A stretch of DNA of 64,000 bases from assembly GCF_036250065.1 (NCBI RefSeq), contig NZ_CP109199.1, positions 4,092,001 through 4,156,000 on the forward strand. The letters are read 5' to 3'. The position numbers and the translations under genes are program-made. The notes under the pieces are model-generated. The model did not search any database and was not told the origin of the DNA. It was given only the letters and a program-made list of their open reading frames with translations. The stretch comes from Micromonospora sp. NBC_01699. Lineage in GTDB: Bacteria; Actinomycetota; Actinomycetes; Mycobacteriales; Micromonosporaceae. Of the stretch, positions 1-64,000 are shown in pieces. The first letter of the stretch is position 1; the number at the start of each line of letters is the position of its first letter.

Positions 1-1795
1 CGAGCAGTGCCGGGCTGCCCGGGTCACCGAAGCGCGTATCGATGGGAATCTGTGTCGGGGTCGCCGGGATGCCGTCGGCGGATCCGGGTTGCCGGCGTGC
101 CACCGAGGTTGGCTCCGGCCGGGCGGCACCGCGGTCCACCACCGCCAGAACCGGCAGCGGCGCCTCCCGGCCCAATACCAACAGCGCCGGTACGTCGCTC
201 GGAAGCGGCTCGGTCAGGATCGGCTCGGTCGGAATCGGCTCGGTCGGAATCGGCTCGGTCGGTGGCGTGGACACCGGGTGTACGGCGAGCGCGGGCGGGA
301 CCTCCCGCCAACGGGTCATGTCCAGCAGCGCCACCGACTCGACCGGCACCGGTTCGGTACCCACCGACCCGACCTCACCGACCGGGGCCGGGTCCGACTC
401 GGCCGGCTCGCTGAGGTCCGCCCCGGACACGGACGGCTGCTCGGTCGACGGCACGGGCACGGTCGACGGCACGGGCACGGTCGACGCCACGGGCACGGTC
501 GACGCCACGGGCACGGTCGACGCCACGGGCACGGTCGACGGTGGGCCGAGCGGGCGGCGGCGTGCGCCGGCCGGTGGTGGTGGTAGGACACGGCCGACCA
601 GCCGGTGGCGGGGACCGGCGGGCGACGTGGCGTTCCTCGGCGTCCAGCGGCGGAACTGCCCCTGTGTGACGAGCAATCCGTACGCGGTCACCGACACGGC
701 CGCGTCGGCGCCGAGAACGGGGCCGCCGAGCGCGTCCGCCAGCCCGCCGAAGAGCAGGTCGGCGGCGGGACCGGCGGGCGACGTACCGGAGCAGAGCAGC
801 ACCACCGGCCGACCGGAGCCGCCCCTCGCCGCCACGATCATCTTCGCCAACCCGGTCGGCGACACCGGACGACCGGCCACCCGGAAACCGGTCGCACCGA
901 TCTCGACCTCGACCACGTAGCCGGCGGCGAGCGGCAGACCGAGCGTCGGCGCGTGCTCGGGCAGGAACGACCAGCCGGCCGGTGTGGACCGTCCGGAAAC
1001 CTCCCGGTCCGGACTGGCCAGTGCGCTCCGGGAACGGCTGTCGCCTGGGGAACGACTGTCGTCCGGGGAGCGGCTGTCGTTCTGGGGCGGCTCTGCCGGC
1101 GTACGGGTGGGGGTCGGTTCCGGCGGAGCGGGCCGGCGTCGGCTGCCGCCGTACGGCAGGTAGCGGGGGGTGGTCGAGCCGGTCAGCTGCCCGGCGCCCG
1201 GACGCCAGACCAGCGAACCGTCGGCCCCGACCCCCGCCCGCCGGTAGGCGTCCTCGCTCGCGACCCCACCGCCAACGGCGGCGCCATCGCTGTCGGCATC
1301 CGCACCGCCCCCGGCGTCGGGGATCGGTGCCGGCGGTCGGGCGGGCCACTCCGGCTCCGGATACGGCTGTCCACCGGGAACACAACCGAGCCAGGCCCGC
1401 CCACCGGTGAGCGTCGGGGTCGGCCGCGACTCATCCACCGTGCAGGGTTCCAGGGGGACGATGATCTCCTGGCCGATCCGGTCCGCCAGGTCGCGGACCA
1501 GTCGTTCCACCGACAACGGCCCGGCGTACGCGCCGAGGGTGAGTAGCCGGATGCCGGCCGCGCTGCCGCCGAGGTGTTCGCCGAGGATCTCGGGCAGGAG
1601 CGGGAATAGTTCGGGTAGGGCGCTCACCGCGGCGGTGCCGAGCACGGTGACCCGGTCGGGCTCGACCGGCAGGGCGGCGGTGAGCCGGATCAGCGGTTCC
1701 GGGTCCTCGTCGGCGGTACGCAGCAGCAGCGCGTCACCGACGGCCTCGGCGATCACCGACCCGACGGTCGGGGCCGTGGTCTGCTCTGAGGTCAC
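1..1795 (-). CDS. Type VII secretion-linked protein, unknown function (3' end missing)
   Basis: The reading frame is open from a GTG at 1795 to the left edge of the window, so only the first 598 residues are seen. The GTG follows a GGAAGGGGG ribosome site. Residues 1-170 look globular. Residues about 230-290 are Pro/Ser/Asp-rich with repeated DSRSP. Residues about 290-385 form an alpha/beta-looking segment containing VVLLCSG (Cys335) that resembles a segment of the giant protein upstream. After it come six-residue repeats (STVPVA/STVPVP, DNA 430-545) and five-residue repeats (EPIPT, DNA 215-262), which read as a flexible linker. It is the last visible gene of the secretion operon, 121 bases after the preceding gene, so a role with that system is inferred. 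I do not recognise the family. Confidence 0.75.
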   Translation of the reverse strand, partial: MTSEQTTAPTVGSVIAEAVGDALLLRTADEDPEPLIRLTAALPVEPDRVTVLGTAAVSALPELFPLLPEILGEHLGGSAAGIRLLTLGAYAGPLSVERLVRDLADRIGQEIIVPLEPCTVDESRPTPTLTGGRAWLGCVPGGQPYPEPEWPARPPAPIPDAGGGADADSDGAAVGGGVASEDAYRRAGVGADGSLVWRPGAGQLTGSTTPRYLPYGGSRRRPAPPEPTPTRTPAEPPQNDSRSPDDSRSPGDSRSRSALASPDREVSGRSTPAGWSFLPEHAPTLGLPLAAGYVVEVEIGATGFRVAGRPVSPTGLAKMIVAARGGSGRPVVLLCSGTSPAGPAADLLFGGLADALGGPVLGADAAVSVTAYGLLVTQGQFRRWTPRNATSPAGPRHRLVGRVLPPPPAGARRRPLGPPSTVPVASTVPVASTVPVASTVPVPSTVPVPSTEQPSVSGADLSEPAESDPAPVGEVGSVGTEPVPVESVALLDMTRWREVPPALAVHPVSTPPTEPIPTEPIPTEPILTEPLPSDVPALLVLGREAPLPVLAVVDRGAARPEPTSVARRQPGSADGIPATPTQIPIDTRFGDPGSPALL

Positions 1796-1916
1796 CGGAC
1801 CGCCCCCTTCCCAGCCTGGCCCTGGTCCGACCGCCGTCCCGGCGGATGGCGCTGTTCACTGTCCGGTCGCCTGCACTACGCACGCCACCCCGGTCCGGTT
1901 CACGACGATCCCCGGG

Positions 1917-3002
1917 TCATCCGGTTGTCAGCCCGACCGGGTCTACGGCGGATTCGGCGACCGGTGCCTGTACGGCGGCCAGCGTCCGGTGCAGGCTCAG
2001 TACGCCGACCTCGGGCATGGCGTACCGGCCGGCGCGGATGTGTTCGGTGAACTCGGCCGTCGGTGCCAGCCCGTGCCGGTCGAGGTAGTAGGCGACGGCG
2101 TCGCTCCACACCCAGGTTCCGTCGGTGCGGAAGCTCATCGGTACGGCCGCGCCCCGGGCCGGGTCCACCACGTCGTCGAGCAGCGTGGTGGTGATCACGA
2201 GCGGCACCCCGTGCCGGAGATACCGCAGGATGCGGTCCCGCTCATCGTGGTCGAGCGTCGCCGCTTGCGGTTGGTCCCCCACGAGCGGGTCGAACAGCGG
2301 GGCGATCCGGATCTCGGGTTGTGGCTCGGCGGTCCAGAGCAGGGCGGCGAAGCCGAGTGCGGTGCGCTGGAACATGGGCAGCGTGTCGGGGTCGGCGAAG
2401 ACGGTGACCAGGGGGTCGACCTCACCCGCGTCGACCAGCACGCGTTGCAGGCGGGCGGTGATCGCGGGCAGGCCGTCGCCGCCGGTCGGGTCGGTCGCGT
2501 ACACCAGGTACATTCGCTTGGCCGGCGGCCACTGGGTGTCCAGCGCCGGGTAGCGCCAGCAGCGCCACAGGGCCAACGGGCCGGGCCCGTCGCCGATCGC
2601 GCCGGCCAGCGCGGCGTCGACCTCGTCGGGACCCGCCGGGCCGCGGTCCGACAGGGTCAGATCGATGTTGTACGGGATCCGCTCGCCGTACTCGGCCAGC
2701 ACCTCCGGGCCGACCGGTGCGAGTCCGTACAGCGGCATGATCTCGTCGTCGGCGGTCTCGATCCCGGTCAGCAGGTCGGTGTCCCCGCCGGCTTCGCCGA
2801 GGGTCCCGCCGAGCAGGGCGATGTCCGCCGGGCTGAGCGGGATCCGGCTGGTCATGGCCGTGAACACGATCGCCTGGGCGACGTCGACCAGCATCCCGGC
2901 GGCGAGCCAGGTACGGGCTTCGGCGACCAGTTCGTCGGGCATCGTGCCGTCGGCCCGCAGTAGCAGGTGGTGGAAGGCGGCCATCCGCCCGCTTTCGCTC
3001 AT
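1917..3002 (-). CDS. Hypothetical protein of the type VII secretion operon
   Basis: This 361-residue protein has no signal peptide or membrane segment that I can see. It is acidic and looks like a well-folded cytoplasmic protein (PADIALLGGTLGEAG near residue 55, RDRILRYLRHGVPLVITT near residue 255). The ATG overlaps the stop of the giant upstream gene by four bases, so the two are probably translationally coupled. That coupling suggests a partner, chaperone or immunity-like role for the giant protein, but this is inference from position only. I do not recognise the family and see no catalytic motif. Confidence 0.8.
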   Translation of the reverse strand: MSESGRMAAFHHLLLRADGTMPDELVAEARTWLAAGMLVDVAQAIVFTAMTSRIPLSPADIALLGGTLGEAGGDTDLLTGIETADDEIMPLYGLAPVGPEVLAEYGERIPYNIDLTLSDRGPAGPDEVDAALAGAIGDGPGPLALWRCWRYPALDTQWPPAKRMYLVYATDPTGGDGLPAITARLQRVLVDAGEVDPLVTVFADPDTLPMFQRTALGFAALLWTAEPQPEIRIAPLFDPLVGDQPQAATLDHDERDRILRYLRHGVPLVITTTLLDDVVDPARGAAVPMSFRTDGTWVWSDAVAYYLDRHGLAPTAEFTEHIRAGRYAMPEVGVLSLHRTLAAVQAPVAESAVDPVGLTTG

Positions 3003-6000
3003 GCCGGCTCTCCAAGGGATTCGATGGGTTGGTCGGTGACCCCGTGTGTCGCCGCTATCCGGGCGGCGAGTTGCGCGGCGTACTGCTCGCCCAGTCCGTT
3101 GTTCAGGGCGGCGGTGACCCGGTCGCGCAGTTCGGCCATGAGTGCCGGCCGTCCGGGCAGCGGCCCGGCGTACGGACGGATGATCGCGTCGGTCAGTTGA
3201 CCGACGCCGACCCTTATCCGGGGGAACCGGGGGATCGGATGGGGCGGGGCGGGGTCCTCGATCACGTTCGCCATCCCCCCGATGCCGAGCACCTTGCCAA
3301 TGGCCTCGCGGTCGACGATCTTCCGCTCGGCGTCCCGCCGGAGCGTCGTGTCGGCGTCCCTCCTCAGCCGGGTCAGGTGGCCGGTGTCGACCGGGAGCGG
3401 GCCGGCCTTCGACCGGACCATGGCCTCCGTCATCCGTTCGCCGTCCCGCCGCCGGGAAGGCGTCAGTGTGCTCGCTACGTCCCGATCGATCGGGGACGCG
3501 TCCCGGTCGGTCGGGGACGCGTCGCGGTCGAGCGGGGACGCGTCCCGGTCGATCGGCGGCAACCCGTCGCCGTCGTCGCTGTCACCGTCGATGTCGGTGT
3601 CGCCGTCGGTGTCGCCGAGGTCGTCCGCGACCAATGCCACGTGGTGCGGCACGGCGACGTACGTGGCCTCGAAGTCGTCCAGCAGCTCGGAGTGCGTCTG
3701 GAGCAGCTCCCACCACTCGGCCTCGATCCGCTCCCGCTCCTCGACCGCCTCCCGCCACGTTTCGTGGGCCTCGTCGCGTGCCCCGCTCGCCTCCGGCCTG
3801 GTCATCGGCCGGTCCCGCAGCACGGGCTCCCGGACGCCTTGCAGCCGGTACCTGGCCGCCTCCTCGGCGTCGGTCGCCGCGACGAACCGCTCCCCGGTGG
3901 CGTGCAGCATCCGGTCATGGGCCACGATCCGGTCGAACGCGTCCCGCATCCCCGGCCGTACGGCGTCACTGTCGTCGATGGCGAGCACCTGGCGGGCGTC
4001 CTCCAGCCCCATCCGCAGCACCACGGTCACCGGGTCCAGCGGACGGTCGACGCGCTGCCGGGCCGGCAGCAGCACCCGGATCCGCTCGGGCAGGGTCACC
4101 TCGATCACCGGCTGGCAGACGTACGCGACCGCGGCCGACGGACCCTCGGGCTTGACGTTGCCGAACCCGGTCGCCCCGCCCTCCTCACCGGAGCCGGCCG
4201 CCGCGGTCTCCCCGGTGGAGGGACCGGCGCCGCTGGTCTCCAGCGCCTGGTACGGGTCGCCCAGGTAACCGCGACCGAGCAGCAGCCGGGGCGCCTGGGT
4301 GGACTGGATCAGCGCGTTCGTACCGCTGCCGCCGGCCGTGGTCGCCTGCTTCACGTGCTCCCGGTACACGCCGGCGTCGACCCCGGCCAGCCGGACCGCC
4401 ACCGGCACCAGCCGGACCCGGACCACCGCCCCCTTCATCGACACGGCGGCGCTCGGCACCTCGGGCAACTCCAGCCCGAGTACGTCCAGCAGGTCGCCCG
4501 CGTTCGGCAGCAGCAGTTCCGGTGTCAGCCCCTGGTGCACCTGGTGGGCGCCGGCGTAGCCAGCCTGGGCCAGCCGGTTCGACACCCCCTGGAGCATGTT
4601 GTTCACCGCGGCCTGGAGCACCCCGGCACCGTCGATGTCCTCCGGCGCGAACCGGGGTGGCACCAGGATCCCGTTGCGTTCCCGCCAGCCGGGCGAGCGG
4701 AGCCGACCGGTCCGCTGGTCCGGCGCGGGCAGCTGGTTCGCCGGAAGCTGGTACGCGCCCGGGTCGCCGGGTTCGGCGGGCGGCCGGGCCACCGCGCCGG
4801 CCTGCCGGATCCGCAGGTTGGTGGCCCACCGGTCGATGGTCACCGGCGCCTGGAAGGAGACCACCCCGCCGCGTACGGGTCGACCCCGGTAGTAGATCCG
4901 GATCTCGAACCGGGGCTGGAGCCGGGTTCTCGCCTTCACCCCGCGCCCGGAGCTGATGTCGGTGGTCCGGACCTCCGACTCGGAGCTGTTCGAGCTGAGC
5001 ACGAGCGAGCCGTAGCCGTACTGGTGCCCGAGGCCGAGTGCCGCCGGCTTGCCCTCCGGGTTCAGGATCGCCGAGCCGGCGACGTTCCCGAAGACCGCGT
5101 CACCGCGCCCGCTGCGAACGGTCTTCCCCCCACCCCCGACGCCCACCGTCCGTACGTCGATGTCGTTGTGGTCGGCGACGAAGCGGACCAGTTCGGGCGG
5201 CCGGTCGACGACGGCGACCAGGCGGATGTCGAACAGCCGCTGGCTGACCAGCCCGGTCTCCGGGTAGAGCAGCGACACCCCGCCGTCGAACAGCGCCGCC
5301 CAGTGCCGGGGCAACCCGGTCCGGGACAGTACGTTGAGCAGCCGCCGCCGGTTGAGCATCGGATCGGACAGCCCCATGCCGGTCAGGGTCGCCAGGATCC
5401 GGGCGAACACCGGGTGGGGGTTCGCCTGCGCGACCACCGCCCGCAGGGCGGCGATGGCCGGTGCGACCAGCGAGGGCACCTGGTGGAACGTCTGCAACCC
5501 CAGACCGGGCGAACGTCCGGGCGGCAGCACGAACTCCCGGCCCCGCACCTCCTGGGCGATGGCGACCGGCACCGGCGGGTTCGGCAGCCGCCCGATCAGA
5601 CCGAGCCGGACCGCCTCGTCCTCGCTGACCCAGAGGTAGACCGCGTTCTCGATCACGGCACTGCGGGTCACCGTCTTGTGGTGCTCCCAACCGGCCGGCT
5701 GGAACGGCTCCGGCAGCAACGACCTGGGCAGGTCGGCCGGGTTCGTCACCTCGGCGACCACGCTCGCCCGCAGGTCGGCCACCACCAGGTACGAGCGGGT
5801 CCTGGCCTTCCGGTTGTTGACGTTGCGTTCGATGAACCCGCTGACCTTCTTCCGGTGCCGGGTCATCCGGGAGTAGACGATCCGCTGGTAGCCGCCGGAT
5901 CCGGTGCCGCCACCGCTGTATCTGTCCTCCTTGTTGCTCGTCTCGCGGCCGGTCACGCCGAACTGGGCCCGCGCCTGGATCTGGTTCTCCGTGGTCCTGG

Positions 6001-9000
6001 TCCCCCACACCTGCACCCCGCCACCGGGCGCATTCTCGGTGGTGACCTCGGACAGGTTCGGCGCCAGCCTCGGTCGGGTGAGCCGGGCGGCCACCGACAC
6101 GTTCAGCCGCCCGCCGTCCGCCTCGGTGGTGATCGGTTCCAGGTCCCACTGCTGTTCGGTCATCGGTCCCAGGTTCGCGACCTGCTGGGTGGTGGAGAAA
6201 CGGTCCACCAACTCGGCCCAGACCGGCATTCCCTCGACCAGGGTCACGTCGCCGCGCAGCCCGCCGAGCTGGCGTCGGGACGAGCCGTCGTCGTACTGCT
6301 GGGTTTCCAGGGCCGTCTCCCGGGCCAACCGCATCAGTTCGGCGCTGCCCGGCATCGCCTCCACGAACCGCCAGTCCAACACCGCCGGACGCGGCTGCGG
6401 AGGCTGTACCGGTTGGGGAGGTTGCGGCTGCGGTTGCGGGGGTTGGGGCGCCGGCCGGTCCACGAAGTCCCGCAGCGTCGACAGGTCGGCCATGGTACGT
6501 CGACGCAGCGGCAACTGGTCCGCCGCGTCGGTGGCGTCCAACCGGGTGACCGGGAGCTCGTCGAGATCCTGGCGCGGGATCGCGCTGTTCGCGAACAGCA
6601 CGCTCACCGGCTTGCTCGTGGTCAGCGTGTACTGGTTGATCAGCCGGTCGCCGACCTGTACCTGGTTCCGGTCCCAGGCGGCGTTCGGCGCGGTGGTCGG
6701 GGTCAGCGGTCCGGCCCGGTGGCCGAGCCCGAGCCGCGCCCGTGGATTGCGACCCAACCGATTCTTGTACGTGTAGACCGTGACCACCAGCTCCAGGTCA
6801 CCGTCGAAGCGTTGGGAGTCGGGCGTACCGCCGTGCAGTGCGCTCTCCTGCCCGGTCGTGTCCACCCCGCCCTGCTGCGCCCACCGCCGCTGCCCCTCCA
6901 CCGCGCCGCCGGGCATCACCGCGGCGCTCGCCTCCAGCCCCGGGAAACGCTTGATGAAGGCGCCCTCCACGGACAGCGCCGCCCGCCACTGCGCCCCGGC
7001 CGCCGCCCCGTCCTGCTCGCTGTTGGACTGGAAGTTGCGTACGGCGACGCCCTTCTCCACCCCGGAGTAGGTCAGGTCCCGGGTGTGCCGGGCGGTGACG
7101 TGTACCACCACGTGCCGCGTGTGCCAGAACTTCGTCCGGGTCAGCACCGCCGCCACCCCACCGTTGAGCAGCGCGGTGTAGTTCTGCCGCAGCGCCGGTA
7201 CGGAGAGCACCCGGTCCAGTTCGGACTGGTTCTTCTGCCGCTCGCTCGCCGAACTCACGTACCCCATCGCCTGGACCGCACCGGCGGTCCGGAACCGGGG
7301 CAGGAAACCGCCACCGATCCCCCGCACCAACGCCGCCGTACGGTCGTGCACCTCGCGGAACCCGCCCATCCCGGTCGGTACGGAGTTGCCCCCGCTCCTG
7401 GCCCACGGCGGCGGCAGCGGATCCGGTTCGGGGTCCGGGATCGTGCCGTCGCCGCCGTCCTCCACCTCGGCGATCGGGTCGAGGGCGGAATCGTCCGGTG
7501 CCTTCCGGCTCTTGCCCTTGTCGCGCCGCCCGGTCGCGTCGTCGTCGGCCGGTGGTGGTCCGGCGAGCAGTTGGTCGGCCTTGTCCCGAGGCATCCGGGC
7601 CAGCATGGTCAGCTCGACCACTATCGGCCGTGGGGACCGACGGAACGGCCGCTGGAACGCGTTGACCCGGGTCGACGCGTCGATGGTGAGCCGGACCTGC
7701 ACCCGGGCCAGGACGTTCTTCACGTCCTTGAACTCGGTCCCGGTTCGGCTGGTGCTGCTCTGCTTGACGCTGGTGGTCGTGTTCCGCCGGAAACCCGCAC
7801 TCAGCCGGGCCTGCACGTACGCGATCCCGAAACCCCAACGGAACGCGCCGCTGCCGCCCCCGCCGACGGAACTGACGTGCTGCTGGCGCCCGACGGACGT
7901 GACGCCCGGCTGCCACCGGAACGACGACTTCGGGATGTCCTCGATCACCTCCATCGCGGTGACCTCGGAGGTCATCTCCAGGGCGACCGCCTGGCGGCGC
8001 GACGGGCTGAGCACCAGGGGTGAGTGGGCCGTGCTTTCGAGGGCCAGCGGCACCTGACCCAGCACGCTCGACTCGCTCAGCAGCGAACGGACCTGTTCCC
8101 GGCCGATGCCGCCCTCGCCGACCGTACCGGTGGGTCGAAGCTGTCGCAGGACATCCTCGGCGACCTCGTTCCAGGTGGTGGTCGGGGTCGGGTTGCCGTG
8201 CGGATCCCGACGGTCGATCCGGGCGTCCTCGATCCGTACCGGGAAAAGGTTCTCCACCAGCGTGGAGACGTCGAACCGACCCCGCCGGGAGCTGACCGCC
8301 CGGACGGCCGGCGGGGCTTTCGCGATGTCGTCCAGGGCCCGGAAGGCGATCGACGCGGTCGGCCCGCCCGGCGGTGGCGGGTGGGCGGCCATCCGCTGCC
8401 GGTGCGCGGCGTCGGTCTCGTACGCCGGCGGCGACGACGTCGGTGGCCGACCCGCCCGGTCCACCGTGACCGAGAACCGGACCGAGGCCAGCACGAGGTG
8501 GGAGCCGGCGCCGCTGCGGATGTTGCGGGAGTCGGTCAGGGTGCCACTCGATTCGGCGGTCTCCGCCGCGCGGGCGAACGCGAGGTCACCGGAGACCGCG
8601 CCGCCGGGCCCGAACCGGCCGCCGATCGCGCCGCCCAGGGCGAGCGCGAGGCTGTCCGAGGCGGTCGCGTTCTCCTTGAGCGCCATGTTGGTGTCGCCCC
8701 GGGTGTCGTACTTCGCCTTGTCCGCGCCCTGGTCCACCCACTGCTGGCTGTCGGTCAACCGGGTCGGGGCGATGGTGACGGAGTGCCAGCGCCGCCACCC
8801 GTCCCGGACGTCGAACGTCCGCCCGCCGGTCGCGAAGAACGACTGGAGGTCGTTGCGCAGGGCGTGCTCGATCGCCGTGGTGTCGACGGTGAGCGCCGGG
8901 CGCCCGCCGTAGGTGATCCGGGCCAGCCGGTTGGACAGCCGCGCCCGTACCTGGGCCTGCACCGACTGCCGCAGGTCAGCCACCAACCGGTCGATGTCGG

Positions 9001-12000
9001 CCGCGCCGTCGACCTCGGACAACAGCTCGGGCCGTCGGTCGTAGACACCGAGCAGGTCGCTGATGTCCGGTAGCGGGGCGGGAGCCGGGGCCTTGCCTCG
9101 TTTGTCGGGTGTCTCCGTCGGTGTGGCCGGCGTCTCCGTCGTGGCGATGCTCGGCGAGGCGGTGGAGGTGGAGGCCCCGGGTCTGGTCCAGGGCGCGAGC
9201 TTCTTCCGCTCCGGTGTCCTGGGCGTCGACGTCGACGCTTCCTGCTCGGTCGTCGCCGGTTTGCGGCCGAGCCGCAGGCCCGGCCCACCGTCCGGGCCGG
9301 CGACCGCGACGATCCCGTCGAACGGCCGGGCCGGGCCGTCGACGTCGTCGTTGAGCACGTCCCAGCCTTCGCCACCCAACCCGTCGGGGACGAAGAGCAG
9401 CCACGGGTCACCGCCGACCGAGAGCAGGTCGGCGGCGGGGTCGCCGGTGCCGGCGACGACGTCGCCCGACGGGGCGAGCACGTCCGTACCCCGGGCCGAG
9501 GCGAGCCGCTGGGCGAAGCCCCCGGCCAGCCCGGTCGGCGCACAGGAGACCAGTGCCAGCGGCGCGTCCGGCGGGGCCGCACCGGCCACGATCCGGGCCA
9601 CCTGGTCGGGGTCGAGCAGCACCTCGGCGGTCGTACCGTCGGGCTGTCGGACGGCCGCCCGGACCCGGTCGCCCGCGCCGTGCACCAGCACCGCCGCGCC
9701 CGCGCCCTCGGGTAGCGGCCGGCCCCGGACCAGTTCCCAGTCGGCGTCGGAGAGCAGCCCGACACCGGCCCGGCCGGGCACCGGCCGCACGACCAGGGGT
9801 ACGCCGTCGGCGTACCAGGTCCCGTCCGCGCCACGGGTCAGGTCGGTCACCTGGGCAGGGCCGGTCAACCGGGTCTTCGCCACGGATGTGACCGGCAGCG
9901 GTCCGCCCCGGACGGCGGACGGGAGTCGGAGTGCGTTCCTGCGCCGGGTACGCGGATGCAGTCGGTTCCAGGCCCGCCGGTCGCGCGGATTGCTCTGCGC
10001 GATCGGGCTCGGGTCGGCCGGGTTGTGCCGCGCGATCGCCTCCGGATCCGGGATGGGACTCGGGATCGGGATCGGATTCGGGATGGGGGACGGGGACGGG
10101 CTCGGGGACGGGTCGGGGCTCGGTGTGGCGGGGCTGGTCCGGGTGGGTGCGATGGGTGCGGGGTTGGTGGACGAGGGGCGGGTACCGGTTGGATCGACGG
10201 CGGCGGGTCCGGTCGTGTTCGAACCGACGGCGCCCGGGACGGTGACGCTGGAACCGATCGCACCGGAGCTGATCGGTGTCGGACCCGTTCGCGGCCCGGC
10301 GCCGGTGGGCGGGGTGCTACTGGAGGTGGCCGTGGTCCCGGTCGAGGTGGTCCCCGTGGAGGTCGTGCTGGTAGCCGTCGAGGCGGTGGAGGTCGAGGCG
10401 GAGGTGGTGGAGGAACTGGTGGAGGAACTGGTGGTAGAGGCGGGACTTGCCGGGGTGTTGTTCATGGCCGCTGCCGTGGTGCTGCTCGACACCGCGCTCG
10501 ACGTGACCGGCGTCGGGCCGGTGGAACTGCTGACGCCGTTGCCGGCCGTGGTGGACGACGGGTTGGCGGGGGTGGCCGATGTGGGGGTGCCGGTCACCGT
10601 GGCGCCGGAGGACGTGGTCGGCGAGGCGGACAGCGAGGGGTTGGCCGAGCCGGTGACGGTGGTCGGCCCGGCCGGATCGCCACCCTCGACGGTCGGCGCG
10701 AAGCCGTTGGCGGAGGTGACCGGGGGGTTCGGTGTCGGACCGCCGGACACCGAGCCGTCCGACACCGGACCGCTCGGGAGCGGGCCGCTCGCAGGGTCCG
10801 AACCGGTCTGCACCGGACCCTGCGGAATGCTCGAACCGTTCGGCACCGGGCCGCCCGGCAGGCTCGAACCGGTCGAGCTCGGGGCCGGGCCGCCGGAGGT
10901 CGGGGCCGGGCCGTTCGACGTCGGGACCGGGGCGACCGTCGGTGCGGAGTCCACCGGTGCGGGGCCGTTGGTCGGGCCGGTGCCCGCACCGGTGTCGACG
11001 GGAGTCGGCGTCGCGGTGTAGGGGGGCGGGGCGGGGTCGACCGTACCGTCGGGGTCGTCGTCGGTCGACGTACCCGAATTGTTCGACCCGGCCTTCGGAC
11101 CACCCGGCGGCGGACCGCCGGGGGTGAGGACCGGCATTGGTACGTCCGTCGGGGTGGCCTTGGTCGGCTGGTCGGCGCCACCGTCGGCGTTCTGGTCGGT
11201 GTCCGGACCGGGGCGGATCGCGTTGCCGACGTTCGTGCCGGCGATGCTGGCCCCGGCGGAGAGGATGCCGGAGGTGGCCGCCGCACCGGTCACCTTGAAG
11301 CCCTCGCCGTTGATGGCGTTGACAGTGCCCTCGGCGAGCACCTCGGTACCGGCCTCGACCACCAGTTCCTCGGCCCCCTCGACCACCGCCTGCCGGGCCG
11401 TCGGTTTCGGCGCCGGCGTCAGGAGGGCGTCGAGGAAGGACTTCGGCGGCGGCTTCGGCGTGGGGATGTTGTCCACCACTGCGTCCGCGACCTCGCCCCC
11501 GAACCGGCGGAAGATCCGGTTCGCGGCCGGGCCGAGGACCGTCGCGATGGCACCGCCCACGGCACCGGCGATCGCGGCCTGCCTGGTCAGCGACGTGTCG
11601 ATGTGGTCGCGGGTGCCCATCGCCATCTGTAGCCGCTGCACGATCAGGTCCAGTAGCACCTGGAGGCCGATGCCGATGATCTGGTTCATCACCACGTGCA
11701 TCAGCAGACGCCCGAGCAGGGTACGGACCAGGAAGCGGAAGATCGCCACCCGGGCGGCCAGCCAGTTGAGCGCCGCGCCGGGGTTGAAGAACGAGAAGGC
11801 GAGCGCGACCGCGAACTCGATCAGCAGCAGGATGATCGCGCCGATCAGGGTCATCTTGACGTACTGCACCTGGGTGCCGCTGGTCTGGCTCTTCGCACCT
11901 AGTTTGCGCATGTGCAGGCCGGCGGCGGCGAGGAAACCGGGTTCCTCGTCGACGTACGCCCGCATCGACTCCACGAACGCCTCGTCGGCCTGCCCGGAGA

Positions 12001-12181
12001 CGCCCTCGCGGATCGACTCCACGGCGCTGACCAGCAACGGGATCGCGGCCTCGACGCCGTCGGCCGCCCCGTAGTAGGCCCGGGACATGCCGAACAGCCG
12101 ATCCTCGTTGGCCCCGGGGAAGTCCTCCCCGGAGACCCACTTGAGGAAGCCGGCAAGCTGGTCCGACGCCTCGATGGCCAT
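2999..12181 (-). CDS. Giant type VII secretion substrate with CpnT-like N-terminal domain
   Basis: A 3060-residue protein. Residues 1-320 resemble the WXG100-like N-terminal domain of CpnT-type proteins: helical, then a hydrophobic stretch near residues 105-185 and a small Gly/Ala-rich segment. Residues about 325-720 are a Pro/Thr/Ser linker. Residues about 760-980 form an alpha/beta domain containing LALVSC (Cys880). A second short Thr/Pro linker follows near 985-1050. Residues about 1050-2800 are rich in beta-type alternation and contain a module that recurs near residues 1368, 1655 and 2277 (LLN or LLS, then GGV, then FDIRLVAVV-like strands). Residues about 2850-2910 are Asp-rich with DRDASP repeats. 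No known toxin domain was recognised. It follows the EspC-like 115-residue gene and is coupled to the 361-residue gene. Secretion is inferred from the N-terminus and context. Confidence 0.85.
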   Translation of the reverse strand: MAIEASDQLAGFLKWVSGEDFPGANEDRLFGMSRAYYGAADGVEAAIPLLVSAVESIREGVSGQADEAFVESMRAYVDEEPGFLAAAGLHMRKLGAKSQTSGTQVQYVKMTLIGAIILLLIEFAVALAFSFFNPGAALNWLAARVAIFRFLVRTLLGRLLMHVVMNQIIGIGLQVLLDLIVQRLQMAMGTRDHIDTSLTRQAAIAGAVGGAIATVLGPAANRIFRRFGGEVADAVVDNIPTPKPPPKSFLDALLTPAPKPTARQAVVEGAEELVVEAGTEVLAEGTVNAINGEGFKVTGAAATSGILSAGASIAGTNVGNAIRPGPDTDQNADGGADQPTKATPTDVPMPVLTPGGPPPGGPKAGSNNSGTSTDDDPDGTVDPAPPPYTATPTPVDTGAGTGPTNGPAPVDSAPTVAPVPTSNGPAPTSGGPAPSSTGSSLPGGPVPNGSSIPQGPVQTGSDPASGPLPSGPVSDGSVSGGPTPNPPVTSANGFAPTVEGGDPAGPTTVTGSANPSLSASPTTSSGATVTGTPTSATPANPSSTTAGNGVSSSTGPTPVTSSAVSSSTTAAAMNNTPASPASTTSSSTSSSTTSASTSTASTATSTTSTGTTSTGTTATSSSTPPTGAGPRTGPTPISSGAIGSSVTVPGAVGSNTTGPAAVDPTGTRPSSTNPAPIAPTRTSPATPSPDPSPSPSPSPIPNPIPIPSPIPDPEAIARHNPADPSPIAQSNPRDRRAWNRLHPRTRRRNALRLPSAVRGGPLPVTSVAKTRLTGPAQVTDLTRGADGTWYADGVPLVVRPVPGRAGVGLLSDADWELVRGRPLPEGAGAAVLVHGAGDRVRAAVRQPDGTTAEVLLDPDQVARIVAGAAPPDAPLALVSCAPTGLAGGFAQRLASARGTDVLAPSGDVVAGTGDPAADLLSVGGDPWLLFVPDGLGGEGWDVLNDDVDGPARPFDGIVAVAGPDGGPGLRLGRKPATTEQEASTSTPRTPERKKLAPWTRPGASTSTASPSIATTETPATPTETPDKRGKAPAPAPLPDISDLLGVYDRRPELLSEVDGAADIDRLVADLRQSVQAQVRARLSNRLARITYGGRPALTVDTTAIEHALRNDLQSFFATGGRTFDVRDGWRRWHSVTIAPTRLTDSQQWVDQGADKAKYDTRGDTNMALKENATASDSLALALGGAIGGRFGPGGAVSGDLAFARAAETAESSGTLTDSRNIRSGAGSHLVLASVRFSVTVDRAGRPPTSSPPAYETDAAHRQRMAAHPPPPGGPTASIAFRALDDIAKAPPAVRAVSSRRGRFDVSTLVENLFPVRIEDARIDRRDPHGNPTPTTTWNEVAEDVLRQLRPTGTVGEGGIGREQVRSLLSESSVLGQVPLALESTAHSPLVLSPSRRQAVALEMTSEVTAMEVIEDIPKSSFRWQPGVTSVGRQQHVSSVGGGGSGAFRWGFGIAYVQARLSAGFRRNTTTSVKQSSTSRTGTEFKDVKNVLARVQVRLTIDASTRVNAFQRPFRRSPRPIVVELTMLARMPRDKADQLLAGPPPADDDATGRRDKGKSRKAPDDSALDPIAEVEDGGDGTIPDPEPDPLPPPWARSGGNSVPTGMGGFREVHDRTAALVRGIGGGFLPRFRTAGAVQAMGYVSSASERQKNQSELDRVLSVPALRQNYTALLNGGVAAVLTRTKFWHTRHVVVHVTARHTRDLTYSGVEKGVAVRNFQSNSEQDGAAAGAQWRAALSVEGAFIKRFPGLEASAAVMPGGAVEGQRRWAQQGGVDTTGQESALHGGTPDSQRFDGDLELVVTVYTYKNRLGRNPRARLGLGHRAGPLTPTTAPNAAWDRNQVQVGDRLINQYTLTTSKPVSVLFANSAIPRQDLDELPVTRLDATDAADQLPLRRRTMADLSTLRDFVDRPAPQPPQPQPQPPQPVQPPQPRPAVLDWRFVEAMPGSAELMRLARETALETQQYDDGSSRRQLGGLRGDVTLVEGMPVWAELVDRFSTTQQVANLGPMTEQQWDLEPITTEADGGRLNVSVAARLTRPRLAPNLSEVTTENAPGGGVQVWGTRTTENQIQARAQFGVTGRETSNKEDRYSGGGTGSGGYQRIVYSRMTRHRKKVSGFIERNVNNRKARTRSYLVVADLRASVVAEVTNPADLPRSLLPEPFQPAGWEHHKTVTRSAVIENAVYLWVSEDEAVRLGLIGRLPNPPVPVAIAQEVRGREFVLPPGRSPGLGLQTFHQVPSLVAPAIAALRAVVAQANPHPVFARILATLTGMGLSDPMLNRRRLLNVLSRTGLPRHWAALFDGGVSLLYPETGLVSQRLFDIRLVAVVDRPPELVRFVADHNDIDVRTVGVGGGGKTVRSGRGDAVFGNVAGSAILNPEGKPAALGLGHQYGYGSLVLSSNSSESEVRTTDISSGRGVKARTRLQPRFEIRIYYRGRPVRGGVVSFQAPVTIDRWATNLRIRQAGAVARPPAEPGDPGAYQLPANQLPAPDQRTGRLRSPGWRERNGILVPPRFAPEDIDGAGVLQAAVNNMLQGVSNRLAQAGYAGAHQVHQGLTPELLLPNAGDLLDVLGLELPEVPSAAVSMKGAVVRVRLVPVAVRLAGVDAGVYREHVKQATTAGGSGTNALIQSTQAPRLLLGRGYLGDPYQALETSGAGPSTGETAAAGSGEEGGATGFGNVKPEGPSAAVAYVCQPVIEVTLPERIRVLLPARQRVDRPLDPVTVVLRMGLEDARQVLAIDDSDAVRPGMRDAFDRIVAHDRMLHATGERFVAATDAEEAARYRLQGVREPVLRDRPMTRPEASGARDEAHETWREAVEERERIEAEWWELLQTHSELLDDFEATYVAVPHHVALVADDLGDTDGDTDIDGDSDDGDGLPPIDRDASPLDRDASPTDRDASPIDRDVASTLTPSRRRDGERMTEAMVRSKAGPLPVDTGHLTRLRRDADTTLRRDAERKIVDREAIGKVLGIGGMANVIEDPAPPHPIPRFPRIRVGVGQLTDAIIRPYAGPLPGRPALMAELRDRVTAALNNGLGEQYAAQLAARIAATHGVTDQPIESLGEPA

Positions 12182-12225
12182 TCGGCCAGCTCACCTCCGT
12201 ACGTTGTCCGAGCCCCGCCGGTCCG

Positions 12226-12573
12226 TCAGATGGTCAGGCTGGGGCCGCTGCCGCTCTCGCTCCAGCCACCGGCGGTGTCGACGTTGTCCGCCTCGTACGC
12301 CTCCAGCAGCGTGCGCAGTTCCTCCACCCGCGAGCCGTCACCGAGGGACAGATCGCGCAGTCCGGAGAGGACGTACAGCGTCTCGGGCAGGTCCCGGTCC
12401 AGGTCCTTGACGATCGCCTCGTCCACCTCGCCCCGGACGCTGAGCACCACCGGGGTGTTCGCGGCCCGTTCCGCGTCGAACTCGTCCACCACCCCCTTCA
12501 TGTGCTCCAGGTAGCTGGCGAACGCCTCGGCGCGCAGCCGGGCGGTGTCGGCGGAGATGATCGGCTCGGTCAC
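12226..12573 (-). CDS. Small type VII-associated protein (ESX/EspC size class)
   Basis: A 115-residue acidic protein that begins four bases inside the end of the YbaB-like gene (ATGA overlap), so the two are co-translated. The N-terminal half is helical (RLRAEAFASYLEHMKGVVDE), and the middle carries a predicted strand (PVVLSVRGEVDEAIVKDL). The C-terminus ends in a Ser/Gly tail with GGWSESG. It sits directly upstream of the giant secreted protein. Size and position match small helper or co-secreted proteins of actinobacterial ESX loci. The exact family is not recognised. Confidence 0.75.
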   Translation of the reverse strand: MTEPIISADTARLRAEAFASYLEHMKGVVDEFDAERAANTPVVLSVRGEVDEAIVKDLDRDLPETLYVLSGLRDLSLGDGSRVEELRTLLEAYEADNVDTAGGWSESGSGPSLTI

Positions 12574-13007
12574 CTGCCGCCTCCCGCCTTCGGCTGCTCG
12601 GTCGGCTCGTCACCGGGGAACGGCTCATTCGCGATCCGGATCGCCTCCCGCATCATCTCCTCGAAGTCGACCGTGCCGTTGATCATGTCCAGTGCGGACA
12701 TCCCGGTCGGCAGTACGGACTGGAAGCTCGCCGCCACCGCCGCCTGCGCCTTCGTCCGCGCCTCGCCGATCGTCTCGATCAGCAGGGTGGCCAGTTCGGC
12801 CGACGGCATCGTCCGGTACGACCTGGTGAGGAACTTGATGTCGACCAGGTCGCCACGGCTGTCCACGGTGACGGTGATCGCCCGGTTCTTCGACGTCACC
12901 GTGGTCTGGGCGCCCTCAAGTTCCTCCTGCACACCGGCGAGCGCGGCCTGGCTGCGTTCGAGTTCGGCGTACGCCTGCTCGATCTGGTTGTGCAACGGGC
13001 TGGACAT
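12570..13007 (-). CDS. YbaB/EbfC-family protein
   Basis: A 145-residue protein with the YbaB/EbfC layout: an N-terminal coiled helix (residues 1-40, QIEQAYAELERSQAALAGVQ), a central beta region with ITVTVDSRGDLVDIKF (about residues 43-60), and a C-terminal helix. YbaB proteins bind DNA as dimers, and actinobacterial ESX loci often carry a YbaB-like gene whose role in secretion is unclear. It lies 20 bases after the PPE-like gene and overlaps the next gene by four bases. The C-terminal 20 residues (EPTEQPKAGGGR) look disordered. Confidence 0.85.
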   Translation of the reverse strand: MSSPLHNQIEQAYAELERSQAALAGVQEELEGAQTTVTSKNRAITVTVDSRGDLVDIKFLTRSYRTMPSAELATLLIETIGEARTKAQAAVAASFQSVLPTGMSALDMINGTVDFEEMMREAIRIANEPFPGDEPTEQPKAGGGR

Positions 13008-13027
13008 GGCTGCGGTACTCCTCTCGC

Positions 13028-15439
13028 TCAGGAACGGCCGCGGGTGGTGCCCCGCGAGGGTCCGTACGGCGACCGGGGGCCGCGGGTCGGGGCCGGTTGC
13101 CGGGTCTGGTTCTCCGACTGGTCGTACTCGGAGCTGTCGTCGCGCCCGACCACGGCCGGCGCGCAGTCCGGGTCGGTGCCCCAGACCTCTTCCTCCTCGG
13201 CCAGCCAGGTGGTCCGCTCGCGTTCCTTGTTGTCCCCGTTGCCGGGACTGCCCATGCCACCCATGCCGCCCATCGGTGGCATGAACGGCATACCACCCAT
13301 ACCGCCCATCGCGCCGTTGGCACCGACACCGGGCGTGACGATCGCGCCGGGCAGGTTCTCCAGGCCGTATCCACCGGCGCTGAAGCCACCGCCGCCGGGC
13401 AGGCCGCCGCCCATCGCAAGGCCGTTGAGCGCGCCGGCGCCGGCGTACCCCGGTGGTGGGGTGCCGAGGGGCCCGACCACCGACCCGGCCGACGGGAAGT
13501 TGCCCGAGCCGAGGCTGCCCGGATCGATCTGGGAGGGAGCCTGGCCGCCCGGGTACGAGCCGCCGCCCAGGCTCGGATCGTCGAGGCCGGGAATGCCGGC
13601 CCAGCCCCCGCCGAGCCCACCGCCGGCGCCCTCCTCCGAGCCGGACCCGATCCCCGAGCCGGAACCCGAACCGGAGCCCGAGCCCGACCCCCCGGATCCC
13701 ACACCCGACCCGGAACCGAGGCCCGAGCCCAGACCGGCGCCGGGCGGCTTCTGTCCGGCGCCGGCACCGACGGAACCGCCGCCGGTGCCGCCGGTGAACG
13801 AACCGCCGCTACCCAGACCGGGAATGGTGACCCCGCCGCCGACCCCACCGCCCGCGCCACCGGAGTTCGAACCGCCGCCGATCCCACCGATCGACGTCCC
13901 GCCGCCGCCGGGATTGAGGCCACCGGGGTCGAGGCCACCGGGATTCAGGCCGCCGGAGTTCGAACCGCCGCCGATCCCACCGATCGGGTTCCCGCCGCCG
14001 AGGCCGGAGGTGTCGATCCCGCCCGTGTTGCCACCACCGCCGCCACCACCGGCGCCGAGGCCGGAGGTGTCGATGCCACCCGTGTTGCCACCGCCGCCGG
14101 TGTTCGAGCCGGACGCGAACTGGCTGCCACCGCCGCCCAGACCCGACGTGTCGATGCCACCGGTGTTGCCACCGCCGCCGTTGCCGCCGGAGCCGAGGCC
14201 CGACGTGTCGATCCCGCCCGTGTTGCCACCGCCGCCGTTGCCACCACCGCTGTTACCGCCGGAACCGAGCCCCGAGGTGTCGATCCCGCCCTCGTTACCA
14301 CCGCCGTTGTTGCCGCCGGAGTTGATGCCGAAGTTGCCGTCGCCACCGCCGGGCGGAGGCAGCTGCGACGGGTCCGGCGGCGGGACGTAGAAGGTGCCCC
14401 GGTACAGGTCGGGGATCACCCGTTGCAGCTTGTCGGTGGTGGTGGCGAAGTTGTCCATCAACGCCTTGGTGGCCGCCAACGAGGCCGCGTTCAGCGTGGC
14501 CAACTCGTTGCTCCACTGGGTCCTGGCGTCCGTGTCGAGCTGCTGCCACGCCGCCGGCTGCATCAGGTCGTACGGTCCGGGCAGCCCCTGGTCGGGGAAG
14601 CTGAAGTTCCACACCTCGTCGTACCCGCCGGTGGTGTCGCCGCCGGTGAAGAAGCCGGGGAACTTGACCGAGGCGTCGTACGCGTCGACCTGCTGCTCCA
14701 TCGACTTGACGATCTGCCCGACCAGCCAGTTCGGATCGTAGAACTCGTACGTCTTGAACGCGGTCCAGGCGTCGACCATCGCGGTCTTGAAGGTGCCGAC
14801 CGCGTCACCGCTGCCGTTGATGAACTCGATCCAGTCGTCCGGCTCGGTGATGTTCTCCTTCAGGTAGAGCATCGTCCGGTTGATGTCCTCCATGGCGAAC
14901 ATGAAGGCGTCGGCGGCCGAGCCCTCGAACCCGTTCGACTCCTGGTCGATCTCGTTGACCAATGACTGCACCCTCGGCTGGCCGGTGTTCATCAACCAGT
15001 TCGTCACCTCGTAGAACAGGTGCGCGGCGTCGTAGAGGCTCTGCGGGTCCAGGAACGGGTTGCTCAGGATCTGCGAGGTGGTCTCGTCGCTCATCGCGAC
15101 GAACATCTGGGCCTGCCGGGCCGGGCCGGTCTCGCCGCCCTCGTAGAACGAGATGAAACCACGGATGAGCTGGAAGTTCTCGATCGTGTCGGTGTTGCGC
15201 TTGCGGTAGAGGGTGATCCGGTTCCAGCCGGCGTGCGCCGGGTCGCCCGGCATCCAGTGGTCCCACGGCCGCTGGCCGGCACCCTCGGTGTTGTACTGCC
15301 TGCTCGCCGAGATCCAGTACGAGGTGTCCAGTTGGACCCACGCGGGGCTGGTGATCCGGGTGGTGTCGACGTCGTCGTCCGCACCCAGGATGTCCTTCAG
15401 CGCCGGCACCCAGTTCATTCCCGGTGATGGCTGGGTCAT
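13028..15439 (-). CDS. PPE-like type VII substrate with Gly-rich repeat region
   Basis: An 803-residue protein. Residues 1-360 are mostly helical and Trp/Tyr-rich, like the N-terminal helical part of PPE-type substrates (NWLMNTGQPRVQSLVNEIDQ near 152). Residues about 360-700 are extremely Gly/Ser/Asn-rich with five copies of GGIDTSGLG, then GGLDPGGLNPGG and Gly-Ser dipeptides. The tail near 715-775 has MGGMGGMPFMPPMGG, then ERTTWLAEEEEVWGTDP, a tail type I know from actinobacterial type VII PPE-like proteins. The start follows a GAAAGGACG ribosome site. It lies between the small ESX genes and the YbaB gene. A strong hairpin precedes it. Surface or secreted location is inferred. Confidence 0.88.
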   Translation of the reverse strand: MTQPSPGMNWVPALKDILGADDDVDTTRITSPAWVQLDTSYWISASRQYNTEGAGQRPWDHWMPGDPAHAGWNRITLYRKRNTDTIENFQLIRGFISFYEGGETGPARQAQMFVAMSDETTSQILSNPFLDPQSLYDAAHLFYEVTNWLMNTGQPRVQSLVNEIDQESNGFEGSAADAFMFAMEDINRTMLYLKENITEPDDWIEFINGSGDAVGTFKTAMVDAWTAFKTYEFYDPNWLVGQIVKSMEQQVDAYDASVKFPGFFTGGDTTGGYDEVWNFSFPDQGLPGPYDLMQPAAWQQLDTDARTQWSNELATLNAASLAATKALMDNFATTTDKLQRVIPDLYRGTFYVPPPDPSQLPPPGGGDGNFGINSGGNNGGGNEGGIDTSGLGSGGNSGGGNGGGGNTGGIDTSGLGSGGNGGGGNTGGIDTSGLGGGGSQFASGSNTGGGGNTGGIDTSGLGAGGGGGGGNTGGIDTSGLGGGNPIGGIGGGSNSGGLNPGGLDPGGLNPGGGGTSIGGIGGGSNSGGAGGGVGGGVTIPGLGSGGSFTGGTGGGSVGAGAGQKPPGAGLGSGLGSGSGVGSGGSGSGSGSGSGSGIGSGSEEGAGGGLGGGWAGIPGLDDPSLGGGSYPGGQAPSQIDPGSLGSGNFPSAGSVVGPLGTPPPGYAGAGALNGLAMGGGLPGGGGFSAGGYGLENLPGAIVTPGVGANGAMGGMGGMPFMPPMGGMGGMGSPGNGDNKERERTTWLAEEEEVWGTDPDCAPAVVGRDDSSEYDQSENQTRQPAPTRGPRSPYGPSRGTTRGRS

Positions 15440-15463
15440 GGGTCGTCCTTTCGAGGGGCCACC

Positions 15464-15516
15464 GGTGCCGGGGCGGCCGGACCGGCGACAGTGGCCGGTC
15501 CGGCCGGCCCGGTGCC
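15464..15516 (-). terminator. Strong intra-operon hairpin before the PPE-like gene
   Basis: Two 23-base arms at 15464-15486 and 15494-15516 pair at 20 of 23 positions around a 7-base loop. The hairpin lies in the 93-base gap between the 107-residue gene and the PPE-like gene and has no T tract. It could act as a partial terminator or as an RNA end that protects the small-gene transcript. Confidence 0.6.
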
Positions 15517-15532
15517 GACAGGTGCGTACGGG

Positions 15533-15856
15533 CTAGAAGTTGGGGATCCGGCCGTTGAACTCGGCGACCGTCATCTCGTTGAGCGACTCGACGTCGTCGG
15601 TCGTGTCGACGAACCCGCGCAGTTGCTGGCCACGGGTGGTGAAGAGCAGTCCGAGCTGGTTCAGCCGCTGCTTGACGACCCCGCCCTGCGCCTTGATCGC
15701 GGCGGAGAGGTTCTGCCCCACCACGAAGTTCTGATGTCCGGGCTTGATGATCATTGCGTCGATCGGCCCGTTCGCCGCGCCGGGAGCCTCGCCCCCGAGC
15801 AGTTGGTTCTCCGCCGCGACCCGCCGCAGGAACGCCTCGTCAACACTGATCGGCAC
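15533..15856 (-). CDS. Small type VII-associated protein, 107 residues
   Basis: A 107-residue protein following the two WXG100-type genes. It has a helical start (VDEAFLRRVAAENQLL) and a C-terminal half containing VVKQRLNQLGLLF and MTVAEFNGRIPNF. It lacks a clear W-x-G turn. Size and position suggest an ESX-associated helper or a third co-secreted small protein; the family is not recognised. A strong hairpin lies just downstream. Confidence 0.78.
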   Translation of the reverse strand: MPISVDEAFLRRVAAENQLLGGEAPGAANGPIDAMIIKPGHQNFVVGQNLSAAIKAQGGVVKQRLNQLGLLFTTRGQQLRGFVDTTDDVESLNEMTVAEFNGRIPNF

Positions 15857-15937
15857 GATTCACCGTCCTCAAGAGAAGTTGAACACCGACACCGCTGCGG
15901 GCGGGCGACGCGTTGGCCGCCCACCCGGCCGTCGTAC

Positions 15938-16234
15938 TCAGATCGCGCCGTCGAACAGGGCAGCGCCCTGGGTGTCCGCGACCTGGTAGGTGTCACGGAT
16001 CTGGTCGATCGCGGAGGCACCCGAGTTCAGGGCGGCGTTCATCTGGCCCATGCCCAGGTGCCAGGTGTTCTGCGCCGTCTGGTACGACGCCGCGGTGTTA
16101 CCCACGTTCGCCGTGATGAACTTGTTGACCACCTGGTCGAGGTCGGCCAGCGCCTGCTCGATCGACCGGGTCACCCCGCGCAGTTCCTCACCGCTGGCCA
16201 GCAGGCCGTCCGGGTTCAGGCCGTAGGTCGCCAT
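15938..16234 (-). CDS. WXG100-family (ESAT-6-like) protein
   Basis: A 98-residue all-helical protein with the size and pattern of ESAT-6/CFP-10 family proteins. The helix turn carries W-H-L-G (near residue 58) in place of a strict W-x-G. Helix 1 contains EQALADLDQVVNKFI, and helix 2 contains MNAALNSGASAIDQIRDTYQ. WXG100 proteins form helical heterodimers secreted by the type VII machine. Its likely partner is the gene just upstream. The shifted turn motif is a mild oddity. Confidence 0.85.
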   Translation of the reverse strand: MATYGLNPDGLLASGEELRGVTRSIEQALADLDQVVNKFITANVGNTAASYQTAQNTWHLGMGQMNAALNSGASAIDQIRDTYQVADTQGAALFDGAI

Positions 16235-16278
16235 GCGTCACTCCTCGCTGCTCGTCGGAATTGCTCGTCGTCACCGGG

Positions 16279-16298
16279 GTGCCGGCGGGCGCCGGCAC
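16279..16298 (-). terminator. Hairpin between the two WXG100 genes
   Basis: GTGCCGGCG and CGCCGGCAC form a perfect 9-bp inverted repeat separated by two bases. It lies in the 82-base gap between the paired WXG100 genes. There is no T tract, so a role in mRNA stability is as likely as partial termination. Confidence 0.5.
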
Positions 16299-16316
16299 GA
16301 TGGAACAGCCGAGGGC

Positions 16317-16613
16317 TCAGCCCTGGTACCACTTCGCGTGCGCGGCCGATTCCAGTTCCGCGTTGCTGGACACCTGAAGGTGCTGGGTCATCGACGCCCG
16401 CAGCTGCTCCAGGCCGTTGCGTACCTGGGCCAGGCCACCGCGCCAGTTCTGCAACTCCTGCATGTAGCGGACCGCCGCCTCGCCGTGCCACGGCGTCGAG
16501 CCGGAAACCGCGTCGACACTGCGGTCGGCCGCGTTGCAGTCGGCCATCGCGACCTCGAAGGCGGCCAGCAACTGCCGGATGCTGGCCTCGTCTACCTCGT
16601 TCGGCTGGGTCAT
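16317..16613 (-). CDS. WXG100-family (ESAT-6-like) protein
   Basis: A 98-residue protein with the classic W-R-G turn (QNWRGGL near residue 52) between two helices. Helix 1 has IRQLLAAFEVAMADCNAADR and helix 2 has VRNGLEQLRASMTQHLQVS. The ATG at 16613 follows a GAGAGGACG ribosome site; longer frames upstream run into eccB. It is expected to pair with the next gene as the secreted heterodimer. It lies 73 bases after eccB. Confidence 0.92.
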   Translation of the reverse strand: MTQPNEVDEASIRQLLAAFEVAMADCNAADRSVDAVSGSTPWHGEAAVRYMQELQNWRGGLAQVRNGLEQLRASMTQHLQVSSNAELESAAHAKWYQG

Positions 16614-16686
16614 CACACACGTCCTCTCGTACCGTTCGGTTGGCTGTTGCTGGAATCGGTGCTGCCGGACCGGTTCTCCGTGTCGG

Positions 16687-18087
16687 TCACCCCCGCGCCC
16701 GCTGGGGGTCGAGCAGCGGCCCGGTCGGCAGCAGCTCCAGCAGTGCCGGCGACACCGTCGCCGCGACCGAGGTGGGGTAACCCAGTGCCGCCGCCACCGA
16801 GGGATCGGGCAGCGGGTACTTGATCCCCGCGTCGGTGACCACGAAGTAGCTCGTACCCGGTGCCTGGCCGGGCCGGCCGAGCCGGACCAGGCCACCGACG
16901 CCGGCCGCGACGGCGACCGCCGCGGCGCTGCGGGCGGTACGGGTCACCCCGACGCCGTCCCCGACGGTGACCGAGCCGGGCGGCAGCGGTGCTTCGGCGG
17001 TCAGGGTGACCGCCCCGCCCGCGTCGCCGTGGCGTACGCACCACACCCGACCGGTGCCGGCGGGCGCCACCGCGGGTGGTGTCTCCGGCAGGTCCCCCGG
17101 AAGCACCGCCTCCTTCGACCCGGGCAGCCCGGCCAGCGCCGCGGCGGTCAGCTCGGTCGGTACGACCGGCCGCGCCCCGTACGCCCGCGCGGTGTCCGGG
17201 TCACTGGACACCACCGCGACCCCGGTCGGGGTGAGCCGGCTCAACCCGTCCCGCTGGAGCAGGTAGTGCCGTTCGGCCGTACCGGCGATCCGGGCCACGA
17301 AGAGCTGGCCGATCCGCGTCTGCGCGCCGTCGATCACCGGGCCCGGCCCGCCCCGGCCGGGCACCGCCAGCGGTCCGATGTCCGAACCCGCCGGCAACTG
17401 GTCCAGCCAGCCCGGCTCGACCGGTGCCGGCGCGCCGTCGTAGCCGAACACCCGGGTCAGCCAGGTCTGGGTCAGCATGAACCGGCGGCCCCGCCACACC
17501 AGATAGGTCTCCCCGCCGGGTGCGCGGGCGACCACGCCCCGGTCGGGGCCGAGCGCCGGGCCGGCCGGGTTCCGGTTCACGGCCAGGGTGGTGGCCGTGG
17601 CCAGGGTGCCGGCGGCGTCCCGACCGGCCGCCGCGCAGACCGTCCAGCTCACCCCGGACAGGGCGGTCGGGCCGGGCAGCGCGTCGGGTGCGCCGACGAT
17701 GCCGACCGACTGGCCGCGCGGCACCGACCGCAACGACGCGGCGGAGACGCTGGTGACCGCCGGTTTCTTGCCGAACAGGAGCAGGGCGGAGCTGTAGTTG
17801 AGCACCGGGCGCAGCCGGCCGTCGACCAGCACGTACCGGCTGCCGGTTTCCTTCTCGACCACTACCGTGCCCGGCTTGCGCCAGCCGGTGGCGCCGCCCG
17901 GCCGCAGGAAGCCGTAGACGGCGAACCCGGCGACCACCAGCGCGGCGATCAGCGTCCCGGCGACGGTGCCGATCAGGAGCCGGCGGTGCGGGTTCTCCGC
18001 CGCCTCCGGCTCCGCCGCCACCAGCGCGGAGGTCAACCGGCCCAACACGTACGACTGGGCCTGCACCTGGTCCCGACGCGACTGCAT
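16687..18087 (-). CDS. eccB: Type VII secretion protein EccB
   Basis: A 466-residue membrane protein. It has a short cytoplasmic start (QSRRDQVQAQSYVLGRLTSA, typical of EccB), one membrane segment near residues 38-60 (LLIGTVAGTLIAALVVAGFAV), and a large external domain with EccB-type repeats (YFVVTDAGIKYPLPDP near the C-terminus). EccB is a core part of the ESX membrane complex with EccC, EccD and EccE. The gene starts five bases after eccD ends. Length matches the family. Confidence 0.95.
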   Translation of the reverse strand: MQSRRDQVQAQSYVLGRLTSALVAAEPEAAENPHRRLLIGTVAGTLIAALVVAGFAVYGFLRPGGATGWRKPGTVVVEKETGSRYVLVDGRLRPVLNYSSALLLFGKKPAVTSVSAASLRSVPRGQSVGIVGAPDALPGPTALSGVSWTVCAAAGRDAAGTLATATTLAVNRNPAGPALGPDRGVVARAPGGETYLVWRGRRFMLTQTWLTRVFGYDGAPAPVEPGWLDQLPAGSDIGPLAVPGRGGPGPVIDGAQTRIGQLFVARIAGTAERHYLLQRDGLSRLTPTGVAVVSSDPDTARAYGARPVVPTELTAAALAGLPGSKEAVLPGDLPETPPAVAPAGTGRVWCVRHGDAGGAVTLTAEAPLPPGSVTVGDGVGVTRTARSAAAVAVAAGVGGLVRLGRPGQAPGTSYFVVTDAGIKYPLPDPSVAAALGYPTSVAATVSPALLELLPTGPLLDPQRARG

Positions 18088-18092
18088 CCGCC

Positions 18093-19490
18093 TCAGCCCC
18101 CCAGCGACCGGGCGTAGCCGTAGACGTCCAGCACCGCCAGCAGGACGGGGAACATCGCCACCGTGGCCAGGGTCTGGGCCAGGTCACCCATCCGACCCCA
18201 GTACGGCATCATCCGCCGCCCCGGCATGATCCGGGCCACCACCATCAGCAGTACGGTCCCCAGCGGCACCAGCGCGACCGGCGCCAGCAGCCGGGGCCAC
18301 GGCTGCGCGTCGACCGCCGCCGCCAGGGTCACCGCGACCAGTCCGGTCACCGCCGGGGCGGCCATCGCCAGCCGGTGCCAGCCGCTGTTCATCGGCCGGG
18401 CGGCCAGCACCCGGACCAGCGCGACGAGCAGGACCAGGGTGGCCGGTGCCCAGCCGCCCGCCGAGCCGACCAGCACCAGGGCGGTCCCGACGACGATCGC
18501 CAGTCCGGCGTACAGCCCGGTCATGTAGCGGTCGGCGGCGGCGGTGCGGGCGAGCAGCGGTTCGCTCGGCTCCGGGTCGATCTCCTCCTGGAGGTGCTCC
18601 GGCTCGGTCGGCAACGGGGCCAGGCGCAGCCCGGCGAGGCGGAACGCGAGCATCGGCGCCGCCGTACCGGCCACGGTCGCCGCGACCGCGACCACCGCCG
18701 CGGCCCGATCGTCGGCCAGCGGTACGAACGCGGCCAGCGCGGCCCCACCGGCGCCGAACAGGCCGGTGGTCAGGATCCCGGCGAAGAGCGGACCGGCCCA
18801 GCCGACCAGGGCCAGGCCGATGCTGGCCGCCGCGAGTGCCGCCACCACACCGGCGAACAGTTCCGGACCGGCGACCCGGATCCCGATGCTGCCGGCGTCG
18901 AGGTCCGGCACCAGGGCGCCGGCCAGCCCGGCGTACCCGATCGCGGCGAACGCGCAGATCAGCCCGAACACCCGGTCCCCGCCGGCCCTGGTGACCGCGA
19001 ACGCGGTCACCAGGCAGGCCAGCGCGAGACCGGCGGCGGTCAGCGCCCGGGGTGTCGGCGGACCGGGCAGAACCAGCGTCGCGAGGCCGACCCCGAACAG
19101 CACGGCGAGCAGGCCGAGCGCGGCCCAGCGGATCATCTCCGGGCGCCACCGGCCGGCGCGGGACCGGACCCCGGTGGCGATGCCGTCGATCAGGTCGTCG
19201 AAGTCGACCGGCGGGATCTGCTCCGAGCGCGGCCGGAGGTGGACCACCTCACCGTCGCGCAGGCCGAGCGAGGCGACGGTGCCGTCCTCGTCGAACGGCG
19301 GCGACCCGAGCCGCTGCAACACCCAGCCGCCGTGCAGCAGGCCGGTGTCGGCCAGGTTCTCGCCGAGGTGGTGCAGCAGCGCCGGCATCAGGTCGGCGAC
19401 CAGCACCTGGGCCGGTACGGCAACCTCGACCTGCCGGTCCGGTCCACACACCACCAACCGGCACATCTCTCCACTGGCGACGATGGTCAC
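18093..19490 (-). CDS. eccD: Type VII secretion integral membrane protein EccD
   Basis: A 465-residue protein. Residues 1-90 form a ubiquitin-like (YukD-type) domain (CRLVVCGPDRQVEVAVPAQ, then DGEVVHLRP), and about eleven membrane helices follow from residue 120 on. EccD lines the membrane pore complex of ESX systems. It is the first gene of the minus-strand operon and lies 171 bases from the divergent eccC. The ATG at 19490 gives the usual N-terminus. Confidence 0.95.
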   Translation of the reverse strand: MTIVASGEMCRLVVCGPDRQVEVAVPAQVLVADLMPALLHHLGENLADTGLLHGGWVLQRLGSPPFDEDGTVASLGLRDGEVVHLRPRSEQIPPVDFDDLIDGIATGVRSRAGRWRPEMIRWAALGLLAVLFGVGLATLVLPGPPTPRALTAAGLALACLVTAFAVTRAGGDRVFGLICAFAAIGYAGLAGALVPDLDAGSIGIRVAGPELFAGVVAALAAASIGLALVGWAGPLFAGILTTGLFGAGGAALAAFVPLADDRAAAVVAVAATVAGTAAPMLAFRLAGLRLAPLPTEPEHLQEEIDPEPSEPLLARTAAADRYMTGLYAGLAIVVGTALVLVGSAGGWAPATLVLLVALVRVLAARPMNSGWHRLAMAAPAVTGLVAVTLAAAVDAQPWPRLLAPVALVPLGTVLLMVVARIMPGRRMMPYWGRMGDLAQTLATVAMFPVLLAVLDVYGYARSLGG

Positions 19491-19532
19491 GCCCTCACTA
19501 CGGACCGCCCGTGCGTCGGTTCACCGCCGATC

Positions 19533-19601
19533 GAGGTTTTTTGCCGGCCGGTTGACCGGCAGAGGTTTTTGCCGACCGGTTGACCCGACACCGGTGTCGG
19601 G
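19533..19601. promoter_or_regulatory. eccC/eccD divergent control region: direct repeats and 18-bp palindrome
   Basis: Two near-identical copies of GAGGTTTTTTGCCGG...GGTTGACC occur at 19533-19557 and 19562-19585. They are followed by the perfect palindrome CCCGACACCGGTGTCGGG at 19584-19601. Both repeats end in TTGACC, which resembles a -35 box read toward eccC. The arrangement between divergent operons suggests an operator plus promoter, though no regulator gene for it is visible. Confidence 0.55.
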
Positions 19602-19661
19602 CCGTTGTACCGCGCGCCGGCCCCGTGCGCAGGGCCCGACCCCCGGACAGGTGATTCAGCG

Positions 19662-22600
19662 GTGACCACTGTCGTGTTCCGGCGTCCGGCCCGACGCAAC
19701 GGGCCGGAGATGCCGTCCGGCGAGATCAGCCTCCAGGAACCGCCCGAACTGCCCGAGATCCAGTCCGGCGGGCTGCGCGGCGCGATGACCTTCCTGCCGA
19801 TGATGCTGATGTCCGGGGTGATGATGCTGATGTTCGTCGGCCCGTCCCGGGGCGGGCCGATGACCTGGATGATGGCCGGGCTGCTGGTCGTCGCGATGGG
19901 CGGCATGATGGTCGGCCAGATGGCGATGAGCGGCGGCGACCGCAAGCGGCGGCTCGGCGGCGACCGGCGCGACTACCTGCGCTACCTGGCCCAGAACCGG
20001 CGCCGGGTCCGGCGCTACGTGGGGCAGCAGCGCGACGCGAGCGCCTGGCGGCACCCGGAGCCGGGCACGCTCTGGTCGGTGGCGATGACGACCCGCCGGT
20101 GGGAGCGGCGCGGCACCCACCCGGACTTCCTGGAACTGCGGGTCGGCACCGGGCGGCAGCGGCTGGCGACCCGGATCGCCCCGATGCAGACCAAGCCGAT
20201 CGAGGACCTGGAACCGTTGTCGGCCAAGTCGCTGCGGCGGTTCATCAAGGCGTACAGCACGATCGAGGACCAACCGGTCGCGCTGTTCCTGCGCGGCTTC
20301 GCCCAGATCCGGATCACCGGCGCCGACGACGAACGCCGTTCGGTGCTCCGGGCCCTGGTCGCCCAGCTCGCCACCTTCCACGCCCCGGAGGAGGTGCTGA
20401 TCGCCCTCTGCCTCGGCGGTGACGGTGCCGGCGCCTGGGAGTGGGCCAAGTGGCTGCCGCACGTACAGCACCCGGTCGACCAGGACGCCGCCGGCTCGGC
20501 CCGGCTGGTCGCCGAGAACATCGAGGAGGTCGAGCGGCTGCTCGGCGAGTCCTTCTCCGCCCGCCCCCGGTACGAGCAGGGTGCCACGCCCAGCCGGGAC
20601 GAACCGTACGTGCTGGTGATCTGCGACGGTGGGCGGATCCCGACCGGCGCTCGGATGGCGTCCGGCGGGTACCGCAACGCGCTGCTGGTCGAGCTGGGCA
20701 CCGCGCCCGGCGCCACCCCGCGCGAGCTGCTCTGGCTGGACGTGGCCGACGGTCGGGTGGAGATGGTCCGGCACGACGCGGTGGGGCGGGAAACCCGCTC
20801 GCCGCTGGCGAAGGCGGACGGGTTGAGCGTGGCCAAGGCGCGCGCGGTGGCCCGGATCCTGGCGCCGTACCGGCTCAGCATCGCCACCGAGCCGGCGGCC
20901 GAGGCGCTGACCTCGGACTTCGACCTGGCCACCCTGCTCGACATCGACGACCTGAGCCGGCTGGACGTGTCCCGGATGTGGGCCACCCGGGCGCCGGCGG
21001 ACCGGCTCCGGGTGCCGATCGGCATCGACTCCGACGGGGTCCCGGTGGAGTTGGACATCAAGGAGTCGGCCCTGGGCGGGATGGGCCCGCACGGCATGCT
21101 GATCGGCGCCACCGGGTCGGGCAAGAGCGAGCTGCTGCGTACGCTGGTGCTGGCCCTGGCCACGACGCACTCCTCGGAAACGCTGAACCTGATCCTGGTC
21201 GACTTCAAGGGCGGGGCGACCTTCCTCGGGCTGGACCGGCTGCCGCACACCTCGGCCGTGATCACGAACCTGGCCGACGAGGCGGCGCTGGTCAGCCGGA
21301 TGCGCGACGCGCTGCACGGCGAGCTGGTCCGCCGGCAGGAGTTGCTGCGCCAGGCCGGCGGCTTCAGCTCCGCGCTGGACTACGAGCGGGCGCGGGCCCA
21401 GGGTGCGCCGCTCGACCCGCTGCCGACGCTGTTCGTCGTGGTGGACGAGTTCAGTGAGCTGCTCGCCGCGCACCGCGAGTTCATCGAACTGTTCGTGATG
21501 ATCGGCCGGCTGGGCCGGTCGCTGGCGGTGCACCTGCTGCTGGCCAGCCAGCGCCTGGACGACGGTCGGATCGCCCAGCTCGAATCGCACCTGTCGTACC
21601 GGATCGGCCTGCGGACCTTCTCCGCGATGGAGTCCCGGTCGGTGATCGGGGTGCCGGACGCGCACGAGCTGCCCGCCCAACCCGGCAACGGCTACCTGCG
21701 TACGCACGTGTCGACGCTGATCCGATTCAAGGCCGCGTACGTCTCCGGGGCGTACCGGCCGAAAACCGCGCGGGTACGCCAGGAGGTGGTGCAGCAGCAG
21801 GTGGTGCCGTACCTGCTGGACCACGTGCCGTACCGGGTGCCGGAGGAGGGCTCGGTGGTGCCGGACGCCCCGGACGGGGTGGAGCCGGAGGCGAACGCGG
21901 CGAGCGTGCTGGCGGTCGTGGTGGACCAGCTCACCGACCAGGGGCCGCCGGCGCACCAGGTGTGGCTACCGCCGCTGGGTGCGGCACCGACCCTGGACCA
22001 GTTGCTGCCCGCGCTCGCCCCGGACCCACAGGACGGGCTGCGGGCGCCGGACTGGCCGGGCAACGGCAGGCTGGTGGTGCCGGTCGGTTTTGTGGACAAG
22101 CCGTTCGAGCAGGTCCGGGAGCTGATGACGGTCGACCTGTCCGGGGTCGGTGGGCACCTCGGCGTGGCCGGTGGACCGCAGAGCGGCAAGAGCACCCTGT
22201 TGCGTACGGTCATCTGTGGCCTGGCGTTGACCCACAGCCCGCGCGAGGTGCAGTTCTACTGCCTCGACTTCGGCGGCGGCGCGCTGGCGTCGATCGCGGA
22301 CCTGCCGCACGTGGGCAGTGTCGCGAGCCGGCTGGACACCGACCGGGTGAGCCGTACCCTGGCCGAGATCGCCGCCCTGATCGCCGACCGGGAGCGGCGC
22401 TTCGGCACCCTCGGGGTGGACAGCATGGCGACCTACCGGCGGCGCCGGGCCGACGGCACGATCACCGACGACCCGTACGGGGACGTGTTCCTGGTGGTGG
22501 ACGGCTGGTTCACGCTGCGGCAGGAGTTCGAGGCGGGTGAGGCCGCTATCCGGCAGGTCGTCGCCCGTGGTCTGAACTTCGGCGTGCACCTGCTGCTGAC

Positions 22601-23678
22601 CACCGCCCGCTGGTCGGAGGTGCACCACGGGATGCGCGACCAGATCGGCACCCGGCTGGAGCTGCGCCTCGGTGATCCGGTGGACTCGGCGATCGACCTC
22701 CGGTTGGCGGCGACGGTGCCGCACATTCCGGGGCGGGGTCTGACCGCGCAGAAGACGCACTTCCTCGGCGGGCTGCCCCGGATCGACGGGTTGGCCGACC
22801 CGAACACGGTCGCGGACGGGGCCCGTGGGCTGTCCACGATGGTGGGCGACTTCTGGGAGGGCCCGGCCGCCCCGGCCGTCCGTACGCTGCCGGCGGTGTT
22901 GCCGGCGGCCGAGCTGCCGGCGCCCGACGGTGACCTGCGGGTGGTGTTGGGGCTGGACGAGGAGCGGATGCGGCCGGTCTGGCACAACTTCGAGGAGGTG
23001 CCGCACCTGACCGCGCTCGGTGACACCGAGAGCGGCAAGACCGCCCTGCTGCGCCACCTCGCGGCGGCGGTGACCCGACGGTTCACGCCGAAGGAGGCGC
23101 GGATCATGGTGGTCGACTTCCGCCGGCAGCTGTTCGAGTCGATCCCGCAGGAGTACCGCCTGGGTTACTCCGTCTCCCCCGACTCGACCAGGGAGGCGGT
23201 CGCGCAGGCCGTCGAGGGGCTGCGCAGCCGGGTGCCGGGCGCGGACATCACGCCGGATCGGCTGCGCCGCCGCGACTGGTGGACCGGTCCGCGCCTGTTC
23301 GTGCTGGTCGACGACTACGACCTGCTCAGCGGGCACGACAGCCCGCTGCAACCGCTGATCCCGTTCCTGCCGCAGGGCACCGACATCGGTTTCCACCTGG
23401 TGTTGACCCGAGGGGCCGCCGGGGTGATGCGGATGTCGATGGACCCGCTGATCCGGCGGTTGCAGGAGACGAACAGCCCGGACGTGGCGCTGTCCTGCCC
23501 GCCGTCGGAGGGCCCGCTGCTCGGCAACACCAAGCCGCGCATCCTGCCACCGGGCCGGGCACTGCTCTGCACCCGCCGGGGCAGCCGCCTGATCCAGACC
23601 GCGTGGGTGGAACCGCCGGCCGACCAGGGGGCGGTCAGCGTACCCGCCAGCGACGCCGCCGGCCGGCCCGGATCGTGA
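19662..23678 (+). CDS. eccC: Type VII secretion motor ATPase EccC
   Basis: A 1338-residue FtsK/SpoIIIE-type motor with two membrane helices near residues 45-100 and three ATPase domains. P-loops are GATGSGKS (482-489), GGPQSGKS (837-844) and GDTESGKT (1120-1127). Domain 1 has a full Walker B (VVVDEF near 593); domains 2 and 3 have VVDGW and LVDDY, so only domain 1 is predicted to be strongly active, as known for EccC. GTG at 19662 is preferred over the TTG at 19605 because VTTVVFRRPARR...EISLQEPPELPE is the conserved EccC start. The 3' end overlaps the convergent mycosin-like gene by 44 bases. Confidence 0.96.
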   Translation: MTTVVFRRPARRNGPEMPSGEISLQEPPELPEIQSGGLRGAMTFLPMMLMSGVMMLMFVGPSRGGPMTWMMAGLLVVAMGGMMVGQMAMSGGDRKRRLGGDRRDYLRYLAQNRRRVRRYVGQQRDASAWRHPEPGTLWSVAMTTRRWERRGTHPDFLELRVGTGRQRLATRIAPMQTKPIEDLEPLSAKSLRRFIKAYSTIEDQPVALFLRGFAQIRITGADDERRSVLRALVAQLATFHAPEEVLIALCLGGDGAGAWEWAKWLPHVQHPVDQDAAGSARLVAENIEEVERLLGESFSARPRYEQGATPSRDEPYVLVICDGGRIPTGARMASGGYRNALLVELGTAPGATPRELLWLDVADGRVEMVRHDAVGRETRSPLAKADGLSVAKARAVARILAPYRLSIATEPAAEALTSDFDLATLLDIDDLSRLDVSRMWATRAPADRLRVPIGIDSDGVPVELDIKESALGGMGPHGMLIGATGSGKSELLRTLVLALATTHSSETLNLILVDFKGGATFLGLDRLPHTSAVITNLADEAALVSRMRDALHGELVRRQELLRQAGGFSSALDYERARAQGAPLDPLPTLFVVVDEFSELLAAHREFIELFVMIGRLGRSLAVHLLLASQRLDDGRIAQLESHLSYRIGLRTFSAMESRSVIGVPDAHELPAQPGNGYLRTHVSTLIRFKAAYVSGAYRPKTARVRQEVVQQQVVPYLLDHVPYRVPEEGSVVPDAPDGVEPEANAASVLAVVVDQLTDQGPPAHQVWLPPLGAAPTLDQLLPALAPDPQDGLRAPDWPGNGRLVVPVGFVDKPFEQVRELMTVDLSGVGGHLGVAGGPQSGKSTLLRTVICGLALTHSPREVQFYCLDFGGGALASIADLPHVGSVASRLDTDRVSRTLAEIAALIADRERRFGTLGVDSMATYRRRRADGTITDDPYGDVFLVVDGWFTLRQEFEAGEAAIRQVVARGLNFGVHLLLTTARWSEVHHGMRDQIGTRLELRLGDPVDSAIDLRLAATVPHIPGRGLTAQKTHFLGGLPRIDGLADPNTVADGARGLSTMVGDFWEGPAAPAVRTLPAVLPAAELPAPDGDLRVVLGLDEERMRPVWHNFEEVPHLTALGDTESGKTALLRHLAAAVTRRFTPKEARIMVVDFRRQLFESIPQEYRLGYSVSPDSTREAVAQAVEGLRSRVPGADITPDRLRRRDWWTGPRLFVLVDDYDLLSGHDSPLQPLIPFLPQGTDIGFHLVLTRGAAGVMRMSMDPLIRRLQETNSPDVALSCPPSEGPLLGNTKPRILPPGRALLCTRRGSRLIQTAWVEPPADQGAVSVPASDAAGRPGS

Positions 23679-24846
23679 CTGCGGCGGCGAGGGCGAGCAG
23701 CGTACCGACGCCGACGGCCGCGCCGACTCCGGCGGCGCGGCCGACCGCCGGGTCCGCCGGGGGCACGACCGGCAACACCGCCGGCGCCGGTCGGGGCGCG
23801 ACCGGCCGTGCCGCCTGGCCGGGGTCGAGCACCGAAACCGCGCCGTACGGGTCGAGCACGCCCGCCCCGAGCGCCGGGGTACGCGCCACTCCGGGCGGGT
23901 GCTCGGCGGTCAGCTCCAGCCGCGCCCGGATCTCGGCGGAGGTCATCGCCGGCCGGTACGACCGGACCAGTGCCGCCGCACCCGCCACGTACGCGGCGGC
24001 CACGGCGGCGCCGCCGATCCGGTAGTGCCCGGGGCCGCTCGGCCCGACGCTGACCGCCGCCACCCCCGGTGCTACCAGGTCCACCCCGGACTTCTCCACG
24101 ACCGGCTCGGTGGGCTTGCCGTCGGCGTCGATCCCGCCGACGGCGACAACCTGCTCGAAGCCGGCCGGGTACCAGACCACCGGGGTACCGGCCTGGCTCG
24201 CCCCACGCTGGTCGCTGATCGCGGCGACCAGGACGATGTCTCGGGCCACCGCCTCGTTGACGGCGGCCCGCAGGTTGGCGTCGGCGACGTCGACCCCGGT
24301 GCCGACCAGGATCACCTCGGCTCCCAGGGCCACCGCCGCCCGGATGCCGTCGGCCAGGTACCTCGGCTGCAACCGCCCCTGGCCGTCGACTATCCGTACC
24401 GGCAGCACCGACACCGCCGGTGCCAGTCCGACGACCCCGGTGCCGGTGACCGGGCGGGCGGCCACGATCCCGGCGAGTGCGGTGCCCCGGCCCCGGCAGT
24501 CCCGGTCGGCCGGGCCGCCGGCGACCACGTCCCGACCGGGCAGCACCGCACCGGCCAGCCCGCTCGCCACGGCGCTGACCCCGGTGTCGACCACCGCCAC
24601 CGTCACGCCCGCGCCCCGGCTCAGCGGCCACACCGCCTGCGGTGCCAGCCGGGCGACCGGCCAGGGGATCCCGGCGAACGGGACCGGGGACGGCCCGACG
24701 CAACTGTTGGTCACCGTGGGCAGGGCCGGCGGCTCGTCGGCGGCGGCGTACCCGGCTCCGGCCGGCAGGCCGAGCACCAGCAGGACCGTGCAGGTCGCCG
24801 AGCCGAGCACCCGCCCGACCGGCCGCTTGCGGACACGTACCGCCAT
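23635..24846 (-). CDS. Catalytically degenerate mycosin (S8 subtilisin fold)
   Basis: A 403-residue mycosin-like protein with an N-terminal signal (VLLVLGLPAGAGYA) and a C-terminal membrane helix near 370-392. The catalytic Asp is present (VAVVDTGV, Asp87). The His site reads DCRGRGTALAG with Arg120 in place of His. The Ser site reads GAAVAAAYVAG with Ala281 in place of Ser. The oxyanion Asn region is replaced by AAISDQRG. Mycosins (MycP) stabilise ESX complexes even without protease activity in mycobacteria, so a structural role is plausible. The ATG at 24846 has a GAGGGAG site. Its end overlaps eccC on the other strand by 44 bases. Confidence 0.92.
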   Translation of the reverse strand: MAVRVRKRPVGRVLGSATCTVLLVLGLPAGAGYAAADEPPALPTVTNSCVGPSPVPFAGIPWPVARLAPQAVWPLSRGAGVTVAVVDTGVSAVASGLAGAVLPGRDVVAGGPADRDCRGRGTALAGIVAARPVTGTGVVGLAPAVSVLPVRIVDGQGRLQPRYLADGIRAAVALGAEVILVGTGVDVADANLRAAVNEAVARDIVLVAAISDQRGASQAGTPVVWYPAGFEQVVAVGGIDADGKPTEPVVEKSGVDLVAPGVAAVSVGPSGPGHYRIGGAAVAAAYVAGAAALVRSYRPAMTSAEIRARLELTAEHPPGVARTPALGAGVLDPYGAVSVLDPGQAARPVAPRPAPAVLPVVPPADPAVGRAAGVGAAVGVGTLLALAAAVTIRAGRRRRWRVR

Positions 24847-24871
24847 GACAGCTCCCTCGGGTTGTTCGGCG

Positions 24872-26419
24872 CTACTGCCGAGATCCGGGCGCACCGGACC
24901 CGACCGGCACGTCGGCGGGGGTGGGGGTGCGGTCGGCGGGGGTGGTCGGGCGGCGGGCCCGCCGGGCCAGCACCGCCGCGGCGGCGGCCAGCAGCAGCAC
25001 GAGTACGACGACAACCGCGACCCGGACCGGCCCCGGATCGCCGTCGTCGGGTGCCGCCCCGGCCGGCCGCCCCTCCTCGGGCAGTACGGCGGTGACGGCG
25101 GCGGCCGGATCCAGCACCCGCCGGCCGGTGCCGGGATCCGGTGTGCTCGCCCCGACCGGGTCGGCGGTCGTCCTGATCCGGTGGGCCACCTGCGCGGCGC
25201 TGAGGTTCGGGAAGGCGGACCGGACCAGCGCCGCCGTGCCGGCCACGTACGCGACCGCGTACGGGGTGCCAACGGCGGCGGTCGTACCCGCGCCGGGGGC
25301 GAGCAGCTGCACCGCTCCCGGACGGTAGCCGGTGGCCGGCTGTCCGTCGGCGCCCATCCCGCCGACCCGCAGCAGTGCCGTCGCCGGCTCTCTCGACGGC
25401 TCGGTCGTGGCCGCCTGGTCGTCGGTGTGCTCGGCGGCACTGGACCCGTCACCGGTGGCCGCACCGGCGACCACCACCACATCGTGGCGGAGCGCGGATT
25501 CGACCGCCGCCACCACCACCGGGTCGTCGAGCGCGACGTGGCCGCCGAGCGCGATCACGCCGGCCCCGGCCGAGATCGCCACCCGGATGCCGGTCTCGAC
25601 GTCGGTGGACCGGGCCGGCGGGGTGTCGGTGACCAGCCGGACCGGCAGCACGGTGGCCGCCGGGGCGATGCCGCCACCGCCCTCGCCGCCGCGTCCGGCG
25701 ATGATCCCGGCCATCGCGGTACCCGTACCCAGGCAGTCCACGTCGCCCCGCGCGCTGCCGGCGGTGATGTCGACGCCGACCGCCAGCCGACCGGTCAACC
25801 CGGCCCGACCGCCGTCCACGCCGGAGTCCAGCACGGCGACCATGACACCCTCGCCCTCGGTACGGGCCCACGCCGGCCCCGGATCCGGCCAACGGTCGGT
25901 ACGCGCCGGACCGGTGACCCGGTTGACGGCCGGGCACTGTCCGGCCGGGTTGCCCGCCGTGGACCCACCGACCGGCGGGGCATCCGGGGAACCGGCGGAG
26001 CCATCAGGTGCTGACCCGGTTCCCGGTCCGGGACCGGGTCCGGTGCCGAGTTGGGCGGCGGAGAGCAGGCCGTAGCGGACCCCCTCGCCGACCGCGTCCC
26101 AGGGCAGCACGATCAACCAGCCCGGAGCGAGCGGGCCGGGCCCGGTCAGGGTGCCGCCGTCGGCCTGTCGACGCCCGACGTTGAGGGCGAAGATGTCGTC
26201 GGCCCGTTGCGCCGTACCGAGGAAGCGGAACGAGATCCGCTCCAGGGTCTCCGGCTCGCCCTGGTACGACGAGGTCACCACGTAGTACTTGAGGTAGCTC
26301 TCCCCCGGTGCGACCGGGGCGGCGACTGCCGGCGCCGGCAGTGTCAACATCATCGCGACCACGAGGACCGGGAACCACCGTCGCCGGGTCGAGGACCGCC
26401 GCCGCACCGCCACCGGCAT
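24872..26419 (-). CDS. LysM-like domain fused to a catalytically degenerate mycosin
   Basis: A 515-residue protein. It has a signal peptide (VLVVAMMLTLPAPAVAAP, residues 18-35), a LysM-like segment at about 38-120 (YYVVTSSYQGEPETLERISF, then LAPGWLIVLPWD), a Gly/Pro linker, a subtilisin-type domain and a C-terminal helix near 455-478 followed by a basic tail. Asp198 is kept (VAVLDSGVD). The His site is DCLGTGTAMAG (Thr232) and the Ser site is GTPYAVAYVAG (Pro386), so the triad is broken. ATG 26419 lies only one base after GGAG; GTG 26413 is a possible alternative. It lies 25 bases before the second mycosin. Confidence 0.9.
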   Translation of the reverse strand: MPVAVRRRSSTRRRWFPVLVVAMMLTLPAPAVAAPVAPGESYLKYYVVTSSYQGEPETLERISFRFLGTAQRADDIFALNVGRRQADGGTLTGPGPLAPGWLIVLPWDAVGEGVRYGLLSAAQLGTGPGPGPGTGSAPDGSAGSPDAPPVGGSTAGNPAGQCPAVNRVTGPARTDRWPDPGPAWARTEGEGVMVAVLDSGVDGGRAGLTGRLAVGVDITAGSARGDVDCLGTGTAMAGIIAGRGGEGGGGIAPAATVLPVRLVTDTPPARSTDVETGIRVAISAGAGVIALGGHVALDDPVVVAAVESALRHDVVVVAGAATGDGSSAAEHTDDQAATTEPSREPATALLRVGGMGADGQPATGYRPGAVQLLAPGAGTTAAVGTPYAVAYVAGTAALVRSAFPNLSAAQVAHRIRTTADPVGASTPDPGTGRRVLDPAAAVTAVLPEEGRPAGAAPDDGDPGPVRVAVVVVLVLLLAAAAAVLARRARRPTTPADRTPTPADVPVGSGAPGSRQ

Positions 26420-26500
26420 TCTCCTTCGCTCGGGCGCGATCCGTCCGCACCGTGCGCCGACCGGCGCCCGCCCGCACTACGGCACGACGGGCACTCCGGT

Positions 26501-27739
26501 TCAATCTCGCTCGTCGGGCGGCGGCGCGGCCACCGGATCGAGGGCCAGTAGCGACCAGCGGGCCCGGAGCACCTTCCCGACCAGCATCGGCACCGTCCGC
26601 CCGCCGCTGGCCGCCGCCATTCCCCGCGCGACCCGCAGGTCCGCGCCACGCAGTCCGCCGCTGACCACGAGGCCCGGCCCGTTCGCCGTACCCGCCGGTC
26701 CGCCCGCGTCGCCCGGTGTCTGCGGGAAGGTGTCGACCCGGCGACAGCCGTCCGGTACGTCGTCGCCGAGCACTGTGCCGACGACGGTGACGCCGAACCC
26801 CGCCGCCCGCAACTGCTCCACGATGCCGAGCGCCTGCCGGGCGCTCGCCGCCGGTGACCCGGTGATGGTCAGCACGTCCGGTGTCCGGGCCAGGTCCGCC
26901 CAGAGCCACCGGTTTTCCTGCCGACCCAGGATCACCGGCATCGTGGCGCCGGGCAACGGCTCACCGGCGGGCAACCACCCGTACGCCGGCACGTCCCCCG
27001 TCCGGCCGGCGCCGGTCAGCCGGACCTCGACCCGGTCCGCCCCCTGGCCCAGCTCCGCCCGCACCTCCCCCACCTCCGCCGGACCCGCCACCACTCCCGC
27101 CGGACCCGCCACCACCTCCGCCGGACCCGCCACCGCCTCGGCCGGGGCGGCGGCGGTGAGCGGGGTACGCCGCCGGCGGCGCAGCGCGACCAGGGCGACC
27201 GCGAGCAGCAGCACCATCAGCCCGAAGGCGCCCAGCCGGAGCAGGTAACCGGCGAAGCTGCCCCGAGAGTTGTCGGCAACCGCCCGCGGCGGCGGTACGC
27301 GGGCCGGCTCGGCCACGGCGTCCCGGGTCCGCTCCGGTACGGCCGGTGGGCTGCCCAGCCGCACGCCGGCCCCGTCGGCGTCGGGCGGCAGCAGCAGGAT
27401 CCATCCCGGCCGCAGTTCGAGCGTGTCGGTCATCCGCCCGCCGTCCGGCTGTGGCCGGTCCCGGTTCAGCTCGAAGATCTCCCGATACCGGTTGCCGTCA
27501 CCGAGGGTCTGCACCGCGATCGCGTACAGGTACTCCTTCTGTGCGCCCACCCCCGGACCGACCACGTAGTAGCGGTCGGTCGGCGAGGTCGGTTCGGTCA
27601 CCGCCCACGTCGCATGCGCGGCGGGGCCCGCCGGCTGCACCGCCGGGCCGAGCGGCACCAGCAGCACCAACCCGGTCAACGCACGCACCGTACGGACCGG
27701 TGCCGACCGTCCGCGCCACCGTTGCGCGCCACCGCCCAT
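26501..27739 (-). CDS. LysM-like domain membrane protein of the type VII locus
   Basis: A 412-residue protein. A signal-like helix (about 18-38) is followed by a segment like that of the neighbouring mycosin: RYYVVGPGVGAQKEYLYAI, then IFELNRD, then LRPGWILLLPPDADG (about residues 55-125). One membrane helix lies near 163-188 and a basic RRRRRR stop follows. A seven-residue AEVVAGP-type repeat comes next, and a cytoplasmic alpha/beta domain to the end (DVLTITGSPAASARQALGIV). ATG 27739 has a GAGGAGAGG site; the longer frame upstream is not supported. It is first in the three-gene group with the two degenerate mycosins. Confidence 0.82.
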   Translation of the reverse strand: MGGGAQRWRGRSAPVRTVRALTGLVLLVPLGPAVQPAGPAAHATWAVTEPTSPTDRYYVVGPGVGAQKEYLYAIAVQTLGDGNRYREIFELNRDRPQPDGGRMTDTLELRPGWILLLPPDADGAGVRLGSPPAVPERTRDAVAEPARVPPPRAVADNSRGSFAGYLLRLGAFGLMVLLLAVALVALRRRRRTPLTAAAPAEAVAGPAEVVAGPAGVVAGPAEVGEVRAELGQGADRVEVRLTGAGRTGDVPAYGWLPAGEPLPGATMPVILGRQENRWLWADLARTPDVLTITGSPAASARQALGIVEQLRAAGFGVTVVGTVLGDDVPDGCRRVDTFPQTPGDAGGPAGTANGPGLVVSGGLRGADLRVARGMAAASGGRTVPMLVGKVLRARWSLLALDPVAAPPPDERD

Positions 27740-30216
<2,477 letters not shown>

Positions 30217-30279
30217 TCGGGGCCACGGTCAGGGCGACCCGGATCACGCAGGTCGGACGGCTGGTGCCACCATCACGGC

Positions 30280-31671
30280 ATGCATGTCTCGCGTCGTACG
30301 CTGCTCGGAGCCGGTCTTGCCACGGCCGGCGTGACCGTGGCCGGCTGCGGTCGCGGCGACGGCGCCGGTAACACTGCGGCCGAGACCGCCTCGACCGGCC
30401 CGACCGGTGCACCGGGTGCCGCCGACGCGCTGGGCGACACCGCGAGGCTCGGCCCGGCGCCGGACGGCTCCCCGAGCGCGGGGGCGACTCCGGCTGCCGC
30501 GTCCGGTGCCGCGAACCAGGCGCCGTACGCGGCCGAGGTGACGAAGGTTCTCCAGCGTTACCTGCCGGCGACCCCGCAGACCGTGCAACACTCCGGTTTC
30601 CCCGGCGCGGTGGCCCTGGTCCTGGTCGACGGCAAAACCACGGTCCACACCGCCGTCGGGGAGGCGCTGCGCTACGGCGCCGGTCCGAAGCTGCTGCCGG
30701 CCGGTCAGCGGGTGCCCATGCGCCCCGACTCGATCTTCGACCTGGCCTCGGTCACCAAGGTCTACACCGCGATCCTGCTCCTCCAACAGGTGGACCGGGG
30801 CAGGGTCGACCTCGACGCCCCGGTGGTCGAGTACCTGCCCGAGTTCACCGGCACCGGCAAGCCGGCGATCACCGTCGCCATGCTGCTCACCCACACCGGC
30901 GGCCTGCCCGTCGGCGCCAAGGTCACCGGTCTGCCCGACAACACCGCCCGGTGGAAGGCGGTGATGACCACCCCGCTGGTCTCCGGCGCCACCCCCGGCG
31001 ACACCTTCCGCTACTCCAGCGTCGGCCTGATGGTGGCCGGGAAGATCGTCGAGAAGGTCACCGGGCAGCGCCTCGACCAGGCCCTCAGGACCAACCTCAG
31101 CGGGCCGCTCGGCCTGCGTGACACCGGTTTCGTCCCGAACGGCTGGCTGTCCGCCACGGCGAAGAGCACCCGCCTCGTCGCCACCGACGCCCGCTCCTCA
31201 CGCGGTCTGCTGCGCGGCACCGTGCACGACGACGTCGCCAACCACCTCGGCGGGATCGCCGGGCACGCCGGCATCTTCGCCACCGCCGCCGACCTGGCCG
31301 CGATCGGGCAACTGCTCCTGGACGGCGGCACCTACCGGGGCAAACGCATCCTGGCCGAGACGACCGTACGCAGGATGCTGACCAATGCCAACGCCGGCAA
31401 ACCCGCCGTCGACCCGGAGCGCCCGAACCGCACCTCGGCGCACGGTCTCGGCGTCGTGCTCGACCAGCCGTGGTTCATGGGCCGCCTCGCCGGCCCCCGC
31501 ACCTTCGGCCACACCGGCTTCGCCGGCCCGTCACTCGTGGTCGACCCCGGCCGCAGGCTGGTCCTCGCCCTGTTGACCAACCGCGCCCATCCCAACTGGA
31601 GTTGGGCCAACCCGGACCCGGCCCGCGCCGCCACGGCCGACGCGCTCGCCGGGGCCGTCCGGGCCGGTTGA
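30280..31671 (+). CDS. Serine beta-lactamase-like hydrolase, Tat/lipoprotein
   Basis: A 463-residue protein of the class C beta-lactamase / esterase superfamily. The N-terminus has twin arginines (SRRTLLG) and a lipobox-like VAGC (Cys23), so it is probably exported as a lipoprotein. Motifs are SVTK (Ser157, Lys160), YSS (Tyr245) and HTG (411-413), in the expected order. An Ala/Pro/Gly linker covers about 25-85. Substrates in this family range from peptides to esters, so the reaction is not assigned. It lies 63 bases after ligA and reads the same way. Confidence 0.9.
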   Translation: MHVSRRTLLGAGLATAGVTVAGCGRGDGAGNTAAETASTGPTGAPGAADALGDTARLGPAPDGSPSAGATPAAASGAANQAPYAAEVTKVLQRYLPATPQTVQHSGFPGAVALVLVDGKTTVHTAVGEALRYGAGPKLLPAGQRVPMRPDSIFDLASVTKVYTAILLLQQVDRGRVDLDAPVVEYLPEFTGTGKPAITVAMLLTHTGGLPVGAKVTGLPDNTARWKAVMTTPLVSGATPGDTFRYSSVGLMVAGKIVEKVTGQRLDQALRTNLSGPLGLRDTGFVPNGWLSATAKSTRLVATDARSSRGLLRGTVHDDVANHLGGIAGHAGIFATAADLAAIGQLLLDGGTYRGKRILAETTVRRMLTNANAGKPAVDPERPNRTSAHGLGVVLDQPWFMGRLAGPRTFGHTGFAGPSLVVDPGRRLVLALLTNRAHPNWSWANPDPARAATADALAGAVRAG

Positions 31672-31848
31672 GAAAACGGATCGAGGTCGGCTTCCGTCGT
31701 GAATCGGAACGCCGTGCCCGAAGAGTCGTTCGCCGGTCGCCATGTGGCGTCGACAATCTGAACAGGCGTACGTGGACAGTCGCGAGACGACGCTGCCATG
31801 CTTTCCGCAGGGCATGCCCTCGGCGGTTCGCTACCCCACGGAGCGCAC

Positions 31849-32361
31849 ATGAGTTTTCTCAGCGAGGCCCGACACAGGCTCGGCTTGCACACCGGCGAAT
31901 GGACGTACGACGCCGAGAAGCGTTGCGATCAGACGTTTTCCTGCACGGGATGCGCGAGCGTCCGGACCCGTACCCGGCACTCGTTCGACGAGTGGCACCG
32001 GCGTACGCCCTGCGACGAGGCGACCTGCGGGATGGTCCGGACGTGCCGCGTCTGCCGGGAGGTCACGTTCAGGCCGGAACACGAGTTCACCTGGCACTAT
32101 TTCAGCGCCCTGCCGGATCTTCCCGATTTCCCCGCCAAGAGCAAACTCGGCCGGGTGATGTTCCAGGGCCCCTGCAAGCAATTCTCGTTGTGCGACCACT
32201 GCGGCAGGTTGGAGAACACCAACTACCGCGTCTGGCACGACATGGGGCCCTCGATGGTCGGCGGCACCGAGCACGTGGACATCGGCCCCGGCGGCTTCGA
32301 CTCCCCGGTCTACTACCAGGCTTGTAAGGTTTGCGACAAACGCATTCGCTCCGCTGGCTGA
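31849..32361 (+). CDS. Cys-rich, zinc-ribbon-like protein of unknown function
   Basis: A 170-residue protein with repeated metal-binding pairs: CTGC, CDEATC, CRVC, CDHC and CKVC, plus several His-x-Trp pairs (SFDEWHRR, HEFTWHY). The pattern suggests two or three zinc ribbons. There is no signal or membrane segment. ATG 31849 has GGAG eight bases upstream, and the longer frame from 31798 lacks a site. I do not recognise the family. It stands alone between the hydrolase and a convergent oxidoreductase gene. Confidence 0.75.
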   Translation: MSFLSEARHRLGLHTGEWTYDAEKRCDQTFSCTGCASVRTRTRHSFDEWHRRTPCDEATCGMVRTCRVCREVTFRPEHEFTWHYFSALPDLPDFPAKSKLGRVMFQGPCKQFSLCDHCGRLENTNYRVWHDMGPSMVGGTEHVDIGPGGFDSPVYYQACKVCDKRIRSAG

Positions 32362-32388
32362 CCGTCAACCATTCACCCTTCGCCCGAC

Positions 32389-32406
32389 CGGGCCAATTCC
32401 GGCCCG
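32389..32406. terminator. Possible short bidirectional hairpin
   Basis: CGGGCC and GGCCCG flank a 6-base AT-rich loop between two convergent genes. The stem is short and there is no T run. Confidence 0.35.
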
Positions 32407-32411
32407 TTGGG

Positions 32412-33086
32412 TCAGTTGTGGACGGAGATGCGGGTGCGGTGGTGGCGGGGCGACTCGATCTCGTCCAGCACCGCCACGGCGAGGTCGGCGTAGGAGAGCC
32501 GCACGGACTCCGACGACGGCAGGGTGTCGCCACCTACCCGGTAGCGGCCGGTGCGTGGGCCGTCCGCGTCCAGCATCGCCGGCGGGGTGAGCATCACCCA
32601 GTCGAGCGCCCCGGCCGTCGACCGCAGCCGGTCCAGGCCGTCCGCGTGGGCGCGGGCGAACGGCCGGAGGGCGGTGGGAAAGAGCGCGGGGTCGTCCATG
32701 ATCGGATGCCCGTCGCGGTCGTCGAGGTTCGCGAAGAGACCGATGACGACGAGTCGGGGCACGCCGGCCTCGGCCATTCCCCGTTGCAGCGCGTCGGCGG
32801 CCCGGACGAAGAACTGTCCGTCGAAGTGGTCGAGGGCGGCCAGTGCCTCCGGTCCGGATGCCGGGGACACCGCGTGCACGACGGCGTCGTGGTGGCGCGA
32901 GATCTCGGAGACCGCGTGTACGTCGGTCACGTCGCCACGCAGCACGCGTACCCCGTCGGCCGACAGGTGTCCGTACCGTTGCGGATCCCGGACGGCCGCG
33001 CTCACCCGGTGCCCACGCTCGCGCGCCTCGGCGGTTACCGCCCGACCGGCTCGGCCACCCGCGCCGAAGATGACGATGTCGCTCAT
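32412..33086 (-). CDS. NAD(P)-binding oxidoreductase (NmrA/SDR-like)
   Basis: A 224-residue Rossmann-fold protein with the dinucleotide motif IVIFGAGGRAGRAV at the N-terminus and the later pattern of NAD(P)H-binding NmrA/YwnB-like proteins (VLRGDVTDVHAV, VVIGLFAN). It lacks a clear SDR Tyr-x3-Lys. ATG 33086 follows GGGACGGG. It is divergent from an HxlR-type regulator, an arrangement typical of a redox-responsive pair, so control by that regulator is likely. Substrate unknown. Confidence 0.85.
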   Translation of the reverse strand: MSDIVIFGAGGRAGRAVTAEARERGHRVSAAVRDPQRYGHLSADGVRVLRGDVTDVHAVSEISRHHDAVVHAVSPASGPEALAALDHFDGQFFVRAADALQRGMAEAGVPRLVVIGLFANLDDRDGHPIMDDPALFPTALRPFARAHADGLDRLRSTAGALDWVMLTPPAMLDADGPRTGRYRVGGDTLPSSESVRLSYADLAVAVLDEIESPRHHRTRISVHN

Positions 33087-33129
33087 AATCCCGTCCCGTC
33101 CCTGGTTGTCGGTTCCGTGTGCGGAGACG

Positions 33130-33165
33130 GTATCCACGGGATACTGGTTACTTCAAAGGTACCGG
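33130..33165. promoter_or_regulatory. Candidate HxlR operator region
   Basis: A perfect inverted repeat GTATCC-ACG-GGATAC (33130-33144) is followed by an imperfect one, GGTTACTT-CA-AAGGTACC (33146-33163), in the 94-base gap between the divergent oxidoreductase and HxlR genes. Either could be the regulator's binding site. Confidence 0.5.
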
Positions 33166-33180
33166 GATAGGGTCCGGCCC

Positions 33181-33558
33181 ATGGCCGAGCCACTGGACGC
33201 GGAGATGTTCGACCCGATGTGTCCGAGCAGTGCCCTGCCCTTCCAGATCGGTGACAAGTGGACCGGGATGGTGCTGCTCTGCCTGGAACACGGGCGACGG
33301 CGGTTCGGTGAGATCCGGCTGCCCCTGCGCGCGATCACACCGAAGGTGCTCACCCAGACCCTGCGGGCGATGGAACGCGACGGCCTGCTGACCCGCACCG
33401 CGTACGCCGAGAATCCGCCCCGGGTGGAGTACGAACTCACGGCGCTCGGCCGCAGCCTGTTGACGCTGGTCGACGCCGCTCGCGCCTGGAGCAGGCAGCA
33501 CCTGCCGGAGCTGCTCGAAGCCCGCGCCGCGCACGACGCCGCGTGGGGCCGGAGATGA
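33181..33558 (+). CDS. HxlR-family winged-helix regulator
   Basis: A 125-residue protein with the HxlR/DUF24 layout: an N-terminal Cys (PMCPSS, Cys14), then the winged helix (KWTGMVLLCLEHGRRRFGEI, LRAITPKVLTQTLRAMERDG, RVEYELTALG). DUF24 regulators often sense electrophiles or oxidants through the N-terminal Cys. ATG 33181 begins the standard domain; longer frames run back through the divergent gene. It probably controls the divergent oxidoreductase and itself. Confidence 0.92.
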   Translation: MAEPLDAEMFDPMCPSSALPFQIGDKWTGMVLLCLEHGRRRFGEIRLPLRAITPKVLTQTLRAMERDGLLTRTAYAENPPRVEYELTALGRSLLTLVDAARAWSRQHLPELLEARAAHDAAWGRR

Positions 33559-33563
33559 CAAAA

Positions 33564-33596
33564 CTGGCGGCCCTGCCGGTGGGGCAGGACCGCCAG
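33564..33596. terminator. Bidirectional terminator between HxlR and MFS genes
   Basis: CTGGCGGCCCTGCC and GGCAGGACCGCCAG form a 14-bp stem with one mismatch around a 5-base loop, between two convergent genes. Confidence 0.8.
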
Positions 33597-33628
33597 TCGG
33601 TCGGGCGCACTCTCGCGCCCGTGGCCGG

Positions 33629-35131
33629 TCAGTGCATCATCACCGGTACCGGGACGTCCCCGGCGTTCTCGTCGTCGGTGGCACCGGACCCGGCCGCCCC
33701 TGCGCCGTCCTGACGTCCGGTGTTGATGAACGTGAACGCGATCAGCGCCGCGAGGCCCATCAGTCCGACCGCCCACCAGATCGCGGTGGCGTAGCCGTGC
33801 ACCGCCGCCTCGTTGATCAGCGCCGGGTTGCCACCCCGGTCGAGCAACCAGGCCGCGGTGGCGCTGGCCGCGACGGTGTTCAGCAACGCGGTGCCGATCG
33901 AGCCGCCGACCTGCTGCGACGTGTTGATCATCGCGGAGGCGACACCCGCGTCACGCGCTTCGACACCGTAGGTGGCCAGGCTCATCGCCGGCATGAACGC
34001 GGTGCCCATGCCCAGGCCGAGCAGGACCAGACCCGGCAGGATCAGCCCGGTGTACGAGCTGTCGACCTCCATCTGGGTCAGGATCAGCAGACCGATTCCG
34101 GCGACCAGGAAGCCCGGTCCCATCAGCAGTCGGGGTGCCACCCGGTTCATCAACCGGGCACCGATCTGGGTCGAACCGGTGATCATGCCGACGATCATCG
34201 GCAGGAAGGCCACCCCGGTGACAACCGGCGACCAGCCCTTGACCACCTGAAGGTAGTAGGTGAGGAAGAGGAACAGGCCGAACATGCCGATCACCGCGAT
34301 GCCCAGCGCCGAGTACACGCCGGCCCGGTTGCGCTCGGTGAGTACGCGCAGCGGCAGCAGCGGGTGCGCGACCCTGGATTCGACCAGCACGAACGCCGCC
34401 AGCAGCACGGCGGCCGCGACGAACGAACCCAGCGTCCAGCTGGCGGTCCAGCCGTCGGTCTCGGCCCGGGTGAAGCCGTAGACCAGGGAGACCAGGCCGG
34501 TGGTGGACAGCAGCACGCCGGGGATGTCGAGCCGGTTGCGGTTACGGGCACCCGGCACGTCGCGGATCACCAGGTACGCCCCGGCGGCGGCGATCAGGGC
34601 GATCGGGATGTTGACGAACAGCGCCCAGCGCCAGTTCAGGTACTCGGTGAGCACACCGCCGAGGATCAGGCCGAGGGCGCCACCACCACCCGCGATCGCA
34701 CCGAACACACCGAACGCCTTGGCGCGCTCCTTGGCCTCGGTGAAGGTGACCGCCAGCAGCGACAACGCGGCCGGGGCGAGCATCGCGCCGAACACACCCT
34801 GGAGGGCGCGGGCACCGAGCAGCATGCCGGTGTTGGCCGCGATCCCGCCGATGGCCGAGGCGGCGGCGAAGCCGAGCAGGCCGATGGTGAAGATCCGCTT
34901 TCGGCCGGCGATGTCGGCGAGCCGGCCGCCGAAGAGCAGTAGACCACCGAAGGCGAGCGTGTAGGCGGTGATGACCCACTGCCGGTTGCCGTCGGAGATG
35001 CCCAGGTCGTGCTGGGCCGCCGGCAGGGCGATGTTCACCACGGTCGCGTCCAGCACGACCATCAACTGCGCCAGCGAGATGAATATCAGCGCTGTCCAGC
35101 GCCTCGGATTAGCTTCTACTTCTGTGGACAT
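33629..35131 (-). CDS. DHA2-type MFS multidrug efflux transporter
   Basis: A 500-residue membrane protein with about 14 helices, typical of EmrB/QacA (DHA2) exporters driven by protons. Helix 1 has the family motif LDATVVNIALP and the loop between helices 2 and 3 has GGRLADIAGRKRIF. The C-terminal tail is short and acidic. ATG 35131 follows GGGGACC; the longer frame is not needed. A TetR gene lies 112 bases upstream in the same direction and is the probable repressor. The substrate is unknown. Confidence 0.93.
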   Translation of the reverse strand: MSTEVEANPRRWTALIFISLAQLMVVLDATVVNIALPAAQHDLGISDGNRQWVITAYTLAFGGLLLFGGRLADIAGRKRIFTIGLLGFAAASAIGGIAANTGMLLGARALQGVFGAMLAPAALSLLAVTFTEAKERAKAFGVFGAIAGGGGALGLILGGVLTEYLNWRWALFVNIPIALIAAAGAYLVIRDVPGARNRNRLDIPGVLLSTTGLVSLVYGFTRAETDGWTASWTLGSFVAAAVLLAAFVLVESRVAHPLLPLRVLTERNRAGVYSALGIAVIGMFGLFLFLTYYLQVVKGWSPVVTGVAFLPMIVGMITGSTQIGARLMNRVAPRLLMGPGFLVAGIGLLILTQMEVDSSYTGLILPGLVLLGLGMGTAFMPAMSLATYGVEARDAGVASAMINTSQQVGGSIGTALLNTVAASATAAWLLDRGGNPALINEAAVHGYATAIWWAVGLMGLAALIAFTFINTGRQDGAGAAGSGATDDENAGDVPVPVMMH

Positions 35132-35243
35132 GAGGGTCCCCGCAATTTTCGCAAATATGGATGGAAACGGCAGCCTGTGGACGCAGGTCACCCGTACATG
35201 GCGGTGGTGGTTGGTTGGTCGACGCCGGAGGGGCGCCGCTCGG

Positions 35244-35957
35244 TCAGCGCGCTCCCCGCTCCGTGGACGGATCGGCTCCGCCGAACGAGATGCACTCCGA
35301 GGCCGAGCTGCGCAGGTCTGCCAGGGTCACCGTGCACCCCGGCAGTACGGACCGCTGCGGCGTACGCAGCCCGTCGAGCAGGATTTCCAGGTGGCGGTGG
35401 GCGAACCGGTCGACCGTTGCCCGCCCCGTGCCGGGCATCGGTCGGGTGAGCTGGACGATCGGGACGATCACGTCGCCGATGGCAACATCCGGACGCAGCT
35501 GGCCGGACTCCCTGGCCCGCCGCAGGATGGTCTCCAACACGTCCTCCATCCGCTCCCGCTGTAGCTTCAGCTCGGGATCGGTATGGTCCAACCAGTTGGA
35601 GAAAATCGGACAGAGCCCCCCGATCAGCAGGTCCGCCGACACGTGCACGAATCGCCGCAACGCCGCGAAGGCGTCCGGTTCCTCGACCAACGCCCGCTCC
35701 GCCTGTTCGGTCAGACCGGACATCAGGGTGAGAACCACAACCCGGATCAGCTCCCGCCGGTTGGCGAAATGCCGGTAGAGGGTGGCGTTACCCACCCCCG
35801 CCCGCTGGGCGATCTCGTCCAACGGCACCTCGGCGCCCTGCTCGACGAAGAGTTCGCTCGCGGCGGCGATGATCCGGTCGAAGTTCCGGGACGCGTCGGC
35901 TCGCTGCCGGGGCAACCGCTGTTGTACGGCAGTACCAGCCACGACGACGCTCCTCAC
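35244..35957 (-). CDS. TetR-family repressor
   Basis: A 237-residue protein. The N-terminal DNA-binding domain (about residues 25-70) carries VPLDEIAQRAGVGNATLYRHF. The C-terminal part is a helical ligand domain. The GTG at 35957 gives a 20-residue extension before the domain, and a later start is possible. Two copies of the same inverted repeat lie just upstream, so it probably represses itself. The downstream DHA2 pump is its likely target, in the same direction. Confidence 0.92.
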   Translation of the reverse strand: MRSVVVAGTAVQQRLPRQRADASRNFDRIIAAASELFVEQGAEVPLDEIAQRAGVGNATLYRHFANRRELIRVVVLTLMSGLTEQAERALVEEPDAFAALRRFVHVSADLLIGGLCPIFSNWLDHTDPELKLQRERMEDVLETILRRARESGQLRPDVAIGDVIVPIVQLTRPMPGTGRATVDRFAHRHLEILLDGLRTPQRSVLPGCTVTLADLRSSASECISFGGADPSTERGAR

Positions 35958-35963
35958 TGAAAC

Positions 35964-35980
35964 CGGGGAGATCTTCCCCG
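35964..35980. promoter_or_regulatory. Probable TetR operator, copy 1
   Basis: CGGGGA-N5-TCCCCG, seven bases upstream of the tetR start codon. The same 6-5-6 pattern recurs 36 bases away. Confidence 0.7.
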
Positions 35981-35999
35981 CTTCACCCGAAGAGTCAAA

Positions 36000-36016
36000 C
36001 GGGGAAAACCTCCCCG
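36000..36016. promoter_or_regulatory. Probable TetR operator, copy 2
   Basis: The second CGGGGA-N5-TCCCCG element has a different 5-base core, so the conserved arms, not the core, are shared. Centre-to-centre spacing is 36 bases. Confidence 0.7.
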
Positions 36017-36089
36017 GTTATTTCGCCGCCCGCTGTGACCTGCGTCCCGACATCGATGAGGGGCACAGGTCTACGACGGGCGGCGTCCG

Positions 36090-37526
36090 TCAGCCCCGGC
36101 CGCGTACCGCCCCGACGATCAGGTCGACGGCGAGGAACCCGAGCAGCGGGATACCGAACAGCGGCAGCACCCAGCCGATCGCGAAGACAACGGGCACGCC
36201 GACGGCGATCGCCCAGGACGGAAGCTGCTGCCAGGCACCACGGTCGACCGGCGGCGTACCGACGAGGGCGCGACGGTCGGCTCGGGTCGGCCGCCGCTGC
36301 CACCACATCCGGTAACCCCAGACGATCACGCAGAGCAGGCCGAGCGCGAGGGCGGCCAGCAGGACCTGGTTCGCCGGGCCGAACAGGATCGCCATGTGCG
36401 CGCTGATCCCCAGGCTGCTCAGCTTCGCCAGCAGCGGCCAGTCGGCGAAGTCGCTGCGGGCCACGACCGTACCGGCGACCGGGTCGATCGCGGCCCGGTC
36501 CTTGTGCACCGGCCAGGTGTCGTCGACCTGCGTCACGGTCCACGCCGACGACGCGTCCTCGGGCAGGCCCACCTCGACCGGGCCGGTCAGCCGGTTGTCC
36601 CGGGCCACCCGCAGCACCCGGTCGATCGCGGCCGGATCAACCGATTCGGGGGCGGCGGCCTGACCCCCGCCGTGGTGCCCACCGCCGGCCGGCGGCTCAC
36701 CGTCCGCGGTCAGCGAGGTCGACAACTCCGGGGTACGGGCGTCCACCGCGTCCAGACCCGTACTGAAGTTCGCTCCGGCGTACCGTGACCAGGTCAACCC
36801 CGTCGCGGACAGGAACAGCAGGCCGACCACCAGCCACACGCCGGTGCTGGCGTGCCAGCCACGGGTACGGCGCACGCCCCTGCGGGCGGCGAGGTCCGGC
36901 AGCAGCAACCGGCGGGCCCTGCCCCGGCTGCCCCGGTGGCGGCGCCACCACAGCGCCAACCCGCCGAGGGCGATCACCCACAGCCAGCTCGCCGCGAACT
37001 CGGAGTAGTGCCGCCCCAGCACCCCCAGGTGCAGGTTGCGATGCAGGTCGTCCAGCCAGGTACGCACCGGCGTGTAACCGAACCAGGTGGTCAACTGCCC
37101 CGTCACCTCCGCCGTGTACGGATCGACGTACACGCTGTGCTGCTTTTCCCCCAGTTCGGGCGAGGTGAACACCACCTGGGTGGTGGCGTCGTCCGCGCCG
37201 ACGGCCACGTACGACAGTGTTCCGTCGGGGTGGGTCGCCCTGGCGGCGGCCACCTGCTCCGACAGCGGCTTCGCCGCCCGGCCCGCCGGCTCGGCGCGCA
37301 ACTCGGTGCCGTAGACGACCGCGTCCAGTTGCGGCGTGATCGTGTACGCCAGCCCGGTCAGCGCCGCCACGACCAGGAACGGTGCCACCAGCACACCGGC
37401 GTAGAAATGCAGCCGCAGCAGCAGCGCGCCCAGCCCCGTGGCGCGACGTGCCGGTACCGGCACCTCCGCTGTGACGGGGGACGGCGCTTGCCGAGGCTGC
37501 TCGGCCTGGGCGGAGGTGATGGACAT
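36090..37526 (-). CDS. PepSY-associated transmembrane protein
   Basis: A 478-residue protein of the PepSY-TM (PiuB-like) family, often tied to iron or siderophore use. It has an N-terminal membrane helix (LHFYAGVLVAPFLVVAALTG), two PepSY-like external segments (about 90-140 and 290-340), further helices near 180, 235, 370 and 430, and a His/Gly loop (GGGHHGGGQ) near 280. ATG 37526 has GAGGAGC upstream; the longer frame reads through the divergent promoter region. The divergent neighbour is a YcnI-type copper protein, which hints at metal handling. Confidence 0.88.
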   Translation of the reverse strand: MSITSAQAEQPRQAPSPVTAEVPVPARRATGLGALLLRLHFYAGVLVAPFLVVAALTGLAYTITPQLDAVVYGTELRAEPAGRAAKPLSEQVAAARATHPDGTLSYVAVGADDATTQVVFTSPELGEKQHSVYVDPYTAEVTGQLTTWFGYTPVRTWLDDLHRNLHLGVLGRHYSEFAASWLWVIALGGLALWWRRHRGSRGRARRLLLPDLAARRGVRRTRGWHASTGVWLVVGLLFLSATGLTWSRYAGANFSTGLDAVDARTPELSTSLTADGEPPAGGGHHGGGQAAAPESVDPAAIDRVLRVARDNRLTGPVEVGLPEDASSAWTVTQVDDTWPVHKDRAAIDPVAGTVVARSDFADWPLLAKLSSLGISAHMAILFGPANQVLLAALALGLLCVIVWGYRMWWQRRPTRADRRALVGTPPVDRGAWQQLPSWAIAVGVPVVFAIGWVLPLFGIPLLGFLAVDLIVGAVRGRG

Positions 37527-37842
37527 CGGCTCCTCGATCGAACTCGCGCCCGGCGTCGTACACCGGACTATGAACCTGGTCGAAGGCGCCGCCGCAGGTC
37601 CCCACCCGCCGTGACGTCGCCGGACCCCGGTACGCGACCGGTATCCGCCCAAGTAGTCGACAACCGCACGCCATAAGTTCCCGGTGCCGCCCACCGCGGC
37701 CGAAGTAACCCGGCCGGCCGCCCGGGACACGCTCGCCGAGGAACTTTCCCGACCATCGCAGCGACCAACAACCGGGTGCCGCCGATGGTGCCCGGCCATG
37801 GGCGCGCCGTCGCCCCGGCCACCACCGGAAGAAGGCCCTCTC
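37527..37842. other. Divergent promoter region between PepSY and YcnI genes
   Basis: A 316-base gap. I see no strong inverted repeat or metal-box pattern and no supported coding sequence, although overlapping open frames extend through it on both strands. Confidence 0.5.
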
Positions 37843-38556
37843 ATGAACCGCGCTCCGCTCCTGCGGGCAGCCACGGTGATCGCCGGCGGCGCCACCCTGA
37901 TCCTCGGCCTGGCCCTGCCCGCATCGGCGCACGTGACGGTGAACCCGAGCAGCGCCGCCCAGGGCGGCCACACCAAGGTGGCCTTCCGCGTACCCAACGA
38001 GAGGGACAGCGCCGAGACCACCAAAGTGGAGATCAGTCTTCCGGCCGAGCAGCCGATCGCGTCGGTGTCACTGAAGCCCGTCGCCGGCTGGACCGCGCAG
38101 AGCGAGACGACAAAACTGGCCAACCCGGTGACGGTCAACGGCGTCGAGCTCACCGAGGCCGTCACCAGGATCACCTGGACCGCCGGGGCCGGGGCCGGGA
38201 TCAGGCCCGGCCAGTTCCAGGAGTTCGAGGTCTCCCTCGGCCCGCTACCCGTGACCGATCAACTCGTCTTCAAGGCACTCCAGACCTACTCCGACGGCGA
38301 CACCGTCCGCTGGATCGACGACCCCGCCCCCGGCACCGAGCCCGAACACCCCGCCCCCGTACTCACCCTGGCCCCCGCCGGAACACCCCCAACCGCGCCC
38401 CCCGCCCCCGCCGCCCCGATCGCCGACGGCGAAAGCAACGACACCGACCCCCCGTACGCCCTCGCCGGCATCCTCCTCGCCCTAACCGCACTAGTCACCG
38501 CCCTACTGGCCTACCGCCGCACCCCCCGAACCCCCCGAACCCCCCGAACCCCCTAA
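37843..38556 (+). CDS. YcnI-like copper-binding membrane-anchored protein (DUF1775)
   Basis: A 237-residue protein with a signal peptide ending ALPASA, so the mature chain starts at or near His (HVTVNPSSAAQGG), the copper ligand position of YcnI. The family Trp is present (PVAGWTAQ), and the DUF1775 domain runs to about residue 165. A Pro/Ala linker, one membrane helix (about 205-225) and a repeated RTP tail (four RTP units from a 9-base repeat) follow. ATG 37843 has a GAAGAAGG site. The 3' end overlaps the convergent lectin frame. Confidence 0.9.
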   Translation: MNRAPLLRAATVIAGGATLILGLALPASAHVTVNPSSAAQGGHTKVAFRVPNERDSAETTKVEISLPAEQPIASVSLKPVAGWTAQSETTKLANPVTVNGVELTEAVTRITWTAGAGAGIRPGQFQEFEVSLGPLPVTDQLVFKALQTYSDGDTVRWIDDPAPGTEPEHPAPVLTLAPAGTPPTAPPAPAAPIADGESNDTDPPYALAGILLALTALVTALLAYRRTPRTPRTPRTP

Positions 38557-39055
38557 CCAACCAGCGCGACGATCTTGCACTTGTGGTCGCACACAAATCA
38601 GGATGAGTGTCCCAACTCGGGCACCACAAGTGCAAGATCGTCGACAGAACCGGGGCGGGGTGGGGTGGGGGTTGGGTTTGGCGCCACTGCTGTTCGTGTA
38701 CGCCGATGCAGGGGTCTTGGATGATCTGGGCGTTGTTTGCTAGTGAGCCGGCCCTGACGGTGACGCACCTGCCTCTGTGTGCCGCTGTCCAGCGCGAATA
38801 CCCGTCGTAGAAGTACGGGGTGAACAATTGGTTACCCCGCCCGTGGCAGGCGTACTGCTGGAGCTTCGCGTTGTTGGACATGCTCACATCGGTGACGTCC
38901 ATGCACTTGCCGCTGTGTCGAGCGACCAGTTGGTAGTAGACGATCGCGAGCGGAGCCGCCGGTTGCGCACTGGCGGCGGGCGCCATCACGGCGGTGCCGG
39001 CTCCGAGCGCGACGACGGCTACCGAGATCCTGAGTGCTTTGGTGAGAAAATTCAT
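38495..39055 (-). CDS. Truncated secreted ricin-type lectin
   Basis: A 186-residue frame. A signal peptide (ISVAVVALGAGTAVMAPAASA) is followed by two beta-trefoil repeats: HSGKCMDVTDVSMSNNAKLQ ending NQLF, then HRGRCVTVRAGSLANNAQII ending EQQW. The third trefoil unit is absent. The frame instead passes through the 77-bp palindromic repeat (giving VLSTILHLWCPSWD) and through the antisense of the ycnI tail (GFGGFGGFGG). The natural C-terminus therefore seems lost. ATG 39055 begins a good signal peptide. Ricin domains bind sugars; function after truncation is doubtful. Confidence 0.75.
   Translation of the reverse strand: MNFLTKALRISVAVVALGAGTAVMAPAASAQPAAPLAIVYYQLVARHSGKCMDVTDVSMSNNAKLQQYACHGRGNQLFTPYFYDGYSRWTAAHRGRCVTVRAGSLANNAQIIQDPCIGVHEQQWRQTQPPPHPAPVLSTILHLWCPSWDTHPDLCATTSARSSRWLVRGFGGFGGFGGCGGRPVGR
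38567..38643. repeat. 77-bp palindromic repeat, copy 1
   Basis: Perfect 21-base arms (CGACGATCTTGCACTTGTGG plus one base, and its complement) flank a 35-base centre. The same element, inverted, occurs at 50902-50978. It lies at the convergent 3' ends of ycnI and the truncated lectin gene. In one frame it encodes RDDLALVVAHKSG then stop. Confidence 0.9.
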
Positions 39056-39172
39056 GCCACTACCGTCACAACAGGCGCTGACCCGGCCCTGAAGCGGCGC
39101 TGAAATGGCATCGGAAGCAGGCCGGGGCCGGCAGGCGAACACCAGCCGTCCCCGGAAAGGTGGAAGACGTTC

Positions 39173-39511
39173 TCAGCGGGCCTTGTACGCCTCGACGACC
39201 GCACCGGGGATGCGCCCGCGCTCCGAAACCTCGTGACCGTTACTGACGGCCCACTCGCGAATGGCCCTGTTCTCCTCGCGGTCGCTGCGGGTGGGCGTGG
39301 CACCCGTCACCGGGCGACGGGGGCCGACGCCACCGCGACCGACACGGGTACCTGCGGCGATGTAGGGGTCGAGCAGCTTCCGGAGGCTGCCCGCGTTCCC
39401 CTCGGAGAGATCGATCGTGTAGCTGATGCCGTCGAGAGCGAACTCCACAGTCCGATCGGCGTCGCCACCGTCAAGGTCATCGGTCAACACGGTGATGATT
39501 TGCTTTGCCAC
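39173..39511 (-). CDS. lsr2: Lsr2-type nucleoid protein
   Basis: A 112-residue xenogeneic silencer and nucleoid protein. The N-terminal dimer domain starts [15 protein letters not shown] and continues [16 protein letters not shown]. The C-terminal DNA-binding domain has [20 protein letters not shown], including the R-G-R that inserts in AT-rich minor grooves. GTG 39511 follows GAGGAG and gives the usual start; the longer frame upstream is not typical. An AT-richer patch lies upstream, which could serve self-binding. Confidence 0.95.
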
Positions 39512-39895
39512 GGAGTCACTCCTCGTGATCATGGTCGCGCAATGGACAACAGCATTCGGCAATGATCGCGCACCGCGTTCTGCTTTGGACGCCCACATTA
39601 GTGGATCAAAACATTTTCTGCCACACGCCGGTCGCTATCGTGACGCAGGAGTGCCATCGGGATGTTCGGGTTACCGGCCCCGGCGACGTCCGGCCACGGT
39701 GACGGCGTTCCTTACGGCCACGGTGACGGCGTTCCTTGCGGCCATCCCGGACCCGTTCCCGTTTCCGTTCCTCCGCCTACCTCCGGGATGCCGTTGGCAC
39801 GGAACTGCCCGTGGTATCCGCCGAGCAATTCACACCCACCCGCCTTTAGCCGGCTTCGACTGCTCCCGGCGCGGGGCCCGTGAGAGGATGCGTGG
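39512..39895. other. Intergenic region upstream of lsr2 with 24-base tandem repeat
   Basis: A 384-base gap between divergent genes. An AT-richer patch at about 39591-39625 stands out in this GC-rich sequence and could hold the lsr2 promoter. Two adjacent copies of a 24-base unit (CGGCCACGGTGACGGCGTTC plus CTTA or CTTG) lie at 39691-39738. No gene is supported. Confidence 0.6.
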
Positions 39896-40741
39896 ATGCT
39901 GATCGATGGGCGGGCCCTGGTTCTGGGCGGCGGGGGCGTCACCGGCGTCGCGTGGGAGATCGGCCTGCTGCACGGCCTCGCCCGGCACGGTGTCGACCTG
40001 TCCGCCGCCGACACCGTCATCGGCACCTCCGCGGGCGCGGCGGTCGCCGCGCAACTGACCGGCAGCACCGCCCTGGCGGACATCTACGCCGCCCAGATCA
40101 ACGCCCAGCCCGGCGAGATACCCGCCCGGCTCGGTGCGGGAGCTCTCGTCCGTCTCCTGGTCGCGTCCGCGTGGCCGGGCGACCGGCGGCTCGGCCGCGC
40201 CTGGCTCGGCCGAGCCGCACTACGCGCGGAGACCATGCCCGAAGCCGAACGGCGCGCGGTCATCGAACGACGGGTACCCGACCGGCGGTGGCCCGACCGC
40301 CGGCTGCTGGTGACCGCCGTCGACACCGAAACCGGTACGGACGTCGTCTTCGACGCCGACAGCGGCGTACCCCTGATCGACGCGGTCGCGGCCAGTTGCG
40401 CCGTTCCGCTGGTCTGGCCACCCGTCACCATCGACGGACGGCGGTACATGGACGGCGGCGTACGCTCGGTCGCCAACGTCGACCTGGCCGCCGGTCACGG
40501 CCGGGTGGTCGTGGTCGCACCCACCACCTCGGCCCTGCGCCGCTGCGACCGCCCGCAGACCCAGGCGGCGGCGCTCGGGGTGCCACATGTCGTCGTGACA
40601 CCGGACGCCGAGGCCCGCGCCGCGATCGGGACCAACGTGTTCGACCCCGCCCGACGCCCGGCGGCGGCCCTCGCCGGACTCGTCCAGGCCGCGTCGATCG
40701 CGGACCGGGTCCGAACGGTCTGGAGCGGGACGCAAGCCTAG
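39896..40741 (+). CDS. Patatin-like phospholipase
   Basis: A 281-residue protein with the patatin catalytic dyad layout: an oxyanion loop GGGGVTGVAWE (about residues 10-20), the nucleophile elbow GTSAG (about 43-47) and the Asp motif DGG (YMDGGVRS, about 185). Patatins hydrolyse acyl lipids. There is no signal peptide, so it is probably cytoplasmic. The start codon is close to the conserved glycine loop, as usual. The Nudix gene begins one base after its stop codon, suggesting co-transcription. Confidence 0.92.
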   Translation: MLIDGRALVLGGGGVTGVAWEIGLLHGLARHGVDLSAADTVIGTSAGAAVAAQLTGSTALADIYAAQINAQPGEIPARLGAGALVRLLVASAWPGDRRLGRAWLGRAALRAETMPEAERRAVIERRVPDRRWPDRRLLVTAVDTETGTDVVFDADSGVPLIDAVAASCAVPLVWPPVTIDGRRYMDGGVRSVANVDLAAGHGRVVVVAPTTSALRRCDRPQTQAAALGVPHVVVTPDAEARAAIGTNVFDPARRPAAALAGLVQAASIADRVRTVWSGTQA

Positions 40742-40742
40742 G

Positions 40743-41150
40743 ATGCCGAGCGTGAAGGTCATTGACAAGATCGCGTGGATCCGGATCGAGAACGGCGCGA
40801 TTCTCAGCACCCGCAGCCACGGCAGGGACGTCTACTACCTGCCGGGAGGCAAACGCGAGCCCGGCGAGAGCGATCTGGCCACCCTGGTCCGCGAGATCGA
40901 CGAGGAACTCCGGGTGGAGATCGTGCCGGAGAGCGTCACCCCGGTCGGCACCTTCGAGGCTCGGGCGCACGGCCACGCCGACGGTACGACAGTCCGGATG
41001 ACCTGCTACGCCGCCGACTACCGGGGCGTGCCCACGGTCAGTAACGAGATCGCGGAGTTGGCCTGGCTCGGTTACGCCGACCGCCACCGGGTCTCCCCGG
41101 TCGACCAGATCATTTTCGACCGGCTGCACGACGGCGGCCAGCTCGCCTGA
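40743..41150 (+). CDS. Nudix hydrolase
   Basis: A 135-residue protein with a Nudix box (GGKREPGESDLATLVREIDE-EL) at about residues 36-57, matching G-x5-E-x7-R-E-x-x-E-E except that the late Gly is missing. Nudix enzymes hydrolyse nucleoside diphosphates linked to another group; the substrate cannot be read here. It begins one base after the patatin stop codon and ends before a strong terminator. Confidence 0.9.
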   Translation: MPSVKVIDKIAWIRIENGAILSTRSHGRDVYYLPGGKREPGESDLATLVREIDEELRVEIVPESVTPVGTFEARAHGHADGTTVRMTCYAADYRGVPTVSNEIAELAWLGYADRHRVSPVDQIIFDRLHDGGQLA

Positions 41151-41167
41151 CCCGAGCCCCGAAACGC

Positions 41168-41199
41168 CGTACGGCTCCGGGCGAACCCGGAGCCGTACG
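41168..41199. terminator. Bidirectional terminator
   Basis: CGTACGGCTCCGGG and CCCGGAGCCGTACG form a perfect 14-bp stem with a 4-base loop between the convergent Nudix and lipoprotein genes. Confidence 0.85.
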
Positions 41200-41213
41200 T
41201 GTCGTTCGGTGGA

Positions 41214-42035
41214 TCAGCCCTGGATGCCCTTGAGCAGTTCGGCGAAGTCGGCCGTCTCGGCCGCCGGCGGGACGTCGACGGTCACCGGCTTGTTGAAGTC
41301 GGTGAAGTTCACGATGATGTCGTTGGCGTCGTTCATGAACGTACGACCGCGACGAACCTGGTACTGCTCGTCGATCCAGAGCTCGGTCTTGACCTCCTTG
41401 ACGGCGAGCTTCGTCAGCTGCTTCTCGGTCTCCGCCCGGACCGTCTCCGGCAGCGCCGCCAGGTACGGAGCGGTCGGCATCACGATGGTGTAGTGAACGG
41501 TCTGCACGCCGTTCACCGCCTCCTCGCCGACGACGGTGATCGTCTCGGCGCCGAGCAGCGGCTTGATCTGCACGGCCGGGTCGATGTCGTCGATCAGGCC
41601 CGCGAACGAGTCGGCCCCGGCGTCGCCGGCCGAAGCGTCCAGCTTCAGCCACTTCTTGCCGTCCATGTCGGCCTGGTCCGCCGGCGGCACCTGGACGTAG
41701 AAGGCGGTGCCGATGACCCGTACGGTGGTCGGACCGTCCTTCGGATCCTCGATCGTGACCTCGGCCTTGCGCTCGGCGCCGAGGACCACCTGACCGCTGC
41801 CCTTGACCGCGTCGCCGTCCTGCTTGCCCTCCATGGTGAGGGTGAGCGAGGTGGTCTTACCGGCGGTGTCCGCCGTCTTTTGCAGCGAGCCCTTGGCGTC
41901 GCTGGCCAGCAGCGCCAGCCCGCTCGGCTGCTGCTGCTCCGTGGTCGACGGGGCATCCTTCGATCCGCAGGCGGTGAGGCCGAACACCGCGACTGCGGCG
42001 ACGGTCAGGGCTGCGGAACTCTTCCAACGTGACAC
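41214..42035 (-). CDS. LppX/LprG-like secreted lipoprotein
   Basis: A 273-residue lipoprotein. A short basic start, a hydrophobic stretch and the lipobox LTAC-GS (Cys near residue 23) are followed by an LppX/LprG-like domain (TSLTLTMEGKQDG, KWLKLDASAG, TELWIDEQYQVRR). In mycobacteria such proteins carry lipids in the cell envelope; the role here is inferred from fold resemblance. GTG 42035 is chosen, with GGGGGAAG upstream; the longer frame adds residues before the signal. Confidence 0.85.
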   Translation of the reverse strand: MSRWKSSAALTVAAVAVFGLTACGSKDAPSTTEQQQPSGLALLASDAKGSLQKTADTAGKTTSLTLTMEGKQDGDAVKGSGQVVLGAERKAEVTIEDPKDGPTTVRVIGTAFYVQVPPADQADMDGKKWLKLDASAGDAGADSFAGLIDDIDPAVQIKPLLGAETITVVGEEAVNGVQTVHYTIVMPTAPYLAALPETVRAETEKQLTKLAVKEVKTELWIDEQYQVRRGRTFMNDANDIIVNFTDFNKPVTVDVPPAAETADFAELLKGIQG

Positions 42036-42412
42036 GAGAAAACTTCCCCCGAGAGTAATGAGGTTCTTTCGACAAGGCACGACACCTTATCCCACCCCGT
42101 CGATCCAAGCCCCATCGATACGGCCGCAGAGCCGGTGACCTGCGCATCGGAGCAGGTCGGGTTCGACCTCGTGGAGATGAACGCCGGTTCGGACCCGGAC
42201 GGGTTCCTCGACGACCGGGTCCTGGCCGACCGGTTCCGGTCCCTGAAGCCGGTCGCAGCCACCGCCTGAGCCGAGCACAACCATTTACGACCTGCCGTCG
42301 TGACTCCCGATGGCGGGTCGTGTCCGCGCTATCCGGGTCGGTGGCGTCGGCCGACGTTTCCCGTCGGAAGCCGGGGGGTAGCAGCATCTTCGACCAGCCA
42401 GAGGAGGCTCAG
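42036..42412. other. Intergenic region with possible gene remnant and hairpin
   Basis: A 377-base gap. It holds a 44-residue open frame at 42135-42269 (listed separately) and a hairpin at 42287-42321 (ACGACCTGCC with GGCGGGTCGT, one mismatch). The rest shows nothing clear. Confidence 0.5.
42135..42269 (+). pseudogene. Possible gene remnant, 44 residues
   Basis: An open frame from GTG with protein-like composition (SEQVGFDLVEMNAGSDPDGF, then DDRVLADRFRSL). The start is arbitrary, there is no ribosome site, and it ends just before a hairpin. It looks like the 3' end of a former gene. No family recognised. Confidence 0.35.
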
Positions 42413-42913
42413 ATGTCCACCGACGCGATCGTTTTGTTGAAGCAGGACCACAGGGAGATCCGGGCACTGTTCAACGAATTTCAACAGGCCGGCGAAAAGG
42501 CCACCAAGAAGAAGGGTGACATCGTCGGCCGTATTCTGGAAGCGCTGACCGTGCACACGTACATCGAGAACGAGTGCATGTACCCGGAGACCCGTGAGCT
42601 GCTGCCGGACCTTGAGGACGACGTGTTGGAGTCGTACGAGGAACACCACGTGGCGGACGTGCTCTGCCTCGAACTCGCCGCGATGAAGCCCGACGACGAG
42701 CGCTTCGACGCCAAGACGATGGTGCTCATCGAGAACGTGACGCACCACATCGAGGAAGAGGAAGAGGAGTGGTTCCCCAAGGTCCGTGAGGGGCTCGGTC
42801 GCAAGAAGCTCCAGGAGATCGGCGAACGCATGCTGGAGATGAAGGAGAAGGCGCCCCGGAAGCCGACCGAACCGAAGGCGATGAAGAAGGCCGTGGACGC
42901 GGTCACCGCCTGA
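42413..42913 (+). CDS. Hemerythrin HHE-domain protein
   Basis: A 166-residue four-helix protein with the HHE iron-ligand pattern: QDHREIRALFNEF (His12), HTYIENECMYPE (about 54-65), YEEHHVADVL (about 86-92) and HHIEEEEEEWFP (about 123-134). These bind a di-iron centre for oxygen, NO or redox sensing. The C-terminal tail is Lys/Pro-rich. ATG 42413 follows GAGGAGG. It lies 36 bases upstream of the F420 enzyme gene and probably shares its transcript. Confidence 0.93.
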   Translation: MSTDAIVLLKQDHREIRALFNEFQQAGEKATKKKGDIVGRILEALTVHTYIENECMYPETRELLPDLEDDVLESYEEHHVADVLCLELAAMKPDDERFDAKTMVLIENVTHHIEEEEEEWFPKVREGLGRKKLQEIGERMLEMKEKAPRKPTEPKAMKKAVDAVTA

Positions 42914-42949
42914 TCCCCGTACGGGTTTCGCAACACGAAGGAGTGGACG

Positions 42950-43912
42950 ATGCGCATCGGGTATTTCCTTTCCAGCGAGGAGTACACCCCCGCCGAACTG
43001 TTGGAGCAGGCGCGAGGCGCCGAGCGGGCGGGCTTCGAGGCACTGTGGATCTCCGACCACTACCACCCGTGGGTGGACGCGCAGGGGCAGAGCCCGTTCG
43101 TCTGGTCGACCATCGGCGCGCTGAGCCAGGTGTGCACACTGCCGGTCACCACCGCTGTGACCTGCCCCACCGTACGCATCCACCCGGCGGTCATCGCCCA
43201 GGCGGCGGCGACGAGCGCGGTGATGCACGAGGGCCGGTTCGTGCTCGGGGTCGGCAGCGGCGAGGCGCTCAACGAACACATCTTCGGCGACGCCTGGCCG
43301 AGCGCGGGCGTACGGCTGGAGATGTTGGAGGAGTCGGTGGAGGTGATCCGCGAGTTGTGGAAGGGCGGATTCACCGACCACCACGGCAAGCACTACACAG
43401 TGGAGAACGCCCGGATCTATACGATGCCGGAGCAGCCGCCGGCCATCTACGTCTCCGGGTTCGGCCCGAAGTCGGTGGACCTGGCGGCCCGGATCGGTGA
43501 CGGTTACATGAGCACCTCGCCCGACGGCGACCTGGTCAAGCGGTTCCGGGACGGTGGTGGTGGCGACAAGCCGTGCCAGGCCGGTTTCAAGGCGGCGTAC
43601 GCGGCGACCGAGGACGAGGGCGCGCGGATCGCGTACGAGCGGTGGCCGAACGCCGGTGTGCCGGGTGAGTTGTCCCAGGTGCTGCCGTCGCCCCGGCACT
43701 TCGAGCAGGCCGCCGAGCTGGTCACCGAGGACATGGTGCGCAAGGCGTTCGTCTGCGGCAGCGATCCCGATGCCCATCTGGAGCAGATCGACCTGTACGC
43801 CAAGGCGGGTTTCGACGAGATCTACGTCGCCAACACCGGTCCGCACTACCAGGGCCTGTTCGACCTGTACGCCGAGCACGTACTGCCCGCGCTGCGGAAC
43901 CAACGGCGCTGA
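42950..43912 (+). CDS. F420-dependent LLM-class oxidoreductase (TIGR03557-like)
   Basis: A 320-residue TIM-barrel enzyme of the luciferase-like family using coenzyme F420. The N-terminus is MRIGYFLSSEEYTP, with ISDHYHPWVDAQGQSPFVWS near residue 40, GRFVLGVGSGEALNEH near 97 and PPAIYVSGFGPKSVDLAARIGDG further on. These resemble the F420 glucose-6-phosphate dehydrogenase-like subfamily. The actual substrate is unknown. It lies between the hemerythrin and DUF4235 genes, all same strand with short gaps. Confidence 0.93.
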   Translation: MRIGYFLSSEEYTPAELLEQARGAERAGFEALWISDHYHPWVDAQGQSPFVWSTIGALSQVCTLPVTTAVTCPTVRIHPAVIAQAAATSAVMHEGRFVLGVGSGEALNEHIFGDAWPSAGVRLEMLEESVEVIRELWKGGFTDHHGKHYTVENARIYTMPEQPPAIYVSGFGPKSVDLAARIGDGYMSTSPDGDLVKRFRDGGGGDKPCQAGFKAAYAATEDEGARIAYERWPNAGVPGELSQVLPSPRHFEQAAELVTEDMVRKAFVCGSDPDAHLEQIDLYAKAGFDEIYVANTGPHYQGLFDLYAEHVLPALRNQRR

Positions 43913-43937
43913 TCGACCCCGAGGGAGGACAGACACG

Positions 43938-44210
43938 ATGGGCAAGAAGGTCAACAAGCTGGCGTACAAGCCGGTGGGGATTCTGCTCGGCGTCGCCGCC
44001 GGTGCGCTTGCCGGCATGGTGTTCAAGCAGGTCTGGAAGACGGCGGCCGGTGACGACGACGCGCCGAACGCCACCGACGAGGACCGCGGCTGGGGCGAGA
44101 TCCTCGCCGCGGCGGCCCTTCAGGGGGCGATCTTCGCGGTGGTCAAGGCAACCGTCGACCGGGGCGGCGCCGTCGGCGTCCGCCGGGTCACCGGCAGCTG
44201 GCCGACCTAG
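43938..44210 (+). CDS. DUF4235 small membrane protein
   Basis: A 90-residue protein with two membrane helices (PVGILLGVAAGALAGMVF and ILAAAALQGAIFAVVKA) separated by an acidic loop, matching DUF4235, a family of unknown function in actinobacteria. ATG 43938 follows GAGGGAGGAC. It ends the hemerythrin/F420 group, and a terminator follows 22 bases later. Confidence 0.9.
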   Translation: MGKKVNKLAYKPVGILLGVAAGALAGMVFKQVWKTAAGDDDAPNATDEDRGWGEILAAAALQGAIFAVVKATVDRGGAVGVRRVTGSWPT

Positions 44211-44232
44211 AAACACGAACACCGGCGTACGG

Positions 44233-44269
44233 AAAGGGCCTCACTCACGTACGAGAATGAGGCCCTTTT
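44233..44269 (+). terminator. Rho-independent terminator after the DUF4235 gene
   Basis: AAAGGGCCTCA and TGAGGCCCTTT form a perfect 11-bp stem followed by T residues. Confidence 0.9.
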
Positions 44270-44399
44270 CCCTGCCCTCGACGGCGGGCGCGATGTCAGC
44301 CCTTCGGCGGGTACGGATCGTCCCGGTAGGTGTACTCGGTTTCGATCCCTCAGTTCCTACCCCGGTACCGGAGGCCCAAACAGCCGTTCTGTTCCGATC

Positions 44400-44449
44400 G
44401 GGGACACCGATCGGGGGTTTCGCTCGTTGTGCAGGTGAACGGTGTCCCC
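44400..44449. promoter_or_regulatory. Inverted repeat upstream of small secreted protein gene
   Basis: GGGGACACCG (44400-44409) and CGGTGTCCCC (44440-44449) are perfect complements 30 bases apart, 32 bases before the next start codon. CGATCGGGG also occurs twice beside the left arm. It could be an operator or a leader hairpin. Confidence 0.45.
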
Positions 44450-44481
44450 GCCAGGGGGCTCCTGGCACCGGAGGTGACCAG

Positions 44482-44823
44482 GTGAAGGCTCACTTATTCG
44501 CCCTTGCCGTGGTGCCACTGCTGGCAGCGTTGACGGCGTGGACGGCGTATGACCAGCCGACCACCGTGACGCCACCACACGTGCAGTATCCGTTGCCCTC
44601 GCCGACGGATCGAGGGGCCGGGCAGCCGAACCGGGACGCCCCCGGTCGGCCCGGCGATCGAGCCGGGGCCGGTGGCCAGCAGGAGAATCCGAATCCGCGT
44701 ACGGGTCTTTCGGTGGACATCGAAGGCGATCGCATCATCGTGCATCGTCGACCGGAACAGGCTCTCGACACGGCCGCACGGCGCCCGGTCCCGATCCGCT
44801 TCGTGAACGTGGTGGGCTCGTAG
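44482..44823 (+). CDS. Small secreted or anchored protein of unknown function
   Basis: A 113-residue protein. A single N-terminal hydrophobic segment (ALAVVPLLAALTAW) acts as signal or anchor, followed by a Pro/Gly/Arg-rich low-complexity region and a short C-terminal segment (LSVDIEGDRIIVHRRPEQ). GTG 44482 has a good GGAGGTGA site. No family recognised. It stands alone before helR. Confidence 0.7.
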   Translation: MKAHLFALAVVPLLAALTAWTAYDQPTTVTPPHVQYPLPSPTDRGAGQPNRDAPGRPGDRAGAGGQQENPNPRTGLSVDIEGDRIIVHRRPEQALDTAARRPVPIRFVNVVGS

Positions 44824-44856
44824 CCCCTCCTCCACTTTCAAGGTATAGCCGACCGG

Positions 44857-44875
44857 GGGGCTTGCGGCAAGACCC
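44857..44875. promoter_or_regulatory. Rifamycin-associated element (RAE) upstream of helR
   Basis: GGGGCTTGCGGCAAGACCC is a 19-base inverted repeat (9-1-9, one mismatch). It matches the RAE as I recall it from actinobacterial rifamycin resistance genes. It lies 61 bases before the helR start. TTGCGG (44862-44867) and CAGAAT (44887-44892) may be the promoter, with a rather long 19-base spacer. Confidence 0.85.
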
Positions 44876-44936
44876 GGGTCATCCCGCAGAATCAGCGGCC
44901 GAGGCCAGCACCTGCGGAAACGGAGATCACAAGAGC

Positions 44937-47084
44937 GTGAGCCGCCCGAGCATCAGCGCGTTCGACCTACCCGACCACTCCCCCAAATCCGACCCCGCGC
45001 TGATCGCCGCCGACGAGCGGCACTTCGCCGCCATCGCGGCGAGCCTGGAGCGGGCGATCGCCGACCTGACCGACCGCCTCGACGCGGAGCGCAGGGCGCC
45101 CGGCGGCGTCGGCCAGGCGGCGATGGACCGGGACCAGGAGATCCACCGGCTGACCGCCCGCCTGCGCACCCTGCGCCGCTACGGATCGGACCTGTGCCTC
45201 GGTCACATGGTCGAAGCGGACAACCCCGAACCCGTGTACGTCGGTCGGCTCGCCCTCACCGACAGCGCGGGTCGGCGGCTGCTGCTCGACTGGCGATCCC
45301 CGGCGGCCGAGCCGTTCTTCGGCGCGACCCACGCGAACCCGATGGGTCTGACCAGCCGCCGCCGGTACCGCTGGACCCTCGGCCGGATCACCGACTACTG
45401 GGACGAGGTGTTCGCCCCGGACGGGTTCGAGGGGCACGCCGCGCTGGACGACCAGTCCGCCTTCATCGCCAGCCTGGGCGGCAACCGCTCGCCCCGGATG
45501 CGGGACGTGCTCGGCACCATCCAGGCCGACCAGGACGCCATCATCCGCGCGGGATCCCGTGGCGCGCTCGTCGTCGACGGCGGTCCCGGTACGGGCAAGA
45601 CCGTCGTCGCCCTGCACCGTACGGCCTACCTGCTCTACTCCGATCCGCGCCTCGGTCACCGCCGGGGCGGGGTGCTGTTCGTCGGCCCGCACCAGCCCTA
45701 CCTGGCGTACGTCGCCGACGTCCTGCCCAGCCTCGGCGAGGACGACGTGCAGACCTGCACCCTGAGGGACCTGGTCGCCGAGGGAGCCTCGGCGGCGGTC
45801 GAGACCGACCCGGCGGTGGCGCTGCTGAAGTCGTCGGCGAACGTGGTGACAATGATCGAGGCGGCCGTCAGGTTCTACGAGGAGCCGCCGACCAAACCGA
45901 CGCTGGTCATGACCGACTGGTCGGAGAGCTGGCTGAGCGCCGACGACTGGGCCGAGGCGTTCGAGACACCGGATCCCGGCACCCCACACAACGAGGCGCG
46001 CGACCAGATCTGGGAGAAACTGCTGGAGATCCTGGTCGACAGGTACGACGGTGACGAGCCGGAAGACCTGCTCCGCCGGTCGCTGCGGCGCAACCGGGAA
46101 CTGCTCGGCACCTTCAACCGGGCGTGGCCGCTGCTCGAAGCGGCCGATCTCGTCGGGGACCTGTGGTCGGTGCCCGCGTACCTGCGCCGGTGCGCGCCCT
46201 GGCTCGGGGCGGACGAGATCCGGAGGCTGCGGCGCGCGGACGCGCGGGCGTGGACGGTGTCCGACCTGCCGTTCCTGGACGCGGCACGGCAGCGGCTCGG
46301 TGACCCGGAGGCGTCCCGGCGTCAGGTTCGGCAGAACGCCGCCGTCGCGGCGAAACGCGAGCAGATGGACCGGGTCGCGGAGGAACTGCTGGCGGCCGAG
46401 GACGACAACGAAGGCGCCATGATCATGCTGCACGGGCGGGACCTGCGGGACGCCCTGGTCGAGGCGACCGCGCTGCCGGAGGCCGATCCGGACCTGCTCG
46501 CCGGGCCGTTCGCGCACATAGTGGTGGACGAGGCCCAGGAGTTGACCGACGCGGAATGGCAGATGTTGTTGCTGCGCTGCCCGTCCCGGAGCTTCACCAT
46601 CGTCGGGGACCGGGCCCAGGCCAGGCACGGGTTCACCGAGTCGTGGCGGGAACGGCTCCGGCGGGTCGGGATCGACCGGATCAGCCTGGCGTCGCTGAGC
46701 ATCAACTACCGCACGCCACAGGAGGTCATGGCGGAAGCGGAGCCGGTCATCCGAGCCGTGCTCCCGGACGCGAACGTGCCAACGTCCATTCGCGGTAACG
46801 GCGTGCCGGTCGTACACGGAAGTGTTCTTGATCTGGGGTTGATCGTGGATGCCTGGCTCGCGGCGCACGATAACGGGATCGCCTGTGTGATCGGCGCTCC
46901 CGCGTTCGAGGGGACGGCCCGCGTGCTGTCGCTGACGCCGGAGCTGTCGAAGGGGCTTGAGTTCGACCTGGTGGTGCTCGTGGACCCGGAGGCGTTCGGC
47001 GAGGGCATCGAGGGGGCGGTCGACCGGTACGTGGCGATGACCCGGGCGACCCGACAGCTCGTCATCCTGAGGAGTTCCCAATGA
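44937..47084 (+). CDS. helR: HelR, RNA polymerase-recycling helicase-like protein
   Basis: A 715-residue UvrD/HelD-type ATPase. It has an N-terminal coiled-coil arm (about 15-85), the P-loop GGPGTGKT (215-222), a middle insertion (about 300-500), Walker B VVDEAQE (about 528), INYRTPQEV (about 590) and a C-terminal VAMTRATRQLV helicase motif. HelR proteins displace rifamycins from RNA polymerase and give rifamycin tolerance. The RAE upstream supports rifamycin-induced expression. GTG 44937 is preferred over 44862, because the longer frame begins inside the RAE. Confidence 0.92.
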   Translation: MSRPSISAFDLPDHSPKSDPALIAADERHFAAIAASLERAIADLTDRLDAERRAPGGVGQAAMDRDQEIHRLTARLRTLRRYGSDLCLGHMVEADNPEPVYVGRLALTDSAGRRLLLDWRSPAAEPFFGATHANPMGLTSRRRYRWTLGRITDYWDEVFAPDGFEGHAALDDQSAFIASLGGNRSPRMRDVLGTIQADQDAIIRAGSRGALVVDGGPGTGKTVVALHRTAYLLYSDPRLGHRRGGVLFVGPHQPYLAYVADVLPSLGEDDVQTCTLRDLVAEGASAAVETDPAVALLKSSANVVTMIEAAVRFYEEPPTKPTLVMTDWSESWLSADDWAEAFETPDPGTPHNEARDQIWEKLLEILVDRYDGDEPEDLLRRSLRRNRELLGTFNRAWPLLEAADLVGDLWSVPAYLRRCAPWLGADEIRRLRRADARAWTVSDLPFLDAARQRLGDPEASRRQVRQNAAVAAKREQMDRVAEELLAAEDDNEGAMIMLHGRDLRDALVEATALPEADPDLLAGPFAHIVVDEAQELTDAEWQMLLLRCPSRSFTIVGDRAQARHGFTESWRERLRRVGIDRISLASLSINYRTPQEVMAEAEPVIRAVLPDANVPTSIRGNGVPVVHGSVLDLGLIVDAWLAAHDNGIACVIGAPAFEGTARVLSLTPELSKGLEFDLVVLVDPEAFGEGIEGAVDRYVAMTRATRQLVILRSSQ

Positions 47085-47088
47085 CGAC

Positions 47089-47122
47089 GGCGCCCCTGTG
47101 CCAGTTGGGCAACAGGGGCGCC
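47089..47122 (+). terminator. Terminator after helR
   Basis: GGCGCCCCTGT and ACAGGGGCGCC form a perfect 11-bp stem around a 12-base loop, directly after the helR stop and before the convergent DUF397 gene. Confidence 0.8.
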
Positions 47123-47139
47123 GCTCGAAGTCTTGTGGG

Positions 47140-47328
47140 TCAGTGTTGCTTTGCCAGGCAGACGAAGGCTTGCCACGCGTCGGGGGCGAAGATCAGGGTG
47201 CCGCCGTCGCGGTTTTTGGTGTCGCGGACCAGCACCCGGCCGGGGAGGTTGTCGGCGACCTCCACGCAGTCACCACCGCCGGAGCCGCTGCGGGAGGACT
47301 TACGCCACCTGGGGTCGGTCAGATCCAT
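47140..47328 (-). CDS. DUF397 protein
   Basis: A 62-residue DUF397 protein (RWRKSSRSGSGGGDCVEVAD, then VLVRDTKNRDGGTLIF). Such small proteins partner with XRE regulators in actinobacteria and may act as antagonists of the regulator. ATG 47328 overlaps the end of the XRE gene by ten bases, so translation is coupled. Confidence 0.93.
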   Translation of the reverse strand: MDLTDPRWRKSSRSGSGGGDCVEVADNLPGRVLVRDTKNRDGGTLIFAPDAWQAFVCLAKQH

Positions 47329-48119
47329 GGCTTCACCACTTCCTTGATCAGGTCGAGGGACTGACGCGTCGGCAGAGCCTCGTTTCGGACGCTCTCCCAC
47401 CTTGCCAGCAGCCTAGCCACCTGCTCGGTCCGATGCACGACCGTACCGCCGAGCTGATCCTCCATGTGCCCGACCCAGTCCCCCTCCGGCGACCGGGCCA
47501 GCACGAACGGGCCGCTCAGCCCGAGATGCAGGCCGACGCCGGCCGGGATGACGTGCACGCTGACGCGCGGGCGCTCCGCCATCCGCAGCAGGTGCAGGAG
47601 TTGGGCGGCCAACATCTTGTCGCTGCCCTCGGCGAAGCGGTGCAGCGCGGCCTCGTCCAGCACGGCGATGAGGTACGGCGGGTCGTCCCGGTCCAGGACC
47701 GCCTGCCGGTCGATCCGGCTCGCCACGGCCTGTTCCACCTCCGCTTCGCTCAGCTCGGTGTCGAGTTGGAACACCACGCGGGCGTAGTCCTCGGTCTGGA
47801 GGAGGCCGGGAATCAGGTTCGGCTGAAAGGTACGGATCTGGTCGGCCTTCTGCTCCGCGTCCAGCCACGGTTGGAACCACGACGGGGCGCCGAACTTGAG
47901 CACGAGCCGTTCGTAGACGCCCCCGGTGTGGAGCGCCCGGTCCCCGCCACGGACAAAGTCCATTGTCAACGTGCGGGTGCCGTTCTCGACCGCGCTCACG
48001 TGTGACCCGCTGAAGCCGGCGAGCTTGCCGAACGCCTCCTGCGTCTGACCCGATGCCGCCCTCGCCCGGCGTATCTCCCCAACGATGAACTCGGCCAATG
48101 GACCCGGTACGTCCACCAT
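47319..48119 (-). CDS. XRE-type regulator with DUF5753 domain
   Basis: A 266-residue protein. Residues about 10-70 form a helix-turn-helix (LAEFIVGEIRRARAASGQTQ, GFSGSHVSAVENGTRT), and the rest is the DUF5753 domain (PGLLQTEDYARVV near 110, VIPAGVGLHLGLSGPFVLA near 195). This is the standard actinobacterial XRE-DUF397 pair often tied to development or antibiotic control. The ATG at 48119 is followed directly by the domain. Confidence 0.93.
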   Translation of the reverse strand: MVDVPGPLAEFIVGEIRRARAASGQTQEAFGKLAGFSGSHVSAVENGTRTLTMDFVRGGDRALHTGGVYERLVLKFGAPSWFQPWLDAEQKADQIRTFQPNLIPGLLQTEDYARVVFQLDTELSEAEVEQAVASRIDRQAVLDRDDPPYLIAVLDEAALHRFAEGSDKMLAAQLLHLLRMAERPRVSVHVIPAGVGLHLGLSGPFVLARSPEGDWVGHMEDQLGGTVVHRTEQVARLLARWESVRNEALPTRQSLDLIKEVVKPWI

Positions 48120-48363
48120 TCGACATCCCCCAAATCAAAGATCGACTATTCACGGCACCTCACCCGGAACCGACGCCCATCAGGTCGGCCCTGCCGCTGC
48201 CAATGCCTTCCGACCATAGGGCATCGGGGACCACAGTGTCACGAGTGGGACTGCTCGGAGCTTTCGGCAAGAGCCCGGGTGGAACCGCGGGGTCGCCCCG
48301 TGCCTTCCCCACCCGTATTCACTACCGGGGCGACCCCTTCCACCGAGGAAAGGAAAGACACTG

Positions 48364-48720
48364 ATGTCCGAACACGATCACCGACCCGGCACCGCGGCGC
48401 TTGGCGGTCGCCAGCAGATGCAAAGGCCACTCGTCAAAATCGGCGACATCGTGAACGCGGAACAGGACGACTACCAGCGGGGCACCCGTCCGCACCTCAC
48501 GCCCGGCGATGGTGATCTCCACATGCGGGTGACGTACCTGCCCAGGGACGCCGCCGTGTGGGGTGGGGACTGGCTGCCGATGCGGGGTGTCGAGATGCCG
48601 CCGGGTGGGCCGGCTCAGCCCGAGATGCCGTTCGTCGTGCACCGCCGAGCACTGCCGGGATACGTACCGCCCCGGCGTTCGGTCCCACCCGCGTACAAGG
48701 AGCGGAACAGCGGCGCCTGA
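48364..48720 (+). CDS. Hypothetical protein, 118 residues
   Basis: A small protein without a signal or membrane segment. The middle has HLTPGDGDLHMRVTYLPRDA and WGGDWLPMRG, and the C-terminus is Pro/Arg-rich. ATG 48364 follows GAGGAAAGGAAAG. It is divergent from the XRE regulator 244 bases away and may be part of that regulon. Family not recognised. Confidence 0.65.
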   Translation: MSEHDHRPGTAALGGRQQMQRPLVKIGDIVNAEQDDYQRGTRPHLTPGDGDLHMRVTYLPRDAAVWGGDWLPMRGVEMPPGGPAQPEMPFVVHRRALPGYVPPRRSVPPAYKERNSGA

Positions 48721-48777
48721 CCCGCCGGAGTTGACGACCCACACCCCACCAAAAGGCGGTTTGCCGAAGCCTTGCGC

Positions 48778-49281
48778 TCAGCTCACGATGGGTTCGGCCA
48801 GGGCTTCGGTCACACCGTGGGCGGCGATAATTCGCAGGCCCTCGGCCACCAGTTGAGAATCCTCGTTGGCGTCGATCGACACGATCCTGCCCCACTTCAT
48901 CCGCACAATGTGTACGCCATGGTTGTTGTACGGCGACCCGTCGGGCATGTCCTGGGTCGCCGTCCAGCGGATGATGATCGTGGTGTTGCGGGGGCCTCCC
49001 TTCACCCAGACGTCGCGCACCGTCAGTCGCAGGGTCGGGCTGAGACGTCCGAGGCGCTCGAACCAGCGCCGCAGAGCCTCCCGGTCGTGGCGCTCGCCGC
49101 CGAGGGCGTGCTTCCCGCCGAAGCTGTGGTAGACATCCGGCGCACAGTCCTTGAGCAGGGCGTCGTAATCCTTCTCGTTGACCCTGGTGAAATTCTTGGT
49201 GGCGATGCGCTTGACGATGGCGTGATACACGAATGGCTCCTTCGGGTTGAGGAACGCTCCCCGCTTGACGCTGTCAATCAA
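48778..49281 (-). CDS. SnoaL/NTF2-like protein
   Basis: A 167-residue protein with the cone-shaped NTF2 fold pattern: KNFTRVNEKDYDALLKDCAP, DVYHSFGGKHALGGERHDRE, and late strands TIIIRWTATQDM and YNNHGVHIVRMKWGRIVSID. Members are hydrolases, cyclases or carriers, so function is open. It begins six bases after the end of the gene upstream, suggesting a two-gene transcript. Confidence 0.85.
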   Translation of the reverse strand: MIDSVKRGAFLNPKEPFVYHAIVKRIATKNFTRVNEKDYDALLKDCAPDVYHSFGGKHALGGERHDREALRRWFERLGRLSPTLRLTVRDVWVKGGPRNTTIIIRWTATQDMPDGSPYNNHGVHIVRMKWGRIVSIDANEDSQLVAEGLRIIAAHGVTEALAEPIVS

Positions 49282-49287
49282 CGTTGC

Positions 49288-49554
49288 TCAGCGAGAGGAT
49301 TCCTGCCGGTCGACGTTCCACGGACCGATGGTCAGGAAGCTGTGCGCCCGCCACTGGACGGCACCGGAGCGCCAACGGGAAGGAGCGTCGAAGAGTGCGG
49401 GCCGGAAGCCACTGGCGCTGAACTCGACGGACGCGGTACACACCGGCACGCCCAGTTCCCGCTCGCTCTTACCGACGGCCACCGGGTCGGCGTTCGGTAC
49501 AACCTCCACCAACACGCGACCATGATCGTCACCGAAGTCGAACCGAATCTCCAT
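49288..49554 (-). CDS. Hypothetical protein upstream of the SnoaL-like gene
   Basis: An 88-residue protein. The start has EIRFDFGDDHGRVLVEVVPN and the end has WNVDRQESSR. There is no signal or membrane segment. ATG 49554 has GAGGATC upstream. Co-transcribed with the SnoaL-like gene. Family not recognised. Confidence 0.6.
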   Translation of the reverse strand: MEIRFDFGDDHGRVLVEVVPNADPVAVGKSERELGVPVCTASVEFSASGFRPALFDAPSRWRSGAVQWRAHSFLTIGPWNVDRQESSR

Positions 49555-49702
49555 GGAGTGATCCTCGCACCTGGCCCGCAGACTCGACCACCGCAGGTTG
49601 CGCACGGCAACAGGGACACACTGTCACCACGCACCGTAGTGTTCTTCACGGTCGCCCAGCATCAGGAGCCGACAATGGTTGATCGTCCGGCAGAATGTGC
49701 GC

Positions 49703-50035
49703 ATGGGGAAAGAGGCTGACAGTGCACGCACGGCTCGCGTGGTCTCCCTGTTGGAGGACAGCGTCAGGACCGAGCTTCAGGTAACGAACGACGGGTTGGA
49801 GTTGGGGCTCAGCGACGTCGCAATCGAACGGTTGATGGAAGGGGTCACCTCCGGGCTGCTGTACGCCTTCGAAGTGGACTGGTCGCCCAACTGGGTGAAG
49901 CCCGGACAGGTACACGCGTGGAAAGAGGATGGGGAATTCTTCGCCCGGTGTTCCCGTTGCCTGCTCGATTCTCCGGCTGCCGACAGCCGCGCCTCGGCCG
50001 AGGCCTGGGCGCGTCAGCACGAAACCCTCCACTGA
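49703..50035 (+). CDS. Hypothetical protein, about 110 residues
   Basis: An acidic protein with two Cys near residue 80 (RCSRCLLD) and a Trp-rich segment (EVDWSPNWVKPGQVHAW). The start is uncertain: TTG 49679 lies ten bases after AGGAG, GTG 49697 and ATG 49703 are in the same frame, and a separate 14-codon frame starts at ATG 49675. No family recognised. Confidence 0.55.
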   Translation: MGKEADSARTARVVSLLEDSVRTELQVTNDGLELGLSDVAIERLMEGVTSGLLYAFEVDWSPNWVKPGQVHAWKEDGEFFARCSRCLLDSPAADSRASAEAWARQHETLH

Positions 50036-50133
50036 CGGCAACGCCGTGGCTTGGAGGACGCCGAGTTGATGGGCGAAGCGCCAGACGATGCGTTCGGACC
50101 CAGTTCGGATCCGTTCGAGCTTGTTCGGGCTCA

Positions 50134-50162
50134 TTGCTTGAGCTATTCGGGAGATGTATACA
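50134..50162 (+). promoter_or_regulatory. Sigma-70-type promoter for the lectin gene
   Basis: TTGCTT and TATACA are separated by 17 bases, about 60 bases before the lectin ATG. This is a near-ideal vegetative promoter in an otherwise GC-rich region. Confidence 0.65.
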
Positions 50163-50222
50163 GATCCATGCAAAGTGAAGGCTTGTTTCGATCCACCCGC
50201 ACCTCATCAGGCAGGAGAATCG

Positions 50223-50780
50223 ATGAAGAAAGCCCTGGTACGCGCACTTTCCGTGATGGTGGTCGCGATGATGGCCGTCGGCCTGGCAGCGGTTCCAGCC
50301 AACGCGGTGGTCACCGGCTACAAGCAGATCTACGCATGGATCAATGGCAACCCGAGGTGCATCACCGTCCCGGCCTCGTCCACGGTGGTCGGCAAGAAGC
50401 TGGACACGTGGGACTGCATGTCGCCGAAGCAGAACAACCAACTATGGGGCCTGCATACCGGCGATTACGTCTTGTCGCCCGATGGGACGATGACCTACAT
50501 CCTGAAAAATCGACACAGCGGGCTCTGCATCAAGGGATGGAACACGAAGGGAGCCCAGGTCACGCAGGAAGTATGCAGCGTGACGGATGACCGACAAATG
50601 TGGGTTCGGCCCAGCACCAGCCCTGGTGGGCTCGTCTACAACAGGTGGAAAAACTGGAAGACAGGATACTGTCTTGCTGTTTCCGGCGCGGGCACTGCCA
50701 ACGGCACGTGGCTGATCACATGGGACTGCGGGACCGGGAATCCGGCACCCGACGACCGCCGCTGGGAGATCGGAACCTGA
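50223..50780 (+). CDS. Secreted ricin-type (beta-trefoil) lectin-like protein
   Basis: A 185-residue protein. A signal peptide (VMVVAMMAVGLAAVPANA) precedes a beta-trefoil with three Cys-containing units: NPRCITVPASS ending NNQLW, SGLCIKGWNTKG ending RQMW, and TGYCLAVSGAGTANGTWLIT ending DRRW. The Q-x-W type ends indicate sugar binding at the cell surface or outside. ATG 50223 follows AGGAG. It is a complete counterpart to the truncated lectin at 38495-39055. Confidence 0.85.
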   Translation: MKKALVRALSVMVVAMMAVGLAAVPANAVVTGYKQIYAWINGNPRCITVPASSTVVGKKLDTWDCMSPKQNNQLWGLHTGDYVLSPDGTMTYILKNRHSGLCIKGWNTKGAQVTQEVCSVTDDRQMWVRPSTSPGGLVYNRWKNWKTGYCLAVSGAGTANGTWLITWDCGTGNPAPDDRRWEIGT

Positions 50781-50901
50781 CCGCGCGGTGATCACGACGG
50801 TTACAACGCAGTGCGCTCGCCGGTGACAGGGCCCCAGTAAATCGGATTCTCGACCTGCGGCCACGCAAAGCGGGCAGGCGCCCGACCGCCTGCAATCTCG
50901 T

Positions 50902-50978
50902 CGACGATCTTGCAGTTGTGGCGCCCGGATTGGGGCCCTCATCCGGATTTGTTCACCACCACAAGTGCAAGATCGTCG
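50902..50978. repeat. 77-bp palindromic repeat, copy 2 (inverted)
   Basis: 20-base arms with one mismatch (CGACGATCTTGCAGTTGTGG against CCACAAGTGCAAGATCGTCG). The reverse complement of its centre matches copy 1 closely (ACAAATC-GGATGAG-CCCAA-CGGGC). It lies between the convergent lectin and WYL genes. Confidence 0.9.
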
Positions 50979-51027
50979 CGCCCCCGCCTACGGTTATGCC
51001 GCCAGCGCGTCGAGCGTGGGAAGCGGG

Positions 51028-51987
51028 TCAGGCTCCAGCCCGGTTGAAGCGGGCGCCCCAGTCGTGGATCTGCTCCAGTAGTTCGGGCGGGTCGAGGACG
51101 CGGAAGTCGGCGCCGAGCGCGCCCAGCGCCATGGTCGGCCAATCCAGGGAGTCGGCGGTCATACGCACCCGGCAGTGCTCGGCGTCGATTTCCTCGACCG
51201 TGCTCCACTGGCCGATCCGCTCCCGTACGGCCGCGGCCGGGGCGTCGACCAGGACCTCCACCCGGTACTGCTGGGGCAGGTTGCCCAGGCTGGAACGGAC
51301 GAACTCGGCGGCGTCGGCGGCGGGCAGATCGCGGGGCCGGAACCGGGAGCCGGTGCCGTGTGGCGCGGTGAGGCGGTCGACCCGGAAGCTGCGCCAGTGG
51401 TGGCGGGTCAGGTCGTAGGCGACCAGGTACCAGCGGCGGCCGAGGGAGACCAGCCGATGCGGTTCGACGTGCCGGTCGGTGTGCTGGCCGCTGGCGGCGG
51501 TGTAGGAGAAGCGGAGGTGTTCGCTGTCCCGACACGCCAGCGCGACCGAGGTGAGCACGCCCGGGTCGACGCCCGGCCGGGCCGGGCTGTCCCAGCCGGC
51601 GGACAGGGTCATCGCGCGCAGCGCCTCGACCTGGCGCCGCAGCCGGGCGGGCATCACCTGCACCACCTTGGCCAGCACTCGCACCGAGGACTCGGCGAGC
51701 CCTTCCACCGCGCTCTGCGCGGCGGCCTGTAGTCCGACGGCCAGGGCGACCGCCTCCTCGTCGTCGACCACCAGCGGCGGCAGTGCCGCGCCGGCGGTGA
51801 GCTGGTAGCCGCCGTCCACGCCGCGCTGCGCCTCAACCGGATAGCCCAGCTCCCGCAGCCGGTCGATGTCCCGGCGCAGGGTACGGACGGAGACCCCCAG
51901 TCGCTCGGCAAGTTGGGCGCCCGGCCAGTACCTGTGGGTCTGGAGCAGAGAAAGCAGCCGCAGCGTCCGGGAGCTGGTGTTCGCCAT
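51028..51987 (-). CDS. WYL-domain (YafY-type) transcriptional regulator
   Basis: A 319-residue protein with an N-terminal DeoR-like helix-turn-helix (LAERLGVSVRTLRRDIDRLR), the GVDGGYQL wing, a WYL domain (HRLVSLGRRWYLVAYDLTRH near residue 180) and a C-terminal WCX extension. WYL proteins bind ligands or nucleic acids. It is divergent from the DinB-like gene and probably controls it. Confidence 0.93.
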   Translation of the reverse strand: MANTSSRTLRLLSLLQTHRYWPGAQLAERLGVSVRTLRRDIDRLRELGYPVEAQRGVDGGYQLTAGAALPPLVVDDEEAVALAVGLQAAAQSAVEGLAESSVRVLAKVVQVMPARLRRQVEALRAMTLSAGWDSPARPGVDPGVLTSVALACRDSEHLRFSYTAASGQHTDRHVEPHRLVSLGRRWYLVAYDLTRHHWRSFRVDRLTAPHGTGSRFRPRDLPAADAAEFVRSSLGNLPQQYRVEVLVDAPAAAVRERIGQWSTVEEIDAEHCRVRMTADSLDWPTMALGALGADFRVLDPPELLEQIHDWGARFNRAGA

Positions 51988-52081
51988 ACCCCTGATTCTC
52001 GCGCAATTCAGGTCAGAAAGTGGCCGCAGTGGGACCTAGCGTGGGTCCTGACCGACGGAAAAGGACAAGGAACCGGAGACC

Positions 52082-52651
52082 ATGAGCGAGACCACGACCG
52101 CCGATGAGCGCACCAGCCGTGACCTGCCCGACGCGCCGCCCACCAGCGGCGAGCGCGCCGACCTGCTGGCGATGCTGGCCAAACACCGGCACTTCCTGCG
52201 CTTCACCACCCGCGACCTCACCGACGAGCAGGCCGGGCAGCGAACCACCGTCAGCGAGCTGTGTCTGGGCGGCCTGATCAAACACGTCACCGCAGCCGAA
52301 CGGGGCTGGGTGAACTTCATCGTGGACGGGCCGTCGGTGATGGGCGACTCCACCGCCATGACCGAGGACGACTGGGCCCGACGGGCCGACGAGTTCCGGC
52401 TACTACCCGGCGAGACCCTGGCCGGTGTCCTGGCGGACTACGCCGAGGAGGCCCGCCGTACGGATGAACTGGTCGTCACCCTGGACGACCTGGACGCCAC
52501 CCAGCCGCTACCGACGGCCCCGTGGTTCGAGCCCGGCGAGCGGTGGTCGGCCCGCCGGGTGCTGATGCACATCATCACCGAGACCGCCCAGCACGCCGGC
52601 CACGCCGACATCATCCGCGAGTCCCTGGACGGCGCCCGAAGCATGGGCTGA
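52082..52651 (+). CDS. DinB/DUF664-family protein
   Basis: A 189-residue helical-bundle protein. The three metal-binding His positions are visible: LIKHVTAAERGW (about residue 63) and HIITETAQHAGHADIIRE (about 163-175). DUF664/DinB proteins in actinobacteria are often thiol (mycothiol)-dependent transferases. It is divergent from the WYL regulator with a 94-base gap and is followed by a terminator. Confidence 0.9.
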   Translation: MSETTTADERTSRDLPDAPPTSGERADLLAMLAKHRHFLRFTTRDLTDEQAGQRTTVSELCLGGLIKHVTAAERGWVNFIVDGPSVMGDSTAMTEDDWARRADEFRLLPGETLAGVLADYAEEARRTDELVVTLDDLDATQPLPTAPWFEPGERWSARRVLMHIITETAQHAGHADIIRESLDGARSMG

Positions 52652-52662
52652 CCGGCGGCATG

Positions 52663-52690
52663 GTGGGGGCGTGCTGCGCCACGCCCCCAC
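52663..52690 (+). terminator. Terminator after the DinB-like gene
   Basis: GTGGGGGCGTG and CACGCCCCCAC form a perfect 11-bp stem with a 6-base loop, 12 bases after the stop codon. Confidence 0.8.
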
Positions 52691-52814
52691 ATCACCGGTA
52701 CGACCACCCCCGGCGCCCCCACGGAGGAAATGCCGACCGGACCCTGGTGATGAGTTTCCGCGCCCGCGCCTGTCACACCTACGACGGGACATGACGAGGC
52801 GGAAGGATGACGTG

Positions 52815-53813
52815 ATGAATGCGGACACGCGACTGGATGAGCTGGGCGGGACCGGTCTGGGCGAGGTCGACGAGCCGGCGTTCTCGGGGCTGGCGAAGCG
52901 GCACCGGCGGGAGCTGCACGTGCACTGCTACCGGATGCTCGGGTCGTTCGAGGACGCCGAGGACACCGTGCAGGAGACGTTCCTCCGGGCCTGGCGGCGG
53001 CGGGAGACCTTCGAGGGGCGGTCGACGTTCCGGGCGTGGCTGTACCGGATCGCCACCAACGCCTGCCTGGACCTGCTCGCCAAGTGCCGCCCGGAGCCTG
53101 CGACCGACGGCGAGGTGCTGTGGTTGCAGCCCTACCCGGACCAACTACTCGACGAGCTGCCCGCGGGCGAGGCGGACGAGCCGGAGACCGTCGCCGTCGC
53201 GCGGGAGACGATCGAGCTGGCGTACCTGGTCGCAGTCCAGCACCTCGCGCCGCGCCCGCGGGCCGTGCTGATCCTGCGGGACGTACTCGGCTGGCCGGCA
53301 AAGGACGTCGCGGAACTCCTCGGGGACTCCGTCAACTCCGTGAACAGCGCGTTGCAGCGGGCTCGCGCCGGCATGCGGGAGCACCTGCCCGCCGAGCGGC
53401 AGGACTGGACCGGCGGCGAGGAGCGCGCCGAAACGCGCGAGCTGGTGCGCCGCTTCACCGACGCGAGCGTGGCCAAGGACATCGACGGGCTTGCCGCCAT
53501 GCTGCGGGACGATGTCCGCTGCTCGATGCCGCCCACGCCGGGCCTGCACGTCGGCCGCGACACGGTGGTGAACGACTGGGTCGAGGATGGCTTCGCAGAC
53601 ATGGGGCACCTACGCGGCGTACTGACCTTCGTGAACCGGCAGCCCGCCGTCGCCTTCTACCTCTGGCGGGAGCAGGAGGGCGCGTACCTGCCGCTGACGA
53701 TCGACGTCCTGCGCGTCACCGGCGGGGCGATCACCGAGATCGTCATCTTTCACGACGACCAGTTTCCGCGGCTCGGGCTGCCGGAGCGCCTGCCGGCGGA
53801 CGGCACGGAGTAG
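52815..53813 (+). CDS. ECF-type sigma factor with SnoaL-like C-terminal domain
   Basis: A 332-residue protein. Region 2 (YRMLGSFEDAEDTVQETFLR, RAWLYRIATNACLDLL) and region 4 (LAPRPRAVLILRDVLGW, LLGDSVNSVNSALQRARAGM) are followed by a SnoaL-like domain (about 215-325, RFTDASVAKDIDGLAAMLRD). This matches the SigX5/TIGR02960-like sigma factors, in which the tail regulates activity; no anti-sigma gene is adjacent. ATG 52815 has GGAAGG upstream. Confidence 0.92.
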   Translation: MNADTRLDELGGTGLGEVDEPAFSGLAKRHRRELHVHCYRMLGSFEDAEDTVQETFLRAWRRRETFEGRSTFRAWLYRIATNACLDLLAKCRPEPATDGEVLWLQPYPDQLLDELPAGEADEPETVAVARETIELAYLVAVQHLAPRPRAVLILRDVLGWPAKDVAELLGDSVNSVNSALQRARAGMREHLPAERQDWTGGEERAETRELVRRFTDASVAKDIDGLAAMLRDDVRCSMPPTPGLHVGRDTVVNDWVEDGFADMGHLRGVLTFVNRQPAVAFYLWREQEGAYLPLTIDVLRVTGGAITEIVIFHDDQFPRLGLPERLPADGTE

Positions 53814-53895
53814 TCCCGGTGTGGACGCTCACGCTGCGCGGTCGCAAGCGTGTCGCGGTGGTCAAGGCACGGTTACCGAACGTTGGGAGAACACC

Positions 53896-54351
53896 ATGAA
53901 CAGCATGAATGAGACCGGGGTCGCCGCAGGCCCGGCATCGGGCCAGACCAGCCACACCCAGGGACTCCGCAGGCTCGCCGGCACCGGCTTGATTGCCACG
54001 CTCGCAGCGATGGTGGCCACCACCCTCGCCGCTGCGCTCGCCCGGGCCGTTGGCGTCGACTTCGAGGTCCCCGATGGGGGCGAGACGATCCCGTTGTCGG
54101 GGATCGCCGTGGTGACCGGCTTCTTCTCGGTCGTGGGCATCGTCATTGCCATCGTTTTTCTTCGTCGCAGCGCGCGCCCCGCCAAGCGATTCGGGTGGAC
54201 GGCAGTGTCGCTGACCGCGATCTCGTTGGTCCCGCCCCTCCTCACCGGGGCAAACACCGCCACCACCACCGCCCTCCTCGGGCTACACCTCGTCCCTGCT
54301 GCGGTGATGATTCCTACCCTGGCGCGGAGCCTCCGCATCCGGACCGATTGA
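53896..54351 (+). CDS. DUF6069-like membrane protein
   Basis: A 151-residue protein with about four membrane helices (GLIATLAAMVATTLAAALAR, IAVVTGFFSVVGIVIAIVFL, AVSLTAISLVPPLL, LLGLHLVPAAVMIPTLA), resembling DUF6069 proteins. ATG 53896 follows GGGAGAACACC. It lies 82 bases after the sigma factor gene and could be in its regulon. Function unknown. Confidence 0.82.
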   Translation: MNSMNETGVAAGPASGQTSHTQGLRRLAGTGLIATLAAMVATTLAAALARAVGVDFEVPDGGETIPLSGIAVVTGFFSVVGIVIAIVFLRRSARPAKRFGWTAVSLTAISLVPPLLTGANTATTTALLGLHLVPAAVMIPTLARSLRIRTD

Positions 54352-54705
54352 CGAGCCGCAACGGAACAACGCGCGGCGCAAGGGCGTGCGCGAGCACGGT
54401 GCCTCCGGTGCTGCCACCCTCCATTCAGGGTTTGCAGTTTTGGCGGAGTCTCGCCGGGTTCGCCGTGACGAGCTGACGGAACGGGTCGAGGTCATCGCCG
54501 CTGCTGGGACCCGGCGCGCATCACGATTCTGTCTCGCGCCCTCGTACTGTCGCGATAGCCGCAAGATGGTGGGAATGCGGCCTGCACGGTCCCGAGTGGG
54601 ACGACATCGCGGCAGACCTCCACCACCAGGCCGACACGCTGGATAACCGCTGATGTTCACGAGTTGCCTCGGGTATGGACCGGAGACTGTGGATACGCTC
54701 CGTCG
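54352..54705 (+). other. Intergenic region with a possible short remnant
   Basis: A 354-base gap. Frame 3 from about 54528 to the stop at 54651-54653 reads like real protein (VAIAARWWECGLHGPEWDDI, then AADLHHQADTLDNR) but has no start codon or ribosome site. It may be the end of a decayed gene. Nothing else is visible. Confidence 0.4.
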
Positions 54706-56079
54706 GTGGAGGAACTCGCTCGTTTGTTCCGCTCGGCCGCTGACCATGCGGCCGGCTATCGGGGATCGTTGCCGGACCGGCCGGTCGGAGTCCCGGTGGA
54801 CCGGGCGGCGTTGACCGAGGCGTTTTCCGGCCCGTTGCCCTCCGCGCCCTGCCCGCCGGAGCGGGTACTGGCGGACCTGGTCGCCGCGGCCGGGCCGGGT
54901 CTGGTCGCGAGCGCCGGCCCGCGATACTTCGGGTTCGTGGTCGGCGGCGCATTGCCGACGGCGACCGCGGCCGACATTCTCGCCGCCGGTTGGGACCAGC
55001 TCGCGACCAATGCCGTCACGTCACCGGCCGCCATCGCGGCGGAGGCCGCCGCCGGCGGCTGGCTGAAGGACCTGCTGGGGATCCCGGCGTCGGCATCGGT
55101 CGGTTTCGTCACCGGCGCCCAGGCGGCCAACACCGTCGGGCTTGCCGCCGCCCGGCACCGGGTGCTGGCCGAGGCCGGCTGGGACGTCGAGCGACGCGGA
55201 CTGCTCGGGGCGCCGCCGATCCGGGTGATCGCCGGCGACGAGCGGCACGGCACCATCGACCGGTCGCTGCGTCTGCTCGGCCTCGGGACGCAGGTGGTGG
55301 AGGCGGTGCCGGCCGGGCCGGACGGCGCCATCGACCTCGCTTCGCTGCGGGAGGTGCTGCGGGCCGCCTCCCCCGGACCCACCATCGTGTGCCTGCAATC
55401 CGGGAACGTGAACACCGGTGCCTGCGACCAGCTTCGGGAGGCGTGCGAACTGGTCCGCCGGCACGGTGGCTGGGTGCACGTGGACGGGGCGTTCGGGCTG
55501 TGGGCGGCGGTCAACCCGGCCACCCGGCACCTGGTAGACGGGCTGGAACTGGCCGACTCGTGGGCCTGCGACGGGCACAAGTGGCTGAACCTTCCGTACG
55601 ACTCGGGGTTCGCGTTCTGCGCCCGGCCCGACGTACACGCGGCGGCGATGTCCTACGCAGCCGCGTACCTGGTCGGTTCCGGCGCCGAACCGGTGGGGGC
55701 GGACCTCACCGCCGAGTCCTCGCGCCGGGCCCGTGGGTTCGCCGTCTGGGCCGGACTGCGGGAACTGGGCCGCGACGGGGTCGCGGCGCTGGTCGAGCGG
55801 TGCTGCGCGTTGGCCCGCCGGTTCGCCGAGGGCCTGACCTCGGCCGGGTTCGAGGTGGCGAACGAGGTGGTCCTCAACCAGGTGCTCGTCGGCTTCGGCG
55901 ACGACGCGCGCACCGACCGGGTGGTCGCGGCGGTCCAGGCCGACGGCACCTGCTGGGCCGGCGGTACGACCTGGCGCGGTCGACGACTCATGCGGATCTC
56001 GGTGTCGAACGCCGCCACCACCGAGGCGGACGTGGACCGGTCGATCGCCGCGATCACCCGACTCGCCACGCCGGGCTGA
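54706..56079 (+). CDS. PLP-dependent group II decarboxylase-like enzyme
   Basis: A 457-residue fold type I PLP enzyme. PRYFGFVVGGALPTA (about 75-90), GFVTGAQAANTVGLAAARH (about 130), WVHVDGAFGLWAAV (about 258) and the PLP lysine in DGHKWLNLPYDSG (Lys292) fit the aromatic or glutamate decarboxylase family. The substrate is not clear. GTG 54706 is chosen; no ribosome site is seen, and TACGCT 7 bases upstream may make the transcript leaderless. TTG 54664 is an alternative start. Confidence 0.88.
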   Translation: MEELARLFRSAADHAAGYRGSLPDRPVGVPVDRAALTEAFSGPLPSAPCPPERVLADLVAAAGPGLVASAGPRYFGFVVGGALPTATAADILAAGWDQLATNAVTSPAAIAAEAAAGGWLKDLLGIPASASVGFVTGAQAANTVGLAAARHRVLAEAGWDVERRGLLGAPPIRVIAGDERHGTIDRSLRLLGLGTQVVEAVPAGPDGAIDLASLREVLRAASPGPTIVCLQSGNVNTGACDQLREACELVRRHGGWVHVDGAFGLWAAVNPATRHLVDGLELADSWACDGHKWLNLPYDSGFAFCARPDVHAAAMSYAAAYLVGSGAEPVGADLTAESSRRARGFAVWAGLRELGRDGVAALVERCCALARRFAEGLTSAGFEVANEVVLNQVLVGFGDDARTDRVVAAVQADGTCWAGGTTWRGRRLMRISVSNAATTEADVDRSIAAITRLATPG

Positions 56080-56088
56080 CGGCGGGAC

Positions 56089-56949
56089 TCAGCTGCCGGG
56101 TGCCCGGAGCGTACGCAGGAAGGTCGGCAGCAGCCACGGACGGCGGCCCGACACGACCAGTCCCCCGGTGAGCACCGCGCGCAGCTTGCCGACCCGGCCG
56201 AACAGCATCAGGTTGAGGGTGACCGGGTCGAACGACACCCGTACGTCCGGTGCCGGTCCGACCGGCTCGGCGCTCACCCTGCCCCGGTGCAGTACGAGGG
56301 TCACCGGGGAGGTGTAGCGGGACCGGAACTCGACCGTGATCCGCCGCTCCCGTGGCGGTTCGTCGTTGTCCAGCAGCCGCCCGTAGTCGTGACCGTCGCG
56401 GAGCATGCCGAGGACGAACAGCTCGAAGTACATGCTGGCGTACGCGGGTGGGATCCGCCACGGCACCCGCCGGGCGCGGGCGATGTCCCAGCCGTGCAGC
56501 AGCAGCTCGTTGACCAGGTGGGCGAAGACGCCGGCCAGCGTGGGGCGGGCCGCACCGAGCCAGTCGATCCCGGCGTCCGGGTCCCGGTCGGCGGTCAGGG
56601 CCAGGATGTGGTCGATGTCGTCGCGCAGCCACCGATCGAGCACGGTCAGGTCGCGTTCGGTGCACTGGGCGAGCACCACCTCGTTCAGGTGGGCGATCGT
56701 GTCCACGGTGGTGATCCGCAGCAGCTCCCCGAGGCCCGAGAACGGCAGCGGGGTCGGTTCGGTCGCGACCATCGACGTGTAGAGCCGGGCTATCGCCGCG
56801 ACGTGGGCGGTCATCTCCGCCACCGACCAGTGTGCGGTCACCGGCGCGTCCGCCGGTGACCCGGCGACCAGGTCGGCGAACCGGTCACCGGCGTCCCGTA
56901 GCGCGCTTCGCGCGGCCTGCCACTGGTCCTGCGTCACCGTTGCGCGCAC
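56089..56949 (-). CDS. Mycothiol-dependent maleylpyruvate isomerase-like protein
   Basis: A 286-residue protein. The N-terminal DinB-like bundle carries HWSVAEMTAHVAAIARLY (about residue 40) and the metal site HLVNELLLHGWDIARA (about 145), as in maleylpyruvate isomerase N-terminal domains. The C-terminal part (about 195-285) looks like an SCP2-type domain (VRVSFDPVTLNLMLFGRVGK). GTG 56949 has GGGGAG upstream; longer frames are not supported. Substrate unknown. Confidence 0.88.
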   Translation of the reverse strand: MRATVTQDQWQAARSALRDAGDRFADLVAGSPADAPVTAHWSVAEMTAHVAAIARLYTSMVATEPTPLPFSGLGELLRITTVDTIAHLNEVVLAQCTERDLTVLDRWLRDDIDHILALTADRDPDAGIDWLGAARPTLAGVFAHLVNELLLHGWDIARARRVPWRIPPAYASMYFELFVLGMLRDGHDYGRLLDNDEPPRERRITVEFRSRYTSPVTLVLHRGRVSAEPVGPAPDVRVSFDPVTLNLMLFGRVGKLRAVLTGGLVVSGRRPWLLPTFLRTLRAPGS

Positions 56950-57066
56950 GGTCTCCCCAACGCCTGGTAGTCGTCCCGCCGGGCGTCGACGCGGGATCCG
57001 CGCCAACCTAGCATCGATCGTGCGCGATGTGTGTCCGCCAGCGGGAAGATTGGGTACGTTGGTCCG

Positions 57067-58653
57067 ATGGCGTGGCGCAGGGCCGGTTCGGTGTGGCTGC
57101 TCTTCGGCGTGATCGCCGTCGTGTCGTCGGTGCTGGTGCTGCGCCGACCGGCCGCCGACCGACTGTCCGACCTGCACATCTACTACGGGGCAGCGCAGAC
57201 CGTCGAGGCGGCCCGACCGCTGTACGAGTACGTCGCCGCCAACGGCGGGCCGTTCACCTATCCGCCGTTCGCGATGCTGCTGATGCGTCCGATGGTGGCG
57301 CTGCCGGAGGCCGCCGTACAGGTGATCTGGCTGGTCGCCGTGTGCGCGGCGGTGGCCGCCGTCGCCGGCGCGGTGAGCGGCGCGTTCGGCGTCGCGAACC
57401 GGCACCGCCGGCTTGTCGCCGCCGCCGTCGCCTGCGCGCTGCTGGTCTCCGCACCAGCGCAGAGCAACCTGCGGTTCGGCCAGGTCAGCATCTTCATCGT
57501 GCTGCTCGCCCTGGTCGACGCGGTGGGGCTGACCCCGGCCCGCTACCGGGGCGCCCTGGTCGGCGTCGCCGCCGCGATCAAACTGACCCCGCTGCTGTTC
57601 GTGGTCTTCTTCCTGGTCTCGCGCCGGTACGCCGACGCCGGTAGGGCGGTCGCCGCGTTCGTCGGCTGTGCCGTCCTCGCCGCGATCGTCCTACCGGCGG
57701 ACAGCTGGACGTACTGGACTTCGACCATGCTGGAGACGTCCCGGATCGGCAACCTCGCCTCGCTGGGCAACCAGTCCGTACACGGCATGCTGATGCGGGT
57801 CGGGGTGTCCCCGCAGGCGCTGCCGCCGCTCTGGGCCGCGCTGGTCGCCCTGGTCTGCGGCACCGCACTGCTGCGGGCCCGCGGCCTCCAGGCCGACAAC
57901 CAACCGGTACGCGCGGCGGTGCTGGTCGGCTGCGCCACCGTGGTCGCCTCCCCGGTGTCGTGGACCCACCATCAGGTCTGGCCGGTGCTGGCGGCGATGC
58001 TCCTGGTCGGCGCGCAGGGCCCGCTCCGCCGGATCGCCGGGGCGACCCTGCTGGTGGTGATGGTCTTCTCCCTGGGTGCGCTGCTGGACGGGGTGTCGAC
58101 CTTTCCCGGCGTGCAGTTCCTGCTGGAGAACGCCCGCGCGCTCGGTGTCGTCGCCGTCTGCCTGGCCGGCTTCGGCGGGCTCGCCACGGTCGCGGTCGGC
58201 ACCGCCCGGAGATCCGGTCGTAGGCGCGGCTGGCTGCGGGCGGGGATCACGGTCACGGTCACGCTGGCGTGCTTCGCCGTGCTGCCGCTGCCGGCGGGGG
58301 CGGATCCGACGTTCAAGGCGTACACGCTGGCGGACGCGGGCAACCCGCGCTATTTCTACTTCTGCCGGAGCGGGGCGGGGTGCGCCGACCCGTCGACCGG
58401 CGTCGCGGTCCGCTTCGGTGTCGTCCGGGAGAAGACCAAGGTACGGGTCAACGGCGTTGTCGACCCCGTCGTCACGCGGCTCGAATACCGGTCCGCACCC
58501 GGTGGCGCACCCCGGACCATCCCGCTGCTGGAACTGGGCCCGGGGCAGCGGGAGTTCTCCTTCCGCAGCGCGAACATGGCCCATGGGCTGCTGGTCGCGT
58601 ACGGCGCCGACGGACGGGAGGTGGCGAGCTTCACCGACGAACTCAACCCGTAG
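57067..58653 (+). CDS. GT87-type membrane glycosyltransferase with extra C-terminal domain
   Basis: A 528-residue protein. About ten membrane helices follow an N-terminal segment with LSDLHIYYGAAQTVEAARPL and GGPFTYPPFAMLLM, typical of polyprenyl-phosphomannose-dependent GT87 mannosyltransferases. After the last helix (about 395-412) there is a soluble domain of about 115 residues (ADPTFKAYTLADAGNPRYFY...) that is not usual in the family. ATG 57067 sits 7 bases after TACGTT, suggesting a leaderless transcript; GTG 57031 is an alternative. The end overlaps the convergent isomerase gene by 11 bases. Confidence 0.87.
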   Translation: MAWRRAGSVWLLFGVIAVVSSVLVLRRPAADRLSDLHIYYGAAQTVEAARPLYEYVAANGGPFTYPPFAMLLMRPMVALPEAAVQVIWLVAVCAAVAAVAGAVSGAFGVANRHRRLVAAAVACALLVSAPAQSNLRFGQVSIFIVLLALVDAVGLTPARYRGALVGVAAAIKLTPLLFVVFFLVSRRYADAGRAVAAFVGCAVLAAIVLPADSWTYWTSTMLETSRIGNLASLGNQSVHGMLMRVGVSPQALPPLWAALVALVCGTALLRARGLQADNQPVRAAVLVGCATVVASPVSWTHHQVWPVLAAMLLVGAQGPLRRIAGATLLVVMVFSLGALLDGVSTFPGVQFLLENARALGVVAVCLAGFGGLATVAVGTARRSGRRRGWLRAGITVTVTLACFAVLPLPAGADPTFKAYTLADAGNPRYFYFCRSGAGCADPSTGVAVRFGVVREKTKVRVNGVVDPVVTRLEYRSAPGGAPRTIPLLELGPGQREFSFRSANMAHGLLVAYGADGREVASFTDELNP

Positions 58654-59497
58654 CGACCTGCCCGGACAGCGTCCGCAGGTACGCCAGGTTGTCGCGGGTA
58701 CGTTCGGCGAGCGGCTGGACGGTGGAGAAGTCCTCGACCGTCACCCACCCGTCGTAGCCGACCGCCCCCAGCGCGTCGAAGTACGCACCGAGGTCCGCCT
58801 GACCGTCCGGCAGCGGCGCCCAGTCCTCCGCCCACTCGGTCGACCCGTCCGACCGCTGCCCCACCGGGCGCCAGGCGACGTTCTTGACGTGCACGTGGGC
58901 GAGGTACGGGCCTAGCATCTCGAACCCGGCGAGGTAGTCCTCGTGCCCCTCGATGACCAGGTTGCCGACATCGTGGATGACCCCGACCCGAGCCGGGTCC
59001 AGCCCGTCGACCAGCCGGATCGCGGCCGACGCGGACGACACGATGGTCTTGTGGTGCAGCTCGACCAGCACGCTGACGCCGTACTCGGCGGCCCGGCCGG
59101 CGGCCCAGTCCAGGTCGCGGCGGGTGGTGTCGAACAGCTCCGGGTAGCGGCCGGTGCGAAGCGCCGGCATCGTCACCCGGACCCGACCGGCGCCGAGGGC
59201 GGCGGTGGCGGCCAGCATCCGTTCCACGTCCGCCCGCTCACGGCTGGGCACATAGCCGCCGATGCCGGAGTAGTCCAGCCCCGCCGACCGGGTGATCCGG
59301 GCGATCTCGGGCAGGTGGTCCTCCAGCCCGGCCAGCGGCCAGGTGGCCCGGTTGCCGGCCCAGAATCCCGGCTCGGCGGCTGGCTGCTGGTCGGTGACCC
59401 GCCACTCGATGCCGTCCCAACCCTGTGCCGCCAGTGCGTTGGCCGCCTGGCTCGGCGTCCACTGCGGAGTCGAGGCGGTGAAGACGGAGAACCTCAT
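58643..59497 (-). CDS. Sugar phosphate isomerase/epimerase (AP endonuclease 2 fold)
   Basis: A 284-residue TIM-barrel of the xylose isomerase-like family. Metal-site segments are visible: VLVELHHKTIV (about 140), VGVIHDVGNLVIEG (about 173), LAHVHVKNVAW (about 198) and WVTVEDFS (about 256). Such enzymes act with Gfo/Idh/MocA dehydrogenases on keto sugars or inositols. Its ATG overlaps the dehydrogenase stop by four bases, so they are coupled. Confidence 0.92.
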   Translation of the reverse strand: MRFSVFTASTPQWTPSQAANALAAQGWDGIEWRVTDQQPAAEPGFWAGNRATWPLAGLEDHLPEIARITRSAGLDYSGIGGYVPSRERADVERMLAATAALGAGRVRVTMPALRTGRYPELFDTTRRDLDWAAGRAAEYGVSVLVELHHKTIVSSASAAIRLVDGLDPARVGVIHDVGNLVIEGHEDYLAGFEMLGPYLAHVHVKNVAWRPVGQRSDGSTEWAEDWAPLPDGQADLGAYFDALGAVGYDGWVTVEDFSTVQPLAERTRDNLAYLRTLSGQVATG

Positions 59498-60714
59498 CGC
59501 CGCTCCCCCTCCCCGGCCGGCACCGGCAGCGTGCCGCCGGTCGCGAACGGTACGTCGTCGAAGGTGCCGGCGAGCACGTCGGCGACCGCGACCGGACGGG
59601 CCAGTACGGCGGACCGGTAGACCGCCTCGACCACGGCGAGCGACAGCAACCCGTCCTCGACCCGTACACCGGGTGGTCGACGCTGGTCGATCGCCTCGAC
59701 CACGTCCCGGTACTGGCGTAGGTGACCGAGCACGAAACCGTCCTCCGATTTGGGTGCGTCGCGCAGCTCACCGGGCGGAACCCGGTCGGCCGCCTGGTTG
59801 GCCGGGCGTCGCGGCGGGCGGTCGTCGGCGTCGTCCGCGACGTGGAAGTATTCGAGCTGGTCGTCGTGGATCACCGCGGAGCCACGGGCGCCGTGCACCT
59901 GAAGGCGCGTGCCGATCCCCGGATACGCGGCCGTGGTCGCGTGCAGCACGGCCAGCGCCCCGGAGGCGAACCGGATGGTGGCGACCGCGACGTCCTCGAC
60001 CTCGATGCCGTGGTGGGCCAGCCGGGACGTCTGGGCGGACACCTCAACCGGGCGGCCGAGCAGCCAGAGCAGCAGGTCCACGGTGTGTACGCCCTGGTTC
60101 ATCAGCGCCCCGCCGCCGTCGTACGCCCAGGTGCCGCGCCAGCCGGCCGAGTCGTAGTAGCCCTGGTCGCGCCACCACGGTACGGATGCCACCGCGGAGG
60201 TGATCGGCCCGAGTTGGCCGGCGGCGACGGCCTGCGCCACCGCCACGCTGGCCGGGTCGAAGCGGTGCTGGCTGACCACCGAGACGACCAGTCCCCGCGC
60301 CTGCGCGGCGGTGGCGGCGTCGGCCAGCCGCCGGGCCCGGCTCAGCGTCACGTCCAGCGGCTTCTCGATCACGACGTGGGCGCCGGCGGCGACCGCCTGC
60401 TCGGCGATCGGGGCGTGCAGCCCGCTCGGTGTGCAGATCGCGACGAGGCCGATCGGGCGGTCGGCCAGCGCGTCGCCGAGGTTCGAATAGCGGCCGGGCG
60501 GTTCGCCCCCGGTGCGCTCGGCGATGCTCCGGGCCAGTGCGGCGCTGGCCGCCTCGTCCGGGTCGACCAGGGCGGCGACCCGCAGCCGGGGGTGCCGGTC
60601 GACGGCCGCCGCGTGGTTGGCGCCGATGATGCCGGCGCCGACGATCGCGACGTCGATCGGGGCCGGGGCGTCGATCGGGGCCGGGGCGGATGGGTCGGTG
60701 GCGCCGCCGTTCAT
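59494..60714 (-). CDS. Gfo/Idh/MocA-family dehydrogenase
   Basis: A 406-residue NAD(P)-dependent oxidoreductase. The Rossmann motif is VAIVGAGIIGANHAAAV (about 22-38), the family EKP motif is AHVVIEKPLDVT (about 112), and the domain 2 segments GGGALMNQGVHTVDLL (about 210) carry the catalytic His. The N-terminus has a duplicated APIDAPAPID from an 18-base DNA repeat (about 60655-60690). ATG 60714 begins the standard fold. It probably oxidises the sugar imported by the upstream transporter. Confidence 0.92.
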   Translation of the reverse strand: MNGGATDPSAPAPIDAPAPIDVAIVGAGIIGANHAAAVDRHPRLRVAALVDPDEAASAALARSIAERTGGEPPGRYSNLGDALADRPIGLVAICTPSGLHAPIAEQAVAAGAHVVIEKPLDVTLSRARRLADAATAAQARGLVVSVVSQHRFDPASVAVAQAVAAGQLGPITSAVASVPWWRDQGYYDSAGWRGTWAYDGGGALMNQGVHTVDLLLWLLGRPVEVSAQTSRLAHHGIEVEDVAVATIRFASGALAVLHATTAAYPGIGTRLQVHGARGSAVIHDDQLEYFHVADDADDRPPRRPANQAADRVPPGELRDAPKSEDGFVLGHLRQYRDVVEAIDQRRPPGVRVEDGLLSLAVVEAVYRSAVLARPVAVADVLAGTFDDVPFATGGTLPVPAGEGERR

Positions 60715-60764
60715 ACCGTCTGTTCTCCGATCGTCGGGGAATCGTGAAGTGGGCGGGGCCGGGG

Positions 60765-61643
60765 TCATTTCACCCCGCCCGTGGTGAGGCCACTGATCAG
60801 GTAGCGCTGGAAGAAGAGGTAGAGCACGACCACCGGCACGGCACAGATCAACGCCGCCGCCATCAGTTGGCCGTAGACCGGGATCGCGCCGCCCTCCTGG
60901 GTGGCGCCGAAGATCTGCAACGACACCGCCGCCGTACGGGTGTCCGGGTTGGTCAGTACGGAGGCGAACAGCACGTCGTTCCAGCCGAGCAGGAAGGCGA
61001 AGATCGCCGACACGGTCAGTCCGGGCCAGCTCAGCGGCACGATGATCCGGGTCAGCACCCGCCACGACGAGGCACCGTCGACCCGGGCCGCCTCGTCCAG
61101 CTCGCGCGGCAGTCCGCGCAGGTAGGTCACCATGACCCAGGTGGAGAACGGCAGCCCGAAGGTCAGGTAGGTGAGGAACAGCGCCCACCGGGTGCCGATC
61201 ACCGGCACGCCGAGCACCGTCGCGGCGCTGGCGAACAGCACGAAGACCGGCAGCAGCATCAGCGTGCCGGGGATCGTCTGCAACGCGAGCAGGCCGCGCA
61301 GGATGGCGATCCGGCCCCGGAAGGCGACCCGGACCAGGACGTACGCGCTGACGATCGAGACCAGCGCGCAGACCACCGCGACGGCGCCGGCGACCAGCAC
61401 GCTGTTGACCAGTCCGGGGCCGAGGTCGGTGGTGGACCAGATCCGCCGGTAGTTGCCGAGGTCCGGGCTGCGCGGCAGGAACTCGCCGGCCGCGACGGAG
61501 AGATCCGAGTTGATCGAGGCGAGGAACATGTAGACCAGCGGGGCCCCGACCAGCACCAGCAGGACGACGAGCACGGCCGCGCGCAGCGGGCCGGGCAGCA
61601 GCCGGCCGACGTCGGTCGAACGAGATCGGGTACGGGTGCTCAC
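60765..61643 (-). CDS. Sugar ABC transporter permease (MalG type)
   Basis: A 292-residue inner membrane permease with six helices. The EAA loop is EAARVDGASSWRVLTRIIVP (about 195). An N-terminal helix is followed by the MalG-like segment LVYMFLASINSDLSVAAGEF. It overlaps the other permease gene by four bases. The ATPase is not encoded nearby; actinobacteria often share one MsiK-type ATPase among many such importers. Confidence 0.95.
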   Translation of the reverse strand: MSTRTRSRSTDVGRLLPGPLRAAVLVVLLVLVGAPLVYMFLASINSDLSVAAGEFLPRSPDLGNYRRIWSTTDLGPGLVNSVLVAGAVAVVCALVSIVSAYVLVRVAFRGRIAILRGLLALQTIPGTLMLLPVFVLFASAATVLGVPVIGTRWALFLTYLTFGLPFSTWVMVTYLRGLPRELDEAARVDGASSWRVLTRIIVPLSWPGLTVSAIFAFLLGWNDVLFASVLTNPDTRTAAVSLQIFGATQEGGAIPVYGQLMAAALICAVPVVVLYLFFQRYLISGLTTGGVK

Positions 61644-62659
61644 GGGTTGCGGCCCTCGTCTCCGGTGTCGAGGCGTACCGCCCGCAGGTAGACCGCGATC
61701 GGGATGGCGACCAGCACCAGCGACAGCACCGCCATCGCCGCGCTGAGCCCGAACCGGAAGTTCTGGAAGCTCTCCACGTACGTCAGCACCGGCAGCACCT
61801 CGACGTCACGCGGGGCGGGCACCCCGAACAGCACGAACGGGAGGGTGAAGTTGTTGACGTGGTGCAGGAACGAGATCACCAGCGCCAGCGACACCGGCCC
61901 GCGCAGGTAGGGGCCGATCACGTACCGGAGCCTGGCCCACCAGCCGGCCCCGTCGAGCGCGGCGGCCTCGTGCACGACCGGGTCGACGGTGTGCAGCCCG
62001 GACACGGCCAGCAGGTAGACCAGCGGCCAGGCGGTCCAGACCTGCACGATCACCAGGGCCCAGAAGCTGCGCGGACCGTTGAGCCAGAGTCCGGGCGCGA
62101 AGCCGAGCTGCCCGAGGACGGCGTTGGCCACCCCGTCGGGTTGCAGGATGATCCGCCACACCGTGCCGACCACGAACGCCGGCAGCACGTACGGGATCAG
62201 GAAGATCGACCGGACCAGCGCCCGGCCCCGGAACCGGTCGTGCGTGGCGAGCGCGGCGGCGACCCCCAGCGGCAGGGTCAGCAGCGTGGCGAGCAGCGCG
62301 TAGCCGAGACTGACGCCGATGGCGTGCGGCAGGTGGGAGGCGCGTACCGCCTCGACGTAGTTGTCGAGCGCGACGAACGGCGCCCCCACCCACTGCCGGA
62401 TCGAGTACTGGTCGAGGTCGAGCAGGGAGATGTAGCCGGCGGTGAGCAACGGGACGACGATCACCACGAGGGTGAGCAGCCCGCCGGGAACCAGCATCCA
62501 CAGCGGACGGTGGCGTTGCCGCGTACGCCGGGGTCGGGCCGACTCGCGGTGGACCGGCGCGGCCGTCGGGGCCGGTCCACCCACGGGCGTCGGCGGCTCC
62601 GTCCGGCGCGGGCCGACGGTGGTCACCGGGCCGTCCTCGGTCAGCGGTGCCGGCGTCAC
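61640..62659 (-). CDS. Sugar ABC transporter permease (MalF type)
   Basis: A 339-residue permease with six core helices after a 50-residue Pro/Arg-rich cytoplasmic start. The EAA loop is EAAALDGAGWWARLRYVIGP (about 230). It overlaps the binding protein gene and the second permease gene by four bases each, so all three are co-translated. Confidence 0.95.
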   Translation of the reverse strand: MTPAPLTEDGPVTTVGPRRTEPPTPVGGPAPTAAPVHRESARPRRTRQRHRPLWMLVPGGLLTLVVIVVPLLTAGYISLLDLDQYSIRQWVGAPFVALDNYVEAVRASHLPHAIGVSLGYALLATLLTLPLGVAAALATHDRFRGRALVRSIFLIPYVLPAFVVGTVWRIILQPDGVANAVLGQLGFAPGLWLNGPRSFWALVIVQVWTAWPLVYLLAVSGLHTVDPVVHEAAALDGAGWWARLRYVIGPYLRGPVSLALVISFLHHVNNFTLPFVLFGVPAPRDVEVLPVLTYVESFQNFRFGLSAAMAVLSLVLVAIPIAVYLRAVRLDTGDEGRNP

Positions 62660-63984
62660 TTTGCCTTGTCCAGCGCGGCCTGCCCGGACTTCTGCGCCTC
62701 GGCGAGCAGGGACCGCAGTTTCGCCTCGTCGATCCGGCCGGCGGACAGCGTGGGGATCGACTGGACCACCACGTTGACCAGGGCGAGCTGGATCTGGCTC
62801 CAGGCGCCGCTGAACGGGGTGCCGACCGCTTTCGAGGACGACTCGACCAGCGCGGTGAGCGTCGGGTCGCCACTGAGCGCGCCGGCGGCCTCGGTGTTCG
62901 TCGGCAACTCACCGAACGTCTTGTAGTAGGTGCCCTGCATCTCCGGGTCGGTCAGCAGCTTGATCAGCTTGAACGCGTTGTCCCTGTTCCTGCTGTACTT
63001 CGCCACCACCAGGTTGTCGCCGGAGAGGATGCTGGCGGCCGGGCGGCCCTGGGCGGGCAGGGCGGTCGCGCCGGGCGGCGTGGTGGGCATGATCGCGTAC
63101 GCGTACTTGCCGGCGACGGCCGAGGCATCCAGGGTCACCTTCGAGGTGCCCGACACCATCGGCAGGAATGCCGCCTTACCGGCCGCGAACGCGGCGATGG
63201 CCTGCGCGTTCTTCCAGCCCACCGAGGCCGGGTCGACCACCCTGTCGGTCGCCAACCAGCCGAGATAGCTGCGGTACGCGGCCAGCGTCGTCGGGTCGTC
63301 CAGCCGCAGCGTACCGCCGGTGACCAGGGGGTTTCCCGCCTGCACGTCCATCGCCCAGATGAACTTCCACGGGTCGAACGAGTCGGCGTAGGCGACCGCG
63401 AGACCGTACCGGCCGCCGGTGGTGAGCCGCTTGGCCTGCTCGCGCAGCCCGTCCCAGCTGTCGGCGGGCTTGTCGATGCCGGCCGCCGCCAGCAGCTCCT
63501 TGTTGTACGCCATCACAAACGGCCGGCTGGCGAACGGTACGCCGACCTCCCGGCCCTGCTCCGGCCCGGAGATGCCGAGCGTGGCGGGAAGGAACTTGTC
63601 CCGCCCACCGACCTTCGCCCAGTCGTCGGCGGTGAGTTCGACGAAGGCGCCGGTGGCGTACGCGGTCGGGGTGAAGGTGGTGCCGAGGGAGTAGATGTCC
63701 GGTCCCTGGCCGGAGAGCACCGAGGTCTGGATCTTCGTCAGCTCGTCGTTCGGGGAGGCGAACGTCTCGAACCGTACGGTCACCCCGGTGTCGGCGGCGA
63801 ACTTCGCGGAGACGTCGGAGAACCACTTCCGCTGCTGCTCGGGATAGATCGAGTTGGCCTGCACCAGCACGTCCAGGGTGGACCCGGCACCATCGGAGGC
63901 GCCGTCGTCGGCACCGCAGGCGGTCAGGCCCAGCCCGACCACGATCAGACCGGTCAGCCCGGCCAGGGTTCGTCGCGCTTTCAT
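62656..63984 (-). CDS. Sugar ABC transporter substrate-binding lipoprotein
   Basis: A 442-residue extracellular solute-binding protein (family 1). The signal ends in the lipobox GLTAC (Cys23), and the mature protein has SNDELTKIQ-type hinge segments (FETFASPNDELTKIQTSVLS), GQGPDIYSLGTTFTPTAYAT and a C-terminal helix. The ligand cannot be assigned; the downstream dehydrogenase and isomerase suggest a sugar, sugar acid or polyol. ATG 63984 follows GAGGAGCTGAGGTAG. First visible gene of the operon; its promoter may be beyond the right edge. Confidence 0.95.
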   Translation of the reverse strand: MKARRTLAGLTGLIVVGLGLTACGADDGASDGAGSTLDVLVQANSIYPEQQRKWFSDVSAKFAADTGVTVRFETFASPNDELTKIQTSVLSGQGPDIYSLGTTFTPTAYATGAFVELTADDWAKVGGRDKFLPATLGISGPEQGREVGVPFASRPFVMAYNKELLAAAGIDKPADSWDGLREQAKRLTTGGRYGLAVAYADSFDPWKFIWAMDVQAGNPLVTGGTLRLDDPTTLAAYRSYLGWLATDRVVDPASVGWKNAQAIAAFAAGKAAFLPMVSGTSKVTLDASAVAGKYAYAIMPTTPPGATALPAQGRPAASILSGDNLVVAKYSRNRDNAFKLIKLLTDPEMQGTYYKTFGELPTNTEAAGALSGDPTLTALVESSSKAVGTPFSGAWSQIQLALVNVVVQSIPTLSAGRIDEAKLRSLLAEAQKSGQAALDKAK

Positions 63985-64000
63985 CTACCTCAGCTCCTCG

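Follow-up and report, generated by a model that had tools for sequence, protein, structure and literature searches.

In two tandem, mycosin-like proteins, here called P1 and P2, that lie beside an ESX gene cluster, alignments show that nucleophile, general base and oxyanion Asn have all been lost. P1 is under purifying selection, and across a clade of ESX systems the replacement has become fixed. We infer that P1 and P2 are probably mycosins that no longer cut, and that P1 probably performs the proteolysis-independent role of MycP. Throughout, "the window" is the whole 64,000-nucleotide stretch of DNA that was analysed; it lies on an 8.28-Mb contig of genome G000 (C1:4092001-4156000).

Active sites and gene neighbourhood of P1 and P2

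The two genes lie on the minus strand, in the tandem order and at the location given by the preliminary description (Table 1). P1 starts at an ATG at 24846, preceded by GAGGGAG, and P2 at an ATG at 26419, preceded by AAGGAG. Matches to Pfam Peptidase_S8 (2.1e-28 for P1 and 1.6e-16 for P2) place the assignment of both sequences to the S8 fold beyond chance. The TIGR03921 mycosin model also finds both, at 2.5e-71 (240.6 bits) and 6e-43 (147.3 bits). Note that each score is below the curated cut-off of 278.75 bits.

P1 was aligned with solved subtilisins, and P2 with the same structures and MycP3. In P1, Asp87 is kept, His is replaced by Arg120, the oxyanion Asn by Asp212, and Ser by Ala281. In P2, Asp198 is kept, Thr232 and Pro386 take the His and Ser positions, and the oxyanion Asn is absent. 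The residues named in the preliminary description, and the loss of the oxyanion Asn that it claimed, are thus borne out. Hence, of the Asp-His-Ser triad and oxyanion Asn of a mycosin, only Asp survives. A relocated catalytic His or Ser in the site of either protein was looked for in the alignments and none was seen. The conserved His closest to the P1 site is H274 (GHY). We reject relocation because this residue is also present in more than half of the intact proteins, and P1 has no conserved nucleophile.

Table 1. Features of the ESX locus in the window.
Feature	Coordinates	Strand	Evidence and remarks
Probable large substrate, 3060 aa, N-terminal WXG100_2 domain	2999..12181	minus	PF25547 2.5e-12
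Gly-rich 803-aa protein, probable substrate	13028..15439	minus	NF038047 22.7 bits, below cut-off; same-place relatives in related loci
Small protein adjoining WXG100 gene	15533..15856	minus	No family match; same-place relatives in some related loci
WXG100 protein	15938..16234	minus	PF06013 40.6 bits, above cut-off; TIGR03930 40.1, below cut-off
Second small WXG100-like protein	16317..16622	minus	PF06013 24.0 bits, below cut-off 27.3
EccB	16687..18087	minus	TIGR03919 312.3 bits, above cut-off
EccD	18093..19490	minus	TIGR03920 247.7 bits, above cut-off
EccC ATPase	19605..23678	plus	TIGR03924 962 bits, TIGR03925 872 bits, both above cut-off
P1, mycosin pseudoprotease, EccC-adjacent, 403 aa	23635..24846	minus	Signal peptide-like start; S8 domain D87/R120/D212/A281; C-terminal hydrophobic helix 374-392
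P2, mycosin pseudoprotease, 515 aa	24872..26419	minus	Signal peptide-like start; LysM-like domain ~41-120; linker; S8 domain D198/T232/P386; C-terminal hydrophobic helix 467-485
LysM-like membrane protein, upstream of P2, same strand	26501..27742	minus	Start at 27742 inferred; open frame to 28159

With EccB, EccC and EccD all above curated cut-offs, the locus is a genuine ESX system. EccC is on the plus strand; EccD, EccB, the WXG100-like proteins and the probable substrates are on the minus strand, as are P1, P2 and the LysM-like membrane protein, which are convergent with EccC. The 3' ends of EccC and P1 overlap by 44 bases. The LysM-like membrane protein has one weak NCBIfam LysM match (E 0.0077), no Pfam match, and is akin to the N-terminal domain of P2 (47 bits). 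The 3060-aa protein has no Pfam match at E <= 0.1 beyond WXG100_2 and, from its sequence, is probably a giant ESX substrate. A YbaB/EbfC-family protein (PF02575; 12570-13007, minus) lies between the probable substrates on the ESX strand. No EccE was found at this locus: one sequence in the whole genome matches, and it lies at 270.9 kb, well away from the window. Some known ESX types also lack EccE.

Like MycP1, MycP3 and MycP5 (TIGR03921), P1 and P2 combine an S8 fold with a start signal and a C-terminal membrane helix, and are encoded beside EccC, EccB and EccD. Note that signals and helices were called from hydropathy. Unlike those mycosins, P1 and P2 lack the catalytic His, Ser and oxyanion Asn, and score below the curated cut-off; P2 carries an extra LysM-like domain and the locus has no EccE.

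The structure model of P1 has a mean pLDDT of 65.8, with 20 of 25 ten-residue blocks over 81-330 at 70-96; the segment directly before Ala281 reaches only 48-50. Among the Foldseek matches listed, TM scores are 0.81-0.86 for mature subtilisins and 0.64-0.75 for MycP1 (target length). The P2 model is weak (mean 53.5; rmsd 9.9-12 against the listed matches), with MycP1 as its top matches and MycP3 within the first six. Inside this poor whole model, block pLDDT is 71-87 across 41-120, and residues 41-105 form a strand-helix-helix-strand arrangement. Residues 41-120 of the model may thus resemble a LysM fold. Pfam LysM gives no match at E <= 1 to this type of N-terminal domain in eight of eight members, and P2 as a classical LysM protein was rejected for want of Pfam support.

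Distribution of P1, P2 and intact mycosins

The P1 query (P0001) was run against 354 genomes of the family, and 98 had a match at E <= 1e-50. Forty stretches were fetched, taking matches down to 225 bits apart from G094:C1:224580 and G078:C1:5767795. For the P2 query (P0002), 150 genomes were searched, 50 had a match at E <= 1e-30, and 40 stretches were fetched. Note that sets fetched in this way are biased toward relatives of P1 and P2. In the named collection, the ten relatives of P1 at 49-60% identity are from Micromonospora species. The fetched, own-genome and genus loci together gave 130 S8 matches. These comprise 37 P1 proteins with Arg (36 genomes, 8 genera), 72 LysM-type proteins (one with Gly replacing Asp), 19 intact D-H-N-S proteins, one D-Y-E-W protein and one fragment. 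Four of the 19 intact proteins are large subtilases rather than mycosins. P2 belongs to the LysM type, a dead subfamily with a LysM-like domain.

Against this sampling bias, we ran a census that began from EccC, using residues 1-715 alone as query in 150 genomes. A window-type EccC was present in 18 (17 at >=1069 bits; the other, G110, is a 74% identical fragment). An Arg-type P1 was found on the same contig in 16 of these and on another, short contig in one (G149); none had an intact mycosin at this locus. In G059, which has a window-type EccC, neither P1 nor an intact mycosin was found in the 16 kb read.

Among fetched stretches, 38 loci have a window-type EccC, defined as a summed score of at least 2000 (a limit chosen after the scores were known) with the addition of L143, L144 and L153, where EccC is truncated or split. 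Of these 38, 36 have within 10 kb a mycosin with no LysM-like domain. In all 36, Arg replaces the catalytic His, and the Ser position is taken by Ala, Gly or Pro. The two others, L163 and L182 (a 10-kb contig), have no mycosin in the stretch examined. Of the remaining 52 EccC loci, 33 have intact mycosins, 11 have none, and 8 have dead or broken ones (two DHAG, and one each of DHGA, DHIG, DYEW, DRIG, DRMG and a fragment). The LysM type is missing from the fetched stretch in 20 of the 38 window-type loci, a count that includes the two without P1. Hence, P2 is not a required partner. The tandem pair as a unit was rejected; the constant part across these loci is P1 alone.

An order-wide search of 397 genomes found 35 with a match at E <= 1e-60, of which 19 are in another family. 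Seventeen of the 19 matches are intact; in the other two (L183 and L184), Arg stands at the His site and Gly at the Ser site, perhaps an independent case.

The genome that contains the window also encodes three intact mycosins, with D, H, N and S kept and scores above the TIGR03921 cut-off. One adjoins another EccC, at 97-102 kb. The preliminary description had imagined a system with only dead mycosins, and called for a genome-wide search for an active one. That picture holds for the locus, where profiles find two S8 genes in the window and both are dead; it fails for the genome. The same is so elsewhere. Thirty of the 36 P1 genomes were searched and all 30 have a mycosin above the TIGR03921 cut-off; in 20 P1 genomes other than that of the window, with one mycosin read each, all 20 are D-H-N-S. 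Three window-type loci (L072, L125 and L128) have a large intact subtilase nearby which, by length, is not a mycosin but could cut. Proteolysis might, then, still be needed and be supplied in trans by the intact mycosin of another cluster, with P1 and P2 only scaffolding or recruiting it. The intact copies in the window's own genome, and in every other P1 genome read, favour this. Yet mycosins are held to be system-specific in mycobacteria, and we found no link between the intact copies and the P1/P2 locus; we consider supply in trans unlikely.

Selection on P1 and the number of losses

Across 37 P1 sequences (278 alignment columns), 34 positions are invariant, including Arg120 and Asp87. The Arg120 codon is CGG in 27 sequences, CGC in 7, CGA in 2 and CGT in 1. 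All four CGN codons are therefore used at an invariant residue, which argues for selection on Arg itself. Position 281 is Ala in 32, Gly in 4 and Pro in 1. Within the limits that we set, two columns separate P1 from the 19 intact proteins: in one, Arg120 replaces His, and in the other, Ala285 replaces Pro (36 of 37). The second change also occurs in 63 of the 72 LysM-type proteins.

Estimates of dN/dS for G000 against G002 (Nei-Gojobori) are 0.205 for P1, 0.324 for P2, 0.089 for EccC, 0.201 for EccD and 0.232 for EccB. Hence, P1 is similar to EccD and EccB, and both mycosin-like genes are well under 1. The WXG proteins, of about 100 codons each, give 0.24 and 0.43. Values for Micromonospora pairs (0.29-0.60) were left out because an untrimmed upstream frame was included, as was that for the LysM-like protein (0.54), whose start is uncertain.

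These data bear on whether a dispensable protease is simply decaying under relaxed selection. Three observations would fit decay: P2 has evolved more quickly than P1, the His and Ser sites of the LysM type are variable, and L171, which is EccC-adjacent but outside the clade, has its gene broken into two frames. Conversely, the dN/dS values and the invariant Arg120 with synonymous turnover do not, and neither do the 37 P1 frames, from 36 genomes and 8 genera, that match P1 to residue 360 or further. We regard relaxed decay as very improbable. The open frames of both genes in G002, where P1 has R/A and P2 has S/P, likewise led us to reject decay and sequencing error. Note that the P1 match in G152 was listed with two internal stops; the L149 frame is full length, from start signal to helix, and hence was retained. 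The earlier claim that protease activity was lost by selection, rather than by decay, is well supported by the Arg codons, the full-length frames, P1 dN/dS and the clade-wide pattern.

In an EccC tree (n=89), 48 loci form a clade (support 0.95) with no intact mycosin within 6.5 kb. Mycosins in this clade are of Arg type at 36 loci, DYEW at one and DHIG at one. Ten loci have none, six of which group together; another of the ten, L143, has the Arg type at 7 kb. The sister branch has intact mycosins at 27 of 27 loci. Intact mycosins of that branch (for example, L105, L106, L155 and L186) are EccC-adjacent, as P1 is, and such matches are ~41-48% identical to P1; they differ from it in keeping D, H, N and S. 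L165 is close to the clade with Arg. Separate from that clade is a group of four (L167, L168, L169 and L171) in which Ser is lost and His is kept where readable: DHAG, DHAG, DHGA and a split gene. These EccC-adjacent mycosins have also lost the oxyanion Asn.

Trees of S8 proteins were built with 52 columns around the active site removed, and P1 and P2 were still placed inside ESX mycosins. In the first tree, 109 dead proteins form a clade (ultrafast bootstrap 98), with P1 at 97 and the LysM type at 100. In a larger tree of 158 sequences, 115 of 116 sampled dead mycosins group together in the midst of intact ESX mycosins (FastTree support 1.0 for the grouping), although fast evolution could draw dead proteins together. 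Inner nodes are weak (0.17 and 0.5) and L165 falls apart from the dead cluster. The EccC and S8 trees disagree on the number of losses, and a single loss for all dead mycosins is not upheld.

Possible roles of P1 and the LysM-type proteins

Published work in mycobacteria offers a frame for P1. In M. marinum, MycP1 is required for secretion and its protease activity is not; active-site mutants of MycP1 and MycP5 still secrete, S354A even increases secretion by ESX-1, and without MycP the ESX complex becomes unstable (PMC5082899). The EccB5 chamber of ESX-5 is capped by a trimer of MycP5, whose active sites face inward (PMC8131196). The proposal that the system is a purely structural variant fits this work, and is weakened by the intact mycosins that the genome still has. 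By analogy, P1 would be seated on EccB on the outer side of the membrane, with its C-terminal helix as an anchor. There it would cap the secretion chamber and keep the EccB ring and the EccC/EccD complex from coming apart. With Asp87 nearby, and Asp212 in many sequences, Arg120 is predicted to occupy the former active site and to form a charge network there, which would lend stability to the fold or to an interface. A strict Asp-Arg-Asp network is weakened by position 212, which is Asp in 24 of 37 sequences and Asn in L149. P2 would serve as an additional, optional subunit or as an adaptor, tying the cap to peptidoglycan through its LysM-like domain. Note that the architecture may differ from the mycobacterial complex, because EccE is absent.

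The uniform replacements in 36 of 36 window-type mycosins, and the kept start signal and helix, speak for P1 as a cap; intact mycosins elsewhere in the genome, and the 2 of 38 loci with no mycosin in the fetched stretch, speak against it. A broader version of the same reading, which we hold tentatively, is that a separate ESX class gave up its own protease, with the His-to-Arg P1 as a non-proteolytic cap, joined in a subset by a LysM-type P2 to make a mixed, wall-anchored cap. If true, this natural clade of dead mycosins would be evolutionary evidence that the cutting and secretion-support roles of MycP separate, and would offer soil bacteria for studying the structural role by itself. Two positions deserve examination: that of the Arg that never changes, and that of the change from Pro to Ala, which P1 and the LysM type have in common. 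Among open papers, we found no experiment on P1 or P2, and no published account of mycosin pseudoproteases, or of LysM-bearing mycosins, near EccC; one may exist elsewhere. Passages on the Micromonospora lupini genome describe a cluster with two mycP copies and do not discuss their active sites (PMC4182475).

At the Ser site, the 72 LysM-type proteins have Q (25), E (17), D (12), R (6), H (5), P (4), A (2) or G (1). Such variety might be expected of a binding pocket and, with the tandem arrangement on one strand, it raises the idea that P1 and P2 are regulatory pseudoproteases, which bind substrate peptides or an active protease to gate or signal. CspC and CspA offer an analogy, though they are soluble spore proteins and, unlike P1 and P2, have neither a secretion system nor a membrane anchor. 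They set a precedent for regulation by subtilisin-like pseudoproteases in Clostridioides difficile germination: the subtilisin fold is kept after catalysis is lost, and two pseudoproteases act together (PMC6636752, PMC12880746). However, P1 occurs without P2 in 20 of 38 loci (counting the two without P1), and retains the mycosin's place beside EccC, its start signal and its anchor. A regulatory function of this kind seems improbable.

The LysM type also includes a D-H-x-D class, with Asp and His kept and Asp at the Ser site (L071, L077, L082, L087, L090, L098, L099, L137, L139 and L141). Together with the invariant Asp87 of P1, this could be taken to mean that the remaining Asp and new residues support some other catalytic chemistry. 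We find this scarcely credible, since the Ser site holds A, G or P in P1 and eight different residues in the LysM type, and neither has a conserved nucleophile.

The D-H-x-D type adjoins EccC in L090, L137, L139 and L141, alongside P1 and a D-T-T-E type. Many fetched stretches show no EccC. A genome often has several LysM-type mycosins or relatives of them; G048, for instance, has eight matches to the P2 query at E <= 1e-30.
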